Below are positions 1-64,000 of a stretch of DNA of 64,000 bases, piece after piece (the first letter of the stretch is position 1; each line of letters opens with the position of its first letter). The notes under the pieces were generated by a model. The model had not been told where the DNA came from and did no database searches. It saw only the letters and a program-made list of their open reading frames with translations. Origin of the DNA: Laetiporus sulphureus 93-53 (Eukaryota; Basidiomycota; Agaricomycetes; Polyporales; Laetiporaceae); contig NW_024468584.1 of NCBI RefSeq assembly GCF_001632365.1, positions 1-64,000 of the forward strand. The letters are read 5' to 3'. The translations under genes were made by a program, and so were the position numbers.

Positions 1-1132
1 CTAGAGAGACTTTAGTCAGAAGAAATGCTTGCATGAAACTAGAGCGCACACCTGCAGTAGACACCTCTGTACCCGTCTGTAGTGCTGAGGACGGAAGATC
101 GCATCGCAGTTCTGAGAGCGAGCCAGAGGCAGCATCCAACACTCGCTGCCCGTCCCATTTGTATGGTGACTCATCCTTATCGAGGTCTGTAAGGTACAGT
201 TTCTCCAAGTGACTCAAGATGCCAGGATAAGCAAGGAAGTCGATGAGTTTCCCAGCTTTCTGGAGATCTCCTGTGAGTTTCAAGTAGCGGATGTTGACGC
301 GATCACGATATGGACCAAATGTATCGCGGTGGAAGTGGTCATGTGTGAATCGCAGGCTTAAGCATTCGAGCTTGACGAGGTGTGGCAGTGCGCATACGAA
401 GCGCCCAAAGACAGTGATTGATGGGAATGTGACCCAGTAGAGCTGGAGGCAAGTGACAGAGAAGCCAGAGAGATGCAGGAAGACGTCGCGGTGCATCGTC
501 CACGGCTTCCACTCTGAAGACCAGATTGTGAGCTTCTCCAAGCGGGGCAGCTTGCGAGCGAGCAGAATCGCCGCCAGCGACAGGCTTGACGGAGCTGAGG
601 TCTCTATCCGCCAATCGCGCCATATGTCCATATAGTGCGCCCGCTCTGACAGCTCGGGCGTCTGCTTCAGCGCCTTCACATATGCCTTCACACCCTTAAC
701 ATTCCTGATCGTGATCTGCCTGTGCAAGTGAAAGCGACTCAGAGGGTACCATGCTCGGCAGACGCGGTTGCACTCCTGCAAAGCACCCTGATCGTCCCAC
801 AGATGGTCAATCACGTTCTCCCACACCTCGATCGGAAGCTGCGGGAGAGGTCCCGTCGCGACTGGTTCCACCTCGGGCTCTACCGCCGGTTGCGCCTCGA
901 ATTCCCAGTCGGATTCCAGCTCGGGTTCCAGCTCAGATTCTACCTCGGATGAGGCCGCACGGTCCGCCTTATCCCTCCCATTGATCTAACGCAGTGAGCA
1001 CGTAAATGGATAGGAACGTATACATGGGATTTGCCCGCTTACGGTTCCTGCAAGCTGTTGTGAATTGAAGATTTTCCATCTTTTCGTCCCGTCCGCGAGA
1101 CGTTTCAGCTTCCATTCGAAGGAGTCCGTCAT
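1..1132 (-). CDS. F-box protein, copy 1 (3' end beyond the window)
   Basis: F-box proteins recruit substrates to SCF ubiquitin ligases; the target here is unknown. Exon 1 is 1132-1043 (30 codons starting MTDSFEWKLK), followed by a GTAAGC donor. The acceptor TTAG ends at 986 and exon 2 runs from 985 to the left edge. An acidic Glu/Ser stretch precedes the F-box core (LPQLPIEVWENVIDHLWDDQ, then VCRAWY). The remainder resembles an irregular leucine-rich substrate domain (for example LPRLEKLTIW, FGRFVCALPHLVKLEC). The frame is open to position 1. Gene structure and protein match the copies at 47903 and 54631, but the orientation is opposite. The sequence at 1-35 corresponds to the 32-nt segment that is an intron in copy 3; here it is read through in frame. 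The family assignment is firm and the function is inferred. Confidence 0.82.
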
Positions 1133-2151
1133 TGGAGTAAACAGATGCGGAGGATGGTCACAGGTGTGAGTTTCCAAGCCGGCTCTTTGCAATATATGTA
1201 TACGTCTCATCGCATGCAACGTGGTTTGCGGTTCTGTATATCATATCTTCTACATACCCCCCACATGACCGCGTGCATCGCCTTGCAATGCAAGCACTAC
1301 ACAGCCGTGTTGGAATCACGCAGCCATTCAATCGGGGTGCTATCTGCGGGTGCTGTACGCACGCCGTCTGTTCATTGATCATGCACAGCCCAACGGTATG
1401 ATTGGCGGTTGACGAAGCAGAACCAGGTTTACCTGGGCGGCTTCAGACACGGGCAACAGGTGAGGCGTAATGTGCGTAGCGCGAACAGTTCATTGTTTCA
1501 AAGTCAGTATGTGTGTCCCTAGGTGCGTGCTTATGGCCCACGCACATTACAACGCACAGAGTCAGGATCGTATGTGCCTTGCAGATGGATGAACATCCGG
1601 GAGGCTCATCTAAACTCCCATATACAGCGCCCGACTAGAGGTCTCTTCGTATACTTCAGGCTCTGCGGATATTGCTGCATCATTTAAAAATTCAGGGCAC
1701 TTCTGGGAATGGAACGACCAGTATTCTGCATAGCATCATAGATACGCTGCGCCTCAACGAACATCGCAGCTGTCAGCACTGCTACGGGACGGAGTGAGGG
1801 CAAAGGGGATGGCTGGAGAAGCTTCGGGGCGCCGCGCTTCGTCACGTACACTTCTTATCAGAATATGATATCCGATTGATAACATCAAACCACACATACC
1901 TCAACGTTTCGTCAAGTGGACCACATCGCTGCACTGGTGCAGACACCACGAGTGCGGCCATGAGGTTGCCTACCCGTCATCGCCGCTGAGGCTATGCCAC
2001 CACAATGAGGCTGTCAATAGCAGTACCGCAATATGCACAGGGCGCACGCACACAGGTTCGAAAGATGCAGAAGGAAAACGCAAGGACGTCGTGGTCCTCG
2101 AATACCTAGGAGCTGCGCCACGTCATTCCTGCAGTCACAGCCCACGGTTGA

Positions 2152-2485
2152 AATGGAAGCGTTCGCTGACGCACCGCATTCGACCCACGTCCGCGGCGCG
2201 AGGAGCGTCTGCTGGACAAGACAGGCGCTGACAATTCACGCAGCGGTAGTCGAGTCGACAAAGCGGCCGATTCCTCGAGCTTCCAGCCAGGAAACCTTCG
2301 AGATGGTGCCGGTGCGAAGCAGGACAGGAACATGCGCGATGGTGAATCGGCCGCAATGGAGAAGACGAGGAACGATGACGCTCACGATCACTCAGATTTT
2401 ACGCGTGCATGTGGGGATGTTGTACATCGCGCCCTTCGTCTGCTTACAAGTGCAGCGCCTGCAAGCGAGAATCGGGTCTTGTTGA
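2152..2485 (+). other. Repeat-borne open frame, divergent from the F-box gene
   Basis: An open frame in the 5' flank of F-box copy 1, starting MEAFADAPHSTHVRGARSV. Related sequence sits at the same place in unit 3 (53691-53317, minus), in unit 2 (frame broken, about 46930-46550) and more weakly in unit 4 (60489-60229). In a second frame the shared DNA reads DKAADSSSFQPG, then KTRNDD and HRALRLPTSAAP, which looks at least as protein-like, so the true frame is unclear. It could be an exon of a decayed divergent gene or simply repeated non-coding DNA. No family was recognised. Confidence 0.3.
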
Positions 2486-3780
2486 TATAGATGTTGAGGC
2501 GTGAGGCCATACTAGCTGACTCGCAATAACAACATCGCAGCTTGATGGAATGGATACACGCAAGGCCGCGAGAAGCAGGTGGGTGACACCAAGCTGTCAA
2601 GGTGTCCGCATAGAATCTGCGCTCCACATCGGCCCGTATACTGCCCATACTTGGTCTGCTGATGCACCAGATAAATTCCACATCTGATTTGAGGGACCTG
2701 TGAAGGCTGACAGCCATCTGCGATGCTAACCGTCCAGGCGGTGACAGTCAACAAGGTGGTCATTCGCTCGAGCTGTCAGCCAGAGACCGGATGGTCATGC
2801 TGCACATTCGCAGAGGCGGATCACTAACAAATCGTAGTGGACGAAAATTGGAGTGAAGTGGACGAAAAATCAGGACGTACTTTTGGACGAATCGTCCATC
2901 TATTCACATTGCAGGCGCGCATGGATCTTATGCCTAGCATGGTTGCATGGATTTTAGGGCTCTACTACGAGTGTGTTGTCCGGAAGCGAGGACTATGGAG
3001 AATGTTGAGATTGCACGGCTTTGTCGTGCAGAGTCGATCAATTAATGCGCCCAAACATGCCAGTGCAGGTGGCACGATCGGCATCAGGTTGATGGCATCA
3101 GCCCGTACCACTGAGATTCGTGCTCAGCGAGCGTTCCATGGCCACCATGTCTGCATTGAACGCCACCAGTCGCCTTTGACGAGGCATGCTTCGTGCTTTT
3201 CGTCTTCCTCATTTCGACGATTCATAGCTAATTGTTTGTGGACACTCGATTAGTCATGAATGTGGTGAATTTCGAAATCTTCGCCCCACTCTGCCATGTG
3301 CACTCTCAGAAAGTACTTTCAGCTCGCGCCGCTAGATCAACCGATTTTTCGCATACAAACGACGAGAACCTCGCTATGTTCAGTTCTCGTGCACTGATAC
3401 TGGCCACTGCAATCACGCAAGATGTCAATGCGTTCGCTGTCATCCTGCCCGGAACCGCTCCCGTGCTGGCCGCAAAAACGCGCCTGTCTGTGCTCGAACC
3501 GCACAGTACCGAGATGCTGAGCTATCACAAATGAAGGATGAGAAGCATGCTGTAGCTTGAGGTGTTTGTGCATCACGCCGAAGCTTGAAAGGCGTTCGTG
3601 TGGTATCTGGCTGTCGCAGCACGGAAGGGCAGCAGGTGAGCGTTTTCGTGAGAAGGGTAATTTAGGATGGGGATATTCGTGGTGCGTGCTGGATCATGTC
3701 GATGGTGGGCTTCTGCAACCTGTCTCGTTCATTAGTCGATTTTATGGGCCGTCTTGTAGCATTTTCCTTCATGCCAGAGA

Positions 3781-4785
3781 ATTTCGACGCGCAATCTTGA
3801 GCGACTATGATGTAACTGACCAAGGACAGCCACATCATACGGCGTCCCCGAGTCGACGCCAAAGCATCGGGGAGGCGTCGACCTCGCACTGGGCGTAGTT
3901 AGTCCATTCCACGACTTTTGGGTCCACGCCTCCGCGAGAATCCCGTCGGACGAGAATAGCTTCGTGAAGTTGACAACGTCGCCTGCCGCATGGTTCAAGA
4001 TAGTAGCAGGGAACTGCGCCTGCGCCACCACCGACCCAAACGTCATAGCAAGTCCACGGAGCGCTGTGAGCCGGGCTTGGGAGGACGTCGCGCAAGGCAC
4101 CGGGGGATCGATACCGCGAGGCCAACTCTCGGCGTGCAATTAGCAACACCATCTTTATACAGAGCCGTGCCGGTGCGAGAGATAAGCAACACCGTGAGTG
4201 AACGTATTCAAGGTACCGATTGGCTTCGCACCTCTTGGTAGTCTCTATCGAGCCGATATATGTGCATTAGCCTCCGCAAGGTAGAATGTGATAAGATGGC
4301 TGAAAGCCATAAGGCTATTGGAGTATCACCCGCTCAGGGACGTCTCGGACATGAGAATGCGTTCTGATACGATCGTCGGTGCAGGATACGCAACATATTT
4401 CGGAGATAACCATCCTCATCCATGATGATTGCTTTGACGAACGGAGCTCGTGGCAGTAAATTTGACAAGCTCGACTGGGAAATCAGAGAGACAGCGTGTA
4501 TGCGATACAGCTACGATGAAAGAGATGCATTGCGTGAGATCAATTATACTGCGATAAGTAAGTGGTATCCTATCAATACAATCAGAATACAACATCTAAC
4601 AAGTTTGCGCCTCGGGCTGGATGTAGGGACCGAGGTGAGGAGGTGGCATCGAGGCGGTGAAGCAAGCAAGCGTCATGCATCTGCATCAGCTACGGGGTTC
4701 GCGAGACAGCGACGAAAACGATGGCGGGTGGGTATGGGCGACGTTGTCTGCCTCGGACTCAGGCAGCGGTGGTGGTCATTTCTGC
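3781..4785. other. Intergenic, nothing recognised
   Basis: Several short open frames on both strands show no splice structure or family motif. This is unique sequence between the inverted repeat unit and the next gene. Confidence 0.5.
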
Positions 4786-5787
4786 CTATGCTCGACCGAG
4801 CATCGAGCGTCTCATTCGCTTAGCAGGCAGGTCTGCGCAATCCGGAAGGAAAGTCAACGTCCCAAGAAAGGACATGATCTTGCTTCGAGCAATCGACTTG
4901 CCTCGTATGCTCGTATGACAAGAACTGATGGCTTCTGGAGAGTATAAATCTTGTATTCCTACAACACCTTTGAACCCTTCGCAGCAACGAAGTATGGCCT
5001 GCCTATTGTCAAGAGGCTTCATTCCCTCGCTGTAGCGGCGGTTAGGCCTGGAGAGAGTAGGGACATGCGCGGAAACGATGGTCGTTTCTGTTGGATATGT
5101 GCCGTGGTGCATGTCGCGCACGAGGGACTCGGTGACGGGAATTTTGTAGAAGGTGGGTGTTGTGCCAACTAGGACAATTCCCGGCATGATCTGGGCAACA
5201 GCTATTAAAGCACATCTAGAATATCATGAAAGACATACCTTGAATTCGACAGTCGCCTCTCCTGCCGACTGTCGCAAACGATTGTTATAGTCGAATGCGG
5301 CAATCACCTCGTAGATCAGCTGAGCTCGAGGCTCGCACAGGTCGTCCGGGGTAAAACGCTTATCCTCTTGGACGACGAGAAGGATGTCGTTATGCAGGCG
5401 ATCGACGAGGCAGACGTCCGTCTTCGCGTGTCTCCACTCTCCACAGATGAAGAGTGGAATATCCTTTCGAGTGCGAGCGACTCTGTGGCGTTTCGCGTAG
5501 CCGAGTTGTCTGAACAGCTGGACGGCGAAGTCGACGACAGCGGAATCCTCGGCTGATCTGGGTTTCATAGCGAGATCCAGGAGATTGATGAGCTCCGCGT
5601 TGTTATCATGTACCATGTCTTCCGCCTCCTGCGTAGTCAGGATCTCCTCATCGACTGCGGGCAGGGGCAGGTTGTCGGTTCCGAAGAATGTTGCCGCATC
5701 TTCAAATCGTATCTGGATGTTATAGGCGTCGAGGTCATTATCAGTCCAGTCACTCCCGGACTTCGCAGAGCGAACGAGATTGGCCAT
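4786..5787 (-). CDS. Conserved basidiomycete protein with PD-(D/E)xK-like core
   Basis: Two exons are seen: 5787-5239 and 5190-4786. They are joined by a 48-nt intron with a GTATGT donor and CCCAG acceptor, and the phase is preserved (EFK|IMPGIVLVG). The product is about 317 aa. I recognise this as a hypothetical family found in many copies in mushroom genomes. Its hallmarks here are VDFAVQLFRQLGYAKRHR, DIPLFICGEWRHAKTDVCLV, LLVVQEDKRF, MPGIVLVGTTPTFYKIPVT and SEGMKPLDNR. The pattern TDVCLV followed after about 17 residues by EDK resembles the D...ExK core of PD-(D/E)xK nucleases; that is my inference, not an established assignment. The start was chosen at the first ATG before the acidic N-terminal segment. 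The C-terminal 50 residues after GFKGVVGIQ fit the family poorly and could hold a missed intron. Confidence 0.75.
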
Positions 5788-7252
5788 TAACGAGAGTTGG
5801 TCGAGGGTTGGTTTCGGCGAGATGGTGGCTGTGAAAAGAAAGGAGTGGACGCGCCCTGTTCGGAAACTTATTTACGCTACGTCAGTAGCGGGTCCTTATC
5901 GCCGTGAAGGCTCTAACACGATCGGCATCAATTTGACGGCATCAACCCGTGCTACTATTGTCACAATATGAATTTCTCGTTTGTTTTTCCCTCATTTCCT
6001 CACTGATTTCCGATTAAGGGTCGAACATGGAGACCCTCCAACGCCCCAAAGGCATAAAACATGTTGTTGAAGGTCTGGATAATTGGATTCATCTCGTATT
6101 GCCGGACTTCGTGCGGCTTCGCCAGAGCATGTTATCTATCATTATTTGCAGCTCAATGCTCATCAAGATTTTCACCTATGCTTCCGATAAACTAAATATC
6201 AAACTGCACCGGTAGAGTCGATTGTATAGCCCTATGTGGCATACAGATGTTGATAGTTTTTATGTCGAAGAAAGAAAAGGGTCGCTCAAGGGGACATGAT
6301 TTGTCTTGTCCGCGATCGCGCGCCCTCGGATGTGTCGACTGCACTTTTCACTTCTGCGACGCGTTACACGATTCTCTTACTAGAATTCTGCTCAATCTCT
6401 CTGCACCAAATACTGAACACATCATGCTCCTACATGGGCTGGAAGAAATCATCCGCTTTTCCCCATGGGACAATACGGACAATATTCTCGGTCGAGGACC
6501 CAGCCCAACCTGGCACTCTACAAGAACAGACCGGTGAGTAATCAGTACCTTGTATTGATAAGTATTCAACAATCGAAGAGGGCCCGAGTAACTATGTGGC
6601 TCAGGTACGTCGTACGACACCCTCGTTCGTAAGGCACGTCTGTTATCGCATCCGGGTGTCGCCTGGTAGCGTCTGACGACGAGGATGCGAGTGAGCTGAC
6701 ATTCCCTTGCCCATATCAGCTCAGATACCTCTCTCAACTGACTTCTCCCAACGCGTTTAGTCGGCTTAGAAACATATAACAGACGAGACGCCCTGGTAGC
6801 AGGAGCCGACGAGTCGTTGATGTCAACCTTCAGAGACAGATTTTCCGTATCAATCTGGAAGGGCATAGCTTCCTCATACGAGTGCTGTCCACCGGGCGCA
6901 CATTTAAGCTCAAGCCTGACTCTACATGCATACGTCTCCGGACACTTACCTCAGGTGTCGTGGTCGGCTGACTCTTCGGAAGAATGTACGCAGAGTTCGT
7001 TCATGCACGTCAAACAAGGCCACCTGCTGGTAAGTGACAATTGCTATTGTTATCTCACATCATCAGCTTGCATCTCCATAGTGGCGCCAGTTATTTGTTT
7101 TAACGGCGCCTTACGTGTCACGAGAATTGCTCGAACCCGGCTGAAAGCTGACGGGATCCGTCTTCATCACAGGTATTTAAATACGCTGCAATGCCTTGCT
7201 GGTACACGCTCTCCTCTCAGAAACTCGTGAATATCCGAATATCCGAAACCTG
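5788..7252. other. Intergenic, nothing recognised
   Basis: This stretch lies between two divergently transcribed genes and should contain both promoters. A 172-codon frame at 6866-6348 (minus) has no recognisable motif and no homologous look, so it is treated as chance. Confidence 0.45.
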
Positions 7253-9465
7253 ATGGTCTCTGCCGCTATCCGCCTTCTCGTCGGCCTGAGCGGACTGTTT
7301 TTCTCCTACGTGCTCATCCACCACTTGCGCCGGCGTGCACGTACCACGCCTCTTGTTGGCCCGCCCAGCACGAACTTCTTGCTGGGCCTTGGCAGATTGG
7401 TGTCCAAATCGCCCGACCCAAGCCTTCTGTACGAGCAGTGGGCGGAGAAATACGGCCCCGTCTACAATGTGCCGGCCGCGCTGAACATATCGCGCGTCAT
7501 CCTTTGCGACCCCAGGGCAGTCAATTTTGTGTTCGCCCGCGGTACCTACGGCTTCGTTAAACCAAGGGTGGACAGAGTAGCTATTGAGCTCACTGTCAGT
7601 GGCCAATTCGCATCGTTTATTTCATGATGAATCTACATGCATAAGAATGGCAGGTTGGCCGCGGCATCATGCACGCAGATTGCGATGAGCACAAAAGGTG
7701 ACGAGACAAATCAGACGGTCCTACGATGAAAGTTGATCTTTTTGTGCATGTCAGGCAAAGGAAGGGGCTCATCCCCGCATTCGCCAATGCCTCAATTCGC
7801 AACCTGACTCCGGTGTTCTACGATGCCGCCTACCAGGTTTGTAAGCGAGGACGGTACTCATCATCCTAACATTGACGACTGCACGCAGGTGAAAAATGCT
7901 TGGGATGGAATAATCGAGGCTCAATCTGGCGGCTCGGCAGTCATTGAGGTGCAAACCTGGTGTGCACGCTCACATTTTTTTAACGTCTGCAATGAACTTC
8001 ATAGACCTTCTTTCCTGCAGGATGAACAGGATCTCGTGAGCTTTTTTTGTTTCATTTGTAATGATACTGACCTCAAGTGACATGGCTGCGACTAGACTAG
8101 ATACGCTCGGCATCGCAGGCTTCACGCACGACTTCGGCACCCTGAAGGGCAAGCATTCCTCCATCGCCGAGTGCTTTGATGCATTAACTGGTGCTCGGAC
8201 TGATTTTGACCTGTTAATGGCAATGGTCGGACTTGCCTTCCCGACGATCGTAAGGGTGCCCTCACCACTCCTCCGGCTCTTCAAGAAGCTGGATGCGACG
8301 ATCGAGGAGATCGCCACCAGATTACTGGACAGCTCGCGGAAGGAGAAAGTCGGGGGCGCAGCGGAGGACAAGAGTATAGTCGGATTATTACGTACGTGCT
8401 GTCGGAGTCGATTGACGCGAGTATTGATGAATCGGCGCGGCGCTGAGCAGTCAAGTCGGAGAGCAGCAAATCGGCTCTGCGAATGTCTCAAGAGGAAATA
8501 GTTTCACAGGTCAGTTTTCTGACCCTACTCGAACTATACACTAATCAGTATGATGCCGCGACAGATGAAAGTTTTGATATTCGCCGGTTATGTGACATCA
8601 TCCAGTGAGCAATCGACGCTCTGTTAAACTCGAATGAGATGCTCACAGTGCCTCGACTTGTCCAGTCATGCTAACCGTATGACTTTCTATCAAAGATATC
8701 CTGCTAGCCTGACATGCCGCGATATTTGCAGTGGTGCCTGATCGAGCTCAGCAAGAAAACTGAAGTACAACAAAAGCTCCGCGACGAGCTCGCACAATAC
8801 ACAAGTGCCGATCCGACATGGGAGCAGCTAACACATGCACTTCCCTATCTCGACGCCGTAGTCCAAGAAACGGTTCGCTTGCACCCGCAAGTCAAGGAGC
8901 ATACTGCCGTTGTACGCCTCCAATTACTACATCCGCACGATCCCGTCTCTTACACTGCGCTTGAAAGGCCACCGAAGACACTATTATACCTCTCTCCGCC
9001 CCCATGAGGACGGCCTCCGGTGCGTGCGTTGACAGCATCTCCATCTGCGCAGGCCAAGTCGTCACAATCCCGATCCACTACATGAACATGGCCGGCGTAC
9101 TGTGGGGATCCGACGCAAGGGAATTCCGGCCGGAGCGTTGGGTTGAGGCAGGCGGGATCCCGCCCCGCGCACAGGAGATTCAGGGTCATCGGCACGTACT
9201 GACGTTCATCGATGGCCCGCGCATGTGTCTCGGGCGAGGGTTCGCGTTTGCTCAAATGAAGGTGCGTAGATGTTCGCTGTCGATTGAGGACGATCTGATG
9301 GATACTTGGCAGGCTGTGCTGAGCGTGCTGATCAAAAACTTTGCGTTTGAGTTGAGGGATGGGTGGGAGACGAGGATCGAGGTCATCCTGGGAGTGAATG
9401 AGCGACCGCGGGTTGCAGGGGAGGAGGGCGTGAGGGTCCCTTTGCGTGTTCGCCGGCTGGAATGA
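7253..9465 (+). CDS. Cytochrome P450 monooxygenase
   Basis: A haem-thiolate monooxygenase, expected to be ER-anchored through the N-terminal hydrophobic segment (MVSAAIRLLVGLSGLFFSYV). Exons placed by phase and homology: 7253-7594, 7654-7697, 7755-7836, 7889-7959, 8021-8035, 8096-8391, 8451-8509, 8565-8604, an unresolved junction (possibly an 11-nt exon 8649-8659), 8732-8911, 8968-9261, 9313-9465. Motifs seen: I-helix AGYVTSS, K-helix ETVR, PERW (in FRPERWVEAG), and the haem loop FIDGPRMCLG with the ligand Cys. The usual acidic residue before the I-helix Thr is Val here. The 15-nt exon 8021-8035 is needed to restore the WMNRISLDTLGIAGF segment. The same P450 type is present as relics in the array at 50.2-50.9 and 57.1-57.8 kb. 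Substrate is unknown. It is probably expressed, although the I-helix junction could be decayed. Confidence 0.85.
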
Positions 9466-11021
9466 GTTCGCTGCAAAAGCTACCGGGAAAAAAGTTCATT
9501 TTGTACTGCTGTAAAGTACTGTTGTGCCGCTACTCTCGGCCACGTCACAATCCGTCTTGAGGCATCCGCAAATGTTGCGGACAATTGAATGAGGCGATAA
9601 ATACCATGGCGCGAAACAAATTACCGGGACTCACCTTTGATCTGATGGTGCTCACCAGGATCCGTTAATGTAGGTTGAGCTGACGCACAATGCCTCTCGT
9701 CGCCCATGGAGGGATCTTGCAGTATCACCGCCCGTCCGCGTGTCAGGCACAGCACGTCAATGCACCACTTATTTCGGAGTGAGAGTGTCCCCTTCAGCCT
9801 CCGAAGCCGCACATCGCCGGACTTGAAGCTTGTCTATTCCTTGATCTTGTTGGGAGAGGGTTCATACATTTTCTTCGTCAATGGAAACCGTTAGAAAGCC
9901 CTATCACTGTTGTATCGGAGCATTTATCAGTGTAGTTGCGCATTCATACGCAGTCGGTCATCCCGGATGGAAATATCCGATGAGTAGAGCCCGTTCGGAA
10001 CGTGTCGTTGAGAATTGGCCGCCAGAGGCGTCTGTGGGTTGAAGTGAGTGAATGGCCGTAGCGTGATGAGAAAATTCGGCACTGTCTAGCGACATATGCA
10101 TTCTCCCAACATGCGCTCACACATTATCTCTCACGAGCGTCCAGCATCAACCTCAAGAATGCATAGGCCTTTTTCCTGATGTGTGTAGCTCCTGCAAGGA
10201 GCTAGGCTCATGATTCAGCCTTCGTAGAGGGAAACAGTCTTTTCTATACTCACTCTCGGCGTGATACGCGTATGGTTAAGCTTGACGTCGTTTTCGGCGC
10301 TCCGTCTTAGCCGTGAGGTCACTTTAATGTCGTGTCTGTCGATACATCAATTGCCATTAGAAGCGCATGGATGAAACATGTTAAATTGCTTAGCATCAGA
10401 CGGGACGGGATGCAAATCATCAGATGGAATGATGAACATTTTGGAGGTACTAACGCCGCTGATCATCGGAGGGTTCCTGTACGTCAGCCTTCGGTTCCAT
10501 CAAGAAGAATGTGTTTTTTTTCTATCTGAGGACTGTGTTCTGCCGCGGGCCGCCGGTAGACTTCCTCCCGCCACAGCTCCTGGAATGGCAACCGTTACGT
10601 AAGCTACCTCACGACTTTCACTCCTGAATCCTCTCACCCACTCTCACTTGCCCTCACCCATCTACTCCTTGATCTATCTGCAATGCGGACTTGATTTCGA
10701 CGAGCTGCGTGTTCAGTCTTGTGCCAGTTCGCCAGCCTGAGAGCCAGCGCAGGACCGGGTCCAATCGCTCGCACACATCTCCCGCGGAAGCGTCAGAATT
10801 CTGAACCCTCTTGCCCCATTCTTCAGCGCTCAAGCCTCTACGTGATACTTCCCAGGCGCATACTCGCCGGCAGCATTCCTGTGCGAGTAGATATCTGACA
10901 CGCAGATTGTCTGGTCTGACGAAGTCCGGCGCTTGTTTCACCCCATCACTTTGCACGGCCATTTGGGCGGCATGCCTCTCTTTCCTTCGGTATATGATCC
11001 TCTCCTAATAGTCCACCAGCT
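9466..11021. other. Intergenic, possible P450 N-terminal relic
   Basis: Mostly featureless. On the plus strand near 10432-10590 a hydrophobic segment (LTPLIIGGFLYVSLRF) is followed shortly, in another frame, by a proline-rich stretch reading LPRGPPVDFLPPQLL. This resembles the anchor and hinge of a P450, but no later P450 motif follows. Low confidence. Confidence 0.3.
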
Positions 11022-12730
11022 ATGCCTCCCGACGCTCTAGCTATGAAGTTCCCATCCACCGATCCCAGCGCGGCGTCCATCTCCAGCGGCAGCGTATCGA
11101 TTATATCCGACCAGCAGCAACAGCATGCTCTCACACACGGCTTGCGCTCGCAATTCGGCCAGCTTCTCCCCCGGCATGCTCTCTTTCACGCCCATGTGAC
11201 CATCGAGCAGCTCTCCAATGTACCACTTATGCGCGGGGAATTTGCTGTACGCTGGAAGTTCAAGCACGTCCAGTCGCGCTCCCGGCTACTGTCCAAAATG
11301 AAGAAAGGCAGTAGCAGCCACGGATTCAGGGGCAAGGGCAAGGGGCGTGCGGACAATCTCGGTCTCGCGATCGAAGTCACGCCTGCAGAGGGAGACCATG
11401 CAGGTCATGGAGGGGCAGGAACCAATGACGCAGACACTGACGGAGAGAGCAGTGCAGCCAACGAGGCAGGGACAGGCACCGAGGATGAAATGAATTCACC
11501 AGAGACACACAGAAATAGTTATGGCGATCTTCTTACCGCACACCCTCACACGCCAGGGACCGCCGTCCCACCTGCATCACCTGCGTCTACCCCCACCCCG
11601 CGCACACAGCCGATCCACAAGACGCCATCGAGCGAGTCGAACGAATCGTGCGCGGTCGCGCGAGGGGCGACGCCGTGGCGACCGCTGCAGAGCTACAATG
11701 TGAAGTGGGACCACAACGTGCGCGTGCTTGTCCAGATGCATGTGCATCGTGAGACGCGTGCGCTTCTCCCTAATGAGCTCAAGCTCATCGTGATGCAGGT
11801 ATGTAGAAGTTCCTGATGACGCGGGATCTTCCTGATTCCTTGTTCAGAGAGTCATTCCTGGTGACCCGGACGCCCCACGCCAGCCCCGTCTCGGTGCTAT
11901 CTATCTCAACCTTGCAGAGTACGCAGATGCGGGTCCAGTAACGCGGCGCTACCTCTTGAGGGAGAGCAAGACGAATGCGACGCTCAAGGTAAGCACGCGC
12001 TCTCTTTCCATGGTGTACAGATGACCGACATCATTTCCGTGAATAGCTCACCATTGAGCTCACTCACGCTGGCGGTACCACAGACTATCGCCCCCCGCCG
12101 CTGCACAAAAGCGAGATTCTCGCGTCCGTGACCGGCCTCCTTGAGCAGAACGACCGCCTCCGAACGAGCCTCGCGCGCGAGGTCGACGCGTACACATATC
12201 CCACCCCTTCCTCCCCTTCCTCCTCCCTACCCCCGGAAGGGTCCGCAGAGCACCCGTTCATGCGCGCGGACGGCACACCCGATGGCGAGCGTCTCGCATA
12301 TGCGCATGGACTGCGCGATACGGAGGCCCTTATCGAGACGCTCTTCAATCCCGTCCCCGTCTCCACGCGGGCTACGGACCCGTCGCCATTCACGTACTAT
12401 GCGCCCGTCCCTCAGTCACCTGCGCCCTCTGCGCCGGGCCTGGGCGAGCGCACCTGCTCGCGCTCGGGGTCGACGGATGCGTCGAGCGTGCTTTCGGTCG
12501 GCGCGTGCTCCGTACGCAGTATGTCGGTGAGCGGCGGGAGCGACGCGGGCCCGCGCGTCAGCGTGGAGAAACCTGCCGTGGAGAGTTCGCCAGAGATCCC
12601 GGTTGCGACGCTTGAGCATGGCGAGGACCACAGGACGTGGTGGCGAAAGATTCGTAGTCGCCCGGGCACGCCTGTTGGGAGGACGTACAAGCTCCCTTTG
12701 CCTCGACAAACCGAGGTCGCGAACGCATAG
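11022..12730 (+). CDS. NT-C2 domain protein
   Basis: Three exons (11022-11798, 11848-11988, 12047-12730) with clean GT-AG introns of about 50-60 nt give 533 aa. The N-terminal half carries an NT-C2-like domain (EEIG1/EHBP1 N-terminal type), recognisable from ALFHAHVTIEQLSNVPLMRG, GEFAVRWKFKH, then after a low-complexity insert ATPWRPLQSYNVKWDHNVRV, LGAIYLNLAEYA and KLTIELTHAGG. In this family the domain is thought to act in membrane or cytoskeletal association. The insert at roughly residues 100-215 is rich in Gly, Ser, Thr, Pro and acidic residues. The C-terminal 170 residues are Ser/Pro-rich and probably disordered. The gene is convergent with the one at 13492-15399. The specific role is unknown. 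Confidence 0.8.
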
Positions 12731-13491
12731 ATCCTCTGTTTACATAACTTATCGTCTTCGTTTTCTCTTGTTCGTAATTGGGGTACGGACATCCTTATCC
12801 TTCGTCACCGTAGTTTCCGGTTTTCCCTGAGTCATTCCAGGCTAATGGTGCTCATGCCGTTCGTTCGCTCTTTACCTCGCTCATGGACATTTCTTCATCT
12901 CATACGCCCGCGCACAGTGCTCAATATGCACGTATCGTGCTAGTTGACTCAACAGCACTCATCCTTCCATACACATCGAACGCAAGTACTGATCACATAT
13001 TGACGTGACTGAACGAATCTCATCGCAAACGCACGAAGTGTGAACGGAACCGAGTGATATTTCACATTGTAGTCATCAGCTGAGGTATACAAACAGTGCG
13101 GGCATCGAGCGCAAGGTATCTATGTACACAAAGGTAATGCGAGGGTCCGAGCGCGAACGGTGGAATGGACGCTGCAGAGATTAGGATATCTTGATAGTCT
13201 ACTGATGGTGCACGATGTAATGGTAAATGTATTGGAAATGCAGATGAGATGTATGCTGAGCGGGAGCGTGAGGGGGGACGATGAAGTAGGAGGGTTTTAC
13301 GCGAAAAGATGATGAAGCATGCCGAATGAGGACGATACGCGAGTGAGAAAGAGAATCCATGGCTGTAATGCATTGAATGTATGAAAACCTGACCAAGATC
13401 CGAGAGGGTTCGCTAACCAGCGCTCAGCCCTGAGTGTCCCGATACATCGTTAGCGTACACAGAGATAAAGAAAACAGCAGCCGCAAGAGGC
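12731..13491. other. Spacer between convergent genes
   Basis: Both flanking genes end into this stretch, so it should hold two 3' untranslated regions and polyadenylation sites. No gene was recognised. Confidence 0.5.
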
Positions 13492-15399
13492 TTAGCACGA
13501 CACCTCTTCTCGGCTATCGATCCACCCGTCGTGTTCCGCACCCACAGTCCGCGCATATGGCGGCGGCAGGTCCATCGCGAGCGTGAACTCCGGACCCACG
13601 CGGACTCCGACTCCGACTCCGAGCTCGTGTTCGTCCTCGCCACCCCGCTCTGCGTGCTCGAACAGCTCGCACTTCGTCTGCGTCTCCAAAAGAGACTTGT
13701 TGAGCGGCTGGTAGAGCGGCGGGGTTGGTGTCATCGGACGCGTGGCGGTCATAGGCGGTGGCTGTGGTGGTACAAGCAGTTTAGGCGGGTCAGGGCAGAG
13801 CGGCAGGTCAACGTCCAGCGCACGCATCGGATGCATGCTGTGTGTCCGGGCACGCATCTGCGGACGCGTGAGCGGCGGGAGCAACCCGCTCTCGAGATCC
13901 CTCAGCGCCGCATCTGGCGCCAGAGAGAACGGCACGCTGTCCTCCTCGTCCTCGTCCTCCTCACTGACCGGGAACAATGTTGCAATGTTGTGATCTCCCG
14001 TGCTCACTTCCAGCAGAGTCGTGCAAAGGAGCTCGGGCGTGACCGACTCGCACCGGGCGAGCGGCGAGCTCCTGAATGGGAGAGCGAGCCCGATCCCCGA
14101 TAGTGGTGCGCCGCCCATGTACACTCGGTTCGACCACGCCCGCCGCCGGCTCTTGACCTCCAGCACGGCCTGGAAATTGCGCTCGTCCTGCTCTGTGTCC
14201 GCGCGTGCGGCGTCCATGCGCACGAGCAACTGCCGCAGGCGCATGCACTGCGCATTGAGCGATTGGTACGTCGCCCAGTCTTCCGCTGTGAACTCGGCCG
14301 GCGAGGGTGAGCGGGGCATGCGCTGGGCGGTTGATCCCGTGTGCTTTGGCGGCGGTGGCGGGGCGAAGGGAGAATGCGAAGGAGAATCGACTGGGGTGTG
14401 GATTGAGGAGCCGTCGGTCTCCGTGCTCATGGATGGCGTGAGAGAACGTCGATCCACCTCATCGTCGCCGTCCTCCGTCGATGCGTCGCCTACGGAGACC
14501 AAAGTCTTGCCCGACAGGGCCGATGTCATCCTGGAAGGCGGCATGGGCCGCGTCAAGTCCAGGAAAACTCCTCCGGACTCTTGAACCAGCCACGCCATAT
14601 GGTTCTCAGAGCGGCGCAACATACAGCGCGCCGCCCAATGCGCATATCCACCCGGTGTTATTCGAGCCTTCACTTCCGCGAGCACGAACCGCCGAAAAGC
14701 GTCCACCAGTCTCGAGCGTGCGCGAGCTTGCAGGACCATTGACAGTGGCCGCGAGAGCGTCTGAGCGAGAGGAGTCTTCTGAGAGGGCGGGAGGAAGTCA
14801 GCCGCAAGTTTCCAGCAGACGCGAGATGGTGACGAGGGTGGCGAGAAGGACGACCGGGATGGCGAGGGGGTAGTAGGAACGTCTTGCGGTGGCGTGCCTG
14901 ATCCTAACTTGTTGAAGCTCGAGATCAATGACGAAAGCAACGATCGTTGCTTCTTGTGCTTCGCTGACTTCGTCAATACCGGCGGCGGCAGGGAGACATG
15001 CCGCTGCTTTGGTGTGGTCGCCTTCGGACTCGGCTGCGTTGCCGCACGTTCTTTGTCCTGCTCATTTCTGCTCTGGGCCAGGTCTGCGAGGACGTCCTCG
15101 AGTGCAGCAACGCATGCCGGCTGCCTGCGAAGCGACCACTGGAGCGTCGGACCGTTCGAGAAGGAGCACGAGACCGTCTGCGAGACCATGTCGAACACGA
15201 GCTCGTCGATGATTGCCGTGAGCCAACACGCTTTGTCGAGCGCGTGGGTTGCCGTGGGAAGGTCCAACTCGTCCATGTGTAGACAGTGCAGCTGTGCGGC
15301 CCAGTTGTTTGGCAGCGGGACGCGGTTGTACGGGTCCGTGAAGTTCACGGTGTGGTACACCCGCGGATGCGGGCCATCCGGGAGGAGGTAGATGAGCAT
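13492..15399 (-). CDS. Ser/Pro-rich conserved fungal protein, single exon
   Basis: A single uninterrupted frame of 635 codons, unusual in this intron-dense region. It begins MLIYLLPDGPHPRVYHTVNF and has an apparently folded N-terminal part (VFDMVSQTVSCSFSNGPTLQ). Basic Ser/Lys and Ser/Pro linkers follow. A central helical region is present (ARSRLVDAFRRFVLAEVKAR; WATYQSLNAQCMRLRQLLVR). There is an acidic patch (EEDEDEEDS) and a Pro-rich tail ending in EFTLAMDLPPPYAR. No catalytic motif is visible. I recognise it only as a conserved basidiomycete hypothetical protein. The long open frames on the opposite strand are shadows of its GC-rich coding bias. Confidence 0.72.
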   Translation of the reverse strand: MLIYLLPDGPHPRVYHTVNFTDPYNRVPLPNNWAAQLHCLHMDELDLPTATHALDKACWLTAIIDELVFDMVSQTVSCSFSNGPTLQWSLRRQPACVAALEDVLADLAQSRNEQDKERAATQPSPKATTPKQRHVSLPPPVLTKSAKHKKQRSLLSSLISSFNKLGSGTPPQDVPTTPSPSRSSFSPPSSPSRVCWKLAADFLPPSQKTPLAQTLSRPLSMVLQARARSRLVDAFRRFVLAEVKARITPGGYAHWAARCMLRRSENHMAWLVQESGGVFLDLTRPMPPSRMTSALSGKTLVSVGDASTEDGDDEVDRRSLTPSMSTETDGSSIHTPVDSPSHSPFAPPPPPKHTGSTAQRMPRSPSPAEFTAEDWATYQSLNAQCMRLRQLLVRMDAARADTEQDERNFQAVLEVKSRRRAWSNRVYMGGAPLSGIGLALPFRSSPLARCESVTPELLCTTLLEVSTGDHNIATLFPVSEEDEDEEDSVPFSLAPDAALRDLESGLLPPLTRPQMRARTHSMHPMRALDVDLPLCPDPPKLLVPPQPPPMTATRPMTPTPPLYQPLNKSLLETQTKCELFEHAERGGEDEHELGVGVGVRVGPEFTLAMDLPPPYARTVGAEHDGWIDSREEVSC

Positions 15400-17261
15400 G
15401 ATGTTGAGGGACAGGAATTAAAGCAGGTCGTATTGATATATGCACGAGGTTGCACGTGGAACTAATTTTGCACCACGGTGTATAAGGAAGCGTCTGATGG
15501 GGACGGAGGTCAGCCGAAAGAACAGCAACGTTGACAGTAAAAATGCATGGCGAAGAGGCTATAGCCGAGTCCACAAGACTAGGCCTGGATGAAGTCACTT
15601 TGACTATCACTTTAGTGCCTTCAAATGCTTCTTTCGCAGTGAGCAGTGATCGATTACACGTAAACATGAGCAAGACATGCAGGGCGCTATTCGTGCTCCA
15701 CATCGGCAGCCCCACAAGATGAGCCCAGAAAGCGGAGACGTACTCACCGCACCGATGCGCCGGGCCCTCGATAAGGATCACTTGAAGATTAATCACCTTA
15801 AAATTTCCTCCAAGTTCAGAGGACGGCCCTGTGTAAGCAAAGCGTCAGCATTCGAAAAGCGCTGCCATAATTTGCATATGCGGGCATCCAGGGTGCATAT
15901 ATGAGAGTGGTCATAGCCAAATGGACAGGATCATGCCATGTGTTTGCAAGGGGGTGCCTGCATGCCGAGCGCTCCGTCCGGAGCGCACGTCAAGAACATG
16001 TGCGCTGCCTGTGTACAGCGCAAGGGATCGTCGTGATGTGCATGCGAGCACTTAATAACAGTCTACTGAAGTGTTCGTTGGCGTAATCCCTCTACATCCA
16101 GCTAAATCCTGTCTAGAAAGCCTGTCGACACTCTCGGCATCGACTGAGGCCCACGGTGGACTCAACCACCGACCTTATTCCCAATCCCATCCTGCCAGCC
16201 AATCCGGGCCACAGCGTCCACCCTCAATCAGAAGACGAAGCAAGTAGGACTTACCAAGTTCTCTGAGCTACTCTGGAAGTGCAGGAGCAAAGGCCGTGGA
16301 AGAAGACGGAAACAAGACCCGCGAGGAAGAAATAAGAGGTCGGGGAACGAGAACGAATAATGACGTCTGCCGCTGATATGACTGGCCGCTGGCCTCGTGC
16401 AAGGGCCAAGTGCGTTGCTGACAACTCTTCGAGGGCAAGAGCAAGTCGGTTCAGAGTCCACCGGGGGGAAGAGAAAGCAGGAGGGGACGAAGCGGGCGGA
16501 ACGAGCAGAAGGGCAAGCACATGGGCGGGGACTCGGTCAAGGCCAGAGGGCCTGCGTCGTTTTATTCGTTCTGCCGCTACGCGCCGGCTAGGGACGCATG
16601 GCGGTGGCTGCCCTGATGGTAGTGGCCCAATATGGAAGGAAGGGCCCTGTCCAATCTGCCTCCGCGCTTTAATCCGCTTTCTCTCATCTCTGCCTTTGAA
16701 CTGCCGGTGGCCCCGGTGTCGCTCTCACGCCGCTCCGGATCAGACGCGCCTGTCAGCCTAGCTGCAATTTCGTCGGCGGCACGCGAGAGGAAGACACCCG
16801 GCCCACTCAAGGCGCACCTTTTGCTGCTCACATGTCTCACGGAGATTGCCTCCCAAGTAGGCTTGCGCCGGAAGCAGCACAGAGGATACCGACAGGCCGT
16901 CCCCATCAGCTTCCCCGGATGAGCGACGCGGCTCGGGTTGAGATCAGCTCCTGATGGGGCGTTGAATACATCGTCTCCGCCATAGATGACGCGGTGAGAC
17001 ACTATACCACAATGGCGATCGTCGCCCATTCGATCAGACAGCCCGACGATTCATCACCACCTCTTGGGCAGCGTCAGCATTTGCGTCATCTATGGATCTT
17101 TGTATCCCTTAATGCATGCCGGGCAATTGGTATCTAATGAGTAGTCTGCATGATTGTTAGATCTCCTGCGCAGAACCCAGGTCAGTTGAAGTTTGACGTT
17201 TACGAAATGACCAAGAGCAGATTCACCTCCTCCTCTAGCAAACGAGCTTGGCGCAGCGCTT
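15400..17261. other. Intergenic, nothing recognised
   Basis: This holds the 5' flank of the 15399 gene and the 3' flank of PNP. Open frames at 16360-16761 (+) and 17029-16577 (-) overlap antiparallel and show no family signal. Confidence 0.45.
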
Positions 17262-18515
17262 CTAATTCAGTAACTCGACAATATGTGCGACAAGGCTTTT
17301 CATGACCTCTGCCTTCTGCTTACCCACGGAAAGCACTTCTTCATGAGATACCACCTGCGCAGGCGGCTGCTTCACCTTCTGCCCGGCCAGCTTTTCACAC
17401 CAATTAGCCCCCTAACTGTCAACCGCAACTCGCAGCACGATGTTTACTCACCTCGGCCTTCACCTCCGCTTTGATGCTCCGGTAGGAATCCGGGATGATC
17501 ACCGGGTTCGTGACCAGACTCAGCACGAGCACCTCCATACCCTCCTGGCGCGCCGCCAGCACCTCGGGCACGGTACTCATGCCCACCACATCCGCCCCTG
17601 CGGCGCGCAGGAAGCGCCCCTCCGCCGGAGTCTCATACGTCGGCCCAGACACCCACGCGTACGTGCCCTCATATATCGCAGAGTCCTCGAGCTGAAGCTC
17701 GTGGGCTGCCAGGAAGAGCAGACGGCGCAGCTTGGTGGAGTACGTGTCTGACAACGGCATGAATCGTGGGTGATCCGGGTCGACGAGGGGCCCGAATAGC
17801 GGATTGAGAGATCCGGTCATGTTTGGGATCGCCAAGTGGTCATGAATTGCGACGACTGCATGCATAGAAGCGCATGTATCAGCTCGCTGCCGTCGCACGC
17901 TATGACAAGACGCTATACCCACTAGTGCCCACCGGAAATTTTGGATTCAACGCGCCGGCGGCGTTCGTGACTGCAATCAACGGCGACAGCTCAACCACGG
18001 GTCCACGGACGTAGGAATGCTCGGCTGCCACACCGGTCACGCACTGATGACATTCTGCACGCCCAGCTTTGCGAACACCCGGATGGGGTATACGACCGTC
18101 GACAATTTGTGTCCTTCATATGTGTGGAACTGGCTGGGATCCATCAGCGGGCCCACTTGGAGCAGTCAATGGAACAATGCACCCGTCCGAGCATTGCTAC
18201 GACCGGCACGCCTGCCCCTGGCCCGAGGAGTCCAAATGCCAGTGCACTCCGATGCCCAGACACTAATGCATTATAGTAAGCAATGATTGTGAGTAGCTCG
18301 GGCTCACGTAAGACGCGCTGAGGCATATGCTCACCAGTACTCTTTCCAAAGCCTTCCAGCTCAGAGTACGGCACCTCGACCACGTCTCGGAAGCTGGATG
18401 CCAGCGTCGATAGGCCAGATCCGCACACGATGCCAACGCGCGGCTTCAGCAGGTGTTCTGGGAGCATACGGGCCAGAACATCCAGGGTCGATGTGAACGG
18501 CTGGGACTCTGACAT
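17262..18515 (-). CDS. Purine nucleoside phosphorylase
   Basis: It cleaves purine ribonucleosides with phosphate to free base and ribose-1-phosphate (purine salvage, cytosol; trimeric PNP/MTAP class). Six exons, all phases consistent: 18515-18335, 18262-18183, 18129-18045, 17970-17923, 17855-17452, 17390-17262; total 308 aa. Motifs seen: GIVCGSGLSTLASSF (phosphate loop), HRSALAFGLLG, RFHTYEGHKLSTVVYPIRVF, TNAAGALN, HDHLAIPNMTGSLNPLFGP, GTYAWVSGPTYETPAEGRFL and GADVVGMSTVPEVLAARQEG. Length and motifs match the family, so it looks fully functional. The frame is open upstream to 18788, but the start at MSESQPF fits the family. Its 5' flank and first 19 codons are duplicated at 21,985-21,870 as the front of the chimera. 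Confidence 0.9.
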
Positions 18516-19051
18516 GCTTCGCTCTTTGATAGAAATGATGAGCACGGACGAGTGGGTAAAGATGAGGCTGTTCAATAAACGTTTACGATGCTTGCGAGTC
18601 CCGAGAGCAGGCCTGAGCAAGGTAGTCGAGGAGGATATAACGCCGGAATTTGCCGGGTACGTACATGGGTCACGTGCAGAAGACGCGTCGCGACGCAGCG
18701 AATGGGAGGCCAGCCCATTAGTGGCAATTAGGAGCCAGTTGTAGCGGGAATAAACACCGATAAACAGTGCGTGCCCTTCCAGGCGCATTTTTTGACTATC
18801 TTGATCTCTACAGAATCAAGGGGTATGTACATGGGGTATGTACAACGCTCTGACACTGGTGCTTCGATAGTGACAGTGTGAGGCTTCCTGCGTCAGTCAG
18901 CCCGCAATAGCCCTTGTGAACGCTATGCTTGCCTGCGCCTCCACGCCTGATCGGGTCATGGCGGGGAGTTACCGTACGTCCTGTTCCTTCTTCAGTCAGT
19001 GCACAATATCTCAGGTATGATATAGCTCAGGCCATGGTCTGAACTACAACA
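18516..19051. promoter_or_regulatory. Divergent spacer, PNP promoter region
   Basis: Upstream of PNP on the minus strand and of the APH-like relic on the plus strand. The first 60 or so bases above the PNP start are also present above the chimera start at 21926, so at least this much proximal 5' flank was copied. No discrete promoter element can be asserted from sequence alone. Confidence 0.35.
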
Positions 19052-19945
19052 CTCTCTGACACTGAGCTACTCGGACTTTTCAAGCGGTCAGAACTAGAAG
19101 TGTCGGACGACCACCTGAAGAACCCGTTAATCGACATTCGCGTCCGTCCCCGTTAATCGACATTCGCGTCCGTCTCATTGGCAGGGACACAGTCGTCAAG
19201 TATCCGTCCACACGTCGATCCGAGATTGATACTCTTCACCTTGTCAGGGCCGCCACTTCCATCCCCGTTCCAGCTCCCCGTCGGATGATCACGGGTGACC
19301 GCCCAGACTCACATTATTTCGTAATGGAGTTTGTCCCTGGTCGAACGCTGGATCAGTGTTGGTCTAGCCTCTCTTTATGGAGAAAGGTTAAAATTATTTG
19401 GACATTGAGAGGATATGTCAAGCAGCTTCGTCAAGTTCATTATCGGCCTGCAGAAGGGGAGCTTCGACCTGGACCCATCGGCGAGCAACCTCAAGAGTGC
19501 GAAGGATTGTGTTTCACTGATTATGTGTGTAGACCGAATCAGAATCTGACAAGATATTCATATGCTTCAATAGGGTGCCGGTCCATTTTCGAACTACGCC
19601 GAACTTGCCGAGTGGTTCTCGCACAAGCTTTCTGTAGCCCAGCGCATGAAAAAAGCGTCCATTTTGGCAAGACCATTTGATGCGTCCATGCCCTTAGTCC
19701 TGACACACCTCGATCTTGCCCCTCGCAACTTGCTCCTGGGCAACGATAATCGTCTCTGGGTATTGGACTGGGGCTTATCCGGATTTTATCCTAGATGGTT
19801 TGAGTACGCGGCAATGGTGTGGGATTGGGAGCAGCTTGGCGGGTGAGGGCGACTCGCGGCGCAGTGTGTTGCGGGGTGCTATGAGAGGCAACGGCGCTTC
19901 TTTTCTGATATCTCATGGTCCCTGATGACTGGTTTTCTCATGTGA
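19052..19945 (+). pseudogene. APH-like phosphotransferase, frameshifted and nonsense-mutated
   Basis: Fungal aminoglycoside phosphotransferase-like (choline/APH kinase fold) genes are common in basidiomycetes; their substrates are mostly unknown. Seen: FVMEFVPGRTLDQCW, WTLRGYVKQLRQV, FTDY|GAGPFSNYAELAEW across an intron at 19528-19574, the catalytic HLDLAPRNLLLG and the metal-binding VLDWGLSGFYPRWFEY. Two breaks are visible. A perfect 26-bp tandem duplication (19123-19148 and 19149-19174) puts the N-terminal part (SDDHLKNPLIDIRVR) out of frame with the rest. An in-frame TGA at 19844-19846 follows DWEQLGG, after which the same frame continues QCVAGCYERQRRFFSDIS to 19945. The 5' exon is not resolved. 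It is probably inactive. Confidence 0.72.
19123..19174. repeat. Perfect 26-bp tandem duplication
   Basis: The unit beginning CCCGTTAATCGACATTCGCG occurs twice head to tail with no mismatch. It lies in the coding part of the APH-like gene and causes its frameshift (26 is not a multiple of 3). Perfect identity suggests recent origin or an assembly artefact. Confidence 0.9.
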
Positions 19946-20155
19946 ATGAGAAAACAGTGAAGGACCGATATAGTCGATTCGTACACACAGCCTTGCCCAG
20001 CCCTTACGTAACAACATGTGGAAACGCCTGCAGAGACAAGAGGTTGTATCACTAAATTTCACTCTAACTAGGCGTCCTGGTTAATAATGACATGAGACCG
20101 AGGCTGAATTCTAATCGACAACGGACTTACTAGGATCTTCAGGCTATTCCCGCGG

Positions 20156-20667
20156 TCAACCGTAGAATTCGCCTTTGCGGACAGGCATCGGGATGCTGGC
20201 AGTACGGCTTTTGGCCTGCTCTTCGATCCAACCCAAAAACGCATCCGTCGAGCCTGCAACTACCATCCCTGCACCTTTCAACTTCTCTAACACCACAGTG
20301 CACTACCAACGGCATCCATTTCCATCCACATCATACTTGTATTTGTCGAGATTGTGTTTAATGATGAAGTCGATATACTGCTGCACGGACGTTCCCGGCG
20401 AAGGCGTGACGTCGAACTGAAGAGCAACCTTCGCTCTGGTCCTCGCGTACGGCTTGCTCACCACCATCAGGACACCCGTCCGCCCATCTCCACCCGGCAC
20501 GATGTCGATTAATACCGATCGGTCTTCGATGTGTAGGTAGAAGCGCCAATGATGAACGTTTTGTCCGTGCTTGTAGATACAGCTGAAGTTCCGGTCACGA
20601 CGATGTTGCTGACGGTCATTGGGCCGTCAACGGCAGCGACATAGCTTTTGAGAAAGACGGTGGACAT
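20156..20667 (-). pseudogene. DUF7770-like protein with in-frame stop
   Basis: A small fungal protein family of unknown function. Recognised segments: SVLIDIVPGGDGRTGVLMVV, KPYARTRAKVALQFDVTPSP, VQQYIDFIIKHNLDKYKYDV and GNGCRW. The frame then meets TAG at the codon where the family, as I remember it, has an aromatic residue before Cys, and continues without interruption as CTVVLEKLKGAGMVVAGSTD, AFLGWIEEQ to a TGA at 20158-20156. The ATG at 20667 (MSTVFLKSYVAAVDG) lies in a different frame from the HHWRFYL segment; the joining intron or frameshift could not be resolved. Probably inactive, or C-terminally truncated if translation ends at the TAG. Confidence 0.6.
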
Positions 20668-21179
20668 GGCGGGCGCAGATATGAGAGGATTAGAAGGTGC
20701 GGGTGAAGGGTTACTGATTAGACACCCGTCATATGCTTATAAATGCATTTTGATAGACGCATCGGCTGCACGAAGGCAATTTCTCGGCAACGTTTCCCCG
20801 CAAGCTCCAACAGCCTGACGGTACTTGTGGTTCCACCCTAATCTGCAAAATGGTCGTACAGCCCGAGTTTCTCATTACAAACATGGGTAACATGTATATG
20901 ATTTTTTTATGGCATATTTCACCCTGCGTATGACTTTGATAGATGAGTAGGTGTGTCTGCACAAGGGCAATCACTGTGGCCATGTGCTCAGTAGTGGCTG
21001 ACTACTTCCGACCAAAGTCATTGGATAGATCTGCTCCGATCCTACTTCCAATTTTGGGTGATCAAAAGCCTTCAGATGACTCCCATTCATATCACCAAGA
21101 GTACGGATTTTTTTTTCAGCCGGCGTGTTCCAGATTGAGGAAACATTAATCAATCAGCTGTCGCGACAGGCATCAATTG

Positions 21180-21985
21180 CTGCTAGAAAGGCGATCACAC
21201 ATTCCAAAGTCCGAGTGGCCAATTGCAATCAAATTCGAGTTCCGGAAGTAATTGTTCGCGGAAAGAAAAACACGCTGCTTGGGCACTGTATAAGTACATG
21301 TACATTCGAAGGAAGTCGACTACCCGACTTGGAGGCAAACGTGGACAGGGACCCGCCCTGACAAATCCCAGTCATCTGGTCCATATCATACAATCCGATG
21401 TTACATCATTTATCAGCAGATCATGCATATGCCTTGCACCGCGCATTAGGCATGCTCGTCTCAATCCGTCGCTACACAGGAATAGGAGTGAGCCTCACTT
21501 GCGTGAAGGCATTTGCGAGCTCCGCAGTTGACACGTCGTCGAGATGGATGACGGAGCGATCCTGCAAGGACATGCAAGTCAGTAGGCAAGCCTAAAGAGC
21601 AAAGTATGAATGCGTAGACGTGCAACGCACCTTCTCGGACTCCTCCAGGAGCTCGCTCAAGTTCTGTCCGCCGACGTGCAGGCCATGCTGGTGCGCCAAA
21701 GTCGACATGCGTATTATCGCCACCATCGAGAACACGGCCTTGCGGACTGCGCAGCAAAGGCCCATCGTCAGCTCCACACCGGGACATGAGGTGAGCGCTG
21801 GAACGCACATGTCTTCCGCGCGTCGAAGTGCTTCTTGACGTGCGGCAGCAAGTCTGTCATGCCGCCATCTGGGAGTATACGGGCCAGAACGTCCAGGGTC
21901 GATGCGAAAGGCTGGGATTCTGACATGCTTCGCTCGTTGATGGGAATGATGAGTACGGATGAGTGAGTAAAGATGAGACGGTTCG
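21180..21985 (-). repeat. Segmental duplicate of the CaMK 3' end joined to a PNP 5' end
   Basis: 21180-21875 matches 23300-24065 (CaMK last exons plus 3' flank). About 21870-21985 matches the PNP start and its proximal upstream (about 18460-18575). The join falls at a CCAGA pentamer present in both parents. An in-frame loss of 13 codons in the last exon and several substitutions distinguish it from the kinase gene. Confidence 0.85.
21472..21926 (-). CDS. Chimeric PNP N-terminus / CaMK regulatory-tail protein
   Basis: Three exons, 21926-21809, 21746-21631 and 21561-21472, give 107 aa with no stop. Residues 1-19 (MSESQPFASTLDVLARILP) are the PNP N-terminus. From residue 20 (DGGMTDLLPHVKKHFDARKT, then FRKAVFSMVAIIRMSTLAHQ) the protein is the CaMK segment after the kinase core, including the basic hydrophobic stretch where CaM kinases bind calmodulin. 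It ends GGQNLSELLEESEK, DRSVIHLDDVS, LANAFTQVRLTPIPV and a TAG created by a 1-nt loss relative to the kinase gene. Both kinase introns keep GTGCGT donors and CAG acceptors, and all phases fit. No kinase domain and no PNP active site remain. Whether it is expressed is unknown; if so it could be a kinase-free calmodulin-binding peptide under a PNP-derived 5' flank. Confidence 0.6.
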
Positions 21986-22199
21986 ACGTCGAGGCTATAT
22001 ACTAGACTCGAAAAGTGCCGCGTCGCCGCGGCGGGCCCCTTGCTCGGTGAGGTGCGACAACGTGTTTTCGTTTGGGAGGTGGGATGGGAACTCTACCATG
22101 TCAATATGGAAATTCACGAACCGAATGGATTTTTTACGGAACACGCGTATGCGCTACAATGAGCGGGATGAAAGATCCGCAAAGATCACCTATTGAACG

Positions 22200-23130
22200 A
22201 CGGTACGGGCGTATTTCTTGCGACCGAATCCTCCTTGTTCCTTCCGCAAATGGACCTTAGATGCCGAGATAGGCTGATGCCAAGGAGGGACGACGACGTT
22301 GATCTGACGTGTACCCGCGAAGAAATTGTTATCTTCGCACCATCATTTCCGCCAATTACTTCGTGGATGACAGTGGCTTTGAGGAGGACGATCATGCCAA
22401 AAACACGTCGTTCATATTCCTTGGGGGAAGTCATCTTGCCTTTGATACCCATATGCAGGGGTGGGATGGCCTATATATTGGCCCGTGTCGATGAGCTTTT
22501 GAAGAGCTTCCTTACCTGTTTTGCAGTGATAAACAAGACAGGTAAAGAAGCTCTTCAAAAGCCCGCTCGATGCCGTGATGAACCATCACAGCATCGATGG
22601 CCAGTGATGAAGTGCGAACGGGCTGTCAACTATCAAATGCATGAGCGCGGAGTTGTCGTTTAGTGAGAACTTACAGTCCGAATAGTCATTGTTTCGGAGG
22701 TGGCCGTACGACTGTCACCGTCATCATCGTCGTCGTCGTCCTCAGCATAAGCTTGTTTGTTCTGTGCACGATCAACGGTAAGAAATGAGCGCAGGAATCA
22801 ATACACCAACATACCTCATAGAGAGCGTGGCAGATTGGTGCACCGTGTTTGATAGCTACTCGAGGTGTTCGTGCTGCTCATCGAAGCACCTGGTGTCTTC
22901 CGGGAGTTCTGGATTTTCTTAAAGCCAGCGATGATATCGTCCCGAAGAGCGACCGCGCGTTCCGCGTTTCTCGTTGGTGCGATGATCCGTGCACGCGCCC
23001 TGGTGTTGTGGATCGGCTCGTTCCAGTTGTTCCACCCTCCGCATACATAGTATGTGTGCGGAGGTCACGGTTGGAACATACAGCCACGAGTTGGCCTCGT
23101 CCATCTTACCGAGAACAAGGTTGTGGTGGG
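22200..23130 (-). pseudogene. Unresolved gene or gene remnant
   Basis: Several coding-like pieces lie in order on the minus strand: CGGWNNWNEPIHNTRARARI and ALRDDIIAGFKKIQNSRKTP near 23050-22900; KHGAPICHALYE, an intron at about 22806-22755, ENKQAYA and a seven-Asp run ending in a GTAAGT donor near 22680; LQKLIDTGQYIGHPTPAYGY near 22500; and PKEYERRVFGMIVLLKATVI with HE near 22410-22360, then a possible GTAATT intron and LRKEQGGFGRKKYARTVV near 22200. HE after a hydrophobic helix recalls a metallopeptidase HExxH start, but the second His is not visible. Phases between the pieces do not join cleanly. I do not recognise the family; it may be broken. Confidence 0.3.
22495..22562. repeat. Inverted repeat, 25-bp arms
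   Basis: Left arm 22495-22519 (GCTTTTGAAGAGCTTCCTTA...) pairs with right arm 22538-22562 with one mismatch and an 18-nt loop. It falls inside the unresolved minus-strand gene, where both arms read as plausible coding. Confidence 0.8.
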
Positions 23131-23557
23131 AGAAAATGAAAGAAGGCATTTATAGAGAATAGAAGTGTACATGTAAATTCCTCGTTGAATGATCGTAGCA
23201 GTTTATACGGAGACTAGGTACAACGCCCTCGGAATTCGCCTGAACCGTACATGTGCCAGTGTGACGGACGCGTCGCGACGTAGCGAATGGGAGGCTAGCT
23301 CGTAATTATGTGAGTAATCTGGCAATTGAGCCCAATTGCAATCAAAGTCGAACGGAAGTAATTGTTCGCGGAAAGAAAATTACGTTGCTTGGGCACTGAA
23401 TACATGTACGTTCGAAGGGAGTCGACTACCCGACTTCGAGGCAAGCGTGGACACCCCGCCCTGACAAATTCCAGTCATCTGGTCCATATCATACAATCCG
23501 ATGCTACGCCAATTATCAGCGGATTATGCCTTGCACCGCGCGTTAGGTATCCTCGTC

Positions 23558-25689
23558 TCAATCCGTCGCTACCACAGGAACAGGAGCGAGCTTCACTTGC
23601 GCGAGGGCGTTTGCGAGTTCCCCATTGTCCGCGCGCGACCCAGCTTCCGACTCGGACGAGCTCATTGACACGTCGTCGAGATGGATGACGGAGTGATCCT
23701 GCGAACGCATGTAAATCAGTGGGCAGGTCTAGGGAGCGAACTCTCAAAGCATACCTCGTCCACGTGTTCCTACGCGAATGACACGATAAGCCTTCACAGT
23801 GGAGACGATATAGGTAGACGGGCGACGCACCTTCTCGGACTCCTCCAGAAGCTCCATCAAGTTCTGTCCGCCGACTTTCGAGCCATGCTGGTGCGCCAAC
23901 GTCGACATGCGCTTCATCGCCATCATCGAGAACACGGCCTTGCGGACTGCGCAGCAAAGGCCCATCGTCAGCTCCACACCGGAACATAAGGCGAGCGCTG
24001 GAACGCACATGTCTTCCGCGCGTCGAAGTGCTTCTTGACGTGCGGCAGCAAGTCTGTCATGCCGCCGTCTGGATTCTCCGGGTCGGGCACGTAGTGCGGC
24101 TCTTTCGACGCGAGCCATCCGTGCTGCAGCGCCTCTTCTGCTGTAGGCCGCGAGCCGGGATCAATTGTCAGGCACGATGACACAAAGTCTTTCGCTGTCT
24201 CCGAGACGTTCGCCCAGTACTCTGCTGCAACAGCATCGGCATATGCAATCTCTTATACGACGTTGAGGGAAGCCCACCTGGCTCGAACTTGTAGTCACCC
24301 GCAAGAATCGCCTCCATTTCTTGCTGCTGCGTTTCACGGTCGAATGGGGTATAGCCTGGTCCGTGTATGAGTTTCCGAGTTGGCTCAGGATGGAGTATCG
24401 CTCACCGCAGAGTAGGAAGTAGGTGATGACACCCATTGCCCAGATATCGACGGGCTTGCCATGTCCAGCTGAGATAAAGTGTGAATGTTGTGCGTACACA
24501 AAGGGGACGGGAACGAATGCTCACTTTTCTTGAAGATCTCTGGAGCCATGTACTGGAGACATTCGGTCAGGACATCGATGCAAGTGATCAAGATAATCAC
24601 ACTCACTCCCGGCGTCCCACACACTTCAGTCAGAAGGTTGTCATCCATGATTCGGCTCAGACCGAAGTCTGCAATCATGACGTCCGCATCCTCAGCTTTC
24701 GTGCGGAAGATAAGGTTCTCCGGTTTAAGGTCTACCGGCTGCATGTCAGACGATGTGAACATTCACTAGCAACGATGTTACGTGCCTCGATGCACGATCT
24801 CACAGTCGTGGAGATACTTGACGGCTCCCAAGATTGTCCTGATCAGCTCCGCGGCATCGCTGTGAAGGTGTAATCAGACAATAGCTGGGGGATCATAACA
24901 TGCCACGCACGCTTCGTAGTAGTTGCCTTTAGCACATATCCGGTCAAACAGCTCGCCTCCCGTGCAAAGGTCGAAGATAAGATAGAGGTTGTGCGCAGTC
25001 TGAAGAACGTTGGATGTACGATCAGTACCTGATAAGAGTTAACCCCTTCCCCTCCCCGCCCCCTGGAACATACCTCGAAGTAGTCGTGTAGTGTGACGAT
25101 GTTCCGGTGGCCCTTGGAGATCTTCTTCAACACAGCGATCTCGTTGCGAACCTGGCAGTCTGGCTGATCAGTCACTGCGTCGCAAGATCGTGAAGATCAT
25201 AGACATGAAGTGATCATGCAGCGCAGCAGCATGGATATTGCTGTTTCCATCCGTTACGATCAGGCTGCTTAACCAGCATCGCCGACCATACGGACAAAGG
25301 AGGATTATTCCTCCGTCAACCATGATCGCCCCGATATGCCTTCACGATCCTGATGTGCATGGATGTCTTCGTTCTGTTGAAAGCAGAGAGGTGGAATGGG
25401 GAGCAAGTGGACAGTAACGCCAGTGGCAAATGGCGCGTAGAGCAGACGGGGGGTCTGCAGAATTTTACTCACCATGTACTCCCGTCCCTCCATCAGCTTC
25501 TTGTTAATAACCTTGCATGCGTAGTATTTGCCCGTCTTGATGTGGACGGCTTCCTTGACAATCGCATATGTCCCGCTACCCAGTGTCTTCCCTGTCCGAT
25601 ACTGCAGGAGTCATCAGCCACAATCGCGCGGATTGGTGTTGGTGTTGTGTAGGTCTGACCTGGCATGGTACCGTTGCTGGCTGGACCAT
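23558..25689 (-). CDS. Ca2+/calmodulin-dependent protein kinase, CaMKI type
   Basis: A Ser/Thr kinase transducing Ca2+/calmodulin signals. Twelve exons: 25689-25660, 25601-25473, 25151-25074, 24999-24911, 24859-24786, 24731-24607, 24552-24525, 24468-24406, 24355-24278, 24224-24009, 23946-23831, 23698-23558; 388 aa, all phases consistent. Seen: the Gly-rich loop (LGSGTYAIV, about 17-25), catalytic Lys40 (YYACKVINKK), HRDLKPEN at about 132-139, DFG at about 155, CGTPGYMAPE, WAMGVITYFLL, then the regulatory tail HVKKHFDARKT, FRKAVFSMMAMKRMSTLA. Intron 5 is GC-AG and splits the HRD codon for Asp. The intron between exons 2 and 3 is about 320 nt, long for this locus. The frame is open upstream to an ATG at 26085 (MGAQLSAQRRRR) that would suit N-myristoylation, so an extended isoform is possible. 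Its 3' end is duplicated at 21180-21875. Confidence 0.88.
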
Positions 25690-26085
25690 CTTGTTGGACT
25701 TCGTAGAGGTGACAGACTGTCTGCGCTGCTCGATAAACGACAGAGCAGAAGATAGAGCGACAGGAACGAGTAAGCGACGGGTATAGGGGACCGAACGCAG
25801 AGGCAGGGGTAAGATAAATATATGTGCGTTTCTCACATCAGTAAAACGCACCGCTTTGGCCCCGTTAGTAGCGTCGGGCTGTGCCGACGCACCCTGCTCT
25901 TTTTCCTCGTTCTGCTCTGATATCTCCCTTTCTTCCTTCTGCGCACCGCCTTTTGCGTGCGACCACAGCTTGCTCGAGCGCACTGCTGTGCGGCTTTCCC
26001 GCGAACTCCTGGACGGGGTAACTTCTGATGACTGGTCGCTGTGGGGGACGCGGCGCCTCCGTTGCGCGCTGAGTTGAGCACCCAT

Positions 26086-28920
26086 GTGTGATGCAGCGAA
26101 GGGAGAGATAGGGTATGAAGTGGAGATATGTTGCTGTCTCTCCGAAGTCCTGGTGGTCTTAAATATACTCGACGCCACGCCCACTGTGCACGCTTCGGTC
26201 ATCAATTAGTCAAAACGCTGGGGCTCCGTTGCTGTGCTTCAATGCCAAACAGAGAAGCGATGCCTATTACTTCATAGGGCGGATTCTGTCGGCAAAGCAG
26301 CTGCTCAGAAGGAAGCGGGGTTGGCATGTTCGCGCACCCGACTGGCGCATTGGTTGAAACTATCTCTCTAGATATCACTACGCGGCGGCCACGCATGTGG
26401 TATTCGGCCATGAGGGTATCGCGCAGTGGCTCAGAAGCAGCTCTCCGTTGACTGATAAGTCCCTTCTACGCGAGTCCATGCAAGTTCCGCCCATTCAGCG
26501 ACATACACATGTATGCCAGCACCTCCTTTGGCGCAGAGCTTTGTGGAGTGACCGCAGGTGAGCAGTGCAGTTTTCCAGGCATCTATCAATGCTACGACAC
26601 CGCGCACAGCAAGTTGTTACACTAGTACAACTCTGTCACAGGTGTTTCCCCCCTGCCCTCGTATCTTTGTCGCTTCATATCCGGATCCACAGGCGACGGA
26701 AGTGCCTTCCTGTCGAACACTTCTGCATAGCGCAGTGGCGTATCACGTCCACGTATCAGCGTTTGTGGTCTCGCTTTGACTCGCTGACTTAGTATCGCGC
26801 AGCCGCCAATTCCATGTTGAAGTGCCACTGTTATTCCTCCAAGAATCGAAGAATTTGCTCATCGTGGCCGTATCTAGTCAGAGCAGCCTTGTCCAGCCAC
26901 GTCTTGTCTCCCTACTTCAGCTTCCTGCCGTATCCAAGTTTCAATTGTATGTCGGACGATTCACACCGCCGCTCAGACAGCGGAACACAATTGAAACTCT
27001 AGAAATGATATGAACGAGTAGCTGGCAGCTGCAGTCTGCTTCTATCATGGAAGCTGTTCCTTGCATCCTGGCACAGAAGACGCCGAAGGTGCTGTTGCTC
27101 GCTACGCATCTGCTGCGGCTTCGATTATGTTGCAATGCTTCGGAACCTCTTCTACAACAAACATGGCTAAGCCTTCTACGGGTGCAATTCATCATGGATG
27201 CTGCGCGGGTCCCGCACTGGCGCTAAATGCTCCATTCTATGTTTCATGGATGTTGGGTACTGCACGTCGACAGTATAGGTCGCTGTTCATGCTCGCATAT
27301 ACGTACTGTCGCATCCCTTCGGTTGACCTCGCGCTCGCTCAAGCATCCGTATGAACCATCATCTACACATTGCTCAGTGGCCGGTACGTCAATCCCAGAG
27401 GTATGCTCGCCAACGTTTCAAGCAGTAACAGTGAGCCTACCTGTCACCTCGTCAAACGCATATGATATTCTCTTATGACGAAAAGGAGACCACGTAGATT
27501 GTACTATCATCTATGGTGTGTTCGCAATCGCGCCACCAAACATTCTGAAGAGCTCTTCAAGATAATTCAAGTCAATGTTTTCTATTATGACGACCTCGTT
27601 CTCAGTGTGCAAGTCATGCGCTATCAGATTCCTTACAACCTTGATAATCATGTGCTATTACATTTGGCACTATAATATCGCGTCACCCTGCGCTATTGCG
27701 AGAGACACTCATTACGATTGCGCATATTCATGGTGGACTGACGGCGGCGGAATGCTGCTTGGTAGGTCTATTATTAGATCATATAGACACTTTACTGAGG
27801 ACTCCATGTAGGCAATGATCGCACACATGAGACGTGTATGTCGTCAGTCGGTGCCTGCGTGCCGTCGGGTGCACTTTCTTGGCTCGCAATGGCAGGGCCG
27901 ACAACCAACTCTACCAAGAACACAACCCATACCGTCGTCGGGAGGCCTTTCCTGTATGTGTGGGCTTGATCTCAGCCTTATTGCACTATCATTCTGATGA
28001 CTTAGTTAATGTGCTGGTTCGCCCAGGATGTACGGCACGATGCTTGCTCAGACGGCTTCCTATTAGAGCAACCGCTGAGGGACTGACTAGATTGAAAGCC
28101 TCTGCGAGACAAGAAGTGAAGTATTGTTGTTCTACTACTACTGAAATGTGTTATTCCCTCAGGTATTTCTCCTGTCGTACGTCTCGTTCCTTCCCAACAT
28201 AGCGAGAGGGCTCTGCTCGGCTTAACAACTCAGTATGCTGGCTGCTATCAAGGTCTCGCAGAGGGGCACGTGTGTGCCCACCGTCATAGTAAGAGATACG
28301 ACCACACTCTGCATTGTTTGCAGGCTAGTGCTTATTGTATTCGGCCCTGCTTCACGGTCTGTCATCGGTTCGCTGGTCACCGTAGTGTTGTTGAACAAGT
28401 CATCTGCGATATCAGTTTCCATCCGTGCAAGCAGACACATATGTGGGCCGCACTTCTTCGATCAGAATCTGAAAGTATTTCGAATGGATCACCCACTAGA
28501 GCTTTAAGTCCAGAGGAGACAGTGATGGATCCCCGCGACCATTATCGCCTCCTCTCCGGCAATGTTGTCGTTAGGTCATTGGCCGTCTCATTCCCATGAG
28601 TCATCCACATGCTGTCTCGCATTCATCTATGCCAAGCAAACATATGGCTACAGGACCGAAAGGCGAGGAGGCATGCATGGCCATGCACAGCCACCGAAGC
28701 TGTTAACGTGACAAGGCTGTGGCGTCGCGCGCTCCGGACGAGCGCTTGTGAGTGAGTGCGCTTGTCCACGCCCGGTGAGTTCCACAGTGACATACCAGGT
28801 GCATTCTTACAAACGACGGTTCTATTACTAAACATGAGTTGATTTTGCGAGAAGGCTGAGCGAAATGATCTGGTATGGAATGGAAAGTCTAGGTAATACA
28901 CAATACAATACAGTGGGCGA
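26086..28920. other. Gene-poor stretch
   Basis: About 2.8 kb with only short frames on both strands and no assembled exon chain. Composition is more balanced than in the flanking GC-rich genes. Nothing recognised. Confidence 0.45.
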
Positions 28921-28991
28921 GGAAATGAAGCGGTATACATCTAATCATGCATCAGCTGGATGCATGATTAGATTTATACCACTTCATTTCC
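28921..28991. repeat. Near-perfect 71-nt hairpin
   Basis: The left arm starting GGAAATGAAGCGGTATACAT pairs with the right arm ending CACTTCATTTCC over about 32 bp with two visible mismatches. The loop is only a few bases, around CAGCTGG. There are no flanking genes within 60 bp on the left; the zinc-finger gene ends at 29005. Confidence 0.85.
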
Positions 28992-29004
28992 CGAGAACGA
29001 AAAA

Positions 29005-30094
29005 TCATATCCTTCTACGCTTATACAGCCTCTCATCAACCACCTTGTTGTTTCTCAAGGACTTCAACTCGCCTGGTGTTGATCGCTGACCATTGTCATC
29101 ACTGGTCCAATTCTCCTTGACCTCCTCAACATTGGCATGCTGCCGTGCCTCGTAGGATTGAAGAATAATCCTCGCTTTTGAAGGTGTTGTGGCAAGCAGA
29201 ACAGACCCATTCAATTTTGAGGTGATGATCATTGATGTGCCTCGCCGCTGAGGAGAAAGTGCTCGCCTGGCACCCTGGCCAGTAGCAAGACGAGGCATTA
29301 CGTGTGTGCTTCTTGAAAAGGCGGCGGCGCATATGCAGCATACCAGCATTGTGAGAGCAGTCAGGCCATGGACACTTGATGTCACCACGGTGGTCTACAG
29401 CATATGCCCTTGGCCGATCGGGGACTCCAGTACTTGCAGGAGCGACATTTGTCTTGGTTGAGGGGGGTTGTCGCGACGCAAACGCAGCTCGTTTGCGCTT
29501 CCCAACCCCGACTGCAGATGAGGGAATACTATCCTGCAAATGAGTCTAGTCTCCTTTGATCGCTTGAGGCCTACTCTGCTGCCTGGACTTCCGCTTCCGA
29601 GAAGCTTCGTTGGGACCCTCCACGTCGGATGGGACGTACGATGAGTCCGAGCTGGAAGGTGATCGAGAGGAAGACCTGATAGGAGAGGAGCCGCGAGAAA
29701 GTGCGGAAGGCGAAGCATGAGGTCTGCATGAGCCGGAAGAGCCGCCGCGGCGTATACCACATCCCTGCACTCTCCCCCGCTGACAGTGGCCCGACGCACT
29801 GGGCTGGGCGATGTTGAACAGAGTGGATCCCGCATTGACCTACACAACTAAAGATCAGCATGTCATGCCCTAACATGCCTCCGTTTCGATACTCACTTTC
29901 ATGCAGAAAGTCGTCCGGAGCCTTCTCGTTGCCAGCAACCCTCGCCTGTACCGGCCTGCATATGGTCATGTCGCACCCTAGGGCTTCAGACGGATAAATC
30001 AGCTGCAGTCCATCGATAATACATAGCACATACCTCTGCGATCTGCCACATTCAAGGACAGCCTTGGTGGACTCGTGGAATGCATCTGCAGCAT
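29005..30094 (-). CDS. C2H2-like zinc-finger protein, one apparent frameshift
   Basis: Exons 30094-30034, 29955-29897, 29839-29575 and from 29511 on. The start MLQMHSTSPPRL follows an in-frame TGA, and the phases give NVADRRGRYRRGLLATRRL and NAGSTLFNIAQPSASG. A Ser/Arg-rich disordered region precedes the fingers: GDIKCPWPDCSHNAGMLHMR, RLFKKHTRN, CYWPGCQASTFSSAARHIND, HH and WVCSACHNTFKSED. These have paired Cys and His in C2H2 spacing, suggesting DNA binding in the nucleus. The frame stops at 29126 after GTAACQC. A coding-like continuation in the next frame (HANVEEVKENWTSDDNGQ, ending at 29005) suggests a 1-nt shift or a missed intron. The exon 3 donor GTAGGC is weak. Related to the gene at 33180-34240. 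Confidence 0.55.
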
Positions 30095-33000
30095 GTTGTT
30101 CCTTCACTACATCCACAAGGCTGACAGAACTCGATGCGATGGAGTCATGAGTCGAGGAACTGGTGGAAGGGTGTTGATGCGAGAAGATGAATGGCTCGGT
30201 GGCACGTTTACGGATGGACATCTGCGGTGCCAACCAACCCATGTTCATCCCGAACTGCTTCTCGAGAACGGAGGCGCTGAGTGCAAATCAAGTCAACACC
30301 GAGTCTCGGATGATCTCGAGGATACGCACTATGATGCCCAGTCCGTGAACCCATCTACACACCTCGCTCGCTCATACTCCAAAATCAGCGAGAAATCAAA
30401 GTCTCACACGGACAGCTCCTCTTTGATATTCGAGTCGACTTAGCTAGGTTTTGATTCTGGAGTTGCTGAGCGGAGGAAACCCCAGTAACTGTAGTCCATG
30501 AAGATATCGTTATTTTGCTGACTATTAGGACACAAGTCGATATGCACCTTTCATCACAGAAGGAATCTAATAGCGTGCCGGAGTAATCAGCCCGAGGGAG
30601 GAAGATGTCTTCCTCGTCCACACCATGTTCCCATACCGTGTCACCTAGTTCAGCGAGAACTAGTATTGGATAGCCAACGACCAAGCTTTCGTGCTGTTAG
30701 GCTGGCCCCGATAGGTGGTAAGGGAAATGCAGGCCGTCAAACGACAGAGGAATCAGGTCAGCACTTGTCCGGAGTGGCGCTGAGCCACTCGGCCACTCGG
30801 AGTGGTCGCCCGCCAGCAGCTCGGCCCTGAAGGTCTTTGAATGAGCACCTTATAACGCGTATAAGAGCAAGCGATACGTACGACTGCCCATCATCCGACC
30901 TGGTTGTGCAAGGACAGGCTGCGATGGTACGTTGTCTTTTGCATCGGTGTTCGATTCAGAAGGGACATTAACCTCAAAGCCCACTTCCTCGTCTGCTGTG
31001 ATTGAAGACGCGGATGGTGTTGTCTACCGTGCGATGGATGAATGGGTCGTTACAGTCGTGGTAGTGACAGATAGCGTACTCGGTAATGAAGGCGCCTTTG
31101 TTGTTAACTGGAGTTTTGGCCCCATGACCGCTTTGTGCCAGGCCCGCCGAATTTGATCGCGAGTAGGTAATCGTAGAGGATAGCGAGGTGCGAGCTTGGG
31201 CCATTGCAAAGAGTCTGAAGCGATACGGCAAGTAGAGGGACGAGTCCGGAGAGTGTTTAGCGTGGGAGGCAAAGCAGAAGGAAGATTCACGTCTGCGTAG
31301 GTGAGTACGTGACAGTTGTGGCAGTCAAGAGGGAAACCAGCACTGGGTAGATATAGAGCGAGCGCGGTACGCGTGGGGCGTGCGTTCAACGGGTCAACAG
31401 ATCGCCGAGCCAATCCAATATCACCCGCAGTGGCCCTTGATGAATTGTGTGTGGCACATTGAACACGTTGCCATGTATTTGCTGGCGCGTCGTGGCGTAC
31501 CAATCAACACTCAGATAGGAAGATCCTTGAGCGGTACTTAGCCACCTGAGCCGATGCCTCCGCGCTCAGCCTGTGGCCGCGGGGGGGGGGGGTGGCACCG
31601 CGAAGATGCTAAACGAAATTGCAGTAGGTGGCAACCGGGTACTCTCCGTATTCCTCTGCGCTCAGAACTGCGTCAGTCAGATTCATGAGACGAGCTTTGT
31701 TGAGAAACGAAATCTGCACAGATCCGTGGTCTTAGTAGTCAACAAAGGAGTAATGACGCTCACAGTGCTCTTTTAAACCTGAGGCGATTTTCGAGCCGAT
31801 GACTTGATGGCGAAACGTGTTTTTGAATTAAAAAAGCATACAAGATCTTATATAATATTGGCTGAACACAGGTGGTATTAGCTTCAACGGTTCGCATAGT
31901 CCTCAGCGCCTACCGACCGGTTGCAGTAAGATGTTACCATTGTGTCTGGACATGCGAATGATATCCTAGTGGGAACAAAGGGTGAGCTTTCCATATCAGT
32001 TGAACGGCCGTGATCATCGACACAGACCTGAAGGTATATGCGACGTGGCATTAATACTCCTGCCGCTTACACAAGCTCATAGTTTCTTCACCAAATAGTA
32101 ATGTTGCAATGAGCCGAATTGCGGCTGATGAGAAGGAATTGTGATGAATTGAATATTCGGGTAAGCATTCCACTCACCGTCAACACCGAACTTGAACGCT
32201 TCATCCAGCACGATCTGTTAGTGCGAGACATAGCTATTCACCAGGGATGCTGGCTACAGGTGTCAGAACTGAGAACCCCAACGATAGGTACTTGTTCACA
32301 GCATTCCGTGTCGGTAGTCCACTCTCCTTCGGATGTTGCGAGATACAAGGCATCGGCAAGGCGCTCTGGAGATGTGGCAGCATAACTTAACATGAATGAC
32401 GTACTTCATGCGAGCCAAGTGAGACATTCCAGATGACTGATATCTTGAATGGTGTCGCCGTTGAGCACTGCCAGTTCCAGTTACAGCAGGTTTATTTGAC
32501 AGAAACAAGCCATAGGATATGACCCCGACCAAGTCTCCATCGTCAGGATGAAAAGCGTCCTGTTGATCCTCGAGAACCCGAGAGCAAGCACGAGCTGGTT
32601 GCAATCATGGCCGCGGTGACCGAGACTGGTTGATTCAGGTCCGTGCTACGAGCGCTTGTCCAAGACACCGCGGTCACATGATCGAACGCGTGCAATGTCG
32701 AGCAATCACATCGCTGCTGCACGGTCGCCCCCGCTGATCAGTATATGTTGTCCACGGAATCAATAGGTTATTTTAGGGAAAATAAGAACATACTAAAAGT
32801 TTACTACTTGACTGTTTCGATGCGAATGCCATGAGACATGCTCCCAGGATCTGTTCGATATTCATATACGTCGCGACTCATTGAGACTCCGTGAATGATG
32901 AATCTGGACATCTCATTGCTGGTATAATGTACAACTGGAAAGTTTAGATATTTGTATGCAACAGCATACGAAAGTCCCAAAACCGCATACTTCTCAACGC

Positions 33001-33179
33001 TGAGCTCATGTGAACGTGTGCGGGATATAGTTCATTTCGAGTCCTACTTTACATCGACCGCCCGTTTGTCCAGTACACATACTATCATTACAGAAATTAG
33101 TAGTGTTACGATTATACAGAGAGTATTAAAAACGAAGTGGAAGATGAAGCAAACGAAATATGACGCAGCTAGCATATAA
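30095..33179. other. Intergenic, nothing recognised
   Basis: About 3 kb without a supported gene. A run of twelve G lies at 31581-31592. The part from 31.8 to 33.1 kb is relatively AT-rich. The frame at 31503-31024 (minus) shows no family motif. Confidence 0.45.
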
Positions 33180-34240
33180 CTATTGGGACCGGACGCGTTT
33201 GTTTGGCCTTTTCCGGGCGGATTGATCCAAGTCCTCGTCCAAAACCCGTTTACGACTGGCTTCGGAGGCCTCTAGAGGTCTCAGTGCTTCTTTTGCATCT
33301 CGTAAGCTGCTACGAGCGGACTCGATGTCATCTTCACCTTCGACACCGTCACCAGAGACGCAATAATGCTTCGTCTTGAGGTGTCGCACGAGCGAACCGA
33401 CCCTAGAGAGTAAGAGGTCGCACTTGACTAAGGGACATCTCCACTTAATGCAGAGGCGATCACCATTGGCGTGTCTTTTGAGATTAGAATAGTCACCCTT
33501 TCTCTGACACTCGCCCCACTTGCAGCTATTACCGAGCACATGAGCTGTGCGGATGTGCATCCACACGTTCAGCGGGAGCAAGAACGGGTGCAGGGTGGCA
33601 ATCCAGGAACTACATGGCTCCACTGGCAAGTGATAGAGTCTGTTGTAGCGACGCGTAAGTGGTCGGATATTTTGAGTTTCGAGTCATCTGAGCCGGAGGC
33701 TGTAGGTGAGGACATGATCGATGGATGATCCCGCGAGACAGGTCCTCCGACCAATGCTGAGGAAGGGGATATTCTTAGTGGTTTACGATTCACGGTCCCT
33801 GTCTTCAACAAGCTCTGGGACACGTTGCTTCCTGTGGAAAGTGTGCGCGCCTTGGTCGCCGGCACAGAAGACCACTGTTCATGTTCCCGCTTCGGAGCGG
33901 AATGAATAGCTGGCTGGATGATGAATGGTACATCTGAAGGTGTCATATGAGCAGATTTTTGTGAGCCAGACCGAGATAGAAGAATGCTGTTGGAAAGAAG
34001 AGCCGCACCTGCTGAGAAGGTAGCGCCAGGCAGCAGGGACTCACCACCGGATGTTACGTCCTTGAAATCATTCCCGCTGATAACAGCAGTAGATACATAG
34101 CCACCTGCATTCAATGACGCAGCCATGAGTGACTTTCTACGTATCTCTACAAGATGAATAATGTCTAAAAGTAGCTCGTATAGATTGGATGCATGCGACA
34201 TACACGGAAGTTGATCCATAGGCAAAGCTGGTGGATGCAT
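33180..34240 (-). CDS. C2H2-like zinc-finger protein, second copy, frame broken
   Basis: The upstream frame (34240-33569) holds an N-terminal segment (LYELLLDIIHLVEIRRKSLM), a Ser-rich linker and the first finger half (TDSITCQWSH). It stops just after PCTRSCSR. The next frame carries LPLNVWMHIRTAHVLG, CKWGECQRKGDYSNLKRHAN, CIKWRCPLVKCDLL, LVRHLKTKHY and a basic tail (RKRPNKRVRSQ) to 33180. The finger content spans the break, so one protein was intended. The two frames differ by one base near 33580-33600 and no good intron resolves it. The layout resembles the gene at 29005-30094. Probably a transcription-factor-like gene that is recently damaged, or a base-calling error. Confidence 0.55.
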
Positions 34241-34921
34241 TCGAGTTCTCGTACCTGCAAACTATCTTCTGACTAGTGGCAGGTGCTTTCGCGGATTGAG
34301 AACGGACAGCTCATTCAAAGAAGTGTGATCTTTTGCAATATCGCATCTTGTTTGTGATTCGTCGAGCATCTGTGTATCATTGACCGGTATGATCAACCGG
34401 AAAGGCCCTCTATCCGGCTTTTACTAGCAGAAAGTGTGTTGTCTAGATATAGGGAGACTAAGGACCTCAAGAAGACAGCCTGAGCCCAGTCACAGGTGTG
34501 ATCGGCCGCGTCGCATTTTGTGACGCCACGCGTTCCTGCATAGTATTTGGTCTCTCTTCCTTCCTCGACCACCGTCGGTATTTCCTGCTGCCTCTTGACA
34601 TTGACGGTCCGACGCCCAGCGAGCATAGAGAACAAACGGTGCTTTCCGCCGGAGTGGGACATCGCAGCTCGGCTCGCATAGGGTGTAACGCGGCGAGGCT
34701 TATTGTCTGACCGTGGGAATGCTATGCAACACAATAGTGAGGCGCCCATGCGCGGCCGCAAGCCAGAGTCTCTGTGCTATTGTCTCGCCGACCATGACAA
34801 TTGACAAAAGCAATGGCCCAACTATTCGCCTCCTCGCGATCCCTTCCTCCTTCTCCCCTTCGTACCACCGCCATTTCACCCCTTGCGTCGTCCCGCGGGC
34901 CTCGCAGTCAACTCTCCTGCG
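34241..34921. promoter_or_regulatory. Divergent spacer upstream of the ABC transporter
   Basis: Should contain the promoters of the zinc-finger gene (minus) and the ABC transporter (plus). Frames at 34761-34393 (minus) and 34713-35162 (plus) are not supported by motifs. Confidence 0.35.
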
Positions 34922-37900
34922 ATGTCCGACACGACTGTTACGACCCCTCATGCCTCTACCTCCGACCTCGAACAGAAATTCGAGTCTACCACAACGGTCC
35001 AGGTTCAGTCCAGGGAATCCGCGCACCCTCATCCGGTCTCCTCTCCTCCTCAACCCTCCGTCAGACTACTCTTCTCACTGGTTTCGCGGCGTGACTTCTA
35101 CTGTCTCCTTCTCCCGGCGATCCTCACTTCTATGCTGGCTGGCGGCGTGGCACCTTTCATGACTTATGTCATTGGGGAGTCATTTGATGCATTCGCCAAC
35201 TTTCCCACCACTCCAAATCCTTCGCAAGCTGCGAAGAAACAGCTGCTCCATGGCGTAGGCATCGCAGCGCTGGAACTAGTCGGCTTGGCCTTTGGCGCAC
35301 TCGCACTCAGCACCATCACATCCAGTTTGTGGATATGGACTGGCGAGCGCAACCTGATGGCTGTGCGTAAGGAAGTATACGCTGCAGTAACCCAGAAGGA
35401 GATGGTGTGGTTCGACACAAAGATGGGTTCCGAGGACTCCGTCACAACGACAGACGGAGACGGCCCTGTCGGCGCTGGAGGACTCATGGCGAGGTTCGCC
35501 AGGTGCGTAGCTGTCGGAATAGCTGCTTTTCGTATGCTAACACTTTCTTAGAGAGACCGATGAAGTCCGGATGGCATCCTCACTGGCGTCCGGATTCATC
35601 GTTCAATACATGACCTCATGCATTACCTGCGTCGTCCTCGCCTTTGTGGAATCATGGTCGCTCACGCTCATCATCCTTTCCTCGGTACCCATCCTCATGT
35701 TCATTCAGGTGGTTTCGCAGATTTTCGCCGGAGCCTACCTCAATGTCGAGCGCTCTGAGACTGCAAAGGCAGCGACGCTCGTGGATCGCGCCATTGCCGC
35801 GATCGCGACCGTGAAAGCGTTCAACGCGGAGCCCCACGAGCACGCCAAGGTCGGTGGTGTGCTTGACGCGATGCAGGCAGCGGCAAATGGATGCATCACC
35901 GTGTGGGGCATTACCGCGACGTGCGCGCAGTTCGTCACAATGGCGATGTTCGTGCAGGGCTTCTGGTTCGGCTCAAAGCTCGTACGTGATGGGAGCATAA
36001 CGCCGGGCACAGTCATGTCTGTTTTCTGGGCGTGCCTCATTGCAGCGAACAACCTGCAGATGTGTATTCCGCAGATCGTCGTGCTCAGCAAGGGCAAGTT
36101 CTCCATGGCTGCCCTGCTCGCACTTGCCGAGTCCGAGCCGGCTGCACCACTCGGCCGTCCGGGATCGATGGCGCTCAAGCGCAGCAGCCGCCGACAAACG
36201 CACCTCCGCAAGATCGTCCCAGGGAAGTGTCGCGGCGAGTTTGAGCTCGACAATATCACTTTCGCGTACCCATCGCGCCCGAGTATGCCGGCGCTCAAGG
36301 ACGTGTCCATTTTCCTCCCTTCAGATGAAACGTCGTTCATCGTCGGCAGCTCCGGCTCGGGAAAGTCGACCATTGCTCAGCTCCTCCTGCAGATGTACCT
36401 GCCGCAGGGCGGGTCGATCCGTCTCGATGACCAGGAGACGGCGTATCTGGACGAGGAGTGGATGCGCTCACACGTCGCGGCCGTTTCGCAGGGTTGCATC
36501 TTGTTCGACATGACAGTACACGAAAACGTCGCGATCGGGCTGGCGTTCCCTGGAAGCTCGCGTCGGCCGGAGGACGTTTCGCGCGCAGAGGTCGAGGCTG
36601 TGTGCCGTGCGGCGCTCATGCATGAGTTTGTTCGGGACCTGCCCAACGGCTACGATACGCAATTGGGCACTGGTGGTGCGAACCTTTCTGGTGGCCAGAA
36701 GCAGCGCCTGGCCATCGCGCGGGCGCTTTTGCGTAACCCTACTGTTCTTATTCTAGGTATGTATTCGTCTGATGCTCCGACCGCGAGTGAGGACTGACGA
36801 GCCCACGCAGACGAGGCGACGTCCGCGCTAGACGCGACGTCGCGCATTCTTGTGTTCGAAGCGGTCAAGCGCTGGCGCCAGAACATGACGACGATCGTCA
36901 TCACACACGATCTCTCGCAGATCGCGTCGGACGACTTTGTGTATATGCTCAAGGATGGGCAACTCGTCGAGCAGGGCTACCGGTCCGAGCTCGAGGCGTG
37001 CACGTATGGCGAGTTTCGGCAGATGGTCGACATGCAGGACGCATCGGGTGGCTTCCCCGAGAAGCCTGCGGAAGAGCTTGTGCCGGTGCCCGTGGAGGCG
37101 ATCCTCGAGCAGCAGCTCGCTGAGATGCAGGAGGAGATCGATACGGTGCGTATAGGGACAAAGGCGCTCAGGCACCAGACGATCACGCAGTCGACCTTCC
37201 GCCCGCTGACGATGGGCAACTGGATGTTCGACGCTGTTGCGGATCTGACGAATTCGACAACCACGATTCCGCCCGCCGTTCTCAATGCGCGGATCGAGCA
37301 GCCCGTCAGTCGGATCTCGCCCGCAGATGAGGAAGAGGACGAGAAGCCCATCAAGGAACGCCGTCGGAAGACGCTGCATATTGACATCCCTTCGCCTCCC
37401 GCGATGGTCGCCACCAACCACCGGTACAGTCTGCAATTTACGCCGACATCTCCTACAGCCTACTCTCTGAGGTCGACTACGACGCTCTGCTCCCCTCAAG
37501 CCCTGGATGATGACGACTTTGATGCGGAGAAGGCCATGCTACGGAAGAACGCGAGCCAGGTCACGATCAAGCGTCATGGAGCGCACTCGAGCGAGTCACT
37601 CCCTGCTAAGCGTCCCCGGACGAAGTGGGACGAAAAGACCCTGGAAGCGCTGCAGGCGATCAAGGTCGAATCATCCGAGAACGTCGGGTCAAAGCCGGAG
37701 GTGCCTACTGAGCCACCCATGCAGTCCTTCTGGAGCTTGGTCCGCGACGTCTACCCGACACTTCCCACGAAACCCTTCATCATCATCGGCATCACGGTAT
37801 GCGCTGCTAGCGGTGCCATGACGCCACTTTTTGCATTCCTCCTCTCGCGTATCTTCGTCGAAGTGTCGGCGGGCGCCAAGGACGTCAGCCTCATCAACAC

Positions 37901-39573
37901 GTACGGCGGGATCGTCCTCGCGGTCGCGGCCGCCGACGGCGTATTCGTCGGGCTCAAATACGCGATAATGGAGGTCATCGGCATGGACTGGGTCACGCGC
38001 GTGCGTAAGACGTGCATGACGCTCGTGCTCGCGCAGGACAAGAAGTGGTTCGACAAGAGCGAGAACAGCTCGGCGCGCGTCGTGCAGATCCTCATCAAGG
38101 ATGGCGACGACGCGCGTGCGCTCATCGCGACGGTGCTCTGCCAGGCGACGGTTGTGACGTCTATGCTGGGCGTCGGCCTCATTTGGGCGCTCATCAGGGG
38201 TTGGCAGCTCACCCTCGTTGGAATTGCGATAGCCCCGGTGTTTGCACTGTCGATGGCTGTACAGTCGAATTTAGTCGCGAAGTGCGAGACGAGAAACAAG
38301 CGTGCGCGCGAGGAAGTGGCGAAAGGATACTATGATGTATGTGCTTCACTGTCATGGATCTTGAGACATATCTGATTTGGGTATAGGCCATATCGAATGT
38401 TCGTGGAATTCGTGCCATGGGCTTTGAGAGTGCGTTTCAGCGGAAGTTCGAGGAGACAACAGATCAAGCGCTCTCCGTTGGAGTGCGTGGCGCATTCATC
38501 GAGGGCTGCACGTACGGTGTCGCTAGTGCTCTCATTTATCTCGCGGAAGCCCTCCTCTTCTACGTCGGCGCCGTTCTTATCGCTCGCGGAACGTATACTT
38601 ATCTGCAGATGGTCCAAGTACTCCAACTGGTGGTCTTCTCTGTCTCGATTGGCTCTCAGCTAATGGGCTTCAGTAAGTCAATGCAGCATTGTTTTATCCG
38701 ATTGTGTCTCTGACCTAGTAACAACCTGTAGCTCAGCGCATTGCAAAGTCCGTGCAAGCAACTCGTGATTTCAACAGGTTGTTGAAACTCTCGAGATACA
38801 CGGAGGAGTCTCGTGGTGTACTGCAACCCGAAATCGACGGAAGCGTCTCCTTCAGCAACGTCTCTTTCTCCTACCCAGAGCGATCGGACGTGCCCGTTCT
38901 CAAGGACATCTCGCTCGATATCGCTGACGGCGAGTGCGTCGCCATCGTCGGCGCATCCGGTTCTGGCAAATCCACGATCGCATCGCTGCTTCAACGTCTC
39001 TACGAGCCAGACTTGGGCTCCATTAGCATCGGGCTGAACGCGCTGCGTTCGACAGACGTTCATCATCTTCGGGAGCACGTCGCGGTCGTCAGCCAACACG
39101 CCAACCTCTTCGACACTACCATCACCGAGAACATCGCGTACGGGAGCAAATCGATATCGGACGCGGACGTGCGGCGGGCAGCGCAAGCAGCGAACGTACA
39201 CGAGTTCGTCGAGTCGCTCCCGAAAGGGTACGACACGCACGTGGGCGAGAACGCGTCGCTCATCTCGGGCGGCCAGGCGCAACGTCTGCAAATCGCGCGG
39301 GCGCTGGCACGTCCGGCGCGTATTTTGATTTTGGACGAGTGTACGTCTGCGCTGGACGCGGCGAACGAGGCGGCGGTGATGGAGACACTTGTGCGGGCGC
39401 GCGTTGGGCGGACGACGCTCGTGGTGACACACAAGCTGCAGATGATGCGCATGTGCGATAGGATACTCGTCGTGCATGATGGTGTCATTGCGGAGGAAGG
39501 CACGTACGAGGAGCTCATGCAAAAACATGGCGTGTTTGCGCAATTGGCGAGCGGCGGTGAATGGACGCGTTGA
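34922..39573 (+). CDS. STE6-type ABC transporter (putative mating-pheromone exporter)
   Basis: A full-size ABCB exporter, 1479 aa. Exons: 34922-35502, 35552-36756, 36811-38337, 38388-38672, 38732-39573, with phases all consistent. Order is TMD1-NBD1-linker-TMD2-NBD2. NBD1 has Walker A GSSGSGKST (about 458), signature LSGGQ (about 571) and Walker B DEATSALD split by an intron (about 596). NBD2 has Walker A GASGSGKST (about 1273), signature ISGGQ (about 1376), DECTSALD (about 1400) and a TH H-loop (VVTHK). Both catalytic Glu are present. A long linker of about 200 residues between the halves is charged and Ser-rich. In fungi the closest functional group exports farnesylated peptide pheromones through the plasma membrane; a multidrug role is the alternative. 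An in-frame ATG at 34883 exists but 34922 (MSDTTVTTPH) is preferred. Confidence 0.85.
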
Positions 39574-40139
39574 TGATTTACGGATATGTTTTTTGTATTC
39601 TGCTCTCATATTAATCCTCGGATCTGTAGCATGATATACTCTGGATGTTTTTTTAGTATCTTTACAGCGGGTTTTCGTCCCCATGGGTTATTGGTATTTT
39701 TGTGCGAACTCTACTGTAGCTTTTTTCTTCGATCTTCGATCATTAGTTGAACATTTTACGGCCTCAGACACTCGTTGTAACATTAGCAAGGCTTGTATTG
39801 TACCCTCACTCGAGGAATGACAAAAGCTTAGAAGATTTTGAGGTTCATGTTGATGTGTGAGATAGATCTGACGATCCAGTGCCCACCCTCAGACATTGTT
39901 GTTGTCAACATCGCTGTAGCGCATTCGTTCGAACAAATGTCATGCATTGCTGAGCCCACAGGATGGATTTTATCAATATACGAGAATCCCAGCAAGCTGC
40001 ATGATTGGGCGCTGTGGAATTAAAAAATCTACAAAATACAACAGTGCGTCGCAGACACCACATAAGAACACATCACGGTCTTGAACGTGTTCATCGTTAT
40101 TAAGGGGACACGCTCGCGGACGCACCAACCGCTCACGCA
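39574..40139. other. Spacer between convergent genes
   Basis: 3' flanks of the ABC transporter and the sugar transporter; AT-richer than the genes. No gene recognised. Confidence 0.5.
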
Positions 40140-42456
40140 TCAAGCCTTCTGCCTCTCCTTCTCCGCCCGCACGATCGCTTGCTTCTCCGCACGCAGCCGC
40201 ACGCTATCCCGGATCCCAAACCCGCGCTCAAAGATAATCTGCACCTCCTCGAGGCTAAGCCCCGCCGTCTCGGGGTAGCATGACAGACAGAAGATCCAGC
40301 CGAGGAAGCAGAGGCCCGCGTAGAAGCCGAAGGCGCCGGCGGGGGTGATGGCGGCCATGAGNNNNNNNNNNNNNNNNNNNNNNNNNNNNNNNNNNNNNNN
40401 NNNNNNNNNNNNNNNNNNNNNNNNNNNNNNNNNNNNNNNNNNNNNNNNNNNNNNNNNNNNNNNNNNNNNNNNNNNNNNNNNNNNNNNNNNNNNNNNNNNN
40501 NNNNNNNNNNNNNNNNNNNNNNNNNNNTCGAGGGCGAAGAGCTCGCCTTGTTGCCAGGGGACGTTGCCCAGGCCTGTTGCGTACGATGCCACGTAGAAGA
40601 TCATGGACGCCAGGATGAGCGACGACCACGTGTGCGAGTACTTCGTCCCCGAGACGAGCAACCCGTCCGTCTTTTTCGTCATATCTGCCATGAAACCACG
40701 TCAGCGCACGCAGAGGACATAAAAGCCAGGTGGATCAGAACCGACGTACAGTAGAAAGAGATGCTGGCGACCACGAGCCCGATGACCATGCCGGGCGAGG
40801 AGAAAATCATGATTTTTCGCCGGCCAATGATGTCGATGTACTTGAGCGCGAAGAGCGTGAAGACGAAGTTCGTGCCTGAGATGATGAGGCCGACGGCGAT
40901 GGGGTCGTTGAAGCCGATCTCCTCAAAGAGCGTGGCTGGCGCAGGCAGTCAATATCATCTTCTCGTCTCTCCCGGCTGCGAATACATACCGCTATAGTAC
41001 ATAAGCTAGATGTGCGCGGTATGTCAGGACAGGCGGTCGTAAACTGATACCGGAATTACTTACGGTGTTGAAGCCGCACAGTTGTTGGAAGGCCTGCAGA
41101 CCACAGCCAATGACTGAGAGGCATCAGAACACCGAAGGACTGAGGTGCGCGCGACTTACTGAGCGCACGGCGGTTGACACCGACGAAGAGAATGGACTTG
41201 AATCGCTGCCAGAGGGTCGTCGAGTTTGTGATCTCGACGCTCTGTTTGACTGCGGTCTCTAGCACTTTGACCTGCGAGGTGCAAGTCAACATCCGTACTC
41301 CATCGGCGACCAAAAGAGAAAAAAAAAATACCTTGAGATCCACCTGCTCCGGAGTCGCGAGTGCATAGATTTTCGACATCACGCGGCGTGCGGCTTCCAC
41401 GTTACCCCTGCGAAGGAGTATCCGTGCTGATCTCGCGCTGCTAAGTATTTCACCATCGCGAAGATGCAGCGTGGACATCACGTACGCGACTCGGGAAGAA
41501 AGAGCAGGGAGATGAACTGCAGTCCGGCGGGTATCGAACCGATACCAACCATGTATCTCCAGCCACCGTGTCTGCTCTGGAATGCTGCGTCGATTCCGTA
41601 CGCCACGACTTGGCCGCCAGTGATGGCTGCGACGTTCAGCGCGACCATGCGGCCTCGGAGGCGAGTCGGCGATAGTTCTTGGATATATAGCGGCGCGATG
41701 CAGGACGCGACGCCGACGGCGAAGCCGATCACGAACCGGCCACCAATCTAGCACACACGCACATCATTAATAAGAATAGAGGTACAACTACGAGAGCGGT
41801 GGAAGTTACCATGGGCCACACGGCGTGGGAGACGGCCTGGCCGATCGCGCCGGCGATGAAGATGATGTCGGCGGAGGCGAGGACGGGTCTCCGGCCGAGG
41901 TAGTCGGAGAGCATGCCCGCGATGAGGCCGCCGATGAGGGCGCCGAGCGTCGTCGCGGAGGTGATGAGTTCCTGAGGGTGGGCGGGTGAGCGGGTGAGCG
42001 ACGATCTACGGCGGATCTGGTGGCACTGACCTTTTGAAATGAAGAGAGCTCGGCGGGCCCGAGATCTGAGCCGATCGTGACGAGTGCGCCAGATATAACC
42101 CCGGTGTCATAGCCTGCACGCGATGATGACGCTCTGTTATGGAAGACGAAACAAGTACTGGTACCGACCGAAGAGCAGACCCGAGATGCTACTGCAGCAG
42201 ACAAGCATCCACACAAACCATGTCGTCCGCTCTTCACCTTCTGCGACAACTGCAAGCTCAGAGATCTCACCAGCAGCTCGGACCACCGTCTGGGAGACAT
42301 CTTCCGTTTTCTCATCGTAGCTGTGTCGCGCCACCGCTCAGAACACGCGCAGAAAAACATGACGTTCACCTACCCACGGATGGCCCCCTTCTCCTTTAGG
42401 CTGCTCGAGTCGTCGGACGTGCGGGTCGTCATCATCGGCTGCGAAGGGGACAGCAT
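40140..42456 (-). CDS. Myo-inositol transporter of the sugar-porter family
   Basis: A proton-coupled 12-TM importer of the MFS sugar-porter family, ITR type. Eleven exons: 42456-42378, 42336-42169, 42113-42031, 41971-41810, 41747-41486, 41426-41332, 41271-41160, 41113-41064, 41005-40990, 40937-40751, 40684-40140. Motifs: GYDTGVISGALV after TM1, DYLGRRPVL, YIQELSPTRLRGRM, PESPR across an intron, QQLCGFN|TLMYYS|ATLF, KYIDIIGRRK, NVPWQQGELFAL and PETAGLSLEEVQIIFERGFG. The start (MLSPSQPMM) was chosen because an intron at 42377-42337 joins it in phase to the acidic N-terminal tail. Exon 9 is only 16 nt. The last exon contains 166 N, so residues around TM10-TM11 are not known. The frame is the same on both sides of the gap. 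Confidence 0.85.
40362..40527. other. Assembly gap of 166 N
   Basis: Lies inside the transporter's last exon. From family memory about 27 residues (about 80 nt) should be missing between LFAL and LMAAITPAG, so 166 bases would leave room for a small intron, unless the gap length is only an estimate. Confidence 0.95.
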
Positions 42457-45429
42457 GAGAAAAACAGCGGCCCTAGCGATACAGTACGTGACGCCGTTCC
42501 TGGCAAAAGGCGAGACGGCATGACAGGCTGAATACGGGGTGCACTTTATAGACGATCAGCCCACACCCGCATCAATTGTTTAGCGCTGCGCCAGCGAAAT
42601 TCACGGCAAAAGGTTTTCGGTGAAATTCGAATGAAACTCTACCCCGCATCGCGAAGCTCATGTGCCCAGAACACGCTGTCCCCGGACTCATCCTCGCCCA
42701 CATTCGCGGCTGCTGAATCCCCTCAACGCACCAATGTTTTCTGCCTCGATTGCCGGGCCGCCAGCCGGATTCTATCACCTGACGCAGCACCCTTGGCGCG
42801 CGTTCACTCTCAGCCACAGACGCGTCGGGCCAATGCGCTTGCACACCACCTCAGCAGCAAGCGTCTCTCGAGATCTTGACAGTGAATAATCGTTGAAATG
42901 TCTGTCGTTCATAAAAATACTGTCGTGCCTGACTTGCGCCGTGGCGTGTACCGCTCTAACTTCCTTGGAACAAGACCTGCCAGATGCAACATCCGGGATG
43001 CGGCCCTGTCATCCGGGTCCGTTGATTGGAGACTTGAACGATCTGGATCGCTGTCTGCCGACTCGTGAGCGCAGCTTGGTGATCTACCCCAGACCTCGCT
43101 CCATCATATAGTGTGGGGTAGTGTGGGGACAACGCGGATGCGCTGCCGGTGTTCCGGTCGAGGCGATTGGACATAGCATGTGATGGTTGTGTGAAGACGG
43201 TGGTAAGGACTTTCTTTGAACCAGAGTTGCAGCCTTCCTGCGAGGGACCATTCAGTAAGCCTGTTGCTGGGGAGCGATCTACATACGTACTGAGATAGCT
43301 TGATTGTGATCGATGATCTCACGTAGCCTGAAAGCATACATCCAACTATAGCGTTCTAGGAGCAAGCCCGTGTTCTGACATACTCGTATACGAGCACATC
43401 CGTCAGATCAGGTCCATTCCCGGGAGCAGGCCCGACATCCGACGTCTCCTATGCACTCCGTCGGATTTGTCCAGCCCCACAGCAAAATGATAGGTCGATC
43501 CTGCCACCAATCGCGGCGTTGCGAACCTAGTCCCGGGCGAGCCTCCTTCGGAGCGGAATGCCTTGTAGATGCGGCTTTTATTGTGGGTCACCGTGTCTCA
43601 AATTGCAATTGGTTCGTATATTAGGTGGGGGGAACTCGGTCCGATGTTCCTATGATTCCTACGAGGTACGCGGTGCTCGTCACGAGCTAGTCTCCTTGAT
43701 TTGAGGTTCAACGGTGCCGGTGAGATTTCATGAGAGACCAACAGAGCTCGCAACAACTCCTTCCGCCGTCAAACACCGCAGCTCCTTGTTTTTCGACGTT
43801 CAGACTGCAGAACAGATCTGTGCGATCGCTCCAGATCGCCATCACATTTCCAAGAAAGAATATACCGACCATCACGAAAATAGCGGGAGGATGAATGATA
43901 AAACAAGGAAACGCCCGCAAGAGACACAACCCTAGTGTCAGGCAGTAACGCGGAGAAAACCTGCCGGAGTTGCACGCGGGTAAACCCGCATACGACGCGT
44001 CCGCACAATAAAGATTTTCGACCACAGTTACCGCTTGATCAGTCTCCGAGCTCACGCATTGGTCAAGCACGTTTCCAGCAGTCGCTAGTCAAGCCGTGTA
44101 CCGTGCAGATCCCTGTGCGGCATCCGCGCCGGAATCCGAAGGCCAATATGCACAAGTACAAGTCCAGCAAGGCCCGCTGTGACGTTGACGAGTGCTGCGT
44201 TCTGCATTTTGCATGGACGCTCCAGGGAACAAGTCGTTGGGTAGTCGAGGTCTCGTGGAGCGAAGTGCTCGCTGAGTTGGCACGTCGTTTGTGGCTAAGG
44301 GAATTGGCCCCAGGGCAAGTAATCGGTGGAGAACGCCTGGAGGAGATCTTTCCGGCTTGGATCACAACAAAGATCAGAAAGCCACTCATGGAGAAGCGAG
44401 GTGGTATGTTAAAACAGGTCCTCTCCGATAGCTCGGCGTGGCCAGGAGTACGAGGGTCTCTGTGCCGTCGAGTGCATATCGCGGCTACTCACTCGCGGTA
44501 GACAAGACCAAGACGCACCCGCGTAGTCAGGATGCGACGCCAGGGCATCAGCCTCACGACGTCGTCGCCTGATATATGAGATCTGGGAGAAAGGTGCGAA
44601 GACGCCGCCGATCCGATGGTCCTCATCCGCCTTTGTCAGGAACGGTCAAAAACGCTTTGGCCGCCCGAACTGCATTGATGACTGGCGCACGAGGCGCTCG
44701 TATTCCGCGCCGCCAGGCGCAGTTGTGAGATCACACTCCGGGTCGTGGAGTGGAGGAGAAACGGTCCGCGTTCTGGGTTGGGATAATTGGCCAGGTTGGG
44801 CGCGGTGTGCGATCCCGCAGAGGGCGGAGAGAGCCCAGTGAGGGGGAGAACTTGAGAGTTTGACTTAACTAGTCCGGCGGCTTAGGACGATGCGTTCTCG
44901 GAAGAGAAGAAGGCATATAGAACTCCGGATGATCCTCGTTTCGGAGTACTACTATTCTCCAGGATTTGACTTATTGGTGCTCTACATTCAACTTCAGTCG
45001 TTCAAAAGCCCCTCGGTGGAGTGCGTTTACGAAATGCGAAAGGGTTTGATATTGAAGTGCGAACGTTATTTTAGGACGATGCATTTACCTCGCTTGGTTG
45101 ACGTGTTGTAGCGTCGAAAATCATCCTTGTGCCGCATTCTGAGTCTTGACTGAATCTAGAACGAGTTGGAAAGACCTCAGACGATGTCATGACTCACATC
45201 TATTCCAGCCGGTCATGATGCGTTAGAGTTCAGAAATATATTTCTAAAGAGACGATGAATTGCTAAGCAACATTGAAGCACAAAGTCGTACAGCTTGACT
45301 CTGCATATTTCATTAAAAAATGTTCGAGGGCGCTACGAGCCAAGTCTCACCGAAATCAACAAAGTTGAGACTCCCATGTGGAACTCCTTCGTAGTGTTAT
45401 GCTTCTAGGACTCAGGCTCTTGCCGCGAA
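42457..45429. other. Intergenic, nothing recognised
   Basis: Nearly 3 kb. A hydrophobic minus-strand stretch around 43960-43810 (AIFVMVGIFFLGNVMAIW) could be a membrane segment of a decayed gene but has no assembled exons. The 188-codon frame at 43935-44501 (plus) overlaps it antiparallel and has no motif. Confidence 0.4.
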
Positions 45430-47902
45430 TCAACGTCGACCTTTAGAACAATGCTGGAGCTTCGACAAAACAACTAGCGAAACTTCTGCGACATGGGAAT
45501 GCAGGAATTTCTGAATCATCCAAAACGAGACAGCCGATATCGAGAGGAACAACTTGAAGCCGGCAAAGTCGGGGATATCTTCCTTCCGGTGCATCGTCAT
45601 GCGGACCTTGTCTCCTGGACAGGTTGGCCACGAACGAATTGACAGCTTGCGCGGTCTTTGTGCTCGCGGTGGAGTCAGTATCAGTGCGCGAAACTTTAGC
45701 GCAGTGACGTTCTCGTCGGATGCATGCGAAAAAGCGATTGAGCTGGCGGCGAGCAAGGTACTTTCTGAGTGGCAGTGAGAGCGCCAATGGCGGAGCGGGG
45801 CGAAGACTTCGAAATTTACCATGTTCATGACTAGTTGACTAGTCGAGTGTCCACAAACAGCGCTATCGACGCGCACAATCGGAGCAAGCTATGACTATTG
45901 AATCGTAGAGTAGATGTCTCGTCAAACGCCGAGACATGCAGTGGCGCGGGTTGATGCCATCAAACTGATACCGATCGTGCCACACTGGCAGTTTAAATGA
46001 TTGACTTTTACTCTCGCAGGGTGAACTTTGACGGCACGAGAGAGCCGTGGAATCTCAACGTTCTACGTCGACTGCCCTCGCTTTTGGACACCACGCTTGT
46101 GGCTGAGCTCTTCAACCCAGACAATATGCTAGGCACAGGGTCCACGCGCGCCTGCAATGTGAATAGACGGTCGATCTGTCGACTCAAGTACGTCGTGATT
46201 TCACTCCAATTATCATCCACTGCGATTTGTATCTATCAGAACAACATTCACTGATCTGCCTTCACGATGTGCAGCACTATTATCTGGCTCGCGAAGCCTT
46301 GTCTGGCTGATAGCTCGAGGAAACGATCACCATGTGGACTGCCGCCTGGAAGGTTAGCATGGCAGATGGCTGTCTTCGCCTTCACGCGTCCCTCAAATCA
46401 GATGGAATGAAGGCTGGTGCATCAGCAGACCAAGTATAGCCGGTATACGGACCGACAAGAGAGCGCAGATCCTATGCGGACCCTGGTGTCACCCACCTGC
46501 TTCCTACGGCCTTGCGTGCATCCATTCAATGAAGCTGCGATGCTGTTATCGTGAGCCAACTACTAGTATAGCCTCAAGCTTCAACATCAGTATCAACAAG
46601 ACCCGATTCTCGCTCGCAGGCGCTGCCCTTGTAGGCAGACGAAGGGCGCGATGTACAGTATCCCCACCTCCACGCGTAATCTGAGCGATCGTGAGTGTCG
46701 TCGTTCCTGGTCTTCTCCGTTGCGGCCGATTCATCATCGCACATGCTGCTATTTAGCTTCTCAGCGACACCATCTGGAAGTTTTCCTGGCTGGAAGCTCG
46801 AGGAATCAGCCGCTTTGTCGACTCGACTACGCTGCATGAATTGTCAGCGCCTGTCTTGTCCAGCAGACGCTCCTCGCGCCACGGATGGGGGTCGAATGCG
46901 GTGCGTCAGCGAACGCTTCTATTCAGACAAAGTTGGGATGTGGCTATCCGGGAATTGACTGGCGCAGCTCGTAGATATTCGTGCATCATTACGTCCTTGC
47001 ATTTTTGTCTTCATCTTGCCATTCTGTGTGCGTGCGCCCTGCGCATACTGCGGTATCGCTAGAGGGCCTCATTCTAGTGGCATAGCCTCAGCGGCGACGA
47101 CGTCAGGACGGGTGGGCAACCTCATGCACTCGTGGTATCTGCGCCGATGTGCCGATGTGGTTCACTTGACGACTCTTAACGGTATGTGTGCTCTGATACT
47201 GTCAATCTAATATCATATCTTGATGGGAAGTGTACATGATGAAACGCGGCGCCCCGAAGTTCCTCCAGCTATCCGATTTGCTTTCACTCCGTCTCGTGGC
47301 AGTGATCATAGCTGCGATGTTCATTGAGGTGCAGTGCGTCTACGATGCTGTGCAGAATAGAAGTTTTTCCGTGCTCAGAATGGTCGCGGATGCGCAGCAG
47401 TGCAGCAATGCCCGCAGAGTACGAAGTGACTTCTAGCCGGGTGCTGAATATGCGAGGTTCGATGAGCTTCTATACAACTGCAAGGTACGTAAAATCCTCA
47501 GTCTGTGCGATGTAATGTGCGTGAGCCGTAGCGACTCACTCACGGACACACATAAGTACTTTAGATAATGAACAGTAGGTGCTATACATGTCATGCCTCG
47601 CCTCACCTGTGCCCGTGTCTGAAGCCGCTGAGGTACACATGGTTCGACTGCCAAATAGACTGCTGACATGTGATGAACGGGCGGTGCACGTACAGCAATC
47701 ACCCTAAGTGACCGGCTGGTCTGAACATAGCTGTGCAATCCCTGCCTTGCACACTGCACGCAGTTAGGTAGGCGGTGTGTGGGTTCCCAGAAGACACTAC
47801 GTACAGAGGCACGTTGCAATGCGATGAGACTCCTACATATATCCCAAGAGCCGGCCTGGAAAGTCAATCCTGCGACCATCTACCGACCACTCGACAACAA
47901 CT

Positions 47903-49445
47903 ATGGCATCCTCAGAACAGTACCTGAAACACGTCACGAAAGCTTCAGGGGACAAGGTACTCAAGGTACAAAGGCTTGAGCCAACGGTAAGTGGGAAAGC
48001 GCCGCGTATGCGTTCTTGACGATTTATGCGCTGCGCTGCGTTAGATCAAGGGTGAGGCTGTCAAGACTGGCTCATCGGCGACGAGTACTCTGCCGCAGCT
48101 TCCGGTCTGGGTGTGGGAGAACGTGATTGACCATCTGTGGGACGACCAGTGGACTTTGCGGAAGTGCAGGCTCGTCTGCCGAGCGTGGTACCCTCCCTGT
48201 CGCTTCCACTTGCGCACGGACATCACGATCTATAGTGTCAAGGGTGTGAAGGCATATGTGAAGGAGCTGAAGCAGGCGCCCGAGCTGTCGAAGTGGCCGC
48301 ACGATATGACCATATTGGGTCATCTGAGGACAGATCTATCAGCATTGTCGCTGGCGGCGATCCTGCTCGCTCGCAAGCTGCCCCGGCTGGAGACGCTTAC
48401 AATCTGGCATTCAGAGTGGGAGCCGTGGACGATGCACCGCGACGTCTTCCTGCATCTCTCTGGCTTCTCTGTCACTCGCCTCCATCTCTATGATGTCAGA
48501 TTCCCGTCGATCACCGTCTTTGGGCGCTTCGTCTGCGCGCTGCCACGCCTCGTCACGCTCACATGCTGGGATCTTGAATTCACACATTACCACTTCCACC
48601 GCGATACATTTAGTCCATATCGCGATCGCGTCAATATCACCTCCTTGGAACTCAGCAATTTCGGGATACATGGGAAACTCGTCGACTTCTTTGCTTATCC
48701 TGGCATCTCGAGTCGCTTGCAGAAATTGGACCTCAGAGTTACAAATGCGGATATGTCACAATACAAATGGGACCGGCAGCCATTGTTGGATGCTGCCTCT
48801 GGCTCACTCTCACAACTGCGATGCGATCTTCGATCCTCAGCACTACAGACGGGTACAGAGGTGTCTACTGCAGGTGTGCGCTCTAGCTTTATGCAAGCAT
48901 TTCTGCTATTTAAAGTCTCTCTAGCTTTGGTGCCATCATTCAGTGACCATACCTCACTGCAGAGACTACGGATGGACTTGTTTGATTCTTTGCAAGATTT
49001 TAATCTGGACATATTGTGTCAAACGTTACTTTCAATCAAGTCAGGCCAGCTTCGAAAAATTTTGATAGTGGTTCATTGCCAGGAACAGGAAACACTCTTA
49101 TATGGATGGAGCAACACGAAGGAGGAAGTGAAGGGCTTTCTGAAACTCCATCAGTCTGCTCATTCCAAAGAGATTGACAATCATTTTTCGTCTGATTCAT
49201 TCGGATTGCTGGGCAGAATAGAATTTGTGCTTATATATCGGAGTTGGACCAGTAGTACAACATTGTCTGGGGAGCAGTGGAAGCAGCAACTTGAATCTTT
49301 ATTCCCAAAACTGACCAAACGAGGCATCTTCCGGTGAGTATCCCACATTTTACGCCTAGACTCATGCATTCACCCCGTGTCGCGATATTGGCACTACAGC
49401 GCCACGATTGGGGCAAAGGGATTATTGCCGGATGAAAGCTTTTGA
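47903..49445 (+). CDS. F-box protein, copy 2
   Basis: Exons: 47903-47986 (28 codons, MASSEQYLKHVTK...), 48045-49333, 49400-49445. Introns are GTAAGT...GTTAG and GTGAGT...CACTACAG, in phase. F-box core: LPQLPVWVWENVIDHLWDDQ, CRLVCRAWY. The substrate domain follows with repeating hydrophobic strands (LETLTIWHSEWEPW, FGRFVCALPRLVTLTCWDLE, ISSRLQKLDLRVTN) and a C-terminal helix segment (EQWKQQLESLFPKLTKRGIF). The 32-nt segment at about 48893-48924 that is an intron in copy 3 is read through here (MQAFLLFKVSL) without disturbing the frame; its would-be donor is GC and its branch site is lost. The protein looks intact, about 470 aa. A likely SCF adaptor with unknown target. Confidence 0.82.
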
Positions 49446-50224
49446 TTATCACGGCCATTGTATCTCCAGCAGATCCTTCCCACGTTCGCGGATTTGTCTC
49501 CACTCTGGCAACAGTGAAGGGCACACTCAAGTGGACTGCGCAGGCTTCTACCCTCACCTCGCCGGCCCTCCGAAGTGTTGTATGGCCGTGCACGTTCTCG
49601 GTTACCCACCACGATTTCTTCCGCAATCCCCTACTCCGCGTACATCAAGGTCTAGCATCCGGTTCTCGCATATCGCCATTGCCATTCCGACGCTCAGACA
49701 TCTATTTTCTCCATCTCGTCTCCATCTCCGTATGCTCCACCAACGATCGCTCATCCCACGACTGCTACATTCCCCATTCATACACATGCGCTATCCGCTG
49801 GAATCCACCCACTAGGACTCGATGGCGGCCAGGTAATCTTGGTCAGGATTCCCCAGAAGATGTCTGCCCGTCTGTTTCGTCGTCCGCACGGCGATGCCTG
49901 AGACGCTTATTCTATCGGACTATCCGCATTTTGACGGGTGATTCAATATGGGCACAGCAGACCCACTGGATCCGTCTCCGCTGAGAGGCTCCTGAAGGCG
50001 AACTGGCCTGATATTTTATCTCATGCCACACTACATATTCCGTGCTCGTATGTGCACCCACATTCGCAATCTCTACAAACAATGTCAAGACGCTATATCA
50101 CGCAACGAACCACGGCGATATGACAACATCAGGCGATGCGATTTCAGGAGCGAACTGACTCTAGCCGGCGGAGGCTCAACGGAGTCCGCACGCTCTCCTC
50201 CCCTGTGATCCGTAGGTGCTCAGT
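49446..50224. other. Spacer downstream of F-box copy 2
   Basis: Repeated downstream of copy 3 (56.3-57.0 kb). Only short frames are present. The shared block around 49820-49920 and 56640-56740 marks the duplication. Confidence 0.45.
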
Positions 50225-50910
50225 CAGCCCAGGATGACCTCGAACCTCATCTGCCGCTCGTCATTCAACTCGAACACATGGCCTCAATGAAAACATGCAG
50301 TTGGCCTGCCACCAGCGGACATCCCACCGATACACTCCTCCATCGACGATCCGCATCAGACCAGATTCATCTGTACGAGCGCGAACCCGTGCCCGAGACA
50401 TATGCGTGGACTGTCCGTACGCATGAACGTCAACGCGTGCCGGTGGCCCTTGATCTTCCTCGTACGAAGCAGGATCTAGCGGTCCTTAACTCAACGATCC
50501 AACCAGAGCCCCCTTACCTCAGGGCCCAACAGTGCGCGGACCATGTTCACGAACGGGATTGGGATGGCGCCGATCTGGCCTGCGCTGACGGAGATGATGT
50601 CGACGCTCGGGCACGGAATTCCGCTCACGCGGGAGATGGAGAGCGGCGTGACGGCGCATTGGATGACCTAGCAAGTACCTTCCGGACGTGAGGGACGGAG
50701 ACGGCAGGCCACAGCGTGTTCCACGGATTTGCGGTGCAATCGCGAATTCACCGGATGACCGCGTTGAGGTACGTGAGCACAGGCGCTGGCTGTTCCTGCA
50801 TCGAGGCGGCACCTCATCAAGTGAACGAACTGCTCACGTAGCGTGCGCTGGACGGCACGCTGCTTGCAAAGCTCAGTGGGCTCGATGAGGCCCCACTGCA
50901 CGTCCTGCAG
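50225..50910 (-). pseudogene. P450 relic 1 in the array
   Basis: C-terminal half of a P450 in broken frames, antisense to the F-box gene. In order on the minus strand: WGLIEP (compare WCLIEL in the intact gene), PVLTYLNAVIR (compare LPYLDAVVQE), DIISVSAGQIGAIPIPFVNM, then GHRHALTF and PRICLGHGFAL around the haem loop with the Cys still present, and FELNDERQMRFEVILG. Multiple frameshifts and a stop inside the K-helix region show it is non-functional. Closest in this window to the P450 at 7253-9465. Confidence 0.75.
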
Positions 50911-52440
50911 GTTTGGCGTCAGGATAGCGGGAGGTTTCGACAGGACGTGTTGCTGGAGTACTTGGATCAGGTGCAGTGTTGGAAGTGCTGTGTATGGATC
51001 GGAGTTGTGCTGGCTCAGTGGATGTTGTCGCATACCCGGCGCGGTTTAGGACTTTATCTACTGAAAACACGAGGTTTGTATTGTTTCACGGCGAGTGTAT
51101 AGTACAGGAATTGGAGACGGACCTGCGAGGTTATGTGTTTCTGCAGACATTTGTAGAGAGGATTTGACTAGATTACGCAATATAGTCGGGCCTGTTCATC
51201 GCGCTTGCATCAGCCCAAGTCAGAACATGCACGCACTAACTGTACGATACTCTTATTCTCTATGACGCTCTCGACTATATTTGCTCTCCTCGAACATTCC
51301 GGTGACCCGTTGGTTGTATATTTGGTCTTCTCATCCAAGAATCGAGGAGCTAGAGGAGCGATGAGAGTGTCTTCACTAGAATTGAGGAGTCGGGCCATAG
51401 GGTACCCTGTTTCTAAGTCGATACCGGTCGCGACGTAATCAAAGATGTTCGCAGCCTCGAACGCCACGAGGTACGGTCCATCCTACAGGACGAAATTATT
51501 GTAAAGGTTATTGTAGGCATCCGAAGGACGTGATTGCGCACTTTAATTTTGCACTCTCGGACCACGCACAGCGATGCGACGATCCTTCACCTCTCCCCTG
51601 AACGCTGCCGACTTGCTCCATATCCCCTCCACACCTAGGTCCGTTGGAGATCTCCTCGATATTCTTGTCGAGCTTTTCCACCAGCCGGAGGTCCGATGAG
51701 ACCGGGCGCGGATACGACCGCTCCAGTCCATATGAATCTGCAACCCACATTGTCATTCGTAAGTGAATACAAGCAGTCGGCCATGAAGAAACACTTGCCT
51801 TGCATGGTGCAAAAATTGTGTCACTCGATTGAGGAGCCTCATGTCAAGCGCATGTGCCGAGCTGCGAATGCCGGATCTCACACAAGCAGCACACGGCGGA
51901 TGTCTCAGATGCGAACGATTCGATTAGATGCGCTCACGCTTGGTAGTCGTCTCGCGTGCCGAGTCATCAATAGCGAAACCGATCGTATGCTGAGCAAAAT
52001 CAACAGAGTCGATGTCTTCGTATTGATAGCAGACGTACCATGCTCGATCTGTTATGAAAATGTCTACCATATATTATCAAGCAAGAGGAATGTTGCAGGG
52101 CCTGCCATGAAGGCGAACGGAGTAGAATGAGAGGTCGTGAAGTGCAGGGTCGGTGACAGCGAAGGCAGAGCACGATGAGGTCGATCGGATATAGAGTCGC
52201 GAAGGAGAACGCTACAGGACAGTCGACAGATGAGCGAGAGAGGTCAGCAGCAGCTGCCATCGATATGATCCGGTACGCACCATACGCATCTCGATCCCAG
52301 CGTACCTCTCTCCATGAGAACGCTCACCTGCTGCCCTTCCGTGCTGCGACAGCCGGATACCACATGAACGCCTTTCGGCGGGATGCATGAGGACCTAAAA
52401 ACGTGACACGCTTCTCCTTCTTTATTTGTGACAGCTCAGC
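50911..52440. other. Repeated spacer, no gene resolved
   Basis: Shared with 57.8-58.9 kb. A minus-strand segment (AANIFDYVATGIDLETGYPM near 51450-51380) and a further one near 51730-51620 look like coding debris of an unrecognised gene; no exon chain could be built. Confidence 0.4.
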
Positions 52441-53316
52441 GACCTCGATTTTGCGGCTATGAGCGCAGACGGGCGCGTTTCTGCACCAAGCAAGAGCCTG
52501 AGACTACTACTGCTCCTCGGGAGGGATGGCCACGAACGCATTGATGGCTTGCGTGCGGTGGAGTCAGGATCTGCGAAATTCACCATGTTCACGTCTAATC
52601 TAGCGTCCGCAAAGCGAAAGCTATGAAGAACGAATGTTCAATCGTAGAGTAGAGACGAGGAAGAGGGAAAGCAGGAGCGAACCCGCATGTCTCGTCAAAT
52701 GCCGAGACATGCAGTGGCCATGCAGTGGCCAGGCGGCCAGGCGTGGATTGATGCTACATACTGGGCGCTAAGTTAATTGTTTAACTCTCGCAGGGCGAAC
52801 TTTGACGGCACGACGTAGCTGTGCAATCTCAACATTCTCCCTCGTTCTCGCTGTCGGACACCATGCTCGTATTAGAGCTCTTTAGTTCAGGCAGCCATGC
52901 CAGGTACAAGATCCACGTGCGCCTGCAATGTGAATAGACGGTCGATCTGTCGACCGTTCAAGTACGTCCTGATTTTTCGTCCGCCTCACTCCAATTTTCG
53001 TCCACTACGATTTGCATTTGTCAGAACGCAACATCCATTGATCTGCCTCTGCGACTTGCAGCACGACCATCTGGCGCGAGGAGCCTTCTCTGGCTGACAG
53101 CTCGAGGAAACGATCATATGTTGACTGCCTCCTGGACGGTAAGCGGCATCGCAGATGGCTGTCTTCGCCTTCACGGGTCCCTCAAACCAGACGTGGCATG
53201 CAATCGACGCGTTAGCAGACCAAATGTGGGCAATATACGGAGCGCAGATCCTATGCGGACATCTGCACCGCTTCTCGCGGCCTTGCGTGCGTCCATTCCA
53301 TCAAGATGCGATGCTG

Positions 53317-53691
53317 TTATCGCGAGCCAACTAGTATGGCCTCAAGCCTCAACATCAACACCAATGTGGCCCTTATCTTGCTTTCAGGCGCTGCGCTTGT
53401 AGGCAGACGAAGGGCGCGGTGTACAGTATCCCCACATGCACGCGTAATCTGAGCGATCGTGAGTGTCGTCGTTCCTCGTCTTCTCCATTGCGGCCGATCC
53501 ATCGTCACACATGTTGCTGTCCAGCTTCTCACCAACGCCATCTCGAAGGTTTCCTGGCTGGAAGCTCGAGGAATTGGCCGCTTTGTCGACTCGACTATCG
53601 CTGCGTGGATGTTCAGTGCCTGTCTTGTCCGGCAGACGCTCCTCGCGCCACGGACGTGGCTTGAATGCGGTCCGTCAGTGAACGTTTCCAT
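53317..53691 (-). other. Repeat-borne open frame, unit 3 version
   Basis: 124-codon frame beginning METFTDGPHSSHVRGARSV, collinear with the frame at 2152-2485 in the inverted unit and divergent from the F-box gene. No family recognised. See the note on competing frames at 2152. Confidence 0.3.
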
Positions 53692-54630
53692 TCACACCTT
53701 GGGCTGTGACTAGGAATGATGGAACGCACATCCTATGTTTTCAGGGACACAACGTCCTTGCATTTTCCTTCTGCATCTTTCGAAGCTGTGCGCGCGTATG
53801 CGCGTGCTGCAGTACTGCTAGAGAGCCTCGTTCTCGTGGCATAGCCTCAGTGGCGATGACGGGTAGGCAACCTCATGGCTGCACTCGTGGTGTCTGCGCC
53901 CAGTGCGGCGATGTGATGAAGGTATGTGTGGTTTGATACCATCGATTTGATAACATATCCTGATAAGAAGTGTACATGACGAGGCGCGGCCTCCCGAAGT
54001 TTCTCCAGCCATTCCCTTTGCCCTCGCTCCGTTACGTGGCAGTGCTCATGGCTGTGATGCTCCTCGAGGCGCAGCGTGTCTAAGATGCTGTGCAAAACAG
54101 CGGTCATTCGGTTCCCGGAGTCATTGCAAAATCCGAAGTGGTGCAGCAATATGCTTAAAGCCTTCTTGTCAGGCGCTATATAAGGGAGATTTAATGAACT
54201 TCATGGACGTGTATTCATCCAGCAAGGTGCGTCCTGAGTCTATGTGCTTTAAGGACGCACTGAAAGATGCACATACGGACTTGGAGGAAACGAGACAATT
54301 GCGCTATGCATGTAGTGCCTCGTCTTTTACCCGTGTCTGCAGCTGCTCAGATACACATGGTTCTGTTTCTTCGGCCGTTAATTATACCGCTTTGCTGTGC
54401 ATGCGTTATCGATGAATGGACGGCTTGGCTACAGCACCTGCAGATACTGTAGCACCCCGATTGAATGATTGTTGTCTGTGTGATCCGAACGTGGCTGTGC
54501 AGCACGGTCATGTGGGCGGTGTCTGTATTCCTGGAAGATATGGTATATATAGCCACGTTGCAATGCGATGAGCAGCCAGCTCGGAAACTCACACCTGTGA
54601 GCATCCTCCGCAACTGTCTACTCTAACGAT

Positions 54631-56240
54631 ATGGATTCCATCGAATGGAAGCTGAAACGTCTCGCAGACGGGACGAAAAGATGGAGACTCTTCAATTCAC
54701 AACAGCTTGCAGGAACCGTAAGCGGGCAAACCCCATGTATACGTTCCTAACCATTTACGTCCTGCACTGCGTTAGACCAAGGAAAGGGATACGGCAGGCC
54801 GTACGGCGTCATCCGAGGCAGAATCTGAGCTGGAATCCGAGGTGGAATCCGACTGGGAATCGGAGGCGCAACTAGTGGTAGAGCCCGAGGTGCAACCAGT
54901 CTCGACGAGAACTGTGCCGCAGCTTCCGATGGAGGTGTGCGAGAACGTGATTGACCATCTGTGGGACGACCAGCGTGCTTTGAGGCAGTGCACTCGTGTC
55001 TGCCGAGCGTGGTACCCTCCGAGTCGCGTCCACTTGCACAGGCAGATCACGATCAGCAGTGTCGAGGATGTGCAGGCGTATGCAAAGAAGCTGAAGCAGA
55101 CGCCCGAGCTCTCGAAGCGGCCGCACAATATGGCCATGATGGGCGGCGGCGATTGGAGGTCAGATTTGTCAGTATTGTCGACCGCGGCGATCCTGCTCGC
55201 TCCCAAGCTGCCCCGGATGGAGACGCTCGAAATCAGTATGTCAGAGTGGAAGCCGTGGACGATGCACAGAGACATTTTCCTGCATCTCTCCTGCTTCTCC
55301 GTTACTCGCCTCAATCTCTACCGTGTTACATTCTCCTCGATCAATGTCTTTGGGCGCTTCGTTTGCGCGCTGCGCGCTCTGGTCGAACTCGAATTGCGCG
55401 ATGTGGAATTTATACGTGACGAGTTCCACCGCGATACGTTTGGTCTATATCGCAACCGCGTCAACATCAGGTTCTTGTTACTTGGGGCAGTTTCTCGCAT
55501 GAGACCTGAAAACCTCATGGACTTTTTGACTCATCCTTGCATCTCGAGTCGCTTGCAGAGACTCATCATCGATGATTCACCTTCTGGGACTGAAAAGCAA
55601 GACCAATCGAAATGCCAGCAACTATTGGATGCTGCATCTGGCTCACTCCTTGAACTGCCATTGGTTCTTCCGTACTCAGGACAACAGACACATACAGAGG
55701 TGTCGGCTGCAGGTGTGCGCACTTTAAGTTTATGTAAGCATTCATGCTAACCAGAGTCTCTCCAGGTTTAGTGCCATCCTTCACTCGCACCACCTCACTG
55801 CAGAGACTACGACTAACCTTTGTGGGTGCTTCTCGAGCGTTTGAGATCGACACATTGTGTCAAGTCTTACTTTCACTCAAGTCAGGCCAGCTGCGAGAAA
55901 TTGTGATAGTTCTCCGACGTGGTGCGAGAGTAGGGAGGGATCGTAACGGTCAAATGAAAAAGGAGGTGAAGAAACTCCTCGATATCCACAACTGTGCTCG
56001 GTGCAGAGAGGTCGACAATCATCTTGCATCCGCCTCATTCAAGACACTGAGCAAAGTAGAATTTGCACATGGTTTCCCCCTTGACAGGGTTACCAAGGAG
56101 CAGTGGAAGCAGGAGCTCGCACTTTCATTCCCAAGACTAATAGAGCGAGGTATCTTACGGTGGGTATCCCTCATTTCGCGCCTAGACTCACGCATTCATC
56201 TGCGTCGCGATATTGGAACTGTAGCGCCACAGTGGAATAA
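54631..56240 (+). CDS. F-box protein, copy 3 (needs a 32-nt intron)
   Basis: Exons: 54631-54717 (29 codons, MDSIEWKLKRLADGTKRWRL), 54776-55733, 55766-56159, 56225-56240. The acidic Glu/Ser stretch precedes the F-box core (LPQLPMEVCENVIDHLWDDQ, VCRAWYPPSR). Later strands are LPRMETLEIS and FGRFVCALRALVELELRDVE; the C-terminus is EQWKQELALSFPRLIERGIL then RATVE and a stop. Without removing 55734-55765 (GTAAGC ... GCTAAC ... TCCAG, 32 nt) the frame ends at a TAA at once. Removing it restores CLVPSFTRTTSLQRL in phase. Copy 3 has 2 extra nt just upstream relative to copies 1 and 2. So either a very short intron is used or the gene is broken here. About 484 aa if spliced. Confidence 0.72.
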
Positions 56241-57064
56241 GTTCATTAGAAGAACAATTGTGATCATTGCAGTCGTTGTATCCCCATTAGCTGATTCTCG
56301 ACTTCGTGGTATTGTCTCCGCTCTAGCAACGATGAAGGGCATGCTCAACGCTTCTATCCTCGTCTTTCCGGCTATCAAGTGTCATATGGCCCTGCACGCT
56401 CTTGGCTACACATCACCGTCTCTTTCACAATTCCCTACTCCATATGCATCGCGTGCGAACATATAACATGTCCCAGCATCCAGTTCCCCGCATACCGCCA
56501 TCGCCATCCCAAACTCAGACATCTCTCTTCTCTATCTCGTCTCCACCTCTTGCAAACTGTATGCTCCGCAAGCAATCGCGCATCCCAGAACCGCTACATT
56601 CCCCATTCATGCGCTCTCAAGTGCACGCGGTCCGCCGGAATCAGCCCACAAGGTCTCCGCGGCGGCCAGGCGATCTTAGCCGGAATTCTCCAAAAAACAC
56701 CTATCCAGCCATTTCGTTGTCTTCACGGTAACAGTGACGACGCTCAATTCGATGGGGCTATTTGAGGTTGCGGAACCTCCGATCGGGGATGATACGGACA
56801 CTTCGAACTAAAGAAGCATCTCCATTGAGAGACTCCTTGAGGCGAAGGGGCTTGATATTCATTCGCGCTGCGATGCATGTTGCGACACATATATCCGCCA
56901 TGGCTGCTATGCACGAATGCCGAGGTGCCGCATGCGATGAATCTGGCGATACGAACGCTATCAGACAGCGCAAGTCGAATTCAGATCGATACTCTTTGCA
57001 ACAAGTACCTTTCAACGGCCATGCCCTCCTTCCCTGCAACCTGCGATTGCTCAGTCACCCGCTC

Positions 57065-57770
57065 CCTTGAGGCGATCTCGATCCTCATCTCTCTTCTATC
57101 TCCAACTCGACCGCGTAATTGCTAAACAGCGCGCGGCACGACTGCCAGCGCCAGCCATCCCATCAGCACAGCACTCACGCAACGACGCACATTCGCGCAT
57201 CTTGATCATCGTGAGCACGAACCTGCGCCTGAGACATATGCGCGGAATGTGCATACGCGTGAACGTCAATACATGCGAGTGGCCCTAGATCTCCTACGCG
57301 CGTAACGGGAATTGCCCTCCTTGATCCAGCGCTCTGACTGAACTCCGTTGCATCAAAGTCTTCAGAGCGCGCGGGACGCTTTTCATGGGACGGCCCGGGA
57401 CGGCGACAATCTGGCCTTCGCAGACGGAGTCGATGTCGACGCACGGAAGTGGAAAGCTGCTCGCACGGGAGATGGAAAGCGGCGTGATGGTGCATTCGAT
57501 AGCCTGTCGAGCACTACGTGAATGTGAGGGGCGGAGAAGCGCGAATGTAGGAAGCGGGGTATGACGGCGGGCCACAGGGTATTCGACGACCTTGGGGATG
57601 CAACCACGACATCCACTGGATGACTGCATCCAAATTCGCGCGCGCGTGCGCAAGCTGTTCCCACATCGAGTCAGTACCTCACGAACTGTATGAACTGCTC
57701 ACGCAGCTTGCGCTGGATGCCAAGCTGCTTGCAAGGCACACCGGGCTCGATGAGGTATCACTGCGCATCT
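57065..57770 (-). pseudogene. P450 relic 2 in the array
   Basis: Same position relative to the F-box gene as relic 1. Recognisable on the minus strand: TITPLSISRAS, CVDIDSVCEGQIVAVPG (compare CVDSISICAGQVVTIP in the intact gene), then GHSHVLTF and PRICLRRRFVL at the haem loop (Cys kept, following Gly changed to Arg), and AVLSNYAVELEIEE. Frames are broken. More decayed than relic 1. Confidence 0.68.
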
Positions 57771-58889
57771 CGTCACTTCGACGTCAAGATAGCGGGAGGT
57801 TCGGACGGGAAGTATTGACGCAGCGACTAGCCCTGGTGGGGTATTGCGAGTATCGTGGATGGATCGGAGTTTCGTTGGCTCTCTGGATATTTTCACATAT
57901 CGGCACGTTTCAGGACTTTATTTACTGATAGCAGAGGCTGTCATTGTTCCACGGTGTGTAGGTAGTATAAGAGACGGAAACGGACTTGCGAGGTTATAGT
58001 CTCCTTCAGACGGTCGCTGAGGTAGTTTATTGCGTATTGATTTGATTACACACTATGCCTGGGCCTGTTTATCACCGCTTGCATGAGCCCAAGTCAGAAC
58101 GAATACGCTCCATTTGAAAGGTAGCCGGATGCTCTATCGCGCCCTCGATATATCCGCTCTCCTTTAACCTTCCAATGACCCGTTCCAACGACCTGTTGGC
58201 GATATGCCCGGTCTTTTCATCCAGCGTTCAATAAGCTAGACGAGCGATGATGAGTTCATTCACGAGGATTGAAGAGGCGGTTTCTAGGATTCCCTTCTTT
58301 ACGTCGACATCAGTATGAGCGCTCATGAAAGCATCGAAGCACTTGACGATGAAGAACACTCACTCTGCAAGGTGCCGTGGACGGCGATGACATAGGAGAG
58401 CGCATGCATTGGCTGCTCCAACGTCGGGGCATTGCTGGCGATCACCCGGCTCACCACTGGACGTCGAGCAGCTTTACATACGAGACGCAACAGAACGTCT
58501 TCGTATTGATAGCGGACGTCCCTTGCTCGATCCGCTATCGAGAGGAAGTTTGCAGGAACAGCCGCAGAGGTGACCAGAGAAGAGTAGGAGTCGCGAACTG
58601 CGGTGTCAATGACCGTGAAGGCGGAGCACGTTCAGGAGGAGAGATCAGACACAGAGTCGCGAAAGTAAACGCTACGAGATGACCCATGAAATCGACTAAT
58701 GAGCAAGATAGGTTAGCAGAAGCCCAGCATCAACATGTCCCAGCACGCACCGCAAGTATATCCATCGTCGCATACCTCTTCCCATGAGAACGCTGCGCTG
58801 CTGTTCTTCCATACTGCGACGGCCGGATTCCACACGAACGCCCTCCGGCGGGATGCGCAAATGCCTCAAATTGCAGCTCGCCTCTCCTT

Positions 58890-60970
58890 CTCCATTTGAG
58901 ATAACTCAGCGATATCGGTCTTGTGCACTACGAGTGCAGACAGGTGCATTTCTGCGGCTAGCACGGAAGCACTAGTCCAGTAATGCTCCGCAGGGAGGAT
59001 GGCGGCGACTCCGCATTGACGGCTTGCGTCGTCTTTGTGCTTGCAGTGGTCGGCAGCAGTGCGCGATGATCGAGCACCGTGAGGTTCTCGTCGGACGCAG
59101 AGGAGAAGGTAGTTGAGCTAACAAGGCGAGCAGAGTGCTTTCTGAGACTTTAGCGCCGGAGGCAGAGTGAGGCGCAGTTCACGATTGATCGAGTGTTTAC
59201 GAAGAGTAAGCATTAGTTAGTCATAGAGATGTGAGAGAGGACAAGCACGAAGAATCCCGTCAAATGACTGGCCCGAGTGGCCGCTGCAGACATGTTGGAA
59301 CACTCTTGGGGCACGAATCGTCAGTACTACAAGGCGCGCAAGTTGCGCGTGCTGTAATGCATGACTGACTTTGACTCTCGAATGGCATGGCGAAGCCATG
59401 CAACCTCACCATCCTGTGTCATTCTTGCTTTCGGAAACCACGCTCGTCATGGAGCTCTTGTTCAAGTAATTACGCTATATACAAGATCCACATGCGCTCG
59501 TGATATGAATGAACGGTCTCTCGTTCAATAAAAAGTATGTCTTGATTTTCCTTGCACTTCACTCTTGCTTATTCCTCGGACTGTCGTCCAGTACAATCTG
59601 TTAATTATTGACAGATCGACATGTCACTTTGTCGACTATCACCGCCTGTATGGTGAACCCATAGATGATTTTCTCTCCTTCGTAGGCCCCTCAAAGCACA
59701 GACGTCGCTTGAAAGCCGTGCGTCAGAGGCGCCACTGGTCACCGCAAAGAAAGAGCATGCAGGATAGGTGAGACAGACACAGAGCCGCGAAGACAAACAC
59801 TACGAGACCGCCCAAAGAATCGACTGATGAATGGAGCAAATTGAAAGAAATCCACCATCGGTACGAAAAACTGCAGCAGGACAGCGTATATCTTCTCGTG
59901 TGAATGCTGTAAGTGGTCAATCCCTAGTGACAACCTGACTCCATGAACGTTTGCCAACGAGATGCACGAACACCTGCTATTACAACGTACTTCTCCGCCC
60001 ACTGCAACAGATCGAACAGTTCAGCCTAGGCACCACGCATGTGAATAGGTATGTTTCTGCCGTCAGTGCGACCACGGCCCCGTGCTGCTCCGCGGCGGTT
60101 ATGAGGAATACCGCGGGAGGGACATCGACGGCGGCCTTGGACTCTGTGCCAGGGGGTGTCGTCAAATGACCGGAGGCCGCCGCAAATGGATATCGGTGAG
60201 GGTGAGCTAAACTTTAGAATGCACCAAATTACTTCAGCTTCGCGCCGACCGTTATTCTCACGATTTTCTTATGCCAGAACGCAACACCGTGCACGTTAAC
60301 GGTCACGACCTGCAGCACGAGCATGCAGCTCGACGAAAGTCCCTTGACCAGCAGCTCGAGGAATCGGCTACTTTGTCGACTAACACTGCCTAGACGTTCG
60401 GCGCACGAGATGGCTGTCCTTGTCTGCAGACGCTCCTGGCGTCGCGGATGTGGTATGGAAAGCGGTGCGTCAGCGAACATTTCACTCAAACCTTATACCA
60501 TGGCCATGGGGCTTGACGGGCGCAGCTGCTAGGCATTCGGGCGTCCGGACGGCTATGCGCTTCCCGCCTGTGTCTTGCGGACCCGGGTGCGTGCGTCCAG
60601 CGACACAGATTGTGGTGCTGCTGTAAGGAATCGCATATAAGTAGTATAGCCATAGCGGCTATCACAGGCAGGCCACCTCATGAGCGCACTCGTGTTGTTT
60701 GCGCCAGTGCGGTGATAATGATACTTTACGGTATACGTGGTCTGACACAATCAATCCGATACCATATCCTGATAAGAAGCGTATGTGACGAGGCGCGCCG
60801 AAGCTACTCCAGCCATCTCCTTTACCCTCCCTCGGTCCCGTGGCAGTGCTCACAGCTGCGATGTTCATTGAGGTGCAGCGCGTGTATGATGCTGTGCAGA
60901 ATGTAAGTTTTTCCGTTCTCAGAATCGTCGCGTAATCCGGAGCAGTGCAACAATCTTCGCAGAATACAAA
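58890..60970 (+). repeat. Truncated repeat unit 4
   Basis: 5' block only. The anchor near 60415 is about 6.8 kb from its unit 3 partner. Where the F-box gene should start, the sequence passes instead into the DUF6533-type gene at 61306. A sub-block near 58640-58710 recurs at about 59780-59850, an internal duplication. Confidence 0.65.
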
Positions 60971-61305
60971 GAGATTTCTAGTCAGGCGCTGTATATGGGA
61001 GGTTAGATATAAAAGCTACATCGCGCGATCTAGCGTAAATTATTTTGCTGATGATGTCATCTGCAGGCGTGTCCGCCTGGCAAGGTATTGATTTATCACC
61101 TACCGCTCTCCACGGAATGATTCTAATTGAATCTAACTGCGGCTTCTTGACAGCCTGATTGATTTTTTCCCACTGCATACACAGTGGCGTCTCCCCTGTC
61201 TCCTTCTAAAACCGCATCTCTGCTGTTCTTGGAACGTGAGTGCGAGGTTTAAAGCGATGGCCGCCCGAGGTGTACAGATCCTTCTTCGTCTCTTTATCGC
61301 CCAAG

Positions 61306-63270
61306 ATGCTTCTCTATGGACGCGACGTGAGCGAGGTCCTCTCACCTGACGAAGTTCCAGACCAGGTGCAAGGTAACCAGACGGGTATCTACGTCAGCGT
61401 CGTTCTTGCAACCTTGGTAAGCTACGATGCTAGTACGTCTCTAACGTGTATTATTCAATATGCTTCTGGCTGATGACTTGTTAGTCTGCACGTTCGACAA
61501 AGAGGTGCGTCGCATATCTGCTTTATGATCAACCAAAGCCAGTTTGATGAAGTTGCGGGCAGGTCAGATACTTCTGGGTGCGTGTGCTGGCATGCAGAGT
61601 ATATGGTTTAGCTGAAAATTGGATCCACCCCAGAACGGATGCACTCTTGGCATGACGAAGACCGTATTCTTCCTAGTAAGCGCAGCATCAGTTCCGTCCA
61701 ATATACACACTAAAAGCTCTAGAACCGATATGGCGGCATCTGTGGAGCATTATTTACCATACCCTGTGAGTTTCCTGTCATATGATCCGACCGCTTTGAT
61801 CTGACCTTCCTTTTTGAAGGGTACACATTGAACACGACTCTCACTGAGTAAGCTCTTTGTTTTTGAGGTATAATCGGACTGACTTCCATCCTAGGTGTGC
61901 GCCTCCACCTCAAACTCCCCTGAGAAGTCATCTCATCACGCTCTTCTTATAGGCAATGTCTCGCAATGGGGCAAAGACTTTTCCTGTGCGCGCCCTAACA
62001 TCCTCAAATCATATCTCGTATTGATCCTGTGCTTGCAGACTGGGTCACAATTATTGCCATCGATTGTGCGCGCGATAATGTCTTCCGCTCTTCCTGTACT
62101 GATGAGCACGGTGAAGACATTCTTATGATCAGGGTGCTAGCTCTGTACCACAATGGTCTGTCCCCTTTGATGTTTCTGCGCAATTTTCCTAAATGTACGT
62201 GTCAGACAAGAGGTTGACATTGCTTCTGTCAATCTTTCTTGTGCTTGACGCGATAGGGAAGGCAGTCTTTGTCGTCATCGGCATTCTCGGAGAAGAAGGC
62301 AAGCGCCACTTAGCTTTGTGACCGTATGTAGTCTGACGCAGCTCTACAGTCGGGCTTTTGGGTCTCACTCCAAGCATCACGTCGTGCAGTTACTTTGCTC
62401 CTGGAAACGAAGACACATATATTCTTGACTGGTGCGCTCTTCCACTCTACTGTTTCCTTGACAGGTGTCTCATCAATCAATAGGACCATCCCGCTTGCGT
62501 ACGAAGCTCTCCTCTTGGCTCTTGCTCTTTACAAGGCCACGAAGTTCTGGAAATCGAATGGTTTGCATGGATCGCGACTCGTATGGGTGCTTATCAAGGA
62601 CCAAGCTGTCTATTTCGCACTGTGAGTTGAGAGAAATCGCACCGGAATGACCAAGGCTCACGAGAAACTCAGAGCGATATCCTGTTCGGTCTTATACATC
62701 GTTGACGATATCGTTCTTATGTCACCGACGCTAACCTCAGTTATTCAAGCTATGGGCAGTCCCACACTTCTCTGTATTCTCGGGAGCAGGATGTTCTTCA
62801 ACCTGAAGGAGGCAGCGGGGCACGGGATCAATGTCGGCACAAACTGGTCCTCTTACTCGCACGGCACAGACGACGTGTTTCACTTTGAGTCAGTGTTTGA
62901 CGACCCTCAAATTGGAGAAGGGTGAGCATCATACCGCGCCTTGCTTTTTAAGAATGTGAACTCACTAGACTGTCCGTCATTTCAGGCAGAGCACTAGCAC
63001 CTTCTGTGTTCACAATTCAGGGGACAGGGACATCGAGTGCGTCTTTTCAACATGTCACTATACTAAGTCAATCTCACGGTTTGATGTTTGCAGGTCTCAA
63101 GCCAATGCCGGAATGATTTATGAGATGCAGAACAGGCATGACAGGTGCGTTAAAAGCATCTTCTCACAGCTCAAGTGTCAAGTCATAATGTGCCCAACGC
63201 AACAAGCCCTAGGATATCGTCTTCGCTAGCCGTTCCGCAGCATGCCAGTGAGACTAGTAAGCTTTTTTAA
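61306..63270 (+). CDS. DUF6533-type multi-pass membrane protein
   Basis: A basidiomycete family of about 7-TM proteins of unknown function. Start MLLYGRDVSEVL. Exons resolved: 61306-61432, 61485-61504 (20 nt), 61563-61577 (15 nt), 61634-61675, 61723-61765, 61820-61847. They give the family hallmark YDAICTFDKEVRYFW, then TKTVFFLNRYGGICGALFTI. The region 61850-62460 is only partly resolved (WVTIIAIDYILMIRVLALYH across an intron, then GKAVFVVIGILGEEG). From about 62465 the frame is clear: IPLAYEALLLALALYKATKF, SPTLLCILGSRMFFNLKEAA and GINVGTNWSSYSHGTDDVFH. The frame stops at 62925, but GTGAGC there gives in-phase extra exons (about 62986-63039, 63094-63144, 63213-63270) to a TAA at 63270. Full-length if the middle splices. 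Confidence 0.65.
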
Positions 63271-64000
63271 TGGCTGATATGGATCATGCTAGTCTGACAG
63301 TAAGGAGATGTGCAATTATTGCAGTTGTACAAACTAGCACAAGGCACGTGGCACGCCACGTCTGATAACTGAGAAGTGGAAGGCGCATTCGCGGAGAGTC
63401 GCAGTCCAAAACCCTTTTGCTTTTTTCTGCGCATTTTTCATACTCTAGTCACTATGGCCTACTTCAATCATTCTCCTCGAAAATGAGCCAAGTCGAGCGC
63501 ATGTAGCAGCCGTACCAGAAAAATCGTCTGCTATGCCCTAATGATGAATGAGTCATACAACGACATTGATAGACCCATCATTGCCCTTGGTTTCGAGAGG
63601 CGGTGAGTCGAGAAATACAACATCGTGCGCCTGAAGATCAAAATGTGAGGGAACCGCTCGTACCGATGAAAGTTGAAGCATAGGTGGTGCGACATATCAA
63701 ATTCATTCGCAATGGAAGGCGGATTACACCGCGCGTAACAAGACACCATGGATGGTGTCGAACGTTAACCTTGGTGGGCGAGGTTCGGATAAACATTAAA
63801 CGATACGAACCACATTGTGGATTGAGGAATTTGAAAAATGTGAGTGGCTCTAGCGCGCGATGTGTGTCTCTTGTCTGCTGGATGTATTAGGCATTCTGGA
63901 AGAGTTCAGAATGGTACTTTACTTCATGGTTGCTCATGCGTCTGTGCATCGTGTCCTGACTTCGTGGAGCACATTGCCAGAGATGTTCACCTAAAAGCCG
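63271..64000. other. Right edge, nothing recognised
   Basis: 3' flank of the DUF6533-type gene. Short frames on both strands without motifs. Confidence 0.45.

Follow-up and report, generated by a model that had tools for sequence, protein, structure and literature searches.

Telokin, an Ig-like domain with its own promoter, is an independent small product of the C-terminal region of myosin light chain kinase. Calspermin is the kinase-less, calmodulin-binding C-terminal part of CaMKIV, and the promoter that produces it lies within the kinase gene (PMC8122486). In Drosophila yakuba (PMC5460883), tandem duplications across gene borders form chimeras that are polymorphic and that the authors think are often very young, and RNA data revealed raised expression in 24 of 76 chimeras.

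Here we describe a locus of Laetiporus sulphureus 93-53 (Polyporales), located on the 130,263-base contig C75 of the 38.6-Mb genome and analyzed within the window, the whole 64,000-nucleotide stretch of DNA under study. In this locus, the start of a purine nucleoside phosphorylase (PNP) gene is joined to the tail of a neighboring CaMKI-like kinase gene. Telokin resembles the predicted product of the chimera in being a small C-terminal piece of a kinase but is not a duplicated calmodulin-binding tail. The fusion belongs to a known kind, the chimeric gene made by tandem duplication. As in the D. yakuba cases (PMC5460883), the 5′ end of one gene is joined to the 3′ end of its neighbor and the parents are intact; unlike them, the L. 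sulphureus chimera stands in a basidiomycete reference assembly, is approximately 10% diverged, is split by inserts, and is known here from sequence. Similar to calspermin (PMC8122486), the predicted product would consist of a CaM-kinase C-terminal region that binds calmodulin, without the kinase itself, whereas its tail is encoded by a duplicated copy that stands apart from the kinase gene and begins with a PNP start. Within the set of papers searched, none mentions both Laetiporus and a chimeric gene. RNA-seq data sets of L. sulphureus 93-53 (SRP164792-164802) are named in PMC9723688, and further assemblies of the species, among them NWAFU-1 and ATCC 52600, are tabulated in PMC9602373.

Structure of the fusion

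To delimit the homologous parts, the segment 21000-22200 was compared with the 64-kb window by BLASTN, and three matches besides self were obtained. The first, 21868-21984, matched 18457-18573 (89% over 117 bp, E 8e-39) and comprised 59 bp of coding sequence and 58 bp of 5′ flank of PNP; the second, 21614-21872, matched the kinase tail at 23814-24072 (93% over 259 bp); and the third, 21219-21616, matched the end of the kinase tail and its 3′ flank at 23332-23753 (76% over 438 alignment columns). These matches bear out the preliminary description of this DNA, which had reported the first 19 codons and about 60 bp of flank of PNP as fused in frame to the kinase tail; the kinase-derived copy, however, extends approximately 250 bp into the kinase 3′ flank, which that description lacked. 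In chimera exon 1, the PNP part was 89% identical to its source, and the kinase part differed from 24009-24072 at 1 of 64 bp. Furthermore, the PNP and kinase alignments overlapped by 5 bases, 21868-21872, the shared CCAGA pentamer at which the join had been placed; microhomology of at least 5 bases was found in 0.5% of random breakpoint pairs in the PNP and kinase genes. Both parents are whole and lie on the same strand as the chimera, PNP providing the 5′ part and the kinase the 3′ part.

The spliced frame of the three exons in Table 1 runs through 107 codons without a stop, and both kinase-tail introns are retained with GT-AG splice sites, again in agreement with what had been proposed. The 39 bp missing from the last exon, earlier noted as an in-frame loss of 13 codons, are present in the related copy on contig C51 (see below), indicating that the loss occurred in the chimera. 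What had been missed is that, close to the end, 1 bp differs (GTGGTAG in the kinase versus GTGTAG in the chimera), which stops the chimera four residues sooner. The predicted product would carry the calmodulin-binding segment without a kinase domain.

Summed over regions, 64 of 638 aligned bases distinguish the chimera from the kinase, with differences in every region compared, from 1.6% in the exon 1 part to 26% in intron 2; against PNP, 13 of 117 bases differ. The chimera is therefore not a duplicated piece of the assembly, and an assembly error was ruled out. Taken together, these data confirmed the fusion as a structure.

Elsewhere in the window, several large direct and inverted repeats with approximately 68-83% identity were found at 1-3770 and 45600-61000, and the ORFs at 48111 and 54842 appeared F-box-like by eye from their translations.

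Table 1. Coordinates of the chimera, its parents, and related segments (window positions unless a contig is given)
Feature	Position	Strand	Description
Gene order	25689-23558, 21926-21472, 18515-17262	-	Kinase, then chimera, then PNP
Intact CaMKI-like kinase gene	23558..25689	-	12 exons; own tail exons 23946-23831 and 23698-23558
Intact PNP gene	17262..18515	-	308 aa, identical to public protein P0031
PNP source of chimera 5′ end	18457..18573	-	By BLASTN
TATA-like word stretch	21993..22007	-	TATATAG, ~75 bp 5′ of chimera ATG; word match only
PNP-like 5′ flank	21927..21984	-	58 bp, 8 differences
Chimera exon 1	21809..21926	-	PNP start, 18 codons + 5 bases (59 bp), then kinase post-catalytic tail
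Junction microhomology	21868..21872		TCTGG (+) = CCAGA (-), common to both parents
Chimera intron 1	21747..21808	-	62 nt, GTGCGT...GCAG; 3 differences from kinase intron 24008-23947
Chimera exon 2	21631..21746	-	Holds predicted calmodulin-binding segment FRKAVFSMVAIIRM
Chimera intron 2	21562..21630	-	69 nt versus 132 nt in parent; ~63 bp lost
Chimera exon 3	21472..21561	-	39-bp in-frame loss; early stop relative to kinase
Kinase 3′ flank copy, 3′ of chimera	21219..21471	-	Corresponds to 23332 and following; differs at 20 of 237 aligned bases
Old intergenic block, unit A	18644..18714		79%, E 3e-11 to 23230-23299 (local comparison)
Old intergenic block, unit B	23230..23299		Pair of 18644-18714
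Insert splitting unit A	18736..21218		~2.5 kb; left edge approximate
Insert upstream of chimera	22008..23200		~1.2 kb; related to C45:332508-333479 (L015 2009-2980)
Incomplete PNP/kinase-tail fragment	C51:225848-226721 (L007 3349-4222)		PNP intron 1 to exon 5 joined to kinase last-exon region

Origin of the fusion

The locus is probably a chimeric gene fragment that was born from one tandem duplication and now evolves much like unconstrained sequence, most likely with no selected function. The ancestral order on the minus strand would have been CaM kinase, approximately 0.47 kb of intergenic DNA, and PNP. A unit of approximately 0.93 kb, reaching from the kinase post-catalytic exon through the 3′ flank and the intergenic stretch to PNP codon 19, would then have been copied in tandem (both sizes are our sum of the homologous parts). 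With the junction at the 5-bp microhomology, the parents would have stayed whole, and a PNP start with a kinase tail would have landed between them, in frame by chance and with the tail introns carried along. Two inserts (~2.5 and ~1.2 kb) would afterward have pushed the copies apart, and the fusion would since have changed much as expected for unconstrained sequence. If transcribed, it would encode a 107-aa kinase-less peptide with an autoinhibitory and calmodulin-binding segment.

A tandem duplication requires a junction of kinase tail and PNP start, whole parents, and the intergenic DNA present twice in order, and all three are seen here. Homology links three pairs of blocks whose order is the one required, namely, 18457-18573 with 21868-21984, 18644-18714 with 23230-23299, and 21219-21872 with 23332-24072; that a single event produced them, how large the pieces were, and in which sequence the steps followed are our inference from these blocks. 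The duplicated unit is continuous between its breakpoints and its copies are in tandem, although the two inserts interrupt them. A genome search in which the best candidates were scored found no third copy of the intergenic block, its only match being its partner at 23230-23299; because no further match was obtained, the block does not look like a dispersed repeat, and such an origin for it was rejected. Within the insert that splits unit A, a remnant of an APH-family phosphotransferase was recognized at 19100-19955 (+) (PF01636, E 3.2e-9), which has a diverged relative on contig C27, as was a DUF7770 stretch at 20120-20680 (-) (PF24968, E 1.5e-32).

Linkage of the two parents was then examined in other species, with agreement in contig size taken as a proxy for synteny. 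The CaMK and PNP records agreed in contig size in eight of the nine species common to both homolog lists (L. sulphureus counted), the ninth, Taiwanofungus, being a comparison of two different strains. The distance between the genes was judged from locus numbers only (FIBRA_06665/06670 and CERSUDRAFT_83936/83946). These records suggest linkage of CaMK and PNP beyond L. sulphureus. A DNA search of the L. sulphureus genome gave each parent once plus fragments and thus no dispersed kinase or PNP family, and a protein search of the same genome added only an insignificant match on C20 (E 0.85).

One of these fragments, on C51, combines the same two genes. Its PNP part, from intron 1 to exon 5 (81% to window 17738-18323), directly abuts its kinase tail (83% to 23576-23906), so that the ancestral order is kept with a deletion; PNP exon 1, the PNP end, and the kinase domain are absent, and the frames look broken by eye. 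Over 214 common columns, unique changes numbered 16 in the chimera, 16 in the kinase, and 13 in the C51 fragment, and 2 columns differed in all three. This star-like pattern indicates that the three parted at about the same time, and the C51 copy could thus be used to polarize changes. An ORF with weak similarity to Plavaka (E 0.015, short of the family cutoff) lies approximately 2.4 kb away from the fragment, and the region of the chimera is a mosaic with inserts related to C45, C27, and C31; both observations would fit capture and reinsertion of the pieces via a mobile element or patchwork repair instead of one tandem duplication. We regard this origin as quite improbable, given that the order and orientation of the three blocks match a tandem duplication at the parental site, that the parents flank the chimera on either side, and that visual inspection of both ends of the C45-like insert showed no terminal repeats or target duplications. 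One tandem duplication thus remains the preferred origin.

The public kinase model and the DNA upstream of the fusion

As far as 24009, the 353-aa public protein P0001 coincides with the kinase; it next takes up chimera exon 2 and finally reads into chimera intron 2. This join implies an intron of 2262 nt, compared with a median of 56 nt in the kinase gene. P0001 further shows IPVDLKPEN where the homologs displayed have IVHRDLKPEN, and a GC-AG intron at 24785-24732, missed in P0001, restores the HRD motif. P0001 is therefore probably wrong both at the regulatory tail, where the 2262-nt intron is needed, and at the HRD motif, which is lost; it is presumably a gene-finder product. In our own model, the beginning of kinase exon 10 was set to 24224, which adds one residue and agrees with P0001. 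Should read-through transcripts splice exon 10 (24009) to chimera exon 2 (21746), the kinase would gain an alternative 3′ end and with it a second type of calmodulin-binding tail. P0001 displays exactly this join, and the frame fits; nevertheless, the length of the implied intron, the intact exons 11 and 12 of the kinase itself, and the simultaneous loss of the HRD motif, which gives P0001 the look of a gene-finder construct, make such splicing extremely improbable.

Upstream of the chimera, the 5′ flank had been described as of the salvage-enzyme type. This holds for the first 58 bp, which are PNP-like, but not beyond, as from approximately 80 bp upstream of its ATG the chimera is preceded by other DNA. 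No TATA-like word occurs in the PNP flank at the place corresponding to that of the chimera, but TATAT is present near -124 and TTTAT at -64. The other DNA is the insert 22008-23200, which matches C45 in two blocks (72 and 84%). The C45 copy sits between a WH1-domain gene and a gene with EF-hand Pfam matches. The latter we take, by sequence recognition, to be calmodulin. The copy lies approximately 190 bp upstream of the calmodulin ATG (L015 1817), in the same orientation to calmodulin as the insert to the chimera. Two copies of this approximately 1-kb segment were found in the genome by a search scoring the best candidates. No terminal repeats or target duplications were visible by eye. An imperfect inverted repeat occurs inside the insert (22495-22562); its pattern had 7 exact matches in the genome versus 3 for the control, and 4 of the 7 lay in the two known copies, so it was rejected as a common repeat. 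Translation in six frames gave, at E 0.05, one Pfam match, below the cutoff of its family (PF14972, E 0.043), so no named protein family was recognized in the insert, and comparison of one reading with solved structures found nothing (best E 1.5).

As the insert matches DNA upstream of calmodulin, the locus might be a composite of three sources, with start codons from PNP, an autoinhibitory and calmodulin-binding tail from the CaM kinase, and upstream DNA taken from the 5′ side of calmodulin, which would express a free calmodulin-sequestering peptide in step with calmodulin itself. If true, this would constitute a home-made feedback on calcium signaling; we consider it highly improbable.

Substitution pattern, frame survival, and possible function

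The preliminary description had suggested a new gene for a calmodulin-binding peptide, proposing a dN/dS comparison of the tail with the kinase parent and naming a neutral pattern as evidence against the gene. The pattern found was neutral-like: dN/dS of the chimera versus the kinase tail was 0.088/0.104 by NG86, 0.088/0.110 by ML, 0.077/0.153 by LWL85, and 0.079/0.159 by YN00, corresponding to a ratio of 0.84 by NG86 and near 0.5 by LWL85 and YN00. Tail changes were then polarized by hand using C51 and the homologs. Hand counts assigned 10 nonsynonymous and 3 synonymous changes to the chimera branch, plus one synonymous change of unassigned side, and 7 nonsynonymous and 1 synonymous change to the kinase branch in its own tail (exons 11-12, 23946-23558), apart from one codon that did not resolve. 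The kinase's own tail carried about as many changes as the chimera in their common part.

Under neutrality, 73% of changes are expected to be nonsynonymous, and 10 of 14 is an ordinary outcome (P(N<=10) 0.56); the same count had a P of 0.0055 at an omega of 0.2 and of 0.21 at an omega of 0.5. When the three synonymous changes of the PNP part were added (10 of 17), P was 0.16 under neutrality, 0.036 at omega 0.2, and 0.54 at omega 0.5. The substitutions of the chimera are thus not distinguishable from neutral; an omega of 0.2 is disfavored, and one of 0.5 is compatible. The ratios near 0.5 by LWL85 and YN00 and the PNP-derived part, with dN 0.05 versus dS 0.23 on 5 changes only, count against neutral decay. 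At PNP codon 8, the chimera has A and PNP has T (A in 18 and T in 3 of 40 homologs), and at codon 17 they have I and M (I in 10 and M in none of 40), tallied without gaps in 40 of the 42 homologs. Both amino acid differences in this part are more likely PNP's own changes. The kinase-derived stretch of exon 1 plus intron 1 differs at no more than 4 of 126 bases, perhaps through gene conversion or constraint; gene conversion of this block is suggested at a P of 0.015, with the block edge chosen after viewing the data.

Survival of the frame was simulated under neutrality from a model newborn fusion, requiring the start, the splice sites, and at least 100 codons. With 15, 20, 25, and 30 substitutions alone, the frame survived in fractions of 0.56, 0.47, 0.39, and 0.33, respectively; a separate substitution-only run gave 0.20 at 40, 0.17 at 45, and 0.13 at 50. 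With random 39- and 63-bp deletions added to the same four loads, survival was 0.09, 0.08, 0.06, and 0.05, and with a further 1-bp deletion, a change of unassigned side, it was 0.03, 0.025, 0.02, and 0.02. The chimera gene differs from its parents at 49 positions, half of which amounts to a load of approximately 25, and the rate of the C51 region would give approximately 43. These figures are biased, since an open frame is what drew attention to the locus. For this reason, and because the 1-bp change may belong to either branch, we treat the intact frame, start, and four splice sites as a weak hint of use.

The calmodulin-binding segment was compared with 27 homologs. Of the 30 listed, P0001 was set aside because it carries the chimera exon, and P0027 and P0030 because both lack the motif; P0005 and P0006, among those compared, are two forms from one species. 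F1, M8, and M14, which we presume to be the calmodulin anchors, were kept in the chimera, whereas two Met residues were changed, and position 12, K or R in all 27 homologs, was I. A search for annotated proteins like the chimera, limited to 0.55-1.75 times its length, gave four candidates, none of them significant.

Were the chimera a working new gene, its PNP-type start would drive a free calmodulin-binding, autoinhibitory peptide that would compete for calmodulin or inhibit the kinase in trans, in the style of calspermin. The intact 107-codon frame with both introns, the retention of F1, M8, and M14 in a segment well conserved among the 27 homologs, the TATA-like word 75 bp upstream, and a frame survival that, with deletions included, is somewhat improbable under neutrality all speak for such a gene. 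However, the neutral-like substitutions, the lost basic residue 12, the lack of an annotated relative among proteins of similar length, and a PNP-type flank of just 58 bp argue against it, and the proposed gene is unlikely in our view. On balance, a selected function for the chimera is not expected, and most likely the fragment has none at present.

The locus provides a well-resolved basidiomycete case in which a small tandem duplication with a microhomology junction yields a chimeric gene and spares the parents, and the chimera is diverged enough to ask whether luck or use has preserved its frame. The locus further suggests that the public kinase model is wrong at the regulatory tail. If expressed, the chimera would represent a kinase-less calmodulin binder that arose by duplication, compared with the internal promoter of calspermin.
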